Shown piece after piece: positions 1 through 64,000 of a stretch of DNA of 64,000 nt (positions are counted from its first letter, which is position 1; each line of letters starts with the position of its first letter). The translations under genes and the position numbers were made by a program. The notes beneath the pieces are model-generated. The model made no database searches. It saw only the letters and a program-made list of their open reading frames with translations, and was not told where the DNA came from. The DNA is from Theocolax elegans (Eukaryota > Arthropoda > Insecta > Hymenoptera > Cerocephalidae), in assembly GCA_026168455.1 (NCBI GenBank), contig CM047426.1, positions 38,503,175 through 38,567,174 on the forward strand, read 5' to 3'.

Positions 1-153
1 TCCCTAACGTTCTCTATAGTTCAGATGCCCGTGCCTCTCATGCACTGACAAATGCACGAAACGCACGCGCACCTGAACTGGCGTCACATTATAGTGACAC
101 GCCGAGCCACTGAGTCGCGGTGTTCGAAAAATGCACATGAAAAAATTTTCAGA

Positions 154-226
154 GGTACACGTCTGGGATCGAACCCACGACCCTCGGTGTGCGAGTCGGG
201 AGCTCTACCCATGAGCCACCGTGGCT
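154..226 (-). other. tRNA-like sequence (degenerate tRNA or SINE head)
   Basis: Read on the minus strand, this 73-nt block has a B-box-like GGTTCGATCCC and an A-box-like TGGCTCATGGGTAG, with a D stem GCTC/GAGC. Length and order fit a tRNA. The anticodon arm does not form a normal 5-bp stem, the T arm gives only 4 pairs, and the acceptor stem pairs over only four bases. A tRNA-derived SINE head or dead tRNA is therefore more likely than a working gene. Confidence 0.4.
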
Positions 227-1889
227 TTACAATTTTTAATAATTTTAAATAATTCGGGTAGAAGAAAAAGCGAATCTAGCGCTCCTTTTCGTTCGAATGT
301 ATTCCAAGGAATGGGCTTTAAATGATAAAAGGACTTGGGGAAAGATTGGAATGATTCCAGCATTCCATCTTATCCAAGTACCTTCAAAGGAACATTACAC
401 CTCTGACTATTCAATCAAACTCAGAAGATTTTAAATGGCAACACAAATTTATTTCTAGAAGTGGCGAAGAGGGTACTTCCTTCCTCGCCTTACAGCTCGA
501 GGCGAATGCTGCTTTCGACAGCGAGACAGCCGGTTTTGTACATTTGGTTAGAGGTGGGGACTGCTCTCCCACCTTCTTCGCACCTACAGCTGGAGTTTTC
601 GGCTTCCCTGTTTTCTTATTGTCCTCTTTGTTATTTCGCATAATTTTGGCGCAGTGTCGTCAACCTTTCTGTCTTTATATTGATTTTCGTTAGTTTTCAA
701 AATCTGACTTTTATATTAATATAATAATTAACAAACGTGAAAAACAATCTTAATTTTAATTTTAATTGATAAAATTCATTTTACTTTAATTTATTGTTCA
801 AATACTTATTTATTTTTTATAACTTTTCTTATATATATTTTTTATATAAATATAATGTATAATTTAAAGAAATTTTCAAATTTTATTAAAATTAACTTAC
901 AACGTTCTTTTTATAAGACAATTAGGAAGGATGGTATAAAAAATAAAAAGATTTTATTTTTAAATTATATTACTAATTTATTCAAATTAATCAAAATATA
1001 CAAATAAAATTTAAATAATCAATACACTTTATAGTTAAAATAATATCGTGACGATGGCGCGCGTGTTAGTGAAAAAGGATAGAATGTTTTGACAAGTTCT
1101 CTTAAATGATAAGCCTGTCAAAACATACCAGGAAAAGGTAGGAACGCCGGTTACACCACGAGGATGCTTCCCGACTTGGACCTAGTTCTCCGTAGGGATA
1201 AGCCGGTCCTTACCTTGTTGGTTGTTTCCAGAAAAAGGAACTGAATACCAAACATGGGACTTAGGCCCTTTATATACATGTAAGTATCCCGCCAATTTGA
1301 CACACCAATATGAAGAAGGTACGTATGTATTAAATTAAAAATATAAACAATTTATAAATAATTTGACTTGATATAATAAAATAAAATTCAAAAATATAAA
1401 TTTTTACAATAACCTTAGTATAAATAAAAATATAATAATTATATCATTAAACAATTTAAAATCTAGTAATATATAGTTATTTGTTTATTGTTCACTTTGC
1501 AATAAACATCAACAATATATTATACATAAAAAATATAAAAAATGATATTACATAAACTATTTTAACAATACATAGTTGTAAATGTTATAATATCGTATAT
1601 TTATTATTTATTTATTTATAGGTTATCTCAACATGTGGACTTAGAGATATCAACATCGAAGGTTGGCGACATGGTGATACAGTTGGCAGCAGTACATCCC
1701 TATGACACGCGGGATAATTCAAAACTGACAACGCGGGAAATTCAAATATAGATAAGTATTCTTCATAATTAAATACAATTTAAATTTAAATAATTACTAA
1801 TTTACTTTTCTTTATTTTTAGAAAATGGACTGCTGCATTGCCACCCCCCCAAAATTAAAAACAATTTTTTTTTCTTTTTTTTTGTTTTA
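227..1889. other. AT-rich DNA without recognised gene
   Basis: Mostly low-complexity A/T sequence. More complex islands lie around 440-660, 1045-1300 and 1620-1745. They contain short open frames but no domain, repeat or RNA that I recognise. Confidence 0.5.
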
Positions 1890-3158
1890 TTAAGGGGGTA
1901 TCCTCATATAGATCGCGAAAAATGAAGACAAACTTTACGAATTTTTTTAAAAGAAACTATTCAATATTTTTATTTGAAATTTTATTTACGTAGTTTCTTA
2001 TAGTTTGTAGAAACATAAAAAATTTTGATATATACATAATGTTAATTAGGTGAGCCACGTAATCAAATTCAAGGTGAAGATATATTTTTTTTGGTCTCAA
2101 TTGGCGCGATGTTTCATTGTTGCTGTGTCATTCTGAAACATAAGAAACAAAGGTTTTTGACATTATTATACCAATTCCTCGTCCACTTACCTAAATTTGA
2201 AATGTCAAAAAAAAGTTTGAAAAAATAACGGACTTTTGAAAAAAAATTCATAAAAGTTTTTTTTTATTATTGCAGAAGAGTTATTAAATAATTTTTTAAA
2301 ACAAAATCCTTTAGGTTTGTCGACTAGCTAATTAAATTTCCTTTAAAATGGTATATATTTTTTTTCAATAGCTTCAAAACTCGCTGAGTAATCAGTAGCG
2401 CCAATTTGGAAAATCGAAAAATTAAGTTTTCGAGAAAAACGCGTTTAATATTCGCGGTATACAATATATTATTTTTTAATAGAATTTTTTCATACTTACA
2501 GCTACTAATCGACTTTTGTACTATTCAGCAATGCCTGCTCCATAAAGAAGCCCTTCTTATTCTTCGAAATGCTGATTTTCAGATGCAGTTTTCCTTTTTT
2601 TGACCAATCGAGCTTCCTTGGATGCGCTCTCCGTTCTGATGTTTTGCCGTGTTACTCGTTCAGCGTCGGTGTTCTGATGCTCGATACCTCCCGGCCTTTT
2701 CACCTTTAGGGTAAGACGACATTTTGCACGCAAAACAGCAGTGAACTAATCGACAGTTACGAGAATACTGAGCCAACAGTTGTAAAACTCTTCGAAATGA
2801 ACCTATACTTAAGAAACCTATACTTTCAGTCGGCCTAGACTGTGGTAATGCTCTTATTTACACAACTATACGCACTAATACAACTAAAATTGGAATAGCA
2901 TCTGCCACAGTACAATTGCGAAGCATCTCGAAGACCCAAACTCAGCGGGGCACCTATTGTATTCGAGCGCGTACCTGCCTACCTGCGCCGCATTCCGGCA
3001 GCGCATCACACAACTTTAAAGAAAATAGCCATAGCATCGAAACCGCTGCGAATTTCACTTTAAAATTTTAACAGCATACTATTGACATATTATACTATCG
3101 ACTTATGTAATAAAAAAAATCGATTTTTCGATCGATCTATACGAGGATACCCCCTTAA
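1890..3158. mobile_element. DNA transposon or MITE with ~33-bp terminal inverted repeats, flanked by TTAA
   Basis: The left end reads TTAA then GGGGGTATCCTC (1890-1905). The right end (3143-3158) is its exact reverse complement. Imperfect pairing continues inward for about 33 bp through GATCGnnnGAAAAA-like sequence. TTAA on both sides is what piggyBac-type target duplications look like. Reading the flank as TA would instead suggest a Tc1/mariner-like element. The 1.26-kb interior has no transposase frame, so it would be non-autonomous. Confidence 0.6.
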
Positions 3159-3417
3159 TTTAAATACTAAAAAAATTTTATTAATTTTAATTATTTACAT
3201 CAGTATTCTCATTACTGGAACTATCGTCTATACTAGAATCATGTGTGGAACAAAACCGCCAGGAGCATCTCGTTGCATCTTTATTTCTTCATCGACTAAT
3301 ACCAGTTGCATTTTTAGCAAATGATACGTCCTCTTTGCAAGTCGCACCTGTTTCTTTAACATACGCCTTAGTTCTTTTGGATTCATCTATAATTATAAAT
3401 ACTACATTAGTATACAT

Positions 3418-3441
3418 AATATATATATATATATATATATC
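3418..3441. repeat. (TA)n microsatellite
   Basis: Uninterrupted alternating TA run. Confidence 0.8.
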
Positions 3442-3471
3442 TTAAACATTTATACCATCACCAGAATTAAC

Positions 3472-4483
3472 CTATAATTCTTTCCACTCTTTTGTATCAA
3501 GTTCCAAATACTCTTCATCAGAATCTTCTTCGAATAAAGATATTAAATTTCTCTTCCTTTTCTCAGCATATCTATGCGCCTGTAAATTTATCTCCTTAAT
3601 TTCTCTTTCTTTAATATCTAACTTCCTAAAATTTTCTATTACTGTTGCGTTAGACTTTATTTCTATTTTTGGTACGTAATATCGCATCCAAATATTTACT
3701 CTTTTGATTTTATCTTCAATTTCGTATTCATTTCTTAAATCAGCAATCTCTCCTTCGTAAGACGTACGACCATGGAATAAATCATACAGCTCTTTATCTC
3801 TTTGCTGTCGTTGGTTTTGTTCATTCATTGTTCGAATTAAAATATCCATTTTCCTTTCCAGATGTCTGCGTAAAGATATATGAAATTTCCCACGAATTTT
3901 CCCATTTTCATGCTTCAACAAATATGTAGAAAGAAGAATTTTTTACACAAACACATAAGGACCTTCATACAAATACAAAAATTTAGATATGATATCATAT
4001 TCAGCCACAGAAAAATTACATGCACGATTCATAACCTTAGAACGAATTGAAAATTCAACATTTTTAATATTATGATTTAACTTTTCAGCCCGTTTTTCTT
4101 CTTTATTTTTGATTAATTCAAAAACTAATTGAAGCTTCTCATCATAACTAATTTCATCAATAGATTCTCTCTTAATCCATTTTTCCCAAAATCACGTAGG
4201 TTTTCTGTTTAAAAATATTTCAATTGGAGTAAATTCAGTTATTTCATGATGTGTTTCATTTATACAATTCATAATAAATGCAACCCAATTTGCCCAACTT
4301 TTATAGTTATCTGTAGCCAATATACGGAAAAATTGACCAATTTCCCTATTTACTCGTTCGACAATATTACTTAGAGAATGGCGTACAGATAAAAAAATCG
4401 GTTTATTACCTTCTTTTACTAAGCAATCGATCCATTTTACTGTGTCCCATGATCAGATTGAATCTTATAAGGTGTTCCATATC
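3472..4483 (-). pseudogene. Relic of LTR-retrotransposon integrase (C-terminal half)
   Basis: Minus-strand translation recovers the second half of a retroviral-type integrase core. SDHGTQ carries the second catalytic Asp, and NIVERVNREIG carries the catalytic Glu. These are followed by the usual NETHHEITEFTPIEIF segment and, near 3960, a YEGPYVF motif like the C-terminal GPY/F module. The frame is broken by a frameshift just after SDHGTQ and by stops near 4195 and 3945. The last 149 codons (3921-3472) are open, highly charged and end at a TAG. No LTR, RT or N-terminal zinc finger is present, so this is a truncated dead fragment. Ty3/Gypsy is most likely; a related group is possible. Confidence 0.75.
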
Positions 4484-4487
4484 TATA

Positions 4488-4605
4488 TTATATTAAAATT
4501 CATCCGTTCTCCGGTGTCCGCCGGTGGTGTCCGGTGACCCGCGGCGGTGTCCGGTCTCCTGTTGTAAGGATTAAGAGTATGTGTGGAGTGGAAGGGTTAA
4601 CGCTG
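4488..4605. repeat. Short repeat block flanking the satellite, also at 9643-9725
   Basis: Begins AAAATTCATCCGTTCTCCGG and ends GTGTGGAGTGGAAGGGTTAA. Both parts recur in the same order at 9643-9725. Here it is followed at once by the CGGGA-rich satellite, so it marks a boundary shared by two loci. Confidence 0.6.
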
Positions 4606-7600
4606 ATATTTCGGGAATTTCTGAATTATTTCGGGATAACTTCACTAAATACGGGATTTCCTGGATATTTCGGGAAATTTTGAGGTATTCCGGGATAACT
4701 CCATCAATTTCGGTATTTTCTAAATAATTCGGTAATTTCTGAGTTCTTTCGGGATAACTTTACTAATAACGGGATTTCCTGGATATTTCGGGAATTTTTT
4801 ATGTCTTCCGGAGTAACTCCACCAATTTCGGCATTTCCTGCAAGTCTCGGGTTTTTCTGTGGTATTTCGGGATAAATCCAAAAAATACGGGGTTTCCTGG
4901 ATATTTCGGGAATTTTTGATGTATTCCGGGATAACTCCACTAATTTCGGGATTTTCTAAATAATTCGGTAATTTCTTAGATATGCCGGGAAATTTTCACT
5001 AATTTAGGGTTTTTCTGGATGTTTCGGGATTTTCTTAAGTATTCCGGGATAAATCCACCAATTTCGGGATTTCCTGGATTTTTCCGGATTTTCTGAGGTA
5101 TTCCGGACTAATTCCACCAATTCGGAATTTCCTGAATGTTTCGGGATTTTCTGTGACATTTTGGAATGAATTCACTAATTGAGGGATTTCCTGGATGTTT
5201 CGGGATTTTCTGACGTATTCCGGTTAACTCCACCACTTTCGGGATTTCCTGGATGTTTCGGGATATTCTGTGGTATTCCGGAATAAATCCACCAATTTGT
5301 GGATTTCCTGGATGTTACGGAATTTCCTGTGGTATTCCGGGAGAACTCCACTATTTTCGTGATTTCCTTGATATTCCGGGATTTTCTGAGGTATTCCGGA
5401 ATAAATCCACCAATTTCAGCATTTCCAGGATGCTTCGAGATTTTCTGACGTATTCCGGGATTACTGCACCACTTTCTGGATTTCCTGGATGTTTCAGGAT
5501 TTTCTGGCGTATTCCGGAATAACTGCACCACTTTCGGGATTTGCTGGATGTTTCGGGATAAATTCCCTAATTTCGGGATTTTCTGGTTATTTCAAGATTT
5601 TCTATGGTATTTGGGATTTTCTGTGGTGTTTCGCGAATTTTTGATATATTCCGGGATAACTCCACCTATTTCGATATTTTCTTAATATTTCGATAATTTC
5701 TGTTGTATTCCGGGATAAATTTACTAATTTTGGGATTTAGTGGATATGTCTAATTACGTGATTTCCTCGATATTTCGGGAAATTTTGAGGTATTCCGGGA
5801 TAACTCCATTGATTTCGGGATTTTCTAAATAATTCGGTAATTTCTGAGTTATTTCGGGAGAACTTTTCTAATAACGGGATTTCCTGGATATTTCGGGAAT
5901 TTATGAGACATACCGGGATAATTTCACTAATTTTGGGATTTCCTGCATATTCCGAGAATTTGTGAGTTATTTCGGGATACTTCACTAATTACGGGATTTC
6001 CTCGATATTTCGGGAAATTTTGAGGTATTCCGGGATAACTCCATTAATTTCGGGATTTTCTAAATAATTCGGTAATTTCTGAATTATTTCGGGATAACTT
6101 TACTAATAACGGGAATTCCTGGATATTTCGGGAATTTTTTATGTATTCCGAGGTAACTCCACCAATTCCGAGATTTTCTTAATATTTCGGTCATTTTTGA
6201 GATATGCCGGGATACTTTACGAATTTAGGAGTTTCCTGGATAGTCGGGATAACTTCACTAATTACGGGATTTCCTCGATATTTCGGGAATTTCTGAGGTA
6301 TGCCTGGATAACTTCACTAATTACGGGATTTCCTCGATATTTCGGGAAATTTTGAGGTATTCCAGGATAACTCCACTAATTTCGGGATTTTCTAAATATT
6401 TCGATAATTTCTGAGGTATGCCGGGTTAACTTCACTAAGTTTGGGATTTAGTGGATAATTACGGGATTTCCTCGATATTTCGGAAGTTTCTGAGTTATAT
6501 CGGGATAACTTCACTAAATACAAGATTTCCTGGATATTTCGGGATAACTTCACTAATTACAAGATTTCCTGGATATTTCGGGATAACTTCACTAATTACA
6601 AGATTTCCTGGATATTTTGGGATAACTTCACTAATTACGGGATTTCCTCGATATTTCGGGAATTTCTGAGGTATGCCTGGATAACTTCACTAATTACGGG
6701 ATTCCTCGATATTCGGGAAATTTTGAGGTATTCCAGGATAACTCCACTAATTTCGGGATTTTCTAAATATTTCGATAATTTCTGAGGTATGCCGGGTTAA
6801 CTTCACTAAGTTTGGGATTTAGTGGATAATTACGGGATTTCCTCGATATTTCGGAAGTTTCTGAGTTATATCGGGATAACTTCACTAAATACAAGATTTC
6901 CTGGATATTTCGGGATAACTTCACTAATTACAAGATTTCCTGGATATTTCGGGATAACTTCACTAATTACAAGATTTCCTGGATATTTTGGGATAACTTC
7001 ACTAATTACGGGATTTCCTCGATATTTCGGGAATTTCTGAGGTATTCCAGGATAACTCCACTAATTTCGGGATTTTCTAAATATTTCGATAATTTCTGAG
7101 GTATGCCGGGTTAACTTCACTAAGTTTGGGATTTAGTGGATAATTACGGGATTTCCTCGATATTTCGGAAGTTTCTGAGTTATATCGGGATAACTTCACT
7201 AAATACAAGATTTCCTGGATATTTCGGGATAACTTCACTAATTACAAGATTTCCTGGATATTTCGGGATAACTTCACTAATTACAAGATTTCCTGGATAT
7301 TTTGGGATAACTTCACTAATTACGGGATTTCCTCGATATTTCGGGAATTTCTGAGGTATGCCTGGATAACTTCACTAATTACGGGATTTCCTCGATATTT
7401 CGGGAAATTTTGAGGTATTCCAGGATAACTCCACTAATTTCGGGATTTTCTAAATATTTCGATAATTTCTGAGGTATGCCGGGTTAACTTCACTAAGTTT
7501 GGGATTTAGTGGATAATTACGGGATTTCCTCGATATTTCGGAAGTTTCTGAGTTATATCGGGATAACTTCACTAAATACAAGATTTCCTGGATATTTCGG

Positions 7601-7878
7601 GATAACTTCACTAATTACAAGATTTCCTGGATATTTCGGGATAACTTCACTAATTACAAGATTTCCTGGATATTTTGGGATAACTTCACTAATTACGGGA
7701 TTTCCTCGATATTTCGGGAATTTCTGAGGCATACCGGGATAACTTCACTAATTTTGGGATTTCCTGCATATTCCGAGAATTTGTGAATTATTTCGGGATA
7801 CTTCACTAATTACGGGATTTCCTCGATATTTCGGGAGTTCGCGAGGTATTCCGGGATAACTTCACTAATTACGGGATA
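4606..7878. repeat. CGGGA-rich satellite array (~39- and ~59-bp subunits)
   Basis: About 3.3 kb of diverged head-to-tail monomers built from alternating phrases such as GGGATAACTTCACTAATTAC, GGGATTTCCTGGATATTTCG and GGGAATTTCTGAGGTATTCC. Spacing between equivalent phrases is usually about 59 bp (full subunit) or about 39 bp (short subunit). Monomers are diverged on the left (4.6-6.4 kb) and homogenised into a higher-order repeat on the right. Frames running through it (72-118 codons) only reflect the periodicity. Confidence 0.9.
6440..7735. repeat. Higher-order repeat inside the satellite (~373 bp, four copies)
   Basis: Equivalent points fall at 6451, 6822, 7136 and 7509, giving steps of 371, 314 and 373 bp. 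The 371 step differs from 373 by two single-base losses near 6702 and 6714. The 314 step lacks exactly one ~59-bp subunit. Each copy has three adjacent 39-bp subunits containing ACAAGATTTCCTGGATATTT. Confidence 0.85.
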
Positions 7879-8038
7879 AAATTTTAAAAAAGTGTGTAAG
7901 CACTTTTCCATTGCTCCAATGTTTGTATATTTTTGTACCAAATTAAATAGTTATATTTAGAACATACCTATAAATAATATTATAAGTAATTAATAATAAA
8001 TAATAGTCACTACATACATAAATAATGTTAAAATAAAG

Positions 8039-8265
8039 TGGTCACAGTAATACTAACATATACTGAAGCAGTAATGTCAGTCTAATAATTTTTAATAACC
8101 TAAATAATATATTTTAATGTAATATATATTTTATTTGATGATTCGTTCTGTTTTTTTATCACATTTAATTATACGTTTTTACACATTTTTCATCATACTC
8201 TATTACAAAGGTGTAAAATGAGTGAGAAAGGTGGATAAAAAAATTAAAATTTTATTTTTGATTTA
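8039..8265 (+). repeat. Interspersed repeat R2, copy 1
   Basis: Starts GTGGTCACAGTAATAC and ends near AAAGGTGGATAAAAAAATTA. The same succession of phrases (TTAATGTAATA, ATTTTATTTGA, TTTTTCATCAT, GTAAAATG) occurs at 10232-10468. It lies directly before a solo LTR. No coding potential. Confidence 0.6.
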
Positions 8266-8277
8266 TCATCTATATAT

Positions 8278-9618
8278 TGTGACATGGCAGTTGTAACTGC
8301 ATGTCACATACTTACTTTATATTTATAGTGTATATTAATTATTCCAAAGCCCCGTAGCTTATAGGAATTAATTGTAAAACTCCCTCGGAATCCAGATAGT
8401 CTAGACCGTGAGGAAGGAGTACGAACTCCAGTAAAAGATACGCACAAGCACACAAGCACACAATCACTGTCCCTGTTAAATTCCTGTATAATAATTATTC
8501 AGTTGTTGAAGTCGAATCCTGGAGTAGTTGAGTGAGGTCCTGTGTAAAATCCTGTTCCTTATGTCCTGGAGAAGATAATCGTAGAAGGTAGCAGTTGAGG
8601 TAGAACAGATAATATTGGACAGCATCGACAACAAGTAAGCATCCAGCCTCCTCCAAGAAGTATTGGTCCTTCGTTGGTACAAAACCTCCTTCGAGTACCT
8701 GCAACAGTATTAATAAATAATACTGAATTGAAATTAGAGTTGAGGAAAGCAATAGGTTGTCAAAACCTAGTTGCAGGTAAGGAGAAGGAGAGGTGAGTTG
8801 AGGTTAGGATATTACTTCCACAAAATATTAATTTTAAAGGAAGAAACAACGCTATTTATACAATTACCTCGGACAATCCAGCTAGATATTGACGTGAGCA
8901 TAAAACAGGCACCTCCGGAACCTAGTGAGGAAGAAGTAGCTGAGGAAATCTCCAGTGCGGTGTTGATGTCGTCGTTCCCGCATGCCGCACCTGAAACATA
9001 TAAACAAACTCGGACGAACTAACATTAATACAGGTTATTGTATGGAACTAGAGTATTTTACCGTTTGTTGACGTTGTTCCCGTGGATGAGACTCCGGGTT
9101 GTTAGTATCCAGCAGCTGAGACGGTGCACGGGGACGGAGGTGTTCACTGCACATAAACAATACACGTACGTCGGATCGGCCGAGTCAAGCGAACGAGAGC
9201 CAACTGTTGCGTGGCGCATGCGCGCGGACTCGATGATCGGTTCATCACGACGAACTCGGTGATTCCGAGTCGGGCCGTCGAACGAGACGTTGAACATAAA
9301 TTATAATTAGTTATTACCGAGAGTGATTACCTTTTTATTAATTGTTTCCTTTCGAGCATCTGCAGGTGAGAATTCCTGCCTCAATTTCCTGTTTTCCAGC
9401 TTCCCGAGCAAGCTGTGATTTGTGCGTGTGTGTGCGGTAATCGCGTGTGATAAATATATAAATTTTGACGCGTGAACGCGGCTGGCGACCGTGACTAGTT
9501 TGTTCGTTTATTTATTGTATTATTATTATTTTATTAGTATTAAATTCTCTAGCTTCGAATAAAAGTGTTGTTATTTTATTGTATGGGAGCCGTTCACCCT
9601 GATCCCCAGTGAACGTGT
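8278..9618 (+). mobile_element. Degenerate solo LTR related to element A
   Basis: Starts TGTGACATGGCA, like the element-A LTR start TGTGACAAGGCA. It ends with CACCCTGATCCCCAGTG, the phrase just before the 3' end of the A LTR. Between them lie matching features: a GC-rich stretch with GCATGCGCGCG, then a CTGGCRACCGTG phrase near the end. Length (~1.34 kb) is close to 1.26 kb for A. The final GTGTGACA is damaged (GTGTTTTA). No gag/pol neighbours it, so it is a solo LTR. Confidence 0.6.
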
Positions 9619-9642
9619 TTTAATATATATATATATATATCA

Positions 9643-9725
9643 AAATTCATCCGTTCTCCGGTGTCCGGTATCCCAAAAGTTACAAGAATTAAACGTACGT
9701 GTGGAGTGGAAGGGTTAACGCTGAA
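9643..9725. repeat. Second copy of the satellite-flank block
   Basis: Repeats AAAATTCATCCGTTCTCCGG and GTGTGGAGTGGAAGGGTTAA seen at 4488-4605. Here it leads into a different, degenerate tandem repeat. Confidence 0.6.
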
Positions 9726-10230
9726 TACGACAACAACACATCGCATTTATCTCACATCTAATGATAGGTGCAGGAAGAGTAATGAGGGGGGGGGGTAAAA
9801 TTAGAAAATTTTTTAAATATTTTATAGAGGTTATTGGTATATATGAATTAGAATATGACGACCATTCTTTTTTATTCTAAAAAAACTAAGATGAGGTTTT
9901 TGGTCACGGTGAATAGCGATATGATAATCACTCGTCATTTATCCTCCATTTATTGCTAGATGGAGGAGGGGCAAGAGGGGGAGGGGGGAAATAAAATTAG
10001 TAAAATTCCAAAAATAATTTAGGGGTTTCGGTACAGGTGAATAACAATATGATCACCACTCTTTTTTATCCCCTATTTTAAAGATGAAGGTAGGTGGGAG
10101 GAAGGGTCAATATTGAATATGACAACCAGTCTTAATTCATCCCCCATGTAATGATTGAGTGGTAGGGGGTAAGAGAGGGGTTTAGTAGAAGAATTCCAAA
10201 AATATTTTATAGGGGTTTTCGGTAAAAAAA
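9715..10230. repeat. Degenerate tandem repeat, ~130-bp units
   Basis: About four diverged units. Each begins near GAATA(C/G)GA(C/T)A, passes through an ACTCKTTTTTATC-like stretch and a G-rich run (up to 10 G), and ends near ATTTTATAGGGGTT. The G-runs and ATTCCAAAAATA phrases repeat in order. Confidence 0.5.
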
Positions 10231-10231
10231 A

Positions 10232-10468
10232 TGGTCACAGTAATACGAACAGTGACAAAAACAGTACTATTACTCTAATAAATTTTGATAACACATATAA
10301 TATAATATATATAATTTAATGTAATACATATTTTATTTGACGATACGTTTTATTTTTTTTTATTACATTTATTTAGATTTTTTTTTACAAACATTTTTCA
10401 TCATCTTCTATTTCTAAGATGTAAAATGCGTGAGGAAGGTGGTTAAAAAATTTAAAATATTATTTTTC
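10232..10468 (+). repeat. Interspersed repeat R2, copy 2
   Basis: Diverged second copy of the 8039-8265 block, starting ATGGTCACAGTAATACG. It is followed by a GC-rich island rather than by the solo LTR. Confidence 0.6.
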
Positions 10469-10494
10469 TTTTATTTTTTTAATTTAATTCCAAA

Positions 10495-11548
10495 TGTAAT
10501 ATGTAAGTAAGGTACTGTTTACTTCACCGTTTGACGAATTCGAGCAACACGAGCGAACAGTATCATAATGTTCGCATCGGTTCGAGCCGGCGAGATTCGG
10601 CTCGGCTCGGTTCGTCGTGGCTACACGGGCGGGATCGACTTCGCGCGCGAAAGATTCGCGCACGCACCTCATTAGAGAGGTAAGGGGGAGATTCGCGCGC
10701 ACTGAGTAGAGTGATAGCCACCTTCTTACGCGACAGGTGTGATCCCCCCGCGTCCCGTGTTCAGCTTCGCCGTGTTGGGTTTTGCCGTGCGTTTTGTGTG
10801 TGCGTTTCGACTGCAGGCCGATCCTGCATTTGCAGTGAGTGGTGCTACACCGTGTATCTGCCTGCAGCCACACAACCCCGGTGCACGGGCGAGCGGACAA
10901 TCCGTCCGACACCGCAGCGAGAGTGAGAGAGAGAGAAAGCAACCGATCGGCTGGTCGTTGTTTACCAACGACTACAGCAGCGTCCAAAGTAAGTGGTACC
11001 ACTTCACGCGATCGTGTTTTTTATTCGCACTTAATAAATAGTCGTGTTGCTTTATACCAGTCCCGTTGACTGGATATATTATTTTAGTTCGCGATATTTT
11101 CTTCTTCTCTCTCTACAAGTCGGCCGTTTACCGACTTGTAATAAAAGCGTAGACCTTGGCGACAATCAGATATTTTATTTGTTATTTATCTATATTTTTA
11201 TTTCAATAAATTCATATTATTATTAGAATTCAATCCGGTGTTCGATTAATTGAATTTAACCCACGTACGATTCCTTCCGTAATCCTAAGAGCTCGTATAT
11301 TTCTGGTTGACAAGTGCTCGACGCGATATCCCTGTTTCGCGGTCAATTTCAGATTTGAATTTTACCTGGTTGTTACCTGAAACAGTAACTCGGTTTCAGA
11401 CTAACATTTAACAGATTTGGTAGAGCGGACAGGTAACCGACGCCGCATCGCGGGAAAAATATGTTTATTTAAATACGGTAAGTTTAACCGTACCGCTGAG
11501 CAGCCGCGATATTAAAATAAACATCCGTGCGGCAACCAAACTGTTACA
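10495..11548 (+). mobile_element. Possible solo LTR (GC-rich island)
   Basis: A ~1-kb island, GC-rich at 10.5-11.0 kb in AT-rich surroundings, starting TGTAATATG and ending CTGTTACA, as an LTR would. It resembles the other LTRs here in composition (GC-rich promoter-like half, AT-rich second half with AATAAA-like signals). I see no clean target duplication and no second copy. A host promoter or CpG-type island is the alternative. Overlapping open frames across 10484-11069 in several phases are composition effects. Confidence 0.3.
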
Positions 11549-12134
11549 AATATTAAAATAACTTTTATAATTAATATTCAATTTTTTATTATTGTAATAG
11601 GATATCATTTATATTTTTTGGTTGCAATTCCTAATATTCTTTTTTATAAAAGATTTTTGAATATAAAACAAACTTAATAAAATGTGAAAATAAATCTTTT
11701 AGCCAGAATTTTAATCTGAAAAAAATTTTTATAAATTCAATTATTACGTATAATTATTTGTTTGAAAAAATAATTGAATACATACAATGCATTAGCAGAG
11801 TTTAGTAATTTTGTATGAAATTTTAAATTCTTCATCTCCTTTCCGTGAAACATCATGAAAAAGCATGAAATATATGTATAATGGTCAAAGAATAATTTAA
11901 TATTCTAATTTTTGTTGTTGAAAATATTAATCTGGTAGAAAAATAACACATTTGTTACTAGATTGATGTAGCTTCTTACAGGAATAGTGTGGAAATATTG
12001 TAAATAATGATGTATGTGTTACTACGTATTAAAAATTAAAATTAAAATTCTTTACTCCAGTGTAAGTTTCATCATGTCGATTATTTTTAATTTTTTTTAA
12101 TTGTTTCAGTATTATGTAGAAATATGTTCAGTAT
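11549..12134. other. AT-rich DNA without recognised gene
   Basis: Nothing recognisable apart from A/T-rich low complexity. Confidence 0.5.
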
Positions 12135-12153
12135 TGTCGCGTCCCGACGAAAA
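12135..12153 (+). mobile_element. First 19 bases of a D-family LTR, split by the Helitron
   Basis: TGTCGCGTCCCGACGAAAA is identical to the start of the LTR at 62398. The rest of this copy resumes at 18024, on the far side of the Helitron. Confidence 0.85.
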
Positions 12154-12289
12154 TCTATATAATAATTAAGAGGCGAAGTCTCCGGTCTTTCTGTGACGTA
12201 ATTTTTCTCCGGTCTTTCTATGACGTAATTTTTCTCCGGGCTTTCTATGACGTCAATTTTCTCCGGCTATTTCGTTACGTAAATGATAA

Positions 12290-13273
12290 TGCCCCGATGC
12301 CCTGGAGGACAGGATGGCGACCTGGACCTCGTCTACAGGAAGTGACATTTTTTTAAAAATAATTGTAGTTGTCCTCCTAGTAGATGATTCCTAGATGACC
12401 TGGAGGTCAGGATGGCAACCTGGACATTGTCTACAGGAAGTGACATTTTTTTAAAAATAATTGTAGTGGTCGTCTTAGTAGATGATGCCCCGATGACCTG
12501 GAGGTCAGGATGGCGACCTGGGCATCGTCTACAGGAAGTGACATTTTTTTAAAAATAATTGTAGTTGTCCTCCTAGTAGACGATGTCCCGATGACCTGGA
12601 GGTCAGGATGGCGACCTGGACATCGTCTACAGGAAGTGACATTTTTTTAAAAATAATTGTAGTTGTCGTCCTAGTAGATGATGGCCCGATGACCTGGAGG
12701 TCAGGATGGCGACCTGGACATCGTCTACAGGAAGTGACATTTTTTTTAAAAATAATTGTAGTTGTCGTCCTAGTAGATGATGTCCCGATGACCTGGAGGT
12801 CAGGATGGCGACCTGGACATCGTCTACAGGAAGTAAAATTTTTTTAAATTAATTGTAGTTGTCGTCCTAGTAGATGATGCCCCGATAACCTGGAGGTCAA
12901 GATGGCGACCTGGACATCGTCTACAGGAAGTGACATTTTTTTAAAAATAATTGTAGTTGTCCTCCTAGTAGATGATGCCCCAATGACCTGGAGGTCAGGA
13001 TGGCAACCTGGACATCGTCTACAGGAAGTGACTATTTTAAAAAATATTTGTAGTTGTCGTCCTAGTAGATGATGCCCCGATGACCTGGTGGTCAAGATGG
13101 CGACCTGGACATCGTCTACAGGAAGTGACTATTTTCAAAAATAATTGTAGTTGTCCTCCTAGTAGATGATTCCTAGATGACCTGGAGGTCAGGATGGCAA
13201 CCTGGACATTGTCTACAGGAAGTGACAATTTTTAAAAAAATAAATGTAGTTGTTCTCCTAGTAGATGATGCCC
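12290..13273 (+). repeat. 98-bp minisatellite, ~10 copies
   Basis: The phrase GGATGGCGACCTGG recurs at 12312, 12410, 12508, 12606 and 12704, and onward to ~13195, with a 98-bp step. Each unit contains GACCTGGAGGTC (arms GACCT/AGGTC), CATCGTCTACAGGAAGTGAC, a T/A run and CCTAGTAGATGATG. Units differ by a few substitutions and by T/A-run length. The same unit occurs at 14425-14828. Confidence 0.9.
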
Positions 13274-13342
13274 TGATATATAATATAATATAATATAATA
13301 TAATATAATATAATATAATATAATATAATATAATATAATAAA
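13274..13342 (+). repeat. (TATAA)n microsatellite
   Basis: Pentanucleotide TATAA repeated about a dozen times directly after the 98-bp array. Confidence 0.85.
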
Positions 13343-13374
13343 ATATATTATATATCTATATATTGTAGAATATT

Positions 13375-13720
13375 AATTTAAACGCAACTATTGATGATTA
13401 AGTTTCAGCTATATTACTTTAATGTTAAAGTTTATACATATTTTGATTAATATTATTTTAAGCGCTACTAATGAAGGTTTTGTGGCAGCTATAGAATTTT
13501 AATTTGAAAGTGTGTATATTTACCGTTTAACTTTATATTTAAGCGCTACTAAGAATGACTTAGTTGCAGCTATAGTGTTTTTATTCTAATATTATACATA
13601 TTACAGTGTCGAAAAACGTAGTGTTTTAATATGAAAAAATGTGTAAATATTGCAATGTTTACTTATATCGTAATGTTTAAACGCTGCTATTAAAAATTGT
13701 TTTATTATATAATTTATTAA
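13375..13720. repeat. Degenerate repeats with AAGCGCTACTA and GCAGCTATA
   Basis: Four related phrases start near 13379, 13461, 13541 and 13678. Each has AAACGC or AAGCGC plus a (C/G)TACTA-like run, with GCAGCTATA ~25 bases on in the second and third. Steps are about 80, 80 and 137 bp. They lie just downstream of the helicase reading frame and may be subterminal repeats of the coding Helitron. Confidence 0.5.
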
Positions 13721-13814
13721 ATATTAATTGCGTTGAAAATTTCTTTTTATACTACATTCTTTGTGTATATATTAATTGACGTTTCTTCTTTATTGTTTAA
13801 ATATTTTACTTTAT

Positions 13815-14212
13815 TCATTTTTTTTCGGTATATACAGCACTTTTATCTAATAATTTTTTTAAATTATTTTTATTTCTAACTCTAGATGATGCAACATATA
13901 ATTGTCCATGACTAAATACAGGTGATGGAAGATACAAGTCTACATTTAAAAAAGATTGACCTCGAGACTTATTTATCGTCATTGCAAATCCTAATCTTAT
14001 TGGAAATTGCCTTCGAATCATGGTAAATGGTATGTCTTTAATTGCTGGACTTAGATCAATTCGAGGTAAAAATACTGTTTCACCTTCATGTTTTCCTGTA
14101 ATAATTTCAGCTAAAATTATGTGCGTTCGTCATTTTCGTATTTTTAAACGCGTACCATTACATAAACCTCCTCCTAAATTTAAATTTCTTAATAATATTA
14201 CAATAGCGCCAA
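13815..14212 (-). pseudogene. Helitron helicase, C-terminal part
   Basis: Minus-strand frames give GAIVILLRNLNLGGGLCNGT, the conserved segment of Pif1-type Helitron helicases. After it come an [18 protein letters not shown] segment and [12 protein letters not shown], the canonical C-terminal motifs of this superfamily 1B helicase, ending at a TAA near 13815. A stop interrupts the frame near 14135. It continues the helicase on the other side of the minisatellite insertion (14829 upward). The protein would unwind DNA during rolling-circle transposition. This copy cannot be functional as it stands. Confidence 0.85.
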
Positions 14213-14828
14213 TTTCTATATCTATATCTATATCTATATCTATATCTATATCTATATCTATATCTATATCTATATAATAATTAAGAGGCGAAGTCTCCGG
14301 TCTTTCTGTGACGTAATTTTTCTCCGGTCTTTCTATTATGTAATTTTTCTCCGGTCTTTCTATGACGTAATATTTCTCCGGTCTTTCTATGACGTCAATT
14401 TTCTCCGGCTATTTCGTTACGTAAATGATGATGCCCCGATGACCTGGAGGTCAGGATGGCGACCTGGACATCGTCTACAGGAAGTGAAAATTTAAAAAAA
14501 AATAATTGTAGTTGTCCTCCTAGTAGATGATGCACCGATGACCTGGCGGTCAGGATGGCGACCTGGACATCGTCTACAGGAAGTGACATTTTTTTTAAAA
14601 ATAAATGCAGTTGTCGTCCTAGTAGATGATGCCCGATGACCTGGAGGTCAGGATGGCGACCTGGACATCGTCTACAGGAAGTGACATTTTTTAAAAAATA
14701 ATTGTAGTTATCGTCCTAGTAGATGATGCCCCGATGACCTGGAGGTCAGGATGGCGACCTGGACATCGTCTACAGGAAGTGACATTTTTTTTAAAAATAA
14801 TTGTAGTTGTCCTCCTAGTAGATGATGC
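14213..14828 (+). mobile_element. Minisatellite-bearing insertion in the helicase gene
   Basis: Consists of a (TATCTA)n tract (14217-14275), then the same leader as the Helitron left end (TCTATATAATAATTAAGAGG), CTCCGGTCTTTC repeats, and about four 98-bp minisatellite units. The helicase frame is interrupted exactly here. A 16-base sequence, ATTACAATMGCGCCAA (M is A on the left, C on the right), is present on both sides. It looks like a non-autonomous relative of the 12154 element, resembling minisatellite-carrying Helitron derivatives. Confidence 0.7.
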
Positions 14829-16275
14829 AATTACAATCGCGCCAACTTTTAAAATTAACTTATGTGGTGGTAAGCCATTAGGCGTTATTGAATTAAAAAA
14901 TTCTATTGGAATTGTATTATATATGTCCTCATTTTTATCAGAATTCGTTATATCAACACTAATATATTCCCTAGGTTCTCCGTTTAATCGATTTAATATT
15001 TCATTATTAATCTTTAAGACATCTTTATTTGTTGGTGCTAATATTACTTTACTGTATAGCGAGTTGTCATTAGAAATTATTAAAGGGCCAAAAGTTTCTG
15101 CAATCAAATCTCCGCGAGATAAAAGATTAGACGGTAAATGAATTAAATTATTATTTTTTTCAAAATCGCTACCATCACTACGTTGTTCTCCACTTTACGT
15201 AGCCAATCTTGGAACATATTATCATTATTATTAATTCTTTTGTTGCCTTGTAATGAAACATTATTAAACATTTTCCATAGTTTGCTTTTTTTAACACAAG
15301 ATTCTATTATTTGAATTCTATTTCCAAAACGTACAACTGATAAAATTTGTCGAAAGTCACCAGATAATATTACAATTTTACCGCCAAATGGTTCGGAAGT
15401 TCTTTTTATAATCTATCAACAGCATCAAAAGCAAATTTAGATACCATGGATATTTCATCCCAAATTATAACCTTTGTTTCTTTTAAATATTGTCCATATT
15501 CGGTTTTTAACTTTACATTACAAGTAGATTGCTCTGTTTAATTAAATGGTAATTTAAATGCAGTGTGTACAGTTTTTCCATCGATTAAAAGATTAGCTGC
15601 AATGCCAGTCCAAGCTACTGCTAATACATTTATATTCGAATTTTTTAAATATGCTATTAAATAATTATGTAAATAACTTTTACCACTACCTTTAGGACCG
15701 TCAATAAAAATTAATCTTTCTTTATTATTATTTTGAATAGCATTTATAGTGCCATTAAATATATTCGTCTGTATTTCAGATAAAGAACTTATGTTATTAC
15801 TCACAGAAGAACAGTATGTAGTAAAATCATTTAAATCTTTGGTGTATATTTCATTAATTTCATCTATTGAAGGTAAATCATTTTTATACAACGCGCAACC
15901 GTGTAATATTAAAATATCATTTAATTTATTTAAAACAATCTTTTCTGCTGCTTTTTCATTCACTTTTGGATCGTAAAAATAATTTTTGTACTTATCATAA
16001 AGATTTCGAATATTATTTGGTTTATGAAAAATAATTATGAATGCAAATAATTGAATTAAAGCATTTGGAAATTGGTATATAACTGCTTCTTGTAAGCAAT
16101 TATCCCATTCTTCATCTACTGATACCAATCCGCGGGCTGTTACTGCATCATAATAAGTTGGATATATTATATTATTAAAGAACCTTACATCCGTGAATGA
16201 TGTTGCGCCCGTTACATGTAATAATAACATTCTAAAATAAAATAATTCTGGTTGTTTAGGATTAACATAATACAT
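14829..16275 (-). pseudogene. Helitron helicase, N-terminal and central part
   Basis: Minus-strand reading. Codons at 16275-15538 are open and contain the Walker A motif IDGPKGSGKSYL, followed by AVAWTGIAANLLIDGKTVHT (Pif1-type helicase). Further down, WDEISM (Walker B, ~15470) and GDFRQ (~15355) are in other frames. The segment at 15107-14829 is open again (SKVILAPTNKDVLKINNEIL, NGLPPHKLILKVGA). At least three frameshifts or stops separate these pieces. The domain order matches the RepHel protein of autonomous Helitrons. Confidence 0.85.
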
Positions 16276-16314
16276 TCTACTTAAAATTGGCTTTGTAAAT
16301 TTTTTTCTTTTAAC

Positions 16315-17795
16315 CTAAATTTTTTTATTTTCATCATATACGTAATAATTTGGTATTTGAATATATAATAAATTTTTAGATGCATTATCATACGTATTTA
16401 ATTCAAACCAAGCAGTAAGTATGGTTGTAACATTGCGATCAATCGATTTTTCTTCTGATCCTTCTTTGAAATATAGATACTGTTCGTTTTCTAAATGTAT
16501 TGCTAATCGATAAATAGCATGTGATTGTTTGTACAATTTGAATTGACATAATCAATGCATTGCTTCAGGAGGACATACATATCGAGTAGATAAGTATTGA
16601 TCAATTTCATCGTAATTAAATACATTCTTATGTGATGAATCTTTATTATTAAAATTATTTAAATCATTAGTATCACTTTTAAATCTGACTAAAATACAAT
16701 CAGGCCCTTTATATAAATATTTAAATAAATACTTTATTGATTTAATTGTGCTGCATATTTCAACATTAATATGACAATTGAATTTCAATAGTAAGTAAGG
16801 ATTATAAGGAACTACATATTGATTAGTTGCTATTCTGTTAGAAGAATATTTAATTGCCCTCCCATTGTTACGACGACGATGTAAAGGATACCCATTGTAA
16901 TCATTATAATTAGTGTTATTATTATAAGAGTTAGGAAAATTTTTAGTACATTTTATTTTATTTTCGTCCATACAGGGTGAATTTAAATTTTGTTTTCCAC
17001 GTGGTCCATGGATCTTGTGCTGCTTTACAAACTCATATAATTTTGGATTAACATTCTTATCTGGTATTTCAGTACTTATTATACTATCTACTTGATCTGA
17101 ATTGTAAAATTTATCATTATCAACAAGATATAACAATAAATGCATATGAGGTAATCCATGTTTTTGAAACTCAATTACATAAATGTATGCTGCGACTATT
17201 CCAAAAATGTTTTCCTTTAATAATTCTTCTAAAAATGATTTTATTTTTCAATTGAAAACTCGAGCCACAAGATCAAGTCGATCTAAAGTAGTTTCATTGA
17301 ACTGTAAATTTTCAACTATTTCCGACCATTTTGATTGCACGATTTAGTAATAAATAAGTCGGGTTTACCACACGTTTGAACTAGAGTCATTGCATCCATA
17401 TAATTTTGTTGCAAAGCACGAGGACCGCCAATAAAAGTAGAGGGTAAAATAACCATTTTACCAACAGTTGTATTTTTATCTAATGCTTTATTATGTACAT
17501 AATCCATTAACCCACGATACATTTCTGTTCTTGAGGATGATTGCTGTTTACGAATGTAAAACAAACGAGTACCCTCTACTTTACACCATGCATCAACACA
17601 AAACTGTAGACTTACTTTACCTAATTGTAAACAAGGATTAAAATTGTTTCGAATACTAAATTTGTAAGAATAATATTCTAAAGCAGTAACTATGTTTTTT
17701 ATGTTATTACTGACACAAATTAGTAATAAATAAAAATGTATACTGTAACAATAATTATTATAATAATTAAGCAAAAAATATAATATAATTATCAT
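16315..17795 (-). pseudogene. Helitron Rep (HUH endonuclease) domain
   Basis: Minus-strand reading. Residues from 17795 down give LQFCVDAWCKVEGTRLFYIR, then ILPSTFIGGPRALQQNYMDA and KPDLFITKSCNQN, the Helitron_like_N region. After a frameshift and a stop, HGLPHMHLLLYL (17160-17125) supplies the HUH metal-binding motif. IKYLFKYLYKG (~16720) supplies the tyrosine motif used to nick and rejoin DNA. The segment at 16536-16315 continues the domain. Multiple breaks make it a pseudogene, although single-base errors could explain several. It lies directly upstream of the helicase domain, as in a RepHel fusion. Confidence 0.85.
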
Positions 17796-18023
17796 GTATT
17801 AAAAAAAATTGTTTGACGATGTATAATTACAAAAATAATACATTATTACAATAATTATTATACATTATTATTATTATGTATACATTATTACTGTAATGTA
17901 TACTGTACAAAAATAGTTATAATTTCATAATGAAAATCGCATTAATTAAGGATATATTCTACCGAGAGATTAATCAATTTTATTCGACCGAGGGAGCGTT
18001 CGCGACCGAGGAATGGTAGCTAG

Positions 18024-18965
18024 TTATATTATTATTTTTGGTAAAAAGTACTGCGTAGTTTAGAATAAAAATACGGCGTAGAAGACGAACAAAATAAGGT
18101 TGATAAAGAATGATTCTAAGTAAATGCAGTAATATAAAATTTAATTTATAGAGCTAAGGAACAGATTATTTTACGAGTGTCTCAAACGAAAAAGAGACTG
18201 ATAAGTAGAGTGGAAGATATTATTCAAAGCCAATACGCATATAAGCGGGATCGCCGATAGCGAGATCGAAACGAAGGGTTATGCAAGAGTTTTTTTGTAC
18301 TGCACTATAAAATCAATGCTCGGAGAAGAGCCGGCGATGGGAAACATCGACTAGAAAATTCGAGCATTAGAAGGAAGTAATAAATTAAGCCGTTCTTTGG
18401 GTAACGTCGCAGTAATAAAAGGGGGACAGCAAATTCTCCGAATTAACTACGAAGCGATACAGAAAATGCACGGGATTCGATAATTTTTAATCACGCACAT
18501 CTAACGGCCCAATCGGGTGCAAGCACAGAAAAATCGAGAACTACTTACACAATTTCCATATAAGGCAAAGTGTAAGACAAGAATAGATGCATAGATTTTT
18601 AGGGTATATAAAGTGGACCCAGAAGAGACACAGCCACTCCTAATTTTTCATCTAAAGTTTTCATAAGGTGAAGCTCTGCTCGTCAACTCTTTGATTTTTA
18701 TCCGAGGGCGTGGCACTGCTACTCGGACTTTAAAACAATACGCATTCAAAATCAAGAGAGATCTTCTATTCGGGAATTGAGACGCATCGTTGACATCTAC
18801 GAGCCATAGTCAAGGAACTACGACTTCGACATCTGGAAATCATCGGGCTCCAACAGCATACACATCTAACATCGACGCCCGCAGGTCTAGCAGGACATTA
18901 TCCGGCAATTTGACACCGCTATCCACGTTCGAGGCGAACCTTCGTTCCTCACCGTATACACACAT
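18024..18965 (+). mobile_element. D-family LTR, remainder of copy 1
   Basis: Resumes with TTATATTATTATTTTT and runs nearly identically to 62417-63358, including AAGTACTGCGTAGTTTAG, GGGATCGCCGATAGCGAGAT and TTCGAGGCGAACCTTCG. Together with 12135-12153 it makes a ~961-bp LTR-like copy. No PBS or gag follows, so it is a solo or truncated LTR. Its 3' edge merges into TA-rich sequence. Confidence 0.75.
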
Positions 18966-19039
18966 ATGTATATATATCTCTCTATAATATATAAATATTT
19001 CGCCGTCGCCGCCGCCGCCGTGTCTAAGAATTCAGAATT

Positions 19040-19374
19040 CAACATATATATATATATATATATGTTTTATATATATATGTCATATATATCTATATATGTT
19101 ATATATATGTTATATATATATATGTCATATATATATGTTATATATATGTTATATATATATATGTCATATATATATATATGTTATATATATATGTCATATA
19201 TATAAGTGTGTATGTGTGTGCGCGAGCGTGCGTGCGTGCGTGCGTGTGTGTGTGTGTGGGTGTGTGTGTGTGTGTGTGTTTGTGTGTTTGTGTGTGTGCG
19301 TGTGTGCGTGTGTGCGTGTGTGTGTGTGTATGTGTGTGTGTGTGTGTGTGTGTGCGTGCGTGTGTGTGTGTACG
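19040..19374 (+). repeat. (TA)n and (GT)n microsatellites
   Basis: TA/TATG-rich tract to ~19204, then ~170 bases of GT with scattered C and A. Open frames here are simple-sequence artefacts. Confidence 0.95.
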
Positions 19375-20322
19375 TGTTATTTGTTTTTTGAAGAATAGAT
19401 AATATATGTATTTTTTCCTTGCGCAAAAAAAAGTTGTGAATATAACTTGAAAGAATGTGTATTAGTTTACTTATTCCTGATAAAACTCATAAAATAAAAA
19501 CGGACCTAAAATTTAATGTAATGTTTTTAAAAATATGCACAATTTTTCGAAGATAAAATAAATATTAATCAAGTATAACATACACTTTTCCAAATATCTA
19601 TATGTGAAATATACAATAAATTAAAATTTAATACATTAATTATTGCATTTTTAAAATAATTCTATTATAAACAGTAATGGTAAAAGAAAATTCAAATTTT
19701 AACAATGGCAATATAAAATACGAATTACATTTCAAAAGTTTTTCGAAAATTATTATTTTAGTAGTATTTAATTTAAATATTATTCAAATCAAATTTAAAA
19801 ATTGTATGGATATATAAGTAAGTAGATTACGTATATTTATATAAAACAATATTTTAAATAATCAAGTATGTATTTATTAGAAACAAAAGGTTATTTAAGG
19901 AATGCCTTTGTTTATAATAATTAAAATAAATATATGGGCTCTGTTACCAAAGGGAAAAATAAATTGGATATAATTATGAAATAAAACGCAAATTTTGAAA
20001 GAGGGTGCAAATTACGAATTACGGGAGAAATGGAAGAAACAGGTTTTTATTTATATACCGCTAAAATATTATAAATAATTCTTTAAAACTAATACAAAAA
20101 TTAATTTAATTAAGAAGAAAGTTTTATTACTCTAAAAGTACAAAATATTAATGACATATAGAACTCTTGGCGATGACTTAAATAAATTAATTTTAGGAGG
20201 TAAAGTTCTATTTAGATCCGTTTAAAATGATCTAAAATTTTAATAGGTTTTAACTAAATACTACAATTAAGTATATGCACTTTAATATTTTTGGTAAGTT
20301 AATTGTTCATTACCATACATAT

Positions 20323-21082
20323 GGGGTATTCCACGTGAAGTGGTCCGATCAAAATTTTAAAATGCACCAAATTTTGGGTATACATTGTAAATGTTTTTCA
20401 GAATACAGAAAAAAATTTTTAGGTACTGGTATTTATTAGCTCAAAAGTTATTCTAACCTCAAAAAGTGAACTTTTTCCAGTTTTTTTCAGCACCAACTGG
20501 GTTCATCGCTATTTAACCCAAAATCTATCAACTTTTACTATACAACATTATATGTAACATTCGTTGCTAATTATGTGTAGAATTTATTCTTCTGGATTAG
20601 AATTTCTAATCTCAAGGTCAATATTACTTAAAGTACATGTCAATATTCAACTTAAAAAAAGTGTAAGTGCGCCACAATTGATTTTTTTATCCAAATGTCT
20701 AAAAGAAAGTTTGGAGCAATACATTTTAAATGGGAAATACCATGTTAATTTTTGTGAATTTTTTGTCCGGGTGTTCTATCTCTTCGAGATTTTAAATTTA
20801 AGAAATGTAACCAGGGTAGATAAGTTCTAAAGATTAATTTAAACAAAAGTTGTTTGTAATGTTTTTTCAAAAAAATCAACAGATTTTGAGATAAATGGCT
20901 TGAAAAATAGAAATTTTTCTAAAAAATTGAAAAATTTCCACTTTTCATGGTCGAATAACTCTTAAGCAAATTATTTTTAACACTTAAATTTTTTTTGTAT
21001 GTTCTGGAAGATGTTTCCAGCCTGTTCTCAAATTTTGGAGTGATTTAAAATTTTCATCGTACCACTTGACGTGAAATAGACC
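20323..21082. mobile_element. MITE-like element with ~36-bp inverted termini
   Basis: The left end, GGGGTATTCCACGTGAAGTG, and the right end, whose reverse complement begins GGTCTATTTCACGTCAAGTG, form an imperfect TIR that continues inward to AAAATTTTAAA. The ~760-bp interior has no transposase. The flanks CATAT/ATATA leave the target duplication ambiguous. A truncated relative with the right end intact lies at 35848-36140. Confidence 0.65.
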
Positions 21083-22278
21083 ATATATATGTATATATAT
21101 GTATGTATGTATGTGGGTGTGTGTGAGTGCGTCGGAATATTTATATAATATATATATATTTTAAAATTGTTTTTTCAAGAATACATAATATATGTATTTT
21201 TTCCGTGCGCAAAAAAAAAGTTGTGAACATAACTTGAAATAATGTGTATTTGTTTACTCATTCTTGATAAAACTCATAAAATTTTTAAACGTATACTCAA
21301 TAATAATAACGGATCTAAAATTCAATGTAATGCTTTAAATACAGATGCAAAATTGTTTGAAGATGAAATAAACATTAAACAAGTATAACATACACTTTTC
21401 CAAATATCCATATGATATATAATGGGTTAAAAATTAAATATATTAATTATTGCATTTTTAAGATAATTCTATTATAAACAGTATAGGCAAAAGAAAATTC
21501 AAATTTTAACAGTGGCAATATAAAATACGAATTACATTTGAATAGATTTTCAAAAACTATTAATTTAGGAGTATTTAATTTAAATATTTTTTAAATTAAT
21601 ATTTCAAAATTGTATGGATATATAAGTGTGTAGATAATTTATATTTATATAACACAATATTTTAAATAAACAAGTATGTATTTATTAGAAACAGAAGGAT
21701 ATTTAAGAAATGAATTTGTTTATAATAATCAACATAAATATTTGGGCTCTGCATAGTAAAAATAAATTGGATATAATTATGGATTAAAACGCAAATTTTG
21801 AAAGAGGGTGCAAATTACGAATCACGGGAGAAATGGAAGAAACAGGTTTTTATTTATATAGAGCTAAAATTTTATAAATAATTCTTTAAAACTAATACAA
21901 AAATTAATTTAATTAAGAAGAAAGTTTTATTACTCTAAAAGTACAAAATATTAATATGACATAGAATTTTTGGCGATAATCGTTCGTCATTAAATAAATT
22001 AATTTTAGGAGGTGAAGTTCTATTTATAACCGTTTAAAATAATCCAAAATTTTAATAAGTTGTTAACTAAAATACTACAATTTAGTAAGTATATGTACTT
22101 TACTATTTTTGGTAAGTTAATTTTTCCTTAACATTTATAATTATTAAAATATAAATTTAAGCTTTATAAGAATTCATATAGTTTAAAATTTAAAGTTAAC
22201 ATTTAATATGTCTCTATTTTTTTTATTATTTTTATTCTGATTTCATTACACTATATTCTGGTAAACTTTTATTTATAA

Positions 22279-22895
22279 TGTGACAAGGCAAGTGTGCCTG
22301 TCATGGTGCATAGCGAGCACACACACATTCCTACCTACCTATTACCCAATTTGCCTACCTAAACCGTATACTAAGTAAATCTAGCACCGAGCACACATAT
22401 CCGTAGTAGCCTCAAGCCTGAAGGAGCCATCCAACAGCAACGGACTCGTACAGGGAGATCAACCTGTAAGGCATAATCATGAGTATGTTTTTCAAGACTA
22501 AGGAGCAGGTAGGAGTACACAAGACTGTGTACAGGAGTAGAGGTGTATAGGAGCCAGGTTTAGAGGTTATGTGAGCATAAACATTGCTCACATATACTAA
22601 CTAAATAACAAGGCACCTGTCAAGTTACTCCTTAACGTATTATAGCAGCCGCGCAGTAGACCCGAGGAACAGCCTCCGGAGCCGACGTCGTGAAGAGACG
22701 TCTGAGCAGCAAAGAAGCCACGAAGTAGAGAGAGACGGAGATAGTGACACGTACATGCAACCGCTGAGCAGCCACGACTCGTTAACCACGGCAGTAAGGC
22801 TCGTCGTCCATCTGGAAATAAACTCACGGATCGATTAGCCGATAATTAATAAGGAACGAGATTATAATTACCAAATAGCAGCCTCGTCGTCGCCA

Positions 22896-22931
<36 letters not shown>

Positions 22932-23537
22932 TCACTCGAACCACCTAGCAGAACGTTAACAACAACAACAAGCCGCTCTCGCTGTAAGCCCGCGCTCGCA
23001 CTGCGCGGAGACGGTCGCGACGCATGCGCGCGGCGCTCTCGCAGGACAAAGGCATAGAGAGCTCGGGAACTCGGCCGTGACGAGACGCAGCGAGATTACT
23101 TTTGAGCGATTTCGACCGTTTTCCGTACGTGACATAGAGTCCGGAGAGTGTGCACCGGGTGCAATTGAGAGCGAGGAATTACGATATAAGGTTGGTGCAA
23201 AGTGCTATCCATACCCGTGTTCCTCTCCTCGTAAGGTGTGTGTGCCGCAATTCCCCCTTTTCGCGTATTCGCACACGTGGCCGGCGTCGCCATTTTCGTC
23301 GATCGAGCGGGTATTCGATCGAGCAACAGCTATATTGCCGCGCGTGAAATTATACCGAGCCCTATTAACTTTATACTTAATTAATCGTAATTATTAATAA
23401 TTAGCAGCCGTTAATATTTAGCCGCGAGCACGACTGGCAACCGTGTACTTAATTACTATCATATAATAAATGCTCTGTTATTTTATCATTGATATTAATT
23501 TCATCACCCGCACCCTGATCCCCAGTGCGGTGTGACA
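22279..23537 (+). repeat. 5' LTR of element A
   Basis: TGTGACAAGG...GGTGTGACA, 1259 bp. Contains a (GTC)n tract near 22887-22930, a GC-rich stretch with GCATGCGCGCG, and a terminal CACCCTGATCCCCAGTG. Open frames inside it are repeated in the 3' LTR and show no domain. Confidence 0.95.
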
Positions 23538-23538
23538 T

Positions 23539-23550
23539 TGGCGCCCAACG
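23539..23550 (+). promoter_or_regulatory. Primer-binding site of element A (tRNA-Lys type)
   Basis: TGGCGCCCAACG begins one base after the LTR. It is complementary to an insect tRNA-Lys 3' end (GTTGGGCGCCA, from general knowledge). Confidence 0.75.
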
Positions 23551-24748
23551 TTAAATTTTATAATTGGGATCGAGCGAAATTAAATTGCATTCGTTTTTTT
23601 ATAACGGCTTAACACGGAAGCCAATCTGAGCGAAAGCGGAAAGCAGCTATTTTACGAAAATAAATATATAGCGTAGCATACGAGCGTAGCCATTTTTGTG
23701 CTTGTCAGTGCGCACACACACACGCAAGTCAGGAGCACGGCCATCTTGTAAAATCGACAACGTGTCGAAAAATTAAAGTAAATTCTTTTTCGCATTATTG
23801 AGCATTGCATGCAACATATTGCTTGTTTTTTTCTTGTGCTGCTTATAATTTTCTCTCATAAAAATATTATTTATTAGAATATTAAATAGTGCGAATATAT
23901 ATATAAAGTGCATGTACATATAGAAAATATATATATATATATATATATAACGTGTACAAGCGTTCCTTCACACATAGCTGTATACATATAAATATGGCCG
24001 CGCATTATTTTTGATTGCCTATGATTTGCATTTATCAATTTTATTGTTTTGGGATATAACATTTAATTGCACCTGATATTATAATATTATTATTGCTTGA
24101 TTTATTATATTATTATTGCTTCCTTTGGTTTCGCCACTAATCGTTTTTTTGCTCGCCTTTAGCCAAACTAATAAATTAATAAAATTTATTTGCGCATTCT
24201 TACCAATAGCTAATTGCTTCCTACACATTAAATTGAGTTTTTTTTTGCATTTAGACCAGCACATTATCAATAAATTTTGCATTATTAAAAGCATTTATTA
24301 ACATATAATTTTTTTTTCTCTCCTTTAATCTCTCCCCGCACATTAAAGTGTACATAGCCTATCATCAACTAGCCTTATTATTATTATTATTTTTTTTTTC
24401 TACATTTATTAAGAGCCTACTCAACCACAATTTTTAGTTGTTTAATTAATTATTCCTGCAAGTGCTTACATAATTTTTTTTTTGGTTTCAAATTGCTGTG
24501 AAAATTTTTTTTCTTCCCTCTCCCCTCTTTTGCAAGTTTAAAATCTACTTTTAGAACGCAGCTTGGAATTTATTTAATTAAATTAAATTTTTTGTGTGCA
24601 TATTATATAATTGATACTGATTGTTTTGAGTAGTACTTAGTAAAAATAAAAAAATTTTTTTTTCTCTCCTTTTACGTAAGTATCGAGCTAAGCAATTTAA
24701 ATAAGAGCTATTACCTTGAAACAAAACATTGTTATTGAGCCCATCAAA
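23551..24748 (+). other. Untranslated leader of element A
   Basis: About 1.2 kb of AT-rich sequence between PBS and gag without a convincing frame. Long T-runs and a (TA)n tract near 23925-23950. Confidence 0.6.
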
Positions 24749-26547
24749 ATGTCCATAAATTATAGATTAGGTAGCAAATTAAATTCCATAAGTGCAGCTC
24801 AAGGCGCACCAATAATTGGGCGATGCATTAATAATTTACCTGATGGAAGAGTAGTCTTCTACGCAGGTACAGCATTTTTAAATTTGGATAGCAGCATTGC
24901 GATCATTCGTGACAGAGTAGCCCGCTACGAAATTAGGCGTAATTTTGGAAACTCTGCAGCCGAATGGGACCCTCAATCAGATCAAATGTGGTTTGATGAA
25001 GAAGCTGAAATAGACTTAGCACAAGCAGAAGCCCAGCAATTATTAGAAATAAATCCCGACGATTTGTCCCTATCACTCACACAATCAGAAGCCACTAATT
25101 TATTTCCCCAATCCTCACAAGCTATTTTCCAAAACTCGCAACGAAGCCAACAAACACGCAGACAGTTGATATTCGGAGAACTGGAAACGGGACAAAGTCG
25201 TGGCCCATATCAAGATCCGATTTCAATGGAAGAAATAACGCAACAAGAGCAACAATCAGCAACGCGAAATGAAATACACAGATGTAGCAGCCCAAATTTA
25301 AATAAAGCAGACAATCAACAGCGAAATAATCTACATGCAAGTAACCAAGAAGAGCCAAGGAGACAAACAACCAGCAACCCACAAGCCCAATCAACAGCCT
25401 ACAGACTCACACTGACGCCAGTGCCAACGACGAGTCCAAATTTAATTGATGCTCCAAACGAAGAAATTTTTTGTACATTACCCGATGTAACCACAGCGCA
25501 ACTTGCAGTTAATTCGACCTCGCATTATAGCATACAGACAATAGCACCTACACGGCCAAATAACCCATACCTAAAAAGCAATCCGTTTACACACTATACC
25601 GCACCCACCACAACATATACCAGTAGCTCCCTAATTAATTCCCAACCCCGTCAATCCCACTGCATCCAGCAATCAGCCTTCCGTCCCAACCACCGGCAAC
25701 GCAGCAAAGATACCTAAAATCACCGAGCCAGATCGACCCAAGACCAAGAGAGTCTAACAAAAATCTACCAAGCGTCCATTGGGAAGATGAACACCCATAT
25801 TATAACCAGCATCAGCAGCGGAATCAAGATGTCTACAATATTCCACGAGCACAGCCAGCAAATAATGAAACGTATGAAATTCCGTATTCTCCCATTTCCC
25901 AAGCAAATCCAAGAACAAACCCAAATCTTATACTACACCAACCCCAGCAGCGATATCATAATAGCCAGCAGCAATACGAGTACCAGCAGCAGCCAGACCT
26001 TAACGCCTTACCCACCCTTAACAGCACAAATAGATTGCAAGCGACAAGATTGGACGATGCCACATTCATCAGAGAAAAGAGAATGGTGGAAATTTTTAAC
26101 AGATGGCATATATCATTTATGGGCAACAGGAAGAACGATCCGGAAACGTTCTTACAAAATTTAAGAGAATGCAAAGATTCACACGGCTTCTCGGCAGAAG
26201 AAATAATGCTTTCCTTGCCAGCAGTATTAGATGAGGATTCATACGACTGGTTCAAGAGAGATAAATGCAATTGGAGGACGTTTAGCGATTTCGTTGAAGC
26301 TTTCAAACTTCAATACGGAGTAGAAGATGCACAAATAAGCTTACGTAGAACTGCAGACTTAAGAACTCAAGGAGCTAACGAAGATATAGCCACGTTCTTG
26401 CAAAAATTGAGAGGAATGTTCGATCATTTTAAGCCACCAATTTCACTGCAAGAACAACTTGATCAAGCATACAGAAACCTGCACCCAAGTTATAGAGCGA
26501 GAATAGAAAGGCATCACTTTATGACTTCACTGAATTGCAAAGATTAG
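24749..26547 (+). pseudogene. gag of element A, first part
   Basis: The best start is ATG at 24749 (MSINYRLGSKLN). An upstream TTG at 24716 is open but less likely. The first frame (to 25717) is Gln/Ser/Thr-rich. After a one-base shift near 25700-25740 the reading continues in another frame as a Gln/Asn-rich stretch, then a Retrotrans_gag-like capsid core: FNRWHISFMGNRKNDPETFL, WFKRDKCNWRTFSDFVEAF and DIATFLQKLRGMFDHF. It then reaches a stop at 26547. The capsid core assembles virus-like particles in the cytoplasm. The part from 25982 is repeated downstream in an offset copy, which complicates the true reading. Confidence 0.8.
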
Positions 26548-27900
26548 GTAAGAAAGAGGAATCCAGACGCTATCCTGAATGAAGCATATAGCCCACCTCC
26601 ACCAATCACCATTTCAGGACTACAAAGATTTGCTTATGTAGATCCCAACGCAGCCCAAGTCGCGCAAAAGTAGCAGCAGTAGCAAATGAGCCAAACCCAA
26701 AGATCCAGAAGCTTTACAAAACCTGAGCCAGCAACTCCAGTAACAAATTTACTTCCACCCAAACAAACCCAGCAGTCATTCCCAAAGCGAAACAACCCAA
26801 AGGTGAATTACAATCAGCAAAAACAATATGTCGATGCGAGTAAAAAATAAAAATGCTAATCAGCAACGAGCACAAGCACAACAAATTTAATTCCAACAGA
26901 AGTTAATCTGGCAAAAAAGACACACCAAAACCCCAGACATACCAGCAGCAGCCAGACCTTAACGCCTTACCCACCCTTAACAGCACAAATAGATTGCAAG
27001 CGACAAGATTGGACGATGCCACATTCATCAGAGAAAAGAGAATGGTGGAAATTTTTAACAGATGGCATATATCATTTATGGGCAACAGGAAGAACGATCC
27101 GGAAACGTTCTTACAAATTTAAGAGAATGCAAAGATTCACACGGCTTCTCGGCAGAAGAAATAATGCTTTCCTTGCCAGCAGTATTAGATGAGGATTCAT
27201 ACGACTGGTTCAAGAGAGATAAATGCAATTGGAGGACGTTTAGCGATTTCGTTGAAGCTTTCAAACTTCAATACGGAGTAGAAGATGCACAAATAAGCTT
27301 ACGTAGAACTGCAGACTTAAGAACTCAAGGAGCTAACGAAGATATAGCCACGTTCTTGCAAAAATTGAGAGGAATGTTCGATCATTTAAGCCACCAATTT
27401 CACTGCAAGAACAACTTGATCAAGCATACAGAAACCTGCACCCAAGTTATAGAGCGAGAATAGAAAGGCATCACTTTAATGACTTCACTGAATTGCAAAG
27501 ATTAGGTAAGAAAGAGGAATCCAGACGCTATCTGAATGAAGCATATAGCCCACCTCCACCAATCACAATTTCAGGACTACAAAGATTTGCTTATGTAGAT
27601 CCCACGCAGCCCAAGTCGCGCAAAGTAGCAGCAGTAGCAAATGAGCCAAAACCCAAAGATCCAGAAGCTTTACAAAACCCTGAGCCAGCAACTCCAGTAA
27701 CAAATTTTACTTCACCCAAACAAACCCAGCAGTCATTCCCAAAGCGAAACAACCCAAAGGTGAATTACAATCAGCAAAAACAATATGTCGATGCAGTAAA
27801 AAATAAAAATGCTAATCAGCAACGAGCACAAGCACAACAAAATTATAATTCCAACAGAAGTAATTGGCAAAAGCAAAGACAACACCAACAAAACCCCAGC
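25982..27900 (+). repeat. 959-bp direct duplication inside gag of A
   Basis: Sequence starting ACCAGCAGCAGCCAGACC at 25982 starts again at 26941 and runs to about 27900. The copies differ mainly by single-base gains or losses in runs (AAA/AAAA, CCC/CC). The first copy carries more of them, concentrated at 26550-26935. That pattern is typical of uncorrected long-read sequence. Confidence 0.85.
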
Positions 27901-28207
27901 AGCCAATACCAACAAAATCCAAGCAGCCAATACCACCAAAACCCCAGCAGCCAAAACCAGCAGCGAAACAATCAAAATCAGTAAGCAAGTAGCCAATATA
28001 AATACTCGAACTCGAGAGCGCCGATTATCTTCAATCATCCGCGCAAACAGAACGAGCCATGCTACAGTTGCAATAAAGTGGGCCATTGGGCAGCAGAATG
28101 TCCGAATCAACGCTGTCGAGGTTGCGGTACACCCGGCGTGTACGTTAGAAATTGCCAGAGATGCAACTCAAATCAGGCAGCGGGAAACTTCAACCAGAGG
28201 AGATAAA
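27062..28207 (+). pseudogene. gag of element A, second copy of capsid core plus zinc knuckles
   Basis: Repeats the capsid core (27120-27463), then after a shift continues from ~27493 through a Gln/Asn-rich tail with SSQYQQNP repeats. An in-frame TAA at 27982-27984 is followed, in the same frame, by the nucleocapsid. CYSCNKVGHWAAEC is a perfect CX2CX4HX4C knuckle. CRGCGTPGVYVRNC is a second, degenerate one with Val where His is expected, followed by another CX2C-like QRC. gag ends at TAA 28205-28207. Nucleocapsid knuckles bind the genomic RNA. The pol frame is -1 relative to this frame. Confidence 0.8.
28182..28188 (+). promoter_or_regulatory. -1 ribosomal frameshift slippery site, element A
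   Basis: GGGAAAC in gag phase G GGA AAC, fitting X XXY YYZ. It sits 17 bases before the gag stop. A -1 slip enters the long pol frame exactly. Downstream, GACCC (28208) can pair with GGGTC (28239) and GCTCC (28229) with GGAGC (28244), an H-type pseudoknot, though the 19-base spacer is longer than usual. Confidence 0.7.
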
Positions 28208-31200
28208 GACCCGTATTTCCTCAACCCAGCTCCCTAAAGGGTCGGAGCCATCCCAATTAGCAAGTAATCAATCGCTTATCCAACATATCCCCAATATTGA
28301 CCCCAGGCATTATTTAATTCTAGAAATAAACGGCCATAAAATAATTGCACTCTTAGACGATGGAGCAACAAAATCTTTTCTAGGAGGCAATATAGGAGCT
28401 CTAGTGCAACACAAATTAAAAGCATCGCAATGTCCTGCAGTTAAGGTAGCAGACGGCACAGTTATTCCTGTCCAGGGCACAGTTAACATCACAATTAAAA
28501 TTGATGGAGACGAAATAGTTATGCCATTTGAAGTCGCAGACGGATTACACTACGACTGTATACTTGGAATCGATTTCAAACGCAAAATTAATATGAGCAT
28601 CAACTATGAAGATGACACCTGGTGGACGAATAAAGGCGTAATACACAAATTTTACCCCGAAGGCAACGATCCCAGTTGTATTCCAGCAGTAGCAAGTATA
28701 GGAGGATTAAAGCTAGCCAACCAAGAGCAAATAGATAGAATGCACCGACTATTAGATGAATTAATTCCCCCAACACCCCAAACCCTAGGAGTAACTAATT
28801 TAACGAGCCTCAAGCTAGATGTGCAAGGAGCAGAGCCAATAAGACAGCCACGCCGCAAATATTTACCAAAAATGCTTCAAGCAGGCTATGAAGAGATAGA
28901 TCGAATGTTAAGAGAAGACATAATAGAGCCTTCGCAAAGCCCATGGTGCAGCTATCCGGTAATCGTACCAAAAGCGAACGGCAAATATCGCTTTTGCATT
29001 GATTACAGGTTAGTAAATGAGGTAACAAAGAAAATAGCCTATCCAATGCGCAACATGGATGATATTCTGGACCAATTGCGAGAAAGCAGATTTATCAGTA
29101 AGCTAGATCTATCACAAGCCTACCACCAAGTTCCACTAGCCCCAGAAAGCCGTGAAATCACAGCATTTGCACTCCCAGGGAAAGGACTTTTCCAATTTAA
29201 AAGAGTACCATACGGTCTAACGAACGCACCTGCTATGTTCCAGCAATTGATGGACAAATTAATTAAACCGGAATGGGAACCACATGTGTTTGCCTATCTA
29301 GATGATATTATCATCACGACAAAATCATTTGAGGAACACATGAAATGGCTCAGAATAGTCCTAGTAGCCCTAAAGAAAGCCAATCTGCAATTAAACCGAG
29401 AAAAATCAGAATTTTGTTGTCCAGAAGTAACTTATCTTGGATATAAGATAAACGAATTAGGTTTGCAAACTAACCAAGATAAAATTAAGCCAATCTTAGA
29501 GTATCCAGCACCGAAAAATTTGAAACAACTAAGACGTTTCAACGGCTTAGTGGGATGGTACTCTAGATTTATTAAAGATTTAGCCAAGTATAGAACGCCA
29601 TTAAGTTATCTAAGCAAGAAAGGTGTCAAATGGCAATGGCATCAAGAGCAACAAGATGCATTTGAAAAAATCAAACTAGCCCTAACAGAAGCCCCAGTTT
29701 TAGCCCGCCCCGATTTTTCTATTCCCTTTACCCTTCAAACGGACGCAAGCGATTACGCAATAGCAGGCGTATTAACGCAGGAGATCAACGGCGAGGAACA
29801 TCCTATTTATTATGTAAGCAGGACTTTAAGCAAAGCAGAGCGCAATTATACGGTCACAGAGAAAGAATGCTTAGCATTTAAGTTTACGGTAATCACGGAC
29901 CATCACAGCCTCCTGTGGTTAAACCGACTTAAAGATCCAGCTGGTAGGTTAGCCCGTTGGAATACGATCTTGCAAAATTACAACATTAAATTTGTACATC
30001 GCAAAGGAGCAATGCATAATGTCCCAGACGCCTTACCAAGAGCCTTTGAAGAAGCAGAAGCCATAGCAGCAGCATTAACATTAAATACCAATAACCCATG
30101 GTATCAAGAGAAAATGCGAGCCGTTGCAAAATTTCCCAATAAATACCCTGACCTCAGAATCTCCAATAACGTGCTATATGCCCACCGTCCAAACCCCCTG
30201 GTAGACCCCTTCATACCTGACCTAGACGCATGGAAATTAATCTTGGCAGAAAGTGATCGCGAAAAAGCCCTATATGAAGCCCATTATACACCTCAGGCAG
30301 GTCACTTAGGTATTGACAAGACCTACGCAAAACTAGCCACGCATTATTATTGGCCAGGCATGTATTACGATACGTGCAATTATGTAAAAGCATACCAAGA
30401 ATGCCAAGCGCACAAAAGCAGCCAACAAGCCCCACCAGGTCTAATGGAAGGACGGAACATAAGCCAACCATGGACAGTGGTAGCAGCAGACATTATGGGA
30501 CCAAAGCCGCCAACGAAGCAAGAATTTAGATACATAATCGTGTTTGAAGACCTATTCACCCGTTATATAGAGATGAAACCTCTACGACGAGCTGATGCAA
30601 AAAGTGTCCTACAAGCCTTCGACGAACTCATTATTAATAGATGGGGTTGTCCAAAATATCTCGTAACAGATAATGGGACAGAATTTGCCCATAAATTGGT
30701 TACCGAGCGACTAACGCAATACGGAATAGTACAGACAACCATTCCGCCATACTTTGCACAAGCAAACCCCGTAGAGCGAGTTAACAGAAACATAAAGCCG
30801 ATGATAAACAGTTATTTAGCAGATGATCACCGAGACTGGGATAGATATCTCGGAGAATTTAATTTTGCTCTAAATACAGTAGTGCACTCGTCAACCAAAT
30901 AAAGCCCAGCATTCCTCAACTTAGGCAGAAATCCCACCCCAGTAGCTCTCCTACGAAAACACATAGAATTCCCGAAGCAAATACCAGCCCCAGATACCGA
31001 TCAATGGGTAGAACGCCTACATAAACTTCCCAAAATATATGATTTAGTAAAAAGGCATATTGATTTAGCAACAGCCAGACAAGCCAAGTACTATAACAAA
31101 GGCAGACGTGATATACAATATCAATTAGGAGACCTAGTTAGGTACCGAAATCGCATCTTATCATCAGCAGATAACTTTATAGCAGCCAAACAAGCCCCCA

Positions 31201-31505
31201 AATTTATAGGCCCCGCAAAAATTATTCAAGTATTCTCACCCACAGTTTATTTAATAGAAGATGTACAAACGAAACGCCAAACTAAAGTGCACATAACAGA
31301 CTTGAAACGCCATATTGCACCGCGCAATATCCCAAACCTCACCCCAAATATTCCCGTCCCACAACCAGGAAGAGCCCAAACCACCCCAAGTAATCCAAAA
31401 CATGATGCCCCCCCAACGAAAAGAGGTCGCCCCCGAAAGCAGCTAGCCATTACACCCAATTTAGGGAACAGCCCGCAAAGAATGCAGCTTAGACCGCGTA
31501 AATAA
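28189..31505 (+). CDS. pol: pol of element A: protease, RT, RNase H, integrase
   Basis: Open from 28152 and probably entered by the -1 slip at 28182. Protease: ALLDDGATKSFLG (Asp at ~28356). RT: LDLSQAYHQVPL, PYGLTNAPAMFQQL and YLDD at 29295. RNase H: TDASD at ~29740, with a gap at ~29880 where ECLAF runs directly into KFTVITDH, so about 20 usual residues are missing. Integrase: GHLGIDKTY zinc region, then D (ADIMGP, 30488), D (TDNGTEF, 30669) and E (VERVNR, 30774), the last two 35 codons apart. In the zinc finger the first Cys of CxxC is Tyr (AYQEC, 30393). An in-frame TAA at 30900-30902 precedes the C-terminal part, which stays in frame to 31505 (GPAKIIQVFSPTVYLIED). Confidence 0.9.
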
Positions 31506-31593
31506 TAGATTCTCGCGAATAAAGTAAAATGGCGAAATCAAAGGAAAATTTAGTGAGTTTAGGCATTAGTTAGTAATATAAAACAAATTGTAG

Positions 31594-32534
31594 ATGGATA
31601 GAACAGGGCAGGCAGCGTCCGCTCTGAAACGAGCACGAGGCCGTGGACGGTTCGTCCAGCCAAAAGCCGCTGTTCGACCGGGTGAGGAGGAGCTGGAAAA
31701 AGTTCTAGCTAGATTAGATCTAGCACGACCACCCAGCCCCACCCCACCACAACAAGAGCCAACCACCCCTAGCAGCCAAAAGAGGACCTGCCCAGGAACG
31801 CGCGCATGCGTAAGAGGAAGACGCCACCTCTGCGAAAGGGATGACGTCCCCTCATCCAGCTGGGCAGCTCCACTAGAAGCCACGCCGAGCCAAGAGGTCC
31901 AAGAAGCCTCCCATACCCCTACTATCCCAACCATCCACCCTCCCATCTTCGACTTCAACTTCCCTCCTCAACCTATAATAACCCGTCCCGTATTAGATCC
32001 CCAAACCAACCTCTACACATATATCCACATCCCTGTCAACATCCCTCCCCAAAATCCCCTTATTCCCAACATTTCCTCAGTAACAGCATCCAATTCCCAA
32101 ATAGCCTCCGCACCCTTCCATTGCCCCATCAAGCCCATCCCGAACCCCAGCCTCTAATGTCCCTGAATGTTACCAAACCCTCCCAGAAGCTACAACCCCT
32201 AATGTCCCTCCAACTTCCCCAAGCAGAGCCGACCCCATCCCTCCCAAACATTCCCTACCCACTCAGCAGCCCAACAACGAGCCAAGCAGCCGAGCCAACC
32301 AACGAGCCACCCCCACAGCAGAAATACATCCCTCGCCCGCCGCCCGCAGAATGCCGTCCATATTGTTGGAACTGCGGCCGGGAGGGACACAGTTGGCGGA
32401 ATTGTCGTTCAGACAGAACGACATTCTGCAAGAACTGCGGAACGACGGGGGTAGTAACCCGCGATTGCCCGCGATGCGGGGAAAATTACAAAGCCCTAAG
32501 GGCAGAATATTTTAGGAGCCGCAAGCCCTTGTAA
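31594..32534 (+). CDS. Third ORF of element A: Pro-rich protein with C-terminal zinc knuckles
   Basis: Begins at ATG 31594 (MDRTGQAASALKRARGRG), 88 bases after pol. The first frame (to 32157) is basic, then Pro/Thr/Ser-rich, with no transmembrane segment or signal peptide, so it does not look like env. The coding sense continues in the -1 frame (from ~32121 to TAA 32532): Pro-rich, then CWNCGREGHSWRNC (CX2CX4HX4C), then CKNCGTTGVVTRDCPRC, the same degenerate second knuckle seen in gag of A and E. It could be a displaced gag-like RNA-binding protein or a captured duplicate of the nucleocapsid. One base change, or a programmed slip, would be needed to join the two frames. Confidence 0.6.
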
Positions 32535-33185
32535 ATTTTCTTTTTTTATATAGTTTTTTATTTTTATAATAAATAATAGTTTAAAGGCATAAGTTTTTTT
32601 CTTTTACCTATAAATGCAAATTATGTAGCAAATAGTTGTTCAGTTTATTTTTTTTTATTTAAATTACACTAGCCAAATATCAAGCAGCAGGAGGAAACGC
32701 ACAAGCAAGAATTGCATTTAATTCAAAGCACAGGTTTGCACTTATCTTACAAATATTATTATTTTTTTATATATTTAAATATATTATGTACATAAAGGTA
32801 TGAGTATGGATGCAACATGTAAGTAAGCAAGAGTGAGAGATTCGCGACCGCGAAAAAAATAGCTCTCAAAGCGCATTATATAATTATAAAGGGTATGCCA
32901 GTCGTTGTTCAAATATCTAGTATAATTAGTAAATTAGCAAATTATTTATCACACATTCAGCGCGCACTTTACACAGTATGTCCAGCCAAGCAGCAGTCAT
33001 TCAAGACTAAACACAAATACACCGCTATAATAGCACAAGCTATTTAATTAAGACCTAGTTTTAATTTCTAAATTCTAAGATTGCGTACTCACCCCACCAA
33101 TAGGCTAAGCGTGCAATATTCTATTATATAACTAAGTTTATTTTATTTTGTATTAATTCAGTTACGACTCCGCGTAACTTCAGTT
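32535..33185 (+). other. 3' untranslated region of element A
   Basis: AT-rich, no convincing frame. Leads into the polypurine tract. Confidence 0.6.
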
Positions 33186-33198
33186 TGGTGGGGGGGAG
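33186..33198 (+). promoter_or_regulatory. Polypurine tract of element A
   Basis: TGGTGGGGGGGAG immediately before the 3' LTR, the plus-strand primer. Confidence 0.8.
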
Positions 33199-33815
33199 TG
33201 TGACAAGACAAGTGTGCCTGTCATGGTGCATAGCGAGCACACACACATTCCTACCTACCTATTACCCAATTTGCCTACCTAAACCGTATACTAAGTAAAT
33301 CTAGCACCGAGCACACATATCCGTAGTAGCCTCAAGCCTGAAGGAGCCATCCAACAGCAACGGACTCGTACAGGGAGATCAACCTGTAAGGCATAATCAT
33401 GAGTATGTTTTTCAAGACTAAGGAGCAGGTAGGAGTACACAAGACTGTGTACAGGAGTAGAGGTGTATAGGAGCCAGGTTTAGAGGTTATGTGAGCATAA
33501 ACATTGCTCACATATACTAACTAAATAACAAGGCACCTGTCAAGTTACTCCTTAACGTATTATAGCAGCCGCGCAGTAGACCCGAGGAACAGCCTCCGGA
33601 GCCGACGTCGTGAAGAGACGTCTGAGCAGCAAAGAAGCCACGAAGTAGAGAGAGACGGAAATAGTGACACGTACATGCAACCGCTGAGCAGCCACGACTC
33701 GTTAACCACGGCAGTAAGGCTCGTCGTCCATCTGGAAATAAACTCACGGATCGATTAGCCGATAATTAATAAGGAACGAGATTATAATTACCAAATAGCA
33801 GCCTCGTCGTCGCCA

Positions 33816-33848
<33 letters not shown>

Positions 33849-34424
33849 TCACTCGAACCACCTAGCAGAACGTTAACAACAACAACAAGCCGCTCTCGCT
33901 GTAAGCCCGCGCTCGCACTGCGCGGAGACGGTCGCGAAGCATGCGCGCGGCGCTCTCGCAGGACAAAGGCATAGAGAGCTCGGGAACTCGGCCGTGACGA
34001 GACGCAGCGAGATTACTTTTGAGCGATTTCGACCGTTTTCCGTACGTGACATAGAGTCCGGAGAGTGTGCACCGGGTGCAATTGAGAGCGAGGAATTACG
34101 ATATAAGGTTGGTGCAAAGTGCTATCCATACCCGTGTTCCTCTCCTCGTAAGGTGTGTGTGCCGCAATTCCCCCTTTTCGCGTATTCGCACACGTGGCCG
34201 GCGTCGCCATTTTCGTCGATCGAGCGGGTATTCGATCGAGCAACAGCTATATTGCCGCGCGTGAAATTATACCGAGCCCTATTAACTTTATACTTAATTA
34301 ATCGTAATTATTAATAATTAGCAGCCGTTAATATTTAGCCGCGAGCACGACTGGCAACCGTGTACTTAATTACTATCATATATAATTTCATCACCCGCAC
34401 CCTGATCCCCAGTGCGGTGTGACA
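33199..34424 (+). repeat. 3' LTR of element A
   Basis: 1226 bp. Relative to the 5' LTR it lacks one GTC unit and a 30-base segment near 34378, and I see three substitutions (near 33206, 33660 and 33938). Confidence 0.95.
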
Positions 34425-34569
34425 ATAAATTATAATAACTATAGCAATGACTCCAAGGTGTTGTGTGAATCTGTTAAATTTTTAAGGTGTCCATGGTAGT
34501 GAAAAATAATACAATTTAAAACATTATTTTAAATATATTAATTACGAAAAACCTTTTTCGAAATTAAAA

Positions 34570-34615
34570 ATAGGGGGTTGGCGCGCGAAGCGCGCAGGGG
34601 GGTGAAGCCCCCCTA
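34570..34615 (+). mobile_element. Helitron 3' terminus with double hairpin
   Basis: GGCGCGCGAAGCGCGC (stem GCGCGC/GCGCGC, loop GAA) and GGGGGGTGAAGCCCCCC are followed directly by CTAG and then T. A GC-rich hairpin just before CTRR is a typical Helitron 3' end. Element A appears to be nested in this Helitron upstream. I cannot place the matching 5' TC end. Confidence 0.65.
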
Positions 34616-36211
34616 GTATATATATGTATATATATATATATCTCTATAATATATAAATATTTCCGCCGCCGCCGCCGTGTCTAAGAATTCAGAATTCAAC
34701 ATATATATATATGTTTTATATATATATGTCATATATATGTTATATATATATATATGTTATATATATGTCATACATATATGTTATATATATGTTATATATA
34801 TATGTCATATATATATAAGTGTGTGTGTGCGCATATGTGTGTGTGTGTGCGTGTGTGTGCGCGTGCGCGTGCGTGTGCGTGTGCGTGAGTGTGTGTGTGT
34901 GCGTGTGCGTGTGCGTGTGAACATACACTTTTCCAAATATCCATATGTGATATATACAATGGGTTAAAAATTAAATACATTAATTATTACATTTTTAAGA
35001 TAATGGCAAAAGAAAATTCAAATTTTAACAGTGGCACTATAAAATACGAATTACATTTCAAAAGTTTTTCGAAAATTATTATTTTAGTAGTTTTTAATTT
35101 AAATATTATTCAAATCAAATTTAAAAATTGTTTGGAGATTACGTATATTTATATAAAACAATGTTTTAAATAAACAAGTATGTATTATTAGAAACAAAAG
35201 GTTATTTAAGGTATGCCTTTGTGTATAATAATTAAAATAAATATATGGGCTCTGTAACTAAAGGGAAAAATAAATTGGATATAATTATGGATTAAAACGC
35301 AAATTTTGAAAGAGGGTGCAAATTACGAATTACGGGAGAAATGGAAGAAACAGGTTTTTATTTATATACCGCTAAAATGTTATAAATAATTCTTTAAAAC
35401 TAATACAAAAATTAATTTAATTAAGAAGAAAGTTTAGTTACTCTAAAAGTACAAAATATTAATGACTAATAGAACTCTTGGCGATGACTTAAATAAATTA
35501 ATTTTAGGAGGTAAAGTTCTATTTAGATCCGTTTAAAATAATCTAAAATTTTAATAGGTTTTTACTAAATACTACAATTAAGTATATGCACTTTACTATT
35601 TTTGGTAAGTTAATTGTTCATTACCACATATATATATTATATATATTACACCTTTGGTGTAAGTTATGTCCTAAAATACGTGAAAATTAGTGATTTTATG
35701 AGGTTTATGAGGCATAACTTACAACAGCGGTCTTGGCCGATAAGCTAACCCAAACCATTCGAAAGCTCGCGAAAAATGTGAACTATTGAGAGGTGTTAGA
35801 TTAAAATCGATTATGGTGTGGTAGCCTTTTTTTGATATTCAATATGTCCGGGTGTTCTATCTCTTCGAGATTTCAAAATTAAGAAATGTAACCAGGGTAG
35901 ATAAGTTCTAAAGATTAATTTAAACAAAAGTTGTTTGTAATGTTTTTTCAAAAAAATCAACATATTTTGAGATAAATGGCTTTAAAAATAGAAGTTTTTC
36001 TAAAAAATTGAAAAATTTCCACTTTTAATGGTCGAATAACTCTTAAGCAAATTATTTTTAACACTTAAATTTTTTTTGTATGTTCTGGAAGATGTTTTGA
36101 TTTAAAATTTTCATCGTACCACTTGACGTGAAATAGCCCATATATATGTATATATATGTATGTATGTATGTGGGTGTCTGTGCGTGCGGCGGAATATTTA
36201 TATAATATATA
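34616..36211 (+). repeat. Interspersed repeat R1, copy 2 (left part)
   Basis: Collinear with 18966-21150 but shorter: TA/GT tracts (34690-34920), then a block matching 19585-20318. Next comes an unrelated 35640-35848 stretch with inverted TGTAAGTTATG/CATAACTTACA, and then the right end of the MITE-like element (35848-36140). It continues after element B at 41756. Confidence 0.7.
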
Positions 36212-36546
36212 CGTAAGGAATATCCTTAGTCTATTTGAATTGCGCGCGTGTAGGTCGGTAAATCAAATCTTTTAATATACCGACAGGTAAAATTTGCAGA
36301 TAAGAATTGGCACGTGTCAATTAGTGCGGTTAATAAAGATATACCGAAAACAATGAATAAAACTTTATAAAAGTAATCTAAAGACAACCTTGTGAATAAT
36401 AACATTGAATGTTGTTTCTTTGTTATTTACAGGTAAATAAACATTATTTATTAAGTATGTAATTATATTTTGTATAAAATAATAAAATTCTTTGTTATTT
36501 ACAGAGAAACAATTCATGTATTATTCTAACCTATAACCTATGAACA
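36212..36546 (+). repeat. 5' LTR of element B
   Basis: 335 bp, (C)GTAAGGAATATCC...CTATGAACA. Contains a TATA box, TATAAAAG, at 36366-36373. Confidence 0.9.
36407..36417 (+). promoter_or_regulatory. Possible self-primer sequence in the LTR of B
   Basis: GAATGTTGTTT lies ~41 bases after the TATA box, near the expected 5' end of the transcript. It is the exact reverse complement of AAACAACATTC at 36552-36562, six bases after the LTR. This is the arrangement of self-primed Tf1-like elements. No tRNA-complementary TGG-type PBS is visible. Confidence 0.5.
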
Positions 36547-36551
36547 TTATA

Positions 36552-36562
36552 AAACAACATTC
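36552..36562 (+). promoter_or_regulatory. Candidate primer-binding site of element B (self-priming)
   Basis: AAACAACATTC, complementary over 11 bases to 36407-36417 of the LTR. Only 31 bases separate the LTR from the gag ATG. Confidence 0.5.
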
Positions 36563-36577
36563 TCGTTGAAAATCACA

Positions 36578-37620
36578 ATGGACAAGTTGCAATTTAAGTT
36601 TACGTTGCTAGAAGCCTCGGATGGAAAATCCAACATATTATGTGTAACCAGACTCACCACGCCAGACGGTCGAGTGTATAAAATTCCACACGATTACATG
36701 AATGCAATCTACCACGAGGAGCTCGCTAAAACGCCTACGTTTAATAAGGTAAAGAAAGCATTAAAACAAAGACACCAAATGAGACAAGTATGGATTACTT
36801 TAACTAAAGAATTAAAAAATACTTATTTTGATAAAGAAGGAAATGTACAATTTAACGATGAATATTTAGAAGAATTGATTGAAAACAAAAATACTAGTGA
36901 CGTGACAGCGAATGCAGCAGAAATACCATTAGTACAACTATTACAGAAATTACTTGAAAAAAGCGAAGAAAAATCGGAAAAATAAACATTGGAAAATTAG
37001 CTAAAGAATTTACAATTGAAAAATTTGATGGTAAAAATTCGAATGCGAATCAATGGATGATTGAATTTGAAAAAGAATGTGAACGGTTTGATTTAAACAT
37101 TGATAACAAAAAAATTGAAATTTTAAAATCTTTTATGGAAAAGGGGGCCGCAGATTGGTATAGTTGTACACTTCTCAAGCTTACAATTGAAGCAAATTGG
37201 GAAGAGTGGAAACAAAATTTTTGTAATACATTTGCCAGTAAAGGATGGTCTCAAATAAAATATGCATTAGCATTTAAATATCAGACAGGTTCATTGTTAG
37301 AATACTCTATAAAAAAAGAAAAAATTTTATTGCTAGTAAGAAAAACTATTGACAATGAAACGTTGATAGATCTGATTGCTATAGGTCTGCCAAATTATAT
37401 AATTGATAAAATTGATAGAGAAAAATTAACAAAAACTGAAGACCTACATAATGAAATAAGTAAATTAGAACATTTAATGTACAAAAAAAATTTAGATATG
37501 AAAAAGAATAAACCAAACACAAAAGAGAAAAGTGAAAAAACACCTTGCAAAATATGTAAAGAAAAAGAAAAAGGAACACGTTTCATTCTGAAACTGAATG
37601 CTGGTTTAAAGATCAAAAAA
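36578..37620 (+). pseudogene. gag: gag of element B
   Basis: Starts at ATG 36578 (MDKLQFKFTLLEASDG). The first frame stops at 36985 in an A-run. The protein sense continues one base out of phase with KLAKEFTIEKFDGKNSNANQ and a Trp-rich capsid-like core (WMIEFEKECERFDL, GAADWYSCTLL, WEEWKQNFCNTF). The end has CKICKEKEKGTRF. One base is missing before what would be an HxxxxCW sequence completing an unusual long CCHC-type knuckle. The same loss occurs in the downstream duplicate, so it is probably not a random read error. Confidence 0.75.
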
Positions 37621-38610
37621 TAGAATTAATAAAGTCAAACAAGTAAATAATTTACTTTAGGACGTAGAACTAAGTGATGAAAATCCAAAAAACTAATAAT
37701 ACCACCATTGATTGAACTCCCAATAAAATAAATGATATTTTAAAAATATCTGCTATCTATGATCCAGGATCAAATGTTACATAATAAATTCAAATTACTA
37801 AATTTAAAATCTACAAATAATGATATAAAAAAGAAAAAACAAATTGAGAACACTTAATGGTGTGTACTAATAGGATTAGATTGTATAAAGAAATTCAGAC
37901 TGATAAAAAAAGAAAAAATTTTATTGCTAGTAAGAAAAACTATTGACAATGAAACGTTGATAGATCTGATTGCTATAGGTCTGCCAAATTATATAATTGA
38001 AAATTGATAGAGAAAAATTAACAAAAACTGAAGACCTACATAATGAAATAAGTAAATTAGAACATTTAATGTACAAAAAAAATTTAGATATGAAAAAGAA
38101 TAAACCAAACACAAAAGAGAAAAGTGAAAAAACACCTTGCAAAATATGTAAGAAAAAGAAAAAGGAACACGTTTCATTCTGAAACTGAATGCTGGTTTAA
38201 AGATCAAAAAATAGAATTAATAAAGTCAAACAAGTAAATAATTTAACTTTAGACGTAGAACTAAGTGATGAAAATCCAAAAAACTAATAATACCACCATT
38301 GATTGAACTCCCAATAAAATTAAATGATATTTTAAAAATATCTGCTATCTATGATCCAGGATCAAATGTTACATTAATAAATTCAAAATTACTAAATTTA
38401 AAATCTACAAATAATGATATAAAAAAAGAAAAAACAAATTTGAGAACACTTAATGGTGTGTATAAAACAGATGGATTAATAAAAATAAAAATAAAGATTC
38501 TAAATATAGAGGATCACATGAATGTGTTCATAATAAACAATAAAAATTTCAAACATGACTTTCTAATAGGATTAGATTGTATAAAGAAATTCAGACTGAT
38601 ACAAAATGAA
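37312..38610 (+). repeat. ~592-bp imperfect duplication inside element B
   Basis: Sequence from 37312 (AAAAAAGAAAAAATTTTATT) starts again near 37904. The first copy has several one-base losses (37660-37860) and a ~120-base internal deletion relative to the second, then jumps back. It spans the end of gag and the start of protease. Confidence 0.8.
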
Positions 38611-39126
38611 AAATTAGAGATAGAACAAAAACATTCCGAATCTAATGATATAATAAATGAGTATCAAATCAATTTTAATGAACACATTGAAATAAGCACC
38701 TTCAACGTTTCAACAAACCACTTAAAACGTGATGAAGAAAAAGTAATAAAGAACCTAATAGACAAATATAAAAATATATTTGCAAAAGATAAATATGATA
38801 TAGGTACTGTAAAAGATTACGAAGCTAGAATAGATTTGACAATAGATAAATACTGTAGTAAAAGACCATATAAATGTACAATCGAAGATAAAAAAGAAAT
38901 AGAAGAACAAATTTCACAATTACTTAAAAGAAACCTAATAGAAGAATCATACAGCCCATTTGCTGCTCCAGTAACGTTAGCTTATAAAAGAGATGAAAAT
39001 AAAAAATCTAGATTATGCATAGATTTTAGAGATTTAAATAAAATCATAATTCCTCAATCACAACCGTTTCCACTGATTGAAGACCTAGTAATAAAGACAA
39101 GAAATTGCAGTTTTTTTCAAAACTAG
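38299..39126 (+). CDS. pol: Protease and N-terminal RT of element B
   Basis: The frame opens in the protease. SAIYDPGSNVTLIN has the catalytic Asp at 38352, in a DPGS context rather than the usual DTGA/DSGA. HDFLIGLDCIKKFRL follows, as expected for the second conserved protease segment. RT begins with AKDKYDIGTVKDYEARIDL, ...LIEESYSPFAAPV and SRLCIDFRDLNKI. The frame ends at 39126 because a T-run at ~39108-39115 is one base short. Adding that base in thought continues directly into the next frame. Confidence 0.85.
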   Translation: MIELPIKLNDILKISAIYDPGSNVTLINSKLLNLKSTNNDIKKEKTNLRTLNGVYKTDGLIKIKIKILNIEDHMNVFIINNKNFKHDFLIGLDCIKKFRLIQNEKLEIEQKHSESNDIINEYQINFNEHIEISTFNVSTNHLKRDEEKVIKNLIDKYKNIFAKDKYDIGTVKDYEARIDLTIDKYCSKRPYKCTIEDKKEIEEQISQLLKRNLIEESYSPFAAPVTLAYKRDENKKSRLCIDFRDLNKIIIPQSQPFPLIEDLVIKTRNCSFFQN

Positions 39127-41315
39127 ATATAAATTCAGCATTTTGGTCTATCCCTTTACGAATTGAAGACAGAAGAAAAACAGGCTTTGTGACCCAAGAA
39201 GGTCATTTTCAATGGACCTGTTTACCATTTGGTTTAAAAACATCACCAGCTATCTTCCAAAGAATTTTAAGCAATATAATAAGAAAAAATAATTTATCAA
39301 ATTTTACAGTCAATTACATAGATGATATATTAATATTTTCAAAATCTTTCAAAGAACATGTAGACCATCTATCAAAACTATTAGATGCAATTATGAAGGA
39401 AGGATTCCGATTGAAACTGTCAAAGTGCACATTTGCACTGGACTCTGTGCAATACTTAGGACATATAATTAAACATAACTCAATTTCTCCGATAAAAGAT
39501 AATTTAATTTCCATAAGAAACTTTCCGGTCCCAGAAAATAAGAAAAATGTTCGACAATTTCTAGGAAAAATCAACTTTTATAACGAATATGTACCAAAAA
39601 CGTCTCTAATTTTAGAACCGCTGCATAACCTATTAAGAAAAAATCAAAAATTTGTTTGGTCAAAAGAATGTCAAGAAGCGTTCGAATACATGAAAAATTT
39701 CCTTTGCACTCAACCAGTATTAACTATATTTGATCCAGACTTACCAATACACATATACACAGATGCAAGTTTAAAAGGTATAGGTGCAATATTAAAACAA
39801 CCACAATTAAACGAGAATCCAATAACTGAAAAACCAGTAGCATACTTTTCAAAAAAACTGAATGAATCACAAAAAAGAAAAAAAGCAATTTACTTAGAAT
39901 GTATAGCAATAAAAGAAACAGTAAAGTATTGGCAACACTGGCTTATAGGCAAACATTTTAAAGTATTTTCAGATCATAAACCATTAGAAAAAATGAATAT
40001 AAAATCGAGAACAGATGAAGAGCTAGGCGATCTTACCTATTATTTATCACAGTTTGATTTCAAAATAATATACCGTCCAGGTAAAGATAATTTAGAAGCA
40101 GACTGCTTAAGCAGAAATCCAGTATTAGAGTCTGAAGAAGACGAAGAGGATAAATTGAAGATTGTAAACTTAATTAGTTTAGAAGATATTTTAGAGAATC
40201 AAAAAAAAAATAAAGAGATAGAATCCAACAAAGACAAACTAAAGTATAAAAATAATTTGTATTATAAAAAATCAAGAAACAAAGATAAAATTTTCTTATC
40301 AGAAGAATTTAGTAAACAATTAATAAAAGACACGCATAAGAAATTTTGTCATATTGGAATAAACCAAATGAAAAATAAGATACTGCCGTATTATACAGCA
40401 ACAAATATATCTGAAAATATAAAGAAAGCCTGTAGATGTTGCGAAGTATGTATACAAAATAAGTCAAGAAGGCAAGACAAAATTGGGTTAATGTCACACC
40501 TTGGCCCTGCAAAAAAACCTTTTGAAATAGTCTCTATCGATACAATAGGTGGATTCGGTGGCTTAAGATCTACAAAAAAATATTTACATCTCTTAGTAGA
40601 TCACTTTACAAGATATGCTTGCATATTGACATCAAAAACACAAAATGCAAATGATTTCATTAAATTAACAGAAAATGTACTACGAGACCATAATATTCAA
40701 ATACTTCTAACAGATCAATATCCAGGTATAAATTCTAAAGAATTCAAAAATTTCTTAGAAGAAAAAGGGGTTACAATGATCTTTACAGGAATTAATGCAC
40801 CATTATCGAACGGTCTAAACGAAAGACTTAACCAAACTTTAGTAAATAAAATAAGATGTGCGATAAACGAAGAAAAAAAGAAGTGTGGATGGACAACTAT
40901 AGCAAGAAATTGCATAAACCAATACAATGAGACCGAGCACACGGTAACAAAATTTAGTCCGAAATATTTATTAAATGGTGAAGATACATCAGCACTACCA
41001 AATGAACTAAAAAAGAATAGAGATTATAATCAACTGGAAAACGATAGAGAAACTGCATTTAAAAACAGTATAAAATACCATGAATATAATAAGAAATTAT
41101 ATGACAAAAATAGAAAAGAACACGAATTTATGTTAGGAGATTTAGTATACATTGAAAATGGTAACCGAATGAACCGAAAGAAATTGGATATGCTAAGAAT
41201 CGGGCCATACAAGATTTTAAAGAAGATATCAAACTCAATGTATGAAGTTAATACAGGACACAAAAAGTTAGAATCAAATTTATTCCATATTTCAAAATTA
41301 ACTCCATCTCCTTAA
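39105..41315 (+). CDS. pol: RT, RNase H and integrase of element B
   Basis: Continues pol: FSKLDINSAFWSIPL, LPFGLKTSPAIFQRIL, then YIDD at 39315. RNase H has IYTDASLKGIGAIL and FSDHKPLEKMN. The integrase zinc finger is HKKFCHIGINQMKN with CCEVCIQNK. Core residues are D (SIDTIGG, 40539), D (TDQYPGI, 40713) and E (GLNERLNQ, 40821), the last two 36 codons apart. The C-terminus has LRIGPYKILKKIS, a GPY/F module. 736 codons, intact to TAA 41315. It lies 105 bases before the 3' LTR. RT with YIDD is normal for Gypsy elements. Confidence 0.92.
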   Translation: MQFFSKLDINSAFWSIPLRIEDRRKTGFVTQEGHFQWTCLPFGLKTSPAIFQRILSNIIRKNNLSNFTVNYIDDILIFSKSFKEHVDHLSKLLDAIMKEGFRLKLSKCTFALDSVQYLGHIIKHNSISPIKDNLISIRNFPVPENKKNVRQFLGKINFYNEYVPKTSLILEPLHNLLRKNQKFVWSKECQEAFEYMKNFLCTQPVLTIFDPDLPIHIYTDASLKGIGAILKQPQLNENPITEKPVAYFSKKLNESQKRKKAIYLECIAIKETVKYWQHWLIGKHFKVFSDHKPLEKMNIKSRTDEELGDLTYYLSQFDFKIIYRPGKDNLEADCLSRNPVLESEEDEEDKLKIVNLISLEDILENQKKNKEIESNKDKLKYKNNLYYKKSRNKDKIFLSEEFSKQLIKDTHKKFCHIGINQMKNKILPYYTATNISENIKKACRCCEVCIQNKSRRQDKIGLMSHLGPAKKPFEIVSIDTIGGFGGLRSTKKYLHLLVDHFTRYACILTSKTQNANDFIKLTENVLRDHNIQILLTDQYPGINSKEFKNFLEEKGVTMIFTGINAPLSNGLNERLNQTLVNKIRCAINEEKKKCGWTTIARNCINQYNETEHTVTKFSPKYLLNGEDTSALPNELKKNRDYNQLENDRETAFKNSIKYHEYNKKLYDKNRKEHEFMLGDLVYIENGNRMNRKKLDMLRIGPYKILKKISNSMYEVNTGHKKLESNLFHISKLTPSP

Positions 41316-41410
41316 CTCAAAGGTGATAACTACTAAGTGGTATATAATAGTCTATATTATTTTGTAATTATTATTAGTTATACCAAATTTTTGTACCAAA
41401 AATGTCTCCA

Positions 41411-41420
41411 GGAGGGGAGA
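41411..41420 (+). promoter_or_regulatory. Polypurine tract of element B
   Basis: GGAGGGGAGA directly before the 3' LTR. Confidence 0.8.
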
Positions 41421-41754
41421 TGTAAGGAATATCCTTAGTCTATTTGAATTGCGCGCGTGTAGGTCGGTAAATCAAATCTTTTAATATACCGACAGGTAAA
41501 ATTTGCAGATAAGAATTGGCACGTGTCAATTAGTGCGGTTAATAAAGATATACCGAAAACAATGAATAAAACTTTATAAAAGTAATCTAAAGACAACCTT
41601 GTGAATAATAACATTGAATGTTGTTTCTTTGTTATTTACAGGTAAATAAACATTATTTATTAAGTATGTAATTATATTTTGTATAAAATAATAAAATTCT
41701 TTGTTATTTACAGAGAAACAATTCATGTATTATTCTAACCTATAACCTATGAAC

Positions 41755-41755
<1 letters not shown>
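41421..41755 (+). repeat. 3' LTR of element B
   Basis: 335 bp, TGTAAGGAATATCC...CTATGAACA, followed by a TA tract of R1. Confidence 0.92.
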
Positions 41756-41790
<35 letters not shown>

Positions 41791-42046
41791 AAAATTGTTT
41801 TTTCAAGAATACATAATATATATATTTTTTCCGTGCGCAAAAAAAAAGTTGTGAACATAACTTGAAAGAATGTGTATTTGTTTACTCATTCTTGATAAAA
41901 CTCATAAAATTTTTAAACGTATACTCAATAATAATAACGGATCTAAAATTGAATGTAATGCTTTAAATACAAATGCAAAATTGTTTGAAGATGAAATAAA
42001 CATTAAACAAGTATAACATACACTTTTCCAAATATCCATATGATAT
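41756..42046 (+). repeat. Interspersed repeat R1, copy 2 (right part)
   Basis: Collinear with 21150-21415 (TTTTAAAATTGTTTTTTCAA, AAAAAAAAAGTTGTGAACAT). It stops abruptly at GATATATA, where element E begins. Confidence 0.75.
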
Positions 42047-42049
42047 ATA

Positions 42050-42840
42050 TCAATATCGATTGTCACGGTCGCTCTCAGTGTTCCCAGCATACGGTTCAAT
42101 TTGCCTGTAGCTGTACGAAACAGAGAGCGACTCGGCGCTAGACGACTTGAATACCGTTCCGCCACTCGCGGGCCGACGAACGAGCGAGTTGCACCGGGAT
42201 CGAGGAGTGCTTTGTATTTCTCCCCACTCATTTCGATGCAAAGAAAGTTGCGATTTTCTGTTTGAACACCTGAAACGATAACTTCCTCTTCGCTTTCCGG
42301 GTCATCCGTCACCACACGCTCGCGCCGCCGATCCTCTCGATCAGCGCACGGCTTGGCTCCCACCTCATCACCTTTCGGCAACACACGACCTTCATCTCGC
42401 GGCTCCCCACTTGTCAAGGCCCGAATGGGTTCTCCCCATACACTCGAGGGAATAACTCGCTTTCCCTCACTCGCTGCACTTTTCGCAAGCAGCCGACATG
42501 CTTCTTCGACCGCGCGCTCATGCTCGATACTCAAGCGCTTCTCGATATCGGCCAAACGAGCCTCCTCGGTATTAACCGGGTTCTCACTCGGCTCAGTTCG
42601 GCTGCGCCGCTCCCCCCTCTCGGCGCTCTCGTCTACTCGGCCCGACTCGGCCTCGCCACGCTTTTCCCGCTTTTCGCACGCGCCGCCTGTCACACATCCT
42701 CGGGGCGCGCCACTTGTCACACTTCCACGGGGTACACAACTCTCACTCCTCCTCACCGCACTGCCAGTTGTTTGACGCCACGGCTCGCCAGGGGAAACAG
42801 AGATTTTTACTTTCTCTGCTCCCCCGTCCGCCCGTTTCCC
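42050..42840 (-). pseudogene. pol: Protease region of element E (truncated pol)
   Basis: Minus-strand frame, -1 relative to gag, entered at the slippery site 42834-42840. A long Arg/Glu-rich, probably coiled-coil linker (ARLADIEKRLSIEHERAVEE) precedes the protease. KYKALLDPGATRSFVGPRVA contains the catalytic Asp in DPGA. Sequence continues to GTLRATVTI and is cut at ~42047. The frame remains open into R1 to 41902, giving a meaningless chimeric tail. Confidence 0.75.
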
Positions 42841-44558
42841 GCCCGGATAGAATAAGCCGAGCATTCCCGATTCACACAATCACGGGCGGTGACTCCCGGT
42901 GCGTTACACAATTGGCACGACACACTCGTCACTTTCTTTATAGAAGGACACTCTCGAGCAGTATGGCCGCTTCCCCGGTATTTAAAACACACAATCTCCG
43001 GGCACTCCGACGCACGGTGACCTACCGCTTGACACGTATAGCAAGCGCCTACGAACTCGCCACCTTGCGGCGGGGTGCGCGGGCGTGCCGTCGGACCCGA
43101 GCTCCCGCCTCCAGGCCGGCTATAGCCAGCCGAAGCAGACGCTCGGTAGCCATGTTGCTCTCGCACGGGTTTCCCCGCTTGCTGTGGGAACCAACGCGCC
43201 ACCACGTGCGCGTACGACGGTTGTGCTTTGGCACCACCGTTCGCTCTCAGCTGATTCACACGTGGGGCTCCCTTAGCATTTAACTCTGCATCGCGCGCTC
43301 TCTCACACTCACGCGAAGATTGACTTGCACTCGAGTCACTATCCGTCGCCACGGCCTTTTTCTTCTTTTTCTTCGACTGCTTAGACTTCTTTTCGCTGCA
43401 GTCAACTCGACTCGGCTCGGCCTTTTCTTTGCGCCCTCTTACTCTTGCTCTCGGTTGCCGATTTTACCGTTACCGCCGCAACCTTTGCCTTTGGCGCCGT
43501 CGGACAAGCCGCACCCGGCAGATGCATTTTCTCGGCCGGCGGGGGCGGTACGTATCGACTGTCGAGCGTCTTTTGACGTTCGAACCGTTGTCCGTACCGC
43601 TCAATGTCACGAAAATCCATCACTACGCGGTCGCTCATTGCGCGGCGATAGTCCGGGTGCAGGTAAACGATCCGCACCACTTCTTCACTCCGCGGGGGAT
43701 GAGTGAAGCGGGAGAGGAGATACTTGACGCTCAGTATATAGGAGTTCACGCTTTCTCCTTTACCTTGCGTGCGGCGTAAAAGATCTTCGTAAAGATCACC
43801 GCTATTGTACCTCCTCACGAACTGATTTCGGAATTCCCGCTCGAAATCAGTCCATGAGTGCAGCTCCGGTTTCTCCGTTCAAAACCAGCGCGCCGCCCGC
43901 TTTTTGAAAATGCAATGCAGCGCATGCATCCAAACAGTCGGGGACGCCGTTGATCCCGAGCGGCAATCGTTCAGCTGATCGCAATTGTGGGAGGTAGCCT
44001 GAGCGCTCCCGCTCCCACCGGCACGTACTCATCACGCTCTCGCCACGTGTACGGCTCACTCTCGCACGTGGCCACGGGGACTGCTACCTGTTGCGGCTGC
44101 ATTAACGCATAAGCAGCCGACGGCGTGCGGGGGGACTGCTTACCCCCTCCCCTCCCCTCGCTCGACTCGAGAGGACCGGCCGCTTCGTCAAGCAGCGCTG
44201 TCGCCTGTGCTTCCACCGTTGCTCTAGGCGGCTGCCCCCTCTTCTTCTTCACTTTACCCGAGAGGTCTACCCCTCCGCCCTCTCTCATCGGCTCTACGTC
44301 TCCGCGCAGTCTGTCACTCTCTCCTCCTTCGGCATCCCACTCGAACCACGGGATTTGCGTGTTCGACGGTTCTATTTCTCGCAGAATAGCACGCAACAAC
44401 CGATCACGCAGTACGGGCATTTCCCCCACTACGCTGCAACCACGCTCACGTAGGCTCTCACACATGGCGTCATCACCGAGTAAATAAACACTTCTCTTGA
44501 CCGTCCTTCGTTCTCGGGACGCCATGAGGTCGAGCATTGTTTGCATGTGACTTTGCAT
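42807..44558 (-). pseudogene. gag: gag of element E
   Basis: Starts MQSHMQTMLDLMASRERR at 44558 (minus). The first frame runs to 43971. A capsid-like segment follows in another frame (43818-43402: DLYEDLLRRTQGKGESVNSY, FTHPPRSEEVVRIVYLHPDY). A third frame (43352-42807) holds three knuckles: CYTCQAVGHRASEC (canonical), CFKYRGSGHTAREC (second Cys replaced by Tyr) and CQLCNAPGVTARDC (Val in the His position). It ends RTGEQRK then TAA. Two shifts separate the pieces. These knuckles would bind element RNA. Confidence 0.75.
42834..42840 (-). promoter_or_regulatory. -1 ribosomal frameshift slippery site, element E
   Basis: Minus strand reads G GGA AAC in gag phase (codons GCG GGA AAC GGG), 25 bases before the gag stop. 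A -1 slip gives the protease frame. Same heptamer and place as in element A. Confidence 0.7.
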
Positions 44559-44749
44559 GCTCGAGCCGGTTTATTTACTCGTGTAGCCTTTTGTCACCAA
44601 ACACCACTCTCGTATTACACGCGCTAACACACAATATCGCCACACACACAATATATTATTAATAATAATATTATTTTGCTCGATCGCGTACGCACTAACT
44701 GTCCCAATTTTCGCGCCACACAATAATAATTATTTGCCAGTAACCAGTA

Positions 44750-44764
44750 GCCCCACGTTGGGCG
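44750..44764 (-). promoter_or_regulatory. Primer-binding-site-like sequence of element E
   Basis: Minus strand CGCCCAACGTGGGGC directly after LTR end TTCA. It resembles tRNA-Lys-type Gypsy sites but lacks the first TGG bases, so it is weaker than in A. Confidence 0.5.
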
Positions 44765-45104
44765 TGAATCTGCGACACGGTATTTTGCGCCAACCGAAAG
44801 ATCGGCAACAAAATTTACCGTTTCCGCGTCGTAGAATGTAAGTTCACTTATACTTACTATTTTTCCGCCGGGCTGTTATTCCCAGAGGGAATTCCGGCTT
44901 CTGGCGTCACCTTCTTCGGGATGGGAAGGTGTATAATTATTATTGAGTAAATAAATAATACCCGATTAAATAATAATTAATCTTTAATAACCCACTTTAT
45001 TTGTACAAAATAATAAATGTTTAATTGCACGCGCGCTAATTATATACAACGGGAATACACTCTCGCCGCGACAATATACTCGCCCGCGACACACACACGT
45101 GCAC

Positions 45105-45140
<36 letters not shown>

Positions 45141-45412
45141 GCGCTCACACTCTATCTCTATCTCGCTTGCACGCGGTACCGGTGAAAGGCGGCGAGTCCA
45201 CTCGCTCTGCCGTTTCACGGAAGCGCGGCACTAATTCCTCGGTGTATCTCACCACTCGATAACTCGGGACGGCGTAATGCTGCGCGCACGAATACGTTGC
45301 CGTTACCGCAATCGGCTGACAACGAATAATATTCGTATTCGCCCTCTTTCTCTCTCTCTCTCTCACACGCCTATCCGTTTCGACACTTCACTACCCGTAC
45401 GCGATGCTATTT

Positions 45413-45445
<33 letters not shown>

Positions 45446-46140
45446 TACTCTCTCACGGCGGCAATTTGCCTTGGCACCACCTCGGGGAAACGACCGAGTT
45501 GAAAGGAGTTAACCGGCCTAACTCGCGGTCGAGCACGCTGAGAAATAAAGGTTTTGCTTACCCTGGACACGGCCTGGGAAAACGGCGGCCTTTCCTGGTG
45601 CTTCCGCAACGCTCGTTCGGCACAGATGGCCACGGGAAGGTCCACTCGACCCGTGACTTCCTCGGCTGGACTCGTACGGTCGTCCCTCTCTTTCGCTCTC
45701 ACACTCGCCGACCGATCTGCTGGCTCGACCGGAAGGGCTTCCTCAACCCTAAGGAAGGACGACGGTGGACACGGCTGATTCGGCTGGTATGCACCTCACT
45801 CACTGCACTTCCCGACACACGCGACACGGTGACCTGGGAGAATGGCTGGAGATTCGGAGGATATGGCGAAGCAATGGAGCGAAGGTTCTGCCTTGGCATG
45901 CAAGTACAGACTGACTATTGAGCGCCGATTATCGGCCTCGCGGTTTCGCCGCCGCACCGATCGCTCAACCTAACACCTCGCCCTATTGGTCCCCCGAAAT
46001 CGGTCGGACCAATAGTGGAAAACCTATCCTCGCCACTTCGCCTCTTCTACGGGGAAGGCGACCGTTAAAAATTTTTCCGAGAGTTGTTTTTCTCTCGGAT
46101 TGTTTTAACCGTCGAACCTTTCTTTGAATTTCGCGCCACA
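44765..46140 (-). repeat. 5' LTR of element E
   Basis: Minus strand TGTGGCGCGAAATTC...CGCAGATTCA, ~1376 bp, with (TC)n tracts at ~45106-45136, 45351-45364 and 45415-45438. No second copy is in the window, so the ends are inferred from the TG/CA termini and the PBS. Confidence 0.6.
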
Positions 46141-46941
46141 GCTCACGACAATTAATATTGTCGCAATCTATATTTGGGTACTTAAGGTATATTCGTTTCG
46201 GCTATCTAAGTATCTATACGCTTGTATTATTCGTAAAGGCAAACCTGATATTTTATGTTATTTCGATTGCTGAACCAACCGTTTTCTCTTAGAACAATTA
46301 TTATTTGATAGTACAATTTATTTATAATAATTATTCTTTGCATTGCATTTTATTTGCAATATTCACGGTTTGAATTGCAATTTATTAACTATAATTCATG
46401 TTTTAAACGACAACAATTTTTAATTTAATCTGCATTTATTTATAATAATTCTTATTTCGATTATTAATCATTAATGTTTATAATAAAATAACCTTGTGAA
46501 TATTTTATTCTATAATGTGTTAACGTGTTCGCCGCACACTTGTTTATTTAATCAAAATTAAAATCGTTATTTGACTTAAATTAATTTATGCAATTGTTAA
46601 TAAAATAGTGTGATTTTATGTGTTTTTGCCCATTAAAAAGCTGTAAGAATTTAGTTACATGTGTTCATTTAAAGGAAAACAGCATATTATATTTAAATAA
46701 ATAATGCATGATTAATACGAAATAAAACATATATTATTTTATTTATCCCACATTATATCCTACATCTCTACTCTCAAAATAACTTCGCTCGCTACTCCCG
46801 GAGACGTAAGGCTAGTCCTAGTCAAACAAGAGCGAAAGGAACGCGAATGGTTTATTAACCATTTGCCTTCTTGTAACATTTTTTGTGGTAGTTGGTACAA
46901 GTCTGGACGTGACAGATTGTATTAATTATTATAATAAAATT
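46141..46941 (+). other. AT-rich segment before element C (may include its LTR)
   Basis: No frame. The last ~200 bases are more complex (CGGAGACGTAAGGCTAGTCC, GTCTGGACGTGACAG) and may be the end of the 5' LTR of C. No second copy is found in the window. Confidence 0.4.
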
Positions 46942-46959
46942 TGGTGCATCGGCCGGGAA
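46942..46959 (+). promoter_or_regulatory. Primer-binding site of element C (tRNA-Gly type)
   Basis: TGGTGCATCGGCCGGGAA is complementary to the 3' end of tRNA-Gly(GCC), which from general knowledge ends CCCGGCCGATGCA-CCA. Confidence 0.7.
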
Positions 46960-47017
46960 ACTCACATTTTTGAGAGAAAAAAAAAGAGATTAAAGGAATA
47001 ATGTGTTTAGAAATGAA

Positions 47018-49034
47018 ATGTCAGGTTCGCCTAAAAATACTGATTGTTATGTAAATAAACAAAGAAATACGAGTTTAGAATTTTCTATGAATGATACGTT
47101 ATTAAATTTATACAAAGAAAAAGTTCAGACACTCGATACTCTCGATTTAACTAAAACTCCTACTGAAACAGTGCAAAATTTGACAAAAGAAATAAATTAT
47201 TTAAAGGATAGACTAGAAAAAAGTGCAGCAAATATTTCATTATCTATGAAAATACCTCGCAATTTTGAATATAGAGACCCTTTTTTCCAACTGATCTTTC
47301 TATTTCCGAAGTTAGTGACGTTACGAGGTACAAGCAACAAAAAGTTACGAGTAGTTACGAGGAACAAAAAGAACTTATCGCGAATAATCCTGTAAATTTT
47401 AGTACGCCAGCCCCAATTTATTGTCCATATGAACCATAGTTTTTCACACCGGATAACGTTATAAGCTCGGTAAGAAAACGGCTCGCGACTGAAGTAAAAA
47501 AAGAGTTGTTAGATTCTTATCTCGAGGAACCTAAAATCATAGAAAGTTTACAAGAAAGTGTAAAAAAAGGGACAACTTTTCAAGGTATCATAAATAAGAT
47601 TAAAGTCGCGTTAAATATTTTTTCCGCACCGATCGAAAAAGAGACTGAGGAAGCAAAGGCACTAGTGACAGACACGGCGAAAGTACTCGACGAAAAACTA
47701 ATTCAAGGCACGATAGATTTTACAATTCCCTTCGATAATCAATTAATTAAAAGATCACCCGAACAAGCAAACTCTTCTATGATTAAAGACGAATTATTTA
47801 ATAAAATTAATTTAGACGAATTAAGAACAAACACAGGAACAAAACCAAAAAATTTAGATAGGAGTGAAGTTAAAAAACAAATTAATAATAAAACAATGAC
47901 GTCTCAAATTCGAGGTTTATCGCTAAAGGACGCTCTAGATTTAATACCGCGATTTAACGGTCATAATATAAATTTATCGCAATTTTTGGACGGATGCAAT
48001 GAAGCAAAAAAAATTTTACCGTCGGAGTACGAGAAAGAATTAACAAAACTTATTCGAATGCGTTTATATGGGAAAGCTTTAACTTGTGCGCGCGGAGAAA
48101 ATTTTAATTCTATCAAAGAGATATCCGATTTTTTCGAAAACACCTTCGGATCGATAAAAACATATTACGAGTGGACGGGAGAACTTGCTAAATTAAAACA
48201 GAAAAACAATGAGACAGTCGTTGCTTATTTTAATCGGTTACAAGAAATAAAAAATGAAATAGTCAAAGCGGCCGACAGAGAGGGACGAGTCGCGATAGCA
48301 GATCATTTTATGCTTGAACTAAGGCGAGATTGTTTAAAATTCTTTTTAAAAGGGCTTCGTTGGGAAATTCGCGAGCGTTTAGGGACCCCAAGTTCTATAA
48401 AACAGGCTCGTGAACAAGCGCTCGAGGTGGAGCGCGAGTTCGCTTGTAGCGACTTGGACGAGGAGACGCCGAGCCGAGAAGAAGCTCGTTTCCGTTCAAC
48501 TCGAGAAACGCGTAAAGTAAACTATATTTCTACTAACTCTCCGATTGTATGTCAATATTGTTCTAAGACTGGTCATGGAGCCATAAATTGTTTCAAATTA
48601 GCACGAAGTTTCACAGGAAGATTTTCCGATAATAACAACCGACGCACTCCCATAAACAGTTCATATAGCCCACAAAATCGCTCGGATAAAGTCGTAATTA
48701 TAATAGACCAAATTTACAATTTGGTGGTTGGAACGAGAATCAAAATCAGACAGAATCTTTACCAAATAGAGATAGAGATAAAAATGATTCCTTTGTTTGC
48801 TATAATAATAATAAGTATTCATCGCAGCAATTTAACAAAGAAGATCGGGGAATTAATGCCGGGACTCGCGGTGTGCGCGAGCCGGTTGATCCAATTTCCC
48901 AAGACTCACGATATATTAATAACGAATCGAATAATAATATAAGATCACCAGTTACTTGTTTTCATTGCGGAAAACCCGGTCACATAAAGCGCGATTGTGA
49001 TAAGTTACAAAGAGAAATAAGAGAAGGAAATTAA
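47018..49034 (+). pseudogene. gag: gag of element C
   Basis: The best start is ATG 47018 (MSGSPKNTDC). The frame is lost at a T-run near 47282, one base short. It continues one base out of phase past a TAG near 47439. The open stretch 47506-48942 gives a capsid core (LIPRFNGHNINLSQFLDGCN, YYEWTGELAKLKQKNNETVV, FMLELRRDCLKFFLKGLRWE). The first knuckle is CQYCSKTGHGAINC (from 48550). The second, CFHCGKPGHIKRDC (~48958), lies after another break and again at ~49645 in the duplicate. Two canonical knuckles distinguish it from A and E. Confidence 0.8.
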
Positions 49035-50105
49035 AATCAGGGAAACACCGATACTCTCTCTCCGAGGAGGGTCGAGAGAGAGGCTACGAATCAAATTCCC
49101 TCTACTTCGAGCGCGGAAACCCGCTCAAACGTCCCCTCCGCACCGCGAAAATAAATTTAAGCCAACAAAGTTCAGCCCCGGTCGTAATCTTCGATACCGG
49201 TCAGTTAAGACGTCCGTTAAAATTCTTGATAGATACAGGAGCATCGGTAAGTCTAATTAAAGAGTCAGAGGTAGACTCTCGCATGAAAATTGACGAAAAT
49301 GATATTATATTGTTAAAAGGCATAACTGACCACTCATTAACTACTCGTGGTAAAATTAGAATAGATTTCGAAGGATCTCCCGTGGAACTCAATTTAGTAC
49401 ATGATTCGTTCCCTATACGGACGAGAATCAAAATCAGACAGAATCTTTACCAAATAGAGATAGAGATAAAATGATTCCTTTGTTTGCTATAATAATAATA
49501 AGTATTCATCGCAGCAATTTAACAAAGAAGATCGGGGAATTAATGCCGGGACTCGCGGTTGTGCGCGAGCCGGTTGATCCAATTTCCCAAGACTCACGAT
49601 ATATTAATAACGAATCGAATAATAATATAAGATCACCAGTTACTTGTTTTCATTGCGGAAAACCCGGTCACATAAAGCGCGATTGTGATAAGTTACAAAG
49701 AGAAATAAGAGAAGGAAATTAAAATCAGGGAAACACCGATACTCTCTCTCCGAGGAGGGTCGAGAGAGAGGCTACGAATCAAATTCCCTCTACTTCGAGC
49801 GCGGAAACCCGCTCAAACGTCCCCTCCGCACCGCGAAAATAAATTTAAGCCAACAAAGTTCAGCCCCGGTCGTAATCTTCGATACCGGTCAGTTAAGACG
49901 TCCGTTAAAATTCTTGATAGATACAGGAGCATCGGTAAGTCTAATTAAAGAGTCAGAGGTAGACTCTCGCATGAAAATTGACGAAAATGATATTATATTG
50001 TTAAAAGGCATAACTGACCACTCATTAACTACTCGTGGTAAAATTAGAATAGATTTCGAAGGATCTCCCGTGGAACTCAATTTAGTACATGATTCGTTCC
50101 CTATA
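48733..50105 (+). repeat. 688-bp direct duplication spanning gag end and protease of C
   Basis: ACGAGAATCAAAATCAGACA at 48733 recurs at 49421. The copies differ by one-base changes in runs (AAAAATG/AAAATG, GGTGTGCG/GGTTGTGCG). Copy one ends abruptly in the protease at TTCCCTATA and jumps back to the gag end. Confidence 0.85.
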
Positions 50106-50438
50106 CAACAAGAAGGAATCTTAGGCACCAATTTTTTCCGTAGAAACGATGCAAAAATCAATTATTTGGAACAATATTTAGAATTTAACGGATTAATCCT
50201 CCCCTTTGAAAATGCAAATAATATGCAAACGGATGAATCGATTTATATAATGGAGGATATCGAAAATTATGACCGAAAATCAATACGATATATGCTAAAA
50301 CCAAGGGAAAACAATGATTATACGAACATGAAAAATTCAAGATTTTATAATTATACCGATAGAGACTCAGAAACGTCAAGTGATTTTCAATTAAACGAAA
50401 ATGATGAAACGTTTATAAAATTTGACACAAACGAATAG
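49890..50438 (+). CDS. Protease of element C
   Basis: PVVIFDTGQLRRPLKFLIDT leads into DTGASVSLIK (active-site Asp at 49917). GKIRIDFEGSPVELNLVHDS and GILGTNFFRRNDAKINY follow (GTNF is the second conserved segment). The truncated duplicate of this protease lies at 49200-49413. The frame stops at TAG 50436. Beyond it, the same frame reads sensibly into the RT ORF through four more stops (to 50885). Confidence 0.8.
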   Translation, partial: QLRRPLKFLIDTGASVSLIKESEVDSRMKIDENDIILLKGITDHSLTTRGKIRIDFEGSPVELNLVHDSFPIQQEGILGTNFFRRNDAKINYLEQYLEFNGLILPFENANNMQTDESIYIMEDIENYDRKSIRYMLKPRENNDYTNMKNSRFYNYTDRDSETSSDFQLNENDETFIKFDTNE

Positions 50439-50894
50439 TATGAAATCTAAGAGTAAGAACAAAAAAATGAAAGAAATCAAAATGGCAACGACAAAAACCT
50501 ATTCAATCACAGTGAAAAAGAACAAGAGTTATATGACGATTATAAAAATGACGAAATACAAGTACATCAGATCGACGAGGAGTCGGATCTAAAGAATAAT
50601 ACATGTAAAGCAAGTGAAAATTGTTATGGATTAAGGAAGGAAGAATGATTACAAATAAATAATGGAAAAGCGCAGCCACGGGTATGTGATGTGACTGAGC
50701 CACGTATAAAAGAAAAATTTGATGAAATTACTGAAAATTATGGTATTATTGAAGCACCATTGTTCGATAGGATGGCTGAGACTCCATCCTGTACTAATTA
50801 TGAAAACGAAGTTGACCTGAAGTATTATATTGAAAATGAAATAAAAAATGAAGAAAATTTATTGGATAAGACAGTTAATAATTGACGAGTACAA

Positions 50895-51299
50895 ATGGTT
50901 TATGAAATCGAGGAGGGCGATAAATGCGGACCTCGTGAAAATAAGGAAAATTTTGTTGACCAAAAGATGAATTGTCGAGTAAAAATGGATTATGAAATCG
51001 AGGAGGGCGATAAATGCGGACCTCGTGAAAATAAGGAAGATTTTGTTGATAAAAAGTTGAATTGTCAAGTACGAATGGTTTATGAAATCGAGGAGGGCGA
51101 TAAATGCGGACCTCGTGAAAATAAGGAAAATTTTGTTGACCAAAAGATGAATTGTCGAGTAAAAATGGATTATGAAATCGAGGAGGGCGATAAATGCGGA
51201 CCTCGTGAAAATAAGGAAGATTTTGTTGATAAAAAGTTGAATTGTCAAGTACGAATGGATTACGAAATCGAGGAGGGCGATAAATGCGGACCTCGTGAT
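50895..51299 (+). repeat. 90-bp coding minisatellite in the protease-RT linker of C
   Basis: Four and a half units of 90 bp start at 50895, 50985, 51075, 51165 and 51255. Each encodes 30 residues with YEIEEGDKCGPRENKE. Two unit types alternate (FVDQKMNCRVK and FVDKKLNCQVR), so the higher-order period is 180 bp. A degenerate half-unit precedes it (~50845). Confidence 0.9.
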
Positions 51300-53549
51300 A
51301 AAAATGTTAGTTATATTTGTAAATTGAATAACGAAGAATTGGTTATGTCGGGGGAAAAGTTAGATACTATCCCGAGAACCGAAATATTATGGATAAACAA
51401 ACAAGGAACTGAAGAAACTGAAAATGAGATAAATAATGAGAATTTAATAAACATACAGGAAGAAAATGAACAGGATGAGGACCCTAGCGATTTTTTATTG
51501 AATGAACGAGTTATAAACGAAAATTTACGAAGTGAATTTGTTGAAGCCATACACGAAAACGAAATGAATAACAGTTATTTGGTTTATTCAAATAAACCTT
51601 ATATTAATAATTTTTATAGTTATGAAAGTGAAGAGGTCGACATACACGACATTTCTGACGATCGATCTGAAGCGAGGATACTTAACATAACGGAGGATAC
51701 AAGTGCACTTAATCGTAATGAACGGTTAAAAGAAGCCTTGCATTTTGATAAAATGGACGAGGAACAATCTATAGAAAATTTAATTGATAAATATTCGGAT
51801 TGTTTCTGTCTAAAAGGAGAAAAAATAGATGTGACAAATGCTATAGAACATAAGATACCGACTGTCGACGACATACCAATCACAGCTAAGCCATATAGAT
51901 TTCCTCATGCTCTCAAAAGCGAACTTGATAAACAATTAAAAGAAATGATTGAAGGAGACATAATTGAACCATCAAGTTCCAATTATATATCACCTGTTTT
52001 TCTAGTAACAAAAAATCCTGATAGTCAGGGTAATAAACGATACCGACTAGTTGTCGATTTTCGACAATTAAACGATAAAACCGTAAAAGATCGATACCCA
52101 TTACCTAATATACTAGATATTATCGATCAAATCGAACCAGAAAATCGTGTATTCACCATCTTGGATTTATGTCAAGGATTTTTACAAGTTCTGTTAGCTC
52201 AAGAAGATCAACATAAAACAGCTTTCGCATCTTCATTCGGTTTATGTCAATTTACAACAATGCCTATGGGACTATGCGATTCTCCAGCCACTTTTCAAAG
52301 AATGATTGATCGTGTTTTCGAGGGCATGCAAGGCAAAGAAATATTTTTATTCCTTGACGACGCAGTTATATACGCTAAAAATATTCTGGAACATAACCAA
52401 AAGTTTGAAAAATTTTTGCAAAGAGTACGAGCCGCAAATCTGAAATTACAGCCAGACAAATGTGAATTTTTGAAGAGAGAAGTAGTGTATCTGGGACACG
52501 TACTATCACCAGAAGGTGTTTTGCCGGATCGAAAAAAATTAGAAGTAGTAAAAAAATTTCCAATTCCAAAAACAGTGAAAAACATACGTCAATTTTTAGG
52601 ATTAGCAGGTTATTATAGACGATTCATTGCAAATTTTTCGGGTATTGCTAGACCATTGAGTAATTTATTAAAGAAAGACGCACCCTTTCTATGGTCCAGC
52701 GAGGTTCAAAAGGCATTCGATGATTTAAGAGAAAAATTGTGTAAACAACCAATACTACAAATTGCAGATTTTAATAAACCATTTATAGTGACTTGTGACG
52801 CTAGCGGTACAGCAATAGGAGCAATATTATCACAAGAAGAGGTGGGAACCGACCTACCAGTTGCTTATGTTTCACGAGTATTAAACAAAGCCGAGCAAAA
52901 ATATGATACTTACTCAAGGGAAGCATTAGCCATACTGTATGCCGTTACTCAGTTCGATTGCTATTTAAGAGGTCGTCGTTTCCTCATTATAACAGATCAT
53001 AAACCACTTGTTTGGTTTAAAAACTCAGTAGATCCGACATCCAGAATTAGTAGATGGAGAATAAAACTGAATGCATACGACTTTGACATCGTATATAAAG
53101 CCGGTAAAAGTAACGTTAATGCTGACGCGTTATCAAGAAATCCAATAGAAGAACCCGTTTATGTTATTAAAAATCATTCTATGGAAACACGCAGTCGTGC
53201 AGGAAAAATAATACGGCCAAACTACAACGAAAAGAGAGCAAAGCGACCCAACAAGTCAAATATATCAAAAGAACCAGTCAAAAACCTTCCTATAATACAA
53301 GAAGCCCCCGAGGAAATTGAAACGATAGTCAACTCAGACAAAAGATTACAACCCATGGAGATAGATAATTTTAACAACAAATTTGACGAGTCCTGGGAAG
53401 AAAAGGATGTTTACGAAGAACCAAATGATGAAAAGAAATTCATTGAAGTTAAAGAACAACTCTTTATGAGAAAAAATAATTACATTTATTTCATAACTAC
53501 GACTGGAATGCCTTTAGATGAAGGATCCAGAAATTTGGCTCCAAATTAA
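50895..53549 (+). CDS. pol: RT and RNase H of element C
   Basis: 884 codons from ATG 50895. N-terminal 135 residues are the acidic 30-residue repeats, then an acidic linker. RT: VFLVTKNPDSQGNKRYRLVV, FTILDLCQGFLQVLL, MPMGLCDSPATFQRM, then FLDD at 52350 (Phe in place of the usual Tyr). RNase H: VTCDASGTAIGAILSQ and LIITDHKPLVWF, then NADALSRNP. The frame ends at 53549, where a T-run is one base short. The integrase continues one base out of phase. Confidence 0.92.
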   Translation: MVYEIEEGDKCGPRENKENFVDQKMNCRVKMDYEIEEGDKCGPRENKEDFVDKKLNCQVRMVYEIEEGDKCGPRENKENFVDQKMNCRVKMDYEIEEGDKCGPRENKEDFVDKKLNCQVRMDYEIEEGDKCGPRDKNVSYICKLNNEELVMSGEKLDTIPRTEILWINKQGTEETENEINNENLINIQEENEQDEDPSDFLLNERVINENLRSEFVEAIHENEMNNSYLVYSNKPYINNFYSYESEEVDIHDISDDRSEARILNITEDTSALNRNERLKEALHFDKMDEEQSIENLIDKYSDCFCLKGEKIDVTNAIEHKIPTVDDIPITAKPYRFPHALKSELDKQLKEMIEGDIIEPSSSNYISPVFLVTKNPDSQGNKRYRLVVDFRQLNDKTVKDRYPLPNILDIIDQIEPENRVFTILDLCQGFLQVLLAQEDQHKTAFASSFGLCQFTTMPMGLCDSPATFQRMIDRVFEGMQGKEIFLFLDDAVIYAKNILEHNQKFEKFLQRVRAANLKLQPDKCEFLKREVVYLGHVLSPEGVLPDRKKLEVVKKFPIPKTVKNIRQFLGLAGYYRRFIANFSGIARPLSNLLKKDAPFLWSSEVQKAFDDLREKLCKQPILQIADFNKPFIVTCDASGTAIGAILSQEEVGTDLPVAYVSRVLNKAEQKYDTYSREALAILYAVTQFDCYLRGRRFLIITDHKPLVWFKNSVDPTSRISRWRIKLNAYDFDIVYKAGKSNVNADALSRNPIEEPVYVIKNHSMETRSRAGKIIRPNYNEKRAKRPNKSNISKEPVKNLPIIQEAPEEIETIVNSDKRLQPMEIDNFNNKFDESWEEKDVYEEPNDEKKFIEVKEQLFMRKNNYIYFITTTGMPLDEGSRNLAPN

Positions 53550-53554
53550 TACTA

Positions 53555-54913
53555 CCTCATTTTTCCAATTTAAATCCAGGAGAAATAAGAATCAATAACA
53601 AAAACGGAAAAATGCATTTTGCTATGGTGTTACGTGACGAAGAGCGACTGAGTACTTCAGAAATTATTAATAATCTAAAAACGAATCTATTAAATATGAA
53701 AAATATTATATTAAAAGAAAAATTACGTTCAATAAGTATCGCGAAGAGCGAATTTATTGAAAACGTTTCATGGAACGAAATATTGAAACAAATAAGTATA
53801 ACTCTACGAAACATTAATGTAAAAATAATTATTTGTTTAGGATTCATAAAATGTGTGGAAGAGAGTAATAGGGAAAATATTATTCGCGAAATGCACGAGT
53901 CTGCTTGTGCAGGGCATAAAGGGGTAACAAAAACCTATAAACGTATAAACCAACGTTTTTATTGGCCAGATATTAAGAAAGACGTACAAAACTACATTAG
54001 ACATTGTTTAACTTGCCAACTAAAAAAATTGGTTCGTGTTAAAACTAAACAACGTATGATAATAACAGATACTCCGTACTCGGCTATAGAATCCATATCG
54101 GTGGATCTTGTGGGACCATTTCCCAGATCTCGAAATAATAACAATAATATATTAACCATTCAATGTAACCTTTCAAAATACTGTATGGCGATACCCATAC
54201 CAGACGCGACCGCGGCAACGATCGCCGAAGCATTAGTCCGTCGACACTTTTCAATTTTTAGCGCCCCATTGTTAATTATCTCCGACCAAGGTACCTCATT
54301 TTTAAGTAGTCTGATGAGAGAAGTAGCGAAAATTTTTAAGATTAAACAAGTTAAAACCACGGCTTATCACCCTCAGTCCAACTCCGTTGATCGTTTTCAT
54401 AGCAGCTTAGCAGATTATTTAAAAACAATGATAGAAAGAAATGACGCATGGGATGAGTTATGCGAATTAGCCGCGTTTTCGTATAATACGTCGGTACATG
54501 AGGGTCATCTCTACACACCTTTTGAAATTTTTTTTTCACGAAAAGCGCGACTACCATCAAACGAACCTTTAGACCCACGAGAACGAGTTCCAACGTATGA
54601 TGATTACATTATAAATTTACGACAACGTTTAAACGAAATACAGGGAATCGTGCGAGAAAAATTAATAGCTTCTAAACATAGGTCGAAATTCTATTACGAC
54701 AGGAAAGCCAATCATCAAGAATTTCAGACAGGGGATAATGTCTGGTTATTAAAAGGAGGGAAGAAATACAAACTAGGCGATCAATATACTGGACCACATC
54801 GGATTTTAGAAATAATTAATAACAAGGGAAATGTAAAAATAGAGCTATCACATAATAAAACGAAAATAGTGCATGTTAATAGGTTAAGATATTCATATAT
54901 GGAGCCTTTATAG
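53555..54913 (+). CDS. pol: Integrase of element C
   Basis: The sense frame resumes with LPHFSNLNPGEI and GKMHFAMVLRDEE (first Met 53612). Zinc region: MHESACAGHKGVTKTYKRIN and HCLTCQLKK (HHCC complete). Core: D (SVDLVGPF, 54104) and D (ISDQGTSF, 54284). At the third catalytic position, 35 codons on, is Asp instead of Glu (SNSVDRFH, 54389). The C-terminus has YTGPHRILEIINNKG (GPY/F type) and ends at TAG 54913. The E-to-D change would be expected to weaken or abolish strand transfer. Confidence 0.9.
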   Translation, partial: PHFSNLNPGEIRINNKNGKMHFAMVLRDEERLSTSEIINNLKTNLLNMKNIILKEKLRSISIAKSEFIENVSWNEILKQISITLRNINVKIIICLGFIKCVEESNRENIIREMHESACAGHKGVTKTYKRINQRFYWPDIKKDVQNYIRHCLTCQLKKLVRVKTKQRMIITDTPYSAIESISVDLVGPFPRSRNNNNNILTIQCNLSKYCMAIPIPDATAATIAEALVRRHFSIFSAPLLIISDQGTSFLSSLMREVAKIFKIKQVKTTAYHPQSNSVDRFHSSLADYLKTMIERNDAWDELCELAAFSYNTSVHEGHLYTPFEIFFSRKARLPSNEPLDPRERVPTYDDYIINLRQRLNEIQGIVREKLIASKHRSKFYYDRKANHQEFQTGDNVWLLKGGKKYKLGDQYTGPHRILEIINNKGNVKIELSHNKTKIVHVNRLRYSYMEPL

Positions 54914-55334
54914 TGCCTAAACATAGGTATATAATATATAATAGCCCCAATGTGCTTGAAAATATGTATACGCACATATATATATTTTACAGTTCTAAAA
55001 GGTTGTTAATAAAATAATATTTATTATCTTGTAATCACAATTGGCATACATTCAACTTAAAATAAAATTATTTCAATTTATCTGACTATACAAAAAAAAC
55101 AATATAAAAATAATATGTATATATCTAAATTAACGACGAAAATAAACTACAAGGAAATAATATTTTTTATTATACAGAAAGATCATTACAAGAAAAGCAT
55201 ACACTCACTTAAATTAAATAAATACGTCAGTTGAGCTTAGTCAAATTTAAATTTAATTGCTATAAAAAAAATGATTTACAATCAAATAGAATCATTGGAG
55301 TCTAACATATCACTAAGCCTAAAACCTATATCCT
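54914..55334 (+). other. AT-rich DNA after element C
   Basis: No frame or repeat recognised. Could be the 3' untranslated region of C. Confidence 0.4.
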
Positions 55335-56000
55335 ATCCTTCCTAAGGAGTGCTTAATTGCACCCTTTCCTCCTCGTTGCGGTAAAAGCTCCAGCAACACT
55401 GTCACTTATCCTTCCTAAGGAGTGCTTAATTGCACCCTTTCCTCCTCGTTGCGGTAAAAGCTCCAGCAACACTGTCACTTATCCTTCCTAAGGAGTGCTT
55501 AATTGCACCCTTTCCTCCTCGTTGCGGTAAAAGCTCCAGCAACACCGTCACTTATCCTTCCTAAGGAGTGCTTAATTGCACCCTTTCCTCCTCGTTGCGG
55601 TAAAAGCTCCAGCAACACCGTCACTTATCCTTCCTAAGGAGTGCTTAATTCCACCTTTTCCTCCTTGCTGCGGTAAAAGCTCCAGCAACACCGTCACTTA
55701 TCCTTCCTAAGGAGTGCTTAATTGCACCGTTTCCTCCTCGTTGCGGTAAAAGCTCCAGCAACACCGTCACTTATCCTTCCTAAGGAGTGCTTAATTGCAC
55801 CCTTTCCTCCTCGTTGCGGTAAAAGCTCCAGCAACACGGTCACTTATCCTTCCTAAGGAGTGCTTAATTGCACCCTTTCCTCCTCGTTGCGGTAAAAGCT
55901 TCAGCAACACGGTCACTTATCCTTCCTAAGGAGTGCTTAATTGCACCCTTTTCTCCTCGTTGCGGTAAATGCTCCAGCAACACGGTCACTTATCCTTCCT
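55335..56000 (+). repeat. 73-bp minisatellite, nine units
   Basis: ATCCTTCCTAAGGAGTGCTT recurs every 73 bp from 55335, with nine full units and a short partial. Each unit can form GTTGC/GCAAC and CCTT/AAGG hairpins. Copies are nearly identical; variants include CTGTCACTT, CCGTCACTT and CGGTCACTT. Confidence 0.95.
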
Positions 56001-56949
56001 ACATACCATTCAAAATGTAAACCTTTATAAATAATTACAACTGAACTCACCTTGACTCTAGTAATTCTGTTAATTAGTCATACTTTCTTACAGAACGCGC
56101 AGGTATAAATATATAAGGAGAGTTTGGCATAATAGAAAACAAAATAATCTAACACTAGGCTCAGTGGAGAATCTGTACAACAAAATAACGATTGCAAAGA
56201 AACGAGAAGAGGTAGGGAAAAGAAAGATTTTTTAAAATTAATAAAAAAAAGGTTGTAAACTTCATTAATTAAAGTAATTAAGTAAAGTAAACTCACCAAT
56301 AGTATCAATACACACGTCGGATTAAATCGTAGATTCAAATTCAAAATATGAGAATATTTCTAATATCGATTAAAAAAAAAATGCAGCAAATTCGATTAAT
56401 TATGTAATTTTGTGAATAAAGTACAAAATTCAACTATTAATAAAAACAATAATAATAAAATTGTACAATTCAGTGTTTATGCCAATGTAGTCATACTAGT
56501 GTTCAATCAATACAATGTTCGTAAGTAATGATTTAAACAAATAATATACCTATATAAAAAGGGTTTAAAATAAAAAAATAAAAACAACATGTATTTTCAT
56601 ACGATTAATTCCATACGATTATTCAATTTTTACATAGAACTAATAATATAAAACCTAAGACAGGCACATTAGAAGATTTTCCTCTTATTTATAAACAATA
56701 GGTATGCTAATTGTTTCGAATGGTATAAAAAAAACGTACATAACAAATAAATTTTAAAATTTTATAAAACAATTCAGGATATACAATGATAATTGATACA
56801 GATAAATAATATTTTTCTCATGTTCATATTACCAATAATACAATGTGTAGCAAAAAAAATATACAAAAATAATATAATTAGTAGTCAAATTCTGGTGAAT
56901 TTATTTAAATATTATTCAAAATAAATATTCTTTCATTGGAAACTAAAAA
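56001..56949. other. AT-rich DNA without recognised gene
   Basis: Low-complexity A/T sequence; nothing recognised. Confidence 0.5.
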
Positions 56950-58253
56950 GTAAACAAATTCAAACGATTTCTCTTTATATTACTTGAACATAACAAATAA
57001 GTTTCTACAGTTGTTAGTTTAAATAAAATCAAGAAAATGACGAATATTTAAACAATTCCTCAAAATATAAAAATAAAAAGAGTATAGGAGGATGGTTCTA
57101 CATGGGCCTACTTAGCCTACTCAATTTTCGCACTGTCACTTATGTATTGCTCATTTTATTTTTTTCATTTGTATCCATTGTATCTTTTTCTTACGAAACT
57201 AAATTAACTATTTCTCAATTATATATTATATTATATTAAAAGTGAATCTTTGTTTATAATGGCTGAAAAGAAAATTCTAAAAAAAAAAAGTCAAAAATTA
57301 TGTGTTCGTTTTATTTTGGGGGGAGGGGGAGCGAAGAAAATCAAAGTTTCTTCACTCCTAATCCTTTTATAAAATATATATAGATATATTGTTAAGATAG
57401 GATGTACTAACATTGTTCACAATGAAGGGAGAATCTATATTGCATAAGACAAGAAATTTTTTTTTCTTCTCTTCAACAATTCGTAATAGTAGAATTATTA
57501 ATTGAATAAATGTAAAAAAAAAAGTAAACAAATTCAAACGATTTCTCTTTATATTACTTGAACATAACAAATAAGTTTCTACAGTTGTTAGTTTAAATAA
57601 AATCAAGAAAATGACGAATATTTAAACAATTCCTCAAAATATAAAAATAAAAAGAGTGTAAATTAGTCATTTTAGCGTGAAACAATGGAATTAAGTAAAT
57701 AAAAATGAACGTTGGTACCACAATTCTATGATGCGCAAGCATCGGGCAGTTCCGTAAATGTTTGGGTTATTCCGTCGTACCGTTTATTCAGTGTAGTCTA
57801 CTCTTTCTCCCAAGATATAGGAGGATGGTTCTACATGGGCCTACTTAGCCTACTCAATTTTCGCACTGTCACTTATGTATTGCTCATTTTATTTTTTTCA
57901 TTTGTATCCATTGTATCTTTTTCTTACGAAACTAAATTAACTATTTCTCAATTATATATTATATTATATTAAAAGTGAATCTTTGTTTATAATGGCTGAA
58001 AAGAAAATTCTAAAAAAAAAAAGTCAAAAAATTATGTGTTCGTTTTATTTTGGGGGGAGGGGGAGCGAAGAAAATCAAAGTTTCTTCACTCCTAATCCTT
58101 TTATAAAAATATATATAGATATATTGTTAAGATAGGATGTACTAACATTGTTCACAATGAAGGGAGAATCTATATTGCATAAGACAAGAAATTTTTTTTT
58201 CTTCTCTTCAACAATTCGTAATAGTAGAATTATTAATTGAATAAATGTAAAAA
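56950..58253 (+). repeat. Imperfect direct duplication (~0.6-0.7 kb)
   Basis: GTAAACAAATTCAAACGATT at 56950 recurs at 57524. ATAGGAGGATGGTTCTACAT at 57084 recurs at 57816. Copy one lacks ~160 bases (57659-57815) present in copy two. The copies otherwise differ in A- and T-run lengths. Confidence 0.85.
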
Positions 58254-58378
58254 AAAAAAGGAAACTAATATCTAACTCTTTTCTTTGACTTTTTAGAAAA
58301 TATATATGTAAGCATACAAATATTATAGAAGAAAATTGAAAATTTTGTAAAAAAAACGTGACTACGAGAAGAAAAAAA

Positions 58379-58392
58379 TACTAGTAACATAT
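58379..58392 (+). repeat. Left target-site duplication of the ribozyme array
   Basis: TACTAGTAACATAT; the same 14 bases follow the array at 61957-61970. Confidence 0.7.
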
Positions 58393-58558
58393 TTGAAATA
58401 AAATGAATTTATCGTTCGGTGATATTTATATGTGTAAATTATATAATATCGGTCTCTCCGAACTAAATGCTTTATTTTAGATTAAAGCAGGCCTATCGTA
58501 CTATTTGTCCACTATGGCTGGTGGAATTTCCCAGAGTACGGCCTTTTAAAATAATTAA

Positions 58559-58625
58559 AGGCGTTTCGTCCTCGATCTCCAGCTTGACTCCTCAGTAAGG
58601 AACTGGAGACTTACCTTAGACGCCT
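58559..58625 (-). ncRNA. Hammerhead block, damaged (67 nt)
   Basis: Two one-base losses relative to the 69-nt form. One shortens stem II (TCC loses a pairing base), the other lies in loop I. Probably inactive, or a sequence error at the array edge. Confidence 0.6.
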
Positions 58626-59091
58626 GTCGCAAGATGAAACGCGACGCCAGCTAGATGTTCTGCGGCTATATATATAGAAAAGAACGACGATCTCTCCAAC
58701 GAGTGTAGAGAGATAGTCGTCTCCATCTGGTGGTGGGAAAAAACCACCAGCCAGAGTGCGACGTATTAGACCCAGGTCGCAAGTTTATTTGAAATAAAAT
58801 GAATTTATCGTTCGGTGATATTATATACGATCTCTCCAACGAGTGTAGAGAGATAGTCGTCTCCATCTGGTGGTGGGAAAAACCACCAGCCAGAGTGCGA
58901 CGTATTAGACCCAGTCGCAAGTTATTTGAAATAAAATGAATTTATCGTTCGGTGATATTTATATGTGTAAATTATATAATATCGGTCTCTCCGAACTAAA
59001 TGCTTTATTTTAGATTAAAGCAGGCCTATCGTACTCTTTGTCCACTATGGCTGGTGGAATTTCCCAGAGTACGGCCTTTTAAAATAATTAA

Positions 59092-59160
59092 AGGCGTTTC
59101 GTCCTCGATCTCCAGCTTGGACTCCTCAGTAAGGAACTGGAGATCTTACCTTAGACGCCT
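59092..59160 (-). ncRNA. Type III hammerhead ribozyme, intact
   Basis: Identical on the minus strand to the 60168-60236 block: same GUC site, stems I-III, CUGAGGA and GAAA. The only intact copy in the left arm. Confidence 0.85.
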
Positions 59161-59487
59161 GTCGCAAGATGAACCGCGACGCCAGCTAGATGTTCTGCGG
59201 CTATATATATAGAAAAGAGACGACGATCTCTCCAACGAGTGTAGAGAGATAGTCGTCTCCATCTGGTGGTGGGAAAAACCACCAGCCAGAGTGCGACGTA
59301 TTAGACCCAGTCGCAAGTTATTTGAAATAAAATGAATTTATCGTTCGGTGATATTTATATGTGTAAATTATATAATATCGGTCTCTCCGAACTAAATGCT
59401 TTATTTTAGATTAAAGCAGGCCTATCGTACTCTTTGTCCACTATGGCTGGTGGAATTTCCCAGAGTACGGCCTTTTAAAATAATTAA

Positions 59488-59556
59488 AGGCGATTCGTCC
59501 TCGATCTCCAGCTTGGACTCCTCAGTAAGGAACTGGAGATCTTACCTTAGACGCCT
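59488..59556 (-). ncRNA. Hammerhead block with core mutation
   Basis: GAAA is changed to GAAT (plus strand CGATTCG), replacing the A that pairs with the U of the cleavage triplet. The rest is intact. Expected to be strongly impaired. Confidence 0.75.
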
Positions 59557-59883
59557 GTCGCAAGATGAACCGCGACGCCAGCTAGATGTTCTGCGGCTAT
59601 ATATGTAGAAAAGAGACGACGATCTCTCCAACGAGTGTAGAGAGATAGTCGTCTCCATCTGGTGGTGGGAAAAACCACCAGCCAGAGTGCGACGTATTAG
59701 ACCCAGTCGCAAGTTATTTGAAATAAAATGAATTTATCGTTCGGTGATATTTATATGTGTAAATTATATAATATCGGTCTCTCCGAACTAAATGCTTTAT
59801 TTTAGATTAAAGCAGGCCTATCGTACTCTTTGTCCACTATGGCTGGTGGAATTTCCCAGAGTACGGCCTTTTAAAATAATTAA

Positions 59884-59952
59884 AGGCGTTTCGTCCTCGA
59901 TCTCCAGCTTGGACTCCTCAGTAAAGAACTGGAGATCTTACCTAACACGCCT
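59884..59952 (-). ncRNA. Hammerhead block with altered cleavage site
   Basis: The triplet is GUG instead of GUC, and stem I bases differ on both strands (TTAGG/CTTTA). NUG sites are not cleaved by hammerheads, so it is probably inactive. Confidence 0.75.
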
Positions 59953-60167
59953 GTCGCAAGATGAACCGCGACGCCAGCTAGATGTTCTGCGGCTATATAT
60001 ATAGAAAAGACTTGCGACTGGGTCTAATACGTCGCACTCTGGCTGGTGGTTTTTCCCACCACCAGATGGAGACGACTATCTCTCTACACTCGTTGGAGAG
60101 ATCGTCGTCTCTTTTCTATATATATAGCCGCAGAACATCTAGCTGGCGTCGCGGTTCATCTTGCGAC

Positions 60168-60236
60168 AGGCGTCTAAGGTAAGATCTCCAGTTCCTTACT
60201 GAGGAGTCCAAGCTGGAGATCGAGGACGAAACGCCT
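60168..60236 (+). ncRNA. Type III hammerhead ribozyme
   Basis: Stem III AGGCGT pairs perfectly with ACGCCT at the other end, so the motif opens through stem III (type III). Cleavage triplet GTC, predicted cut after C60174. Stem I TAAGG/CCTTA. Core CTGAGGA (CUGANGA). Stem II GTCC/GGAC. Core GAAA, whose last A pairs with the U of the triplet. All invariant core bases are present. Loop I contains GATCTCCAG and loop II contains CTGGAGATC, fully complementary over 9 bases, giving a potential loop-loop contact as needed for fast natural hammerheads. Cleavage in adjacent units would release ~396-nt RNA monomers that could be ligated to circles. Confidence 0.9.
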
Positions 60237-60563
60237 TTAATTATTTTAAAAGGCCGTACTCTGGGAAATTCCACCAGCCATAGTGGACAAAGAGTACGAT
60301 AGGCCTGCTTTAATCTAAAATAAAGCATTTAGTTCGGAGAGACCGATATTATATAATTTACACATATAAATATCACCGAACGATAAATTCATTTTATTTC
60401 AAATAACTTGCGACTGGGTCTAATACGTCGCACTCTGGCTGGTGGTTTTTCCCACCACCAGATGGAGACGACTATCTCTCTACACTCGTTGGAGAGATCG
60501 TCGTCTCTTTTCTATATATATAGCCGCAGAACATCTAGCTGGCGTCGCGTTTCATCTTGCGAC

Positions 60564-60632
60564 AGGCGTCTAAGGTAAGATCTCCAGTTCCTTACTGAGG
60601 AGTCCAAGCTGGAGATCGAGGACGAAACGCCT
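60564..60632 (+). ncRNA. Type III hammerhead ribozyme
   Basis: Intact copy, identical to 60168-60236, 396 bases downstream. Confidence 0.88.
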
Positions 60633-60959
60633 TTAATTATTTTAAAAGGCCGTACTCTGGGAAATTCCACCAGCCATAGTGGACAAAGAGTACGATAGGC
60701 CTGCTTTAATCTAAAATAAAGCATTTAGTTCGGAGAGACCGATATTATATAATTTACACATATAAATATCACCGAACGATAAATTCATTTTATTTCAAAT
60801 AACTTGCGACTGGGTCTAATACGTCGCACTCTGGCTGGTGGTTTTTCCCACCACCAGATGGAGACGACTATCTCTCTACACTCGTTGGAGAGATCGTCGT
60901 CTCTTTTCTATATATATAGCCGCAGAACATCTAGCTGGCGTCGCGGTTCATCTTGCGAC

Positions 60960-61028
60960 AGGCGTCTAAGGTAAGATCTCCAGTTCCTTACTGAGGAGTC
61001 CAAGCTGGAGATCGAGGACGAAACGCCT
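60960..61028 (+). ncRNA. Type III hammerhead ribozyme
   Basis: Intact copy, 396 bases after the previous one. Confidence 0.88.
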
Positions 61029-61358
61029 TTAATTATTTTAAAAGGCCGTACTCTGGGAAATTCCACCAGCCATAGTGGACAAAGAGTACGATAGGCCTGC
61101 TTTAATCTAAAATAAAGCATTTAGTTCGGAGAGACCGATATTATATAATTATATACACATATAAATATCACCGAACGATAAATTCATTTTATTTCAAATA
61201 ACTTGCGACTGGGTCTAATACGTCGCACTCTGGCTGGTGGTTTTTCCCACCACCAGATGGAGACGACTATCTCTCTACACTCGTTGGAGAGATCGTCGTC
61301 TCTTTTCTATATATATAGCCGCAGAACATCTAGCTGGCGTCGCGGTTCATCTTGCGAC

Positions 61359-61427
61359 AGGCGTCTAAGGTAAGATCTCCAGTTCCTTACTGAGGAGTCC
61401 AAGCTGGAGATCGAGGACGAAACGCCT
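61359..61427 (+). ncRNA. Type III hammerhead ribozyme
   Basis: Intact copy, 399 bases after the previous one (TA-run difference outside the ribozyme). Confidence 0.88.
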
Positions 61428-61759
61428 TTAATTATTTTAAAAGGCCGTACTCTGGGAAATTCCACCAGCCATAGTGGACAAAGAGTACGATAGGCCTGCT
61501 TTAATCTAAAATAAAGCATTTAGTTCGGAGAGACCGATATTATATAATTATATATACACATATAAATATCACCGAACGATAAATTCATTTTATTTCAAAT
61601 AACTTGCGACTGGGTCTAATACGTCGCACTCTGGCTGGTGGTTTTTCCCACCACCAGATGGAGACGACTATCTCTCTACACTCGTTGGAGAGATCGTCGT
61701 CTCTTTTCTATATATATAGCCGCAGAACATCTAGCTGGCGTCGCGGTTCATCTTGCGAC

Positions 61760-61828
61760 AGGCGTCTAAGGTAAGATCTCCAGTTCCTTACTGAGGAGTC
61801 CAAGCTGGAGATCGAGGACGAAACGCCT
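61760..61828 (+). ncRNA. Type III hammerhead ribozyme
   Basis: Intact copy, 401 bases after the previous one; last in the array. Confidence 0.88.
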
Positions 61829-61956
61829 TTAATTATTTTAAAAGGCCGTACTCTGGGAAATTCCACCAGCCATAGTGGACAAAGAGTACGATAGGCCTGC
61901 TTTAATCTAAAATAAAGCATTTAGTTCGGAGAGGCCGATATTATATAATTTACACA

Positions 61957-61970
61957 TACTAGTAACATAT
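61957..61970 (+). repeat. Right target-site duplication of the ribozyme array
   Basis: TACTAGTAACATAT, matching 58379-58392. Confidence 0.7.
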
Positions 61971-62382
61971 ATTTTTAACATGACTTGATGTATACTAAAA
62001 ATTAGGGGTACAAACTAAAGATAAATAAATTTTTTTGTTAACTATAGAAAACACATTTAATAATAATTATACAATTTTTCGGAATATCTAGAATAAAAAT
62101 TGTAATAATAAAACTTTTTTTAGTACGTATCTATTTGTATAGGTGAATTATATCAATACTGTTAAACTGTTTGAAATAATGCACTCGAAGTATGTAACAT
62201 AATAACAAACGAATTTGAACTACGAAATAAATATTTGTAATATGGTTTATAAAGTTCACCATAAGAAATAAAGAAAAATTAATAGAAATAATGTTTATAA
62301 TTTAAAATTAGGTATGATATCTTATGTCAAGAGAAATAATAATATAATAATAATATTGATCAACGACGAGGGCGTCGTTTTT
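61971..62382. other. AT-rich DNA without recognised gene
   Basis: Nothing recognised. The last bases (GACGAGGGCGTCGTTTTT) lead into a polypurine tract. Confidence 0.5.
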
Positions 62383-62397
62383 AAAAAGGGGGGGAGT
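62383..62397 (+). promoter_or_regulatory. Polypurine tract of a D-family element
   Basis: AAAAAGGGGGGGAGT directly before the LTR start TGTCGCG. Confidence 0.75.
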
Positions 62398-63358
62398 TGT
62401 CGCGTCCCGACGAAAATTATATTATTATTTTTCGTAAAAAGTACTGCGTAGTTTAGAATAAAAATACGGTGTAGAAGACGAACAAAATAAGGTTGATAAA
62501 GAATGATTCTAAGTAAATGCAGTAATATAAAATATAATTTATAGAGCTAAGGAACAGATTATTTTACGAGTGTCTCAAACGAAAAAGAGACTGATAAGTA
62601 GAGTTGAAGATATTATTCAAAGCCAATACGCATATAAGCGGGATCGCCGATAGCGAGATCGAAACGAAGGGTTACGCATGAGTTTTTTTGTACTGCACTA
62701 TAAAATCAATGCTCGGAGAAGAGCCGGCGACGGGAAACATCGACTAGAAAATTCGAGCATTAGAAGGAAGTAATAAATTAAGCCGTTCTTTGGGTAACGT
62801 CGCAGTAATAAAAGGGGGACAGCAAATTCTCCGAATTAACTACGAAGCGATACAGAAAATGCACGGGATTCGATAATTTTTAATCAAGCACATCTAACGG
62901 CCCAATCGGGTGCAAGCACAGAAAAATCGAGAACTACTTACACAATTTCCATATAAGGCAAAGTGTAAGACAAGGACAGATGCATAGATTTTTAAGGTAT
63001 ATAAAGAGGATCCAGAAGAGACACAGCCACTCCTAATTTTTCATCTAAAGTTTTCATAAGGCGAAGCTCTGCTCGTCAACTCTTTGATTTTTATCCGAGG
63101 GCGTGGCACTGCTACTCGGACTTTAGAACAATACGCATTCAAAATCAAGAGAGATCTTCTATTCGGGAATTGAGACGCATTGTTGACATCTACGAGCCAT
63201 AGTCAAGGAACTACGACTTCGACATCTGGAAATCATCGGGCTCCAACAGCATACACATCTAACATCGACGCCCGCAGGTCTAGCAGGACATTATCCGGCA
63301 ATTTGACACCGCTATCCACGTTCGAGGCGGACCTTCGTTCCTCACCGTATACACACAC
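62398..63358 (+). mobile_element. D-family LTR, copy 2 (uninterrupted)
   Basis: TGTCGCGTCCCGACGAAAA followed directly by TTATATTATT, then nearly identical to 18024-18965. Preceded by a PPT, so it is the 3' LTR of an element whose interior lies to the left. Its 3' limit is hidden in TA-rich sequence. A 5' partner with the same start is not seen upstream of element C. Confidence 0.75.
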
Positions 63359-63426
63359 ATACATATATATATATATATACTTATATATATATATATATAT
63401 ATACTTATATATATATATATATATAA
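63359..63426. repeat. (TA)n microsatellite
   Basis: TA tracts interrupted by two CTTA units. Confidence 0.9.
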
Positions 63427-63566
63427 ACACCAGTATCGGTACTTATGGTGACACTTCGTGTTATCTTGGTGTTTTGAGGTTATAAAACATATGTAACGAC
63501 TCAGATATAAGGGGGAGAATAGTAATTGACAGAATAATGCATAAAAAACCAATAACCCAAATACCT

Positions 63567-64000
63567 AAATACCCCTCACCGGTAAAAAAGCACACTTTGA
63601 CCTTCATTAATATTATAACGTCAAAGCGGGGCTCACAAAGATAATTTTCCGATTTTTTGTGTGTCGGCATAAGTACGGATACATGGTTGAATTTTCGGTG
63701 GAATTATGCTGACGTCGGCATAATTACCCCAAAGTAAGCACAATTCCCATTTCCCGTAAGAATATGCCGACAAATTCTTACGGGAAATGGGAATTGTGCT
63801 TACTTTGGGGTAATTATGCCGACGTCAGCATAATTCCACCGAAAATTCAACCATGTATCCGTACTTATGCCGACACACAAAAAATCGGAAAATTATCTTT
63901 GTGAGCCTCCGGCCTCCGGCACCTCGAAATACGTTATAGCTTCAATCCTTCATTAATATTATAACGTCAAAGTGTGCTTTTTTACCCGTGAGGGGTATTT
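63567..64000. mobile_element. Foldback-like palindromic element (reaches window end)
   Basis: The left end AAATACCCCTCAC and the right end GTGAGGGGTATTT are inverted copies, with GGTAAAAAAGCACACTTTGAC also inverted. A second inner palindrome of ~110-bp arms (~63653-63765 and ~63776-63888) is almost perfect, centred on ATGCCGACAAATTC. No coding capacity. It may extend beyond 64000. Confidence 0.7.

Follow-up and report, generated by a model that had tools for sequence, protein, structure and literature searches.

Metazoan non-LTR retrozymes, as described by Cervera and de la Pena (2020; PMC7229834), carry type I hammerhead ribozymes and are built of non-coding units, each a few hundred bp long and low in G+C, that are repeated in tandem with one hammerhead apiece; their target duplications, when present, exceed 4 bp, and LINEs and Penelope-like elements are named there as candidate mobilisers. 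Plant LTR retrozymes are described as non-autonomous elements with a type III hammerhead, LTRs of ~330-400 bp, a PBS and PPT, and 4-bp duplications (Cervera 2016; PMC4918200). For Penelope-like elements, a purified protein is reported to begin reverse transcription at two internal sites that lie next to each other and correspond to a genomic 'tail' of 30-40 bp, and to cut and extend both strands at AT-rich DNA (PMC11167929). An optional tail of ~30-40 nt at one end is described for such elements (PMC11167929, PMC3846280), as are inverted head-to-head arms in Penelope of Adineta (PMC3846280) and AT-rich targets, an internal RT start and a hammerhead within the element in PAc of Anolis (PMC11167929). 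Type III hammerheads with a 5-bp first stem and Watson-Crick pairing between loops 1 and 2 are reported from termite and toad HDV-like RNAs, dipteran genomes and satCYDV-RPV, and the published search for these pseudoknotted forms gives none in hymenopterans (PMC7936874). The pDo500 satellite of Dolichopoda cave crickets is an insect repeat with a hammerhead per unit (PMC2837043). A 2020 review alludes to insect elements of type III that had not been published (PMC7761336).

Here we describe an array in a 64-kb stretch of the genome of the wasp Theocolax elegans (the window) that has features of several of these systems. With the metazoan non-LTR retrozymes it shares the unit architecture and the longer duplications; unlike them as described, it has a type III hammerhead with a 9-nt loop complement, and insertion ends that bear on the mobiliser. 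It resembles plant LTR retrozymes in its hammerhead type and lack of autonomy, but has many tandem units and duplications of 13-14 bp. It is like Penelope-like elements in targets, proposed internal start, tail and inverted arms, but lacks their RT/EN frame, and its own hammerhead is of type III. It has the short first stem and potentially the loop pairing of the termite, toad, dipteran and satellite RNA hammerheads, whereas in the termite and toad forms helix I carries an additional hairpin and the loops pair over 4 nt, and the termite genomic motifs are described as isolated (PMC7936874). The ~500-bp unit of pDo500 differs in being described as a satellite (PMC2837043), and is not known to show such an insertion anatomy.

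The locus is one insertion at 58393-61955, with two arms arranged head to head and flanked by 15-bp target-site duplications:
58378-58392, no strand: target-site duplication, left copy, 15 bp, ATACTAGTAACATAT, an exact repeat at both array edges
58393-60010, minus strand: antisense arm of about four units, from unit BLAST and the junction table
60010-61955, plus strand: sense arm of five units, the fifth incomplete, whose 3' end falls at position ~357 of the unit (site A)
61956-61970, no strand: target-site duplication, right copy, 15 bp, an exact repeat of the left copy

The antisense arm carries an internal deletion near 58786-58827, and its 3' end falls at position ~396 of the unit (site B). 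An earlier note, made from the sequence alone, had placed the array at 58393-61956; the array is real, but the direct repeats set its right edge at 61955. Its ~396-bp period was recovered by Tandem Repeats Finder (arrays at 58827-60010 and 60010-61958), although the four complete plus-strand units measure 396, 396, 399 and 401 bp (sense-arm unit starts at 60010, 60406, 60802, 61201 and 61602). The unit has a G+C content of 42.7 % and is non-coding, the longest stop-to-stop frame of the circular unit being 70 codons. A tRNA-gene scan of the window found none.

Six of the nine hammerhead copies in the window are intact:
60167-60237, plus: intact type III hammerhead, unit 1, predicted cut after C60174 (RF00008, 36.5 bits; descriptor)
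60563-60633, plus: intact type III hammerhead, unit 2 (RF00008)
60959-61029, plus: intact type III hammerhead, unit 3 (RF00008)
61358-61428, plus: intact type III hammerhead, unit 4 (RF00008)
61759-61829, plus: intact type III hammerhead, unit 5 (RF00008)
59091-59161, minus: intact type III hammerhead, antisense arm (RF00008)
59883-59953, minus: damaged, with cleavage-site and stem I changes (~59921); limits by offset from the intact copies
59487-59557, minus: damaged, GAAA changed to GAAT (~59525); limits by offset from the intact copies
58557-58626, minus: damaged, single-base losses in loop I and stem II (~58595); limits by offset

These are the five plus-strand and one minus-strand type III copies that the earlier note had read from the letters, with the same predicted cleavage position. 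A strict descriptor (stem I of at least 5 bp, stem II of 4 bp, stem III of 6 bp and a full core) gave five matches on the plus and one on the minus strand, and none in 200 Markov-resampled windows. The Rfam search that the note had proposed likewise matched all six with RF00008 (Hammerhead_3; 36.5 bits each, E=1.9e-5, 3751 bases searched), but none reached the gathering score of 48.5, probably because the hammerhead loops are long. The unit's other strand yielded no Rfam ribozyme at E up to 10. The stems had been called normal in length; they are in fact short (5, 4 and 6 bp), with loops of 14 nt that are complementary over 9 nt:
60183-60191, plus: loop I strand of the 9-nt loop-loop complement, read from sequence and assessed by loop shuffles
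60213-60221, plus: loop II strand of the same complement, read and assessed likewise

The complement is perfect, and complements of at least 9 nt arose in 29 of 200,000 loop shuffles. Among the matches listed, 23 type-III-like motifs from 120 viral loci showed no loop complementarity beyond 3 nt, a weak yardstick because the set was picked by a pattern with a loop II of 4-30 nt. The unit, for which a viroid-like fold had been suggested earlier, is strongly folded (z=-7.8), but the hammerhead is absent from the lowest nested fold: a hairpin that buries the core is favoured, at -28.4 vs -13.0 kcal/mol for the hammerhead without a pseudoknot. The complement would pair in one of two ways, as a pseudoknot that locks stems I and II or as an inactive hairpin, so that folding might be switchable or depend on a protein partner. 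No compensatory double change was found at any pair among 59 haplotypes within the family, nor any covariation in an alignment of six sequences, one from the window and five from relatives, and the 9-bp loop strands vary no less than their flanks among the family haplotypes. Self-cleavage, circularisation and the loop pseudoknot are accordingly predictions from sequence.

At least 255 matches to the unit, plus diverged relatives, were found in the 658-Mb genome, with copies dispersed across C1-C7 (66-111 Mb each), which argues for a dispersed mobile family and not a plain satellite. The copies form both tandem and head-to-head arrays of the ~396-bp unit. The hammerhead is intact in 123 of 162 copies (38 loci, window included) and still recognisable in diverged relatives, one of which (L210) scores 36.6 bits. 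The retrozyme reading of the earlier note is therefore upheld by the dispersal, the target-site duplications, the folded non-coding unit and the proportion of intact hammerheads. A complete hammerhead, a non-coding unit and dispersed copies with target duplications are general retrozyme properties, whilst G+C below 50 %, a unit within 150-450 bp and duplications above 4 bp are those of the metazoan non-LTR group; the type III topology and RF00008 match depart from the type I hammerhead of that group, the duplication length from the 4 bp of plant LTR retrozymes, and the lack of an RT/GIY-YIG frame from Penelope-like elements. Retrozyme patterns were unmatched in the collections viral_contigs and genome_contigs.

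Insertion ends were compared over 41 intervals from 37 fetched stretches, taken from among the matches listed, and the window; pieces below 200 nt (one, in L135) were left out, and L137, L138, L141 and L153, with several or duplicated insertions, were counted. Duplications of at least 11 bp flank 24 of the intervals (8 of 2000 when edges were paired across loci) and 17 have none of that length; 16 of the 24 clear duplications are 13-14 bp, and target duplications are AT-rich (15 % G+C vs 31 % in the flanks). What the first reading did not see, and what makes it too simple, is that head-to-head arms have two preferred 3' ends. The outer ends gather at two places in the unit, A at ~358 and B at ~395, ~37 nt from each other, and 23 of 29 two-armed insertions have one of each. 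The six exceptions are a B+B insertion (L138) and five with an end outside both classes, among them L135, which ends at 362 and 370, close to A+A. The relevant features in the first plus-strand unit, with a second hairpin, are:
60401-60405, plus: preferred end B (unit 392-396), ~37 nt 3' of A, from end positions
60332-60381, plus: hairpin with an ACAC-containing apical loop just 5' of end A (unit ~356-362); z=-2.87 in the fold of 60300-60425
60064-60117, plus: very stable hairpin, z=-5.75

Truncated arm ends (unit 100-108) cluster at the 3' base of the last hairpin, and 10 of 61 arm 5' ends fall at unit 98-110 (2.0 expected, in an interval picked post hoc; the 61 exclude L137, L138 and L141). 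That 49 of these arms exceed one unit and that no arm has its 5' end 2 nt or less from the cut site (0.8 expected) fits a template that is circular or uncut. At the locus in the window, the antisense arm stops at unit position 396 and the sense arm starts at 1, which was considered as a sign of twin priming on one linear template and rejected: inner ends vary at other loci, so this contiguity is read as chance.

The comparison of end structure covered a resident Penelope-like element; at its locus L196, RVT_1 and GIY-YIG domains are present in each of the two arms. In five of six Penelope loci with arms in both orientations, one arm is 23-30 nt longer, the sixth (L190) being irregular; direct repeats at the edges of those five are 9, 13, 13, 17 and 13 bp, and 4-8 bp in crossed pairings of edges (n=20). 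The spacing of A and B, their pairing and the head-to-head arms give the retrozyme this same tail signature, with 37 nt in place of the ~29 nt of the Penelope tail examined. When the unit was compared by BLAST with 30 GIY-YIG loci, not all with an established Penelope end, and with L196, no Penelope end was matched significantly, and Rfam gave no match up to E=1 in 14 of the 30. The one significant BLAST match among the 30, in L184, was discarded as a link between the two elements, as it lies outside the Penelope arm (arm edge 588) and is read as an old retrozyme relic. Separately, a hammerhead-like motif was read by eye in L196.

Given the shared end rule and the two start sites of the published Penelope-like enzyme, Penelope-type machinery probably mobilises the family. 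We consider it likely that the array is a non-autonomous, non-coding retrozyme whose multimers are cut and circularised, and which a Penelope-like RT/GIY-YIG protein inserts by priming at A and B. In such a cycle the hammerhead would cut multimeric transcripts and many monomers would be ligated to circles; the protein would nick both target strands, and each would serve as primer for reverse transcription from within the RNA, at A for one strand and at B for the other; copying would proceed round the circle, or along an uncut multimer, until a stop, often at a strong hairpin, and the two cDNAs would be joined head to head. A more specific version seems to us rather doubtful as a whole: that resident Penelope proteins act in trans on circular RNA, with two structural starts, repeated rounds and head-to-head joining, and that the hammerhead has two states, its 9-bp helix forming an active pseudoknot or an inactive hairpin, with the Penelope protein as a possible switch.

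Near-identical tandem units and local amplification at some loci (L137) would suit a conventional satellite that carries the hammerhead incidentally and has spread through unequal exchange or DNA circles, but copies across C1-C7 with target duplications and preferred ends make this very improbable. The unit is also small, non-coding and highly folded, as would be expected of integrated copies of an infectious viroid-like RNA; given the number of matches, the diverged relatives and the other strand without a ribozyme, we regard that origin as exceedingly improbable. A simple hairpin from the same 9-nt complement could instead be the selected feature and the hammerhead inactive, in keeping with the nested minimum free energy and the absence of compensatory changes; this is unlikely in view of the full core and three paired stems in most copies and in the relative L210, and of the motif's absence from the resampled windows.

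The mobiliser could also be a LINE that uses twin priming as L1 does. LINE insertions, too, can have duplications of 13-16 bp and inverted arms, but in L1 twin priming the second priming site is not known to be fixed, whereas here each arm begins at a favoured internal position, mostly with both kinds represented in an insertion, and five of the six resident Penelope loci obey the same rule. Although 15-bp duplications of Nematostella repeats have been likened to LINE insertions (PMC4918200), we hold a LINE to be a quite improbable mobiliser compared with the Penelope-like protein.

Among the papers listed by full-text searches of open-licence PMC, we found none describing animal retrozymes of type III or retrozymes with the tail ends of Penelope, and the earlier remark that a type III form would be unusual agrees with metazoan retrozymes as published. 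The paired ends bear on what mobilises animal retrozymes: they are a footprint pointing to Penelope machinery, and can be searched for in every retrozyme-bearing genome. The type III form with its long loop complementarity broadens the known range of animal retrozyme ribozymes, and offers a testable model of a protein-dependent ribozyme.

Two tandem arrays of a 396-bp unit occupy 58827-60010 and 60010-61958 of the window. Flanked at both edges by an exact 15-bp repeat, ATACTAGTAACATAT (58378-58392 and 61956-61970), they are one insertion, antisense on the left and sense on the right. The unit is non-coding and, as circular RNA, takes a strong fold at -135.1 kcal/mol (z=-7.8); on its other strand no Rfam ribozyme was found at E up to 10. 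The outermost antisense unit (58390-58784) differs from the others by several single-base indels, representing either assembly error or decay. By eye, a TATA-like CTATATATATAG (60116-60127) recurs in every plus-strand unit, ∼50 nt before the predicted cleavage position, and is a possible internal promoter.

At least 255 matches to the unit were present in the 658-Mb assembly; among the matches listed, full-length copies were 94-100 % identical and lay on seven large contigs (C1 to C7) and two small ones. From 37 stretches covering loci among these listed matches, together with the window, we obtained 41 insertion intervals, each at least 200 nt long. Of these, 24 are flanked by direct repeats of ≥11 bp (13-14 bp in 16 of them), whilst edges crossed between different loci reached 11 bp in 8 of 2000 control pairings. 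The G+C content of the 24 target duplications was 15 %, that of the flanks 31 %. A dispersed mobile family with target duplications at its insertion edges upholds the retrozyme reading of the array made in the earlier note. At one locus (L137, G000:C1:81633000-81642900) retrozyme pieces recur at ∼600- and ∼1000-bp spacing, which is read as secondary amplification of an inserted copy. A relic fragment (L184:204-414) had 41 matches across the genome; BLAST aligned 13 of 20 such relatives (L197-L216) to the hammerhead region, five of the 13 spanning nearly all of it, and one relative (L210, 36.6 bits) matched RF00008 at E ≤1. Among the relic and these relatives, many have chiefly one module in common; it lies directly 3' of the hammerhead, at unit ∼240-296, and is a candidate site for protein binding.

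Outer arm ends, which are sense-strand 3' ends, fall into two clusters ∼37 nt apart, at ∼351-363 (A) and 390-396 (B) of the unit; short stretches matching the AT-rich target obscure the exact base. With classes fixed at 350-368 for A and 386-396 or 1-8 for B, 23 of 29 two-armed insertions were A+B, none was A+A and one was B+B (L138); five had an end outside both classes, including L135 (ends 362 and 370), which is nearly A+A. The 12 one-armed insertions ended at A (eight), at B (three) or elsewhere (one). A hairpin at unit 323-372 has an apical loop containing ACAC, and position A follows that loop immediately on the 3' side. Inner arm ends were variable: omitting the complex loci L137, L138 and L141, 10 of 61 arm 5' ends fell at unit 98-110 against 2.0 expected, an interval picked after seeing the data. 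This cluster sits at the 3' foot of a highly stable hairpin (z=-5.75), a position suggesting that the enzyme stops there. As 49 of the 61 arms exceed one unit and none has its 5' end 2 nt or less from where the hammerhead would cut (0.8 expected, a weak difference), a circle or uncut multimer fits better as template than a linear monomer ending at that site.

The genome also contains at least 98 GIY-YIG matches. A 9-kb Penelope locus (L196) has head-to-head frames of 833 and 824 codons, both with RVT_1 (E=1.7e-10) and GIY-YIG (E=4e-6) domains, a 13-bp edge repeat and arm lengths differing by ∼29 nt; its two arms, each ∼2.8 kb and with long open frames, share 99.8 % identity, and the insertion looks young. 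The family's end occurred in both orientations at six of the 31 loci examined (L166-L196). In five of the six (L170, L171, L184, L192 and L196) one arm reached the full end and the other stopped 23-30 nt short, with edge repeats of 9, 13, 13, 17 and 13 bp; 20 cross-pairings among these edges gave 4-8 bp. The sixth, L190, is irregular, with an edge repeat of just 3 bp. Passages on purified Anolis Penelope protein (PMC11167929) describe reverse transcription that starts within an AC-rich stem-loop at two neighbouring internal sites, their spacing equal to the 30-40-bp genomic 'tail', and cutting and extension of both strands at AT-rich targets. The Penelope elements of Adineta (PMC3846280, in part) have terminal repeats that are inverted and for the most part head to head, with a tail of 31 bp and duplications of 8-10 bp. 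Since its ends resemble these resident, Anolis and Adineta features, the retrozyme bears a Penelope integration footprint, from which we infer a shared enzyme. No sequence common to the unit and the Penelope ends was found in the loci examined; recognition may therefore rest on structure, or the relevant Penelope family may lie outside those examined.

The count of intact hammerheads in the earlier note, five on plus and one on minus, was reproduced: six of nine window copies are complete, and a strict descriptor gave the same number and no motif in 200 Markov-resampled windows. All three damaged copies are on the minus strand. The expected RF00008 match was obtained for complete copies (36.5 bits, E=1.9e-5), at a score below the curated cut-off of 48.5. 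Complete copies have stems I, II and III of 5, 4 and 6 bp and loops of 14 nt each. Loops I and II are complementary over 9 nt in the same layout (3 nt, 9 nt, 2 nt), a complement of ≥9 nt arising in 29 of 200,000 shuffles. Pseudoknots between these two loops are described as frequent in hammerheads and potentially essential for speed (PMC3088659, in part), at lengths put at 4-6 bp in passages of PMC3088659 and PMC11300833. An alternative hairpin from the same 9 bp masks the catalytic core and is the nested fold of lower energy (-28.4 versus -13.0 kcal/mol when just the stems of the hammerhead are counted, leaving out the loop duplex of -13.8), and folding at nascent lengths, in 5-nt steps from 60217 on, placed it in the nested minimum every time. 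Among 59 haplotypes (162 copies), no pair of restoring two-sided changes was seen; changes numbered 23 in 9 positions of the loop I strand, 13 in 9 of loop II and 29 in 21 of the flanks. As nested energies favour the hairpin and covariation gives no help, the predicted loop-loop pseudoknot is only plausible. Because the Anolis Penelope hammerhead is described, in passages of PMC11167929, as cleaving only with added protein, protein assistance of the retrozyme hammerhead is a reasonable idea to test.

Other elements of the window include:
28152-30902, 37057-41315 and 50895-54913, Gypsy-type polyprotein frames (Pfam)
15538-17795, minus strand, a helicase piece with a PIF1 domain (15538-16275) and two adjoining frames, which we take to be Helitron-like
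At its start, the frame at 50895 reads in frame through a 90-bp tandem repeat. For one Gypsy-type polymerase of the window, 27 of 120 listed relatives carry an organism name, all 27 from genera we take to be hymenopteran (Trichogramma, bees, ants, Leptopilina, Microplitis); for a second element Trichogramma leads the named relatives listed, with other insects and non-insects. A hymenopteran host is probable. Two arrays share a 98-99-bp unit (12285-13277 and 14427-14829), with copies of a 27-bp repeat, TCTCCGGTCTTTCTATGACGTAATTTT, standing ahead of both, and a long minisatellite of 39- and 59-bp units occupies 4605-7868. A near-perfect palindrome (63567-64000; arms 63630-63766 and 63771-63907, 99 %) within 38-bp inverted repeats has the appearance of a foldback or MITE-like element.

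Described metazoan retrozymes carry type I hammerheads (PMC7229834, in part), in keeping with the earlier view that type III is unusual among them. Plant retrozymes are type III in the relevant part of PMC4918200, but with LTRs and 4-bp duplications. Insect type III elements are hinted at, as work in preparation, in passages of a 2020 review (PMC7761336), so this aspect may already be partly known to specialists; a 2021 search for one atypical type III architecture lists none in hymenopterans (PMC7936874, section 3.2). Although the metazoan family as described is type I and this element carries type III, it is a retrozyme in the broad sense and probably works like one. Our confidence is slightly lowered by the Penelope rule holding at five of six loci rather than five of five and by the near A+A locus; even so, we consider it probable that this non-coding retrozyme is moved by Penelope-type machinery.
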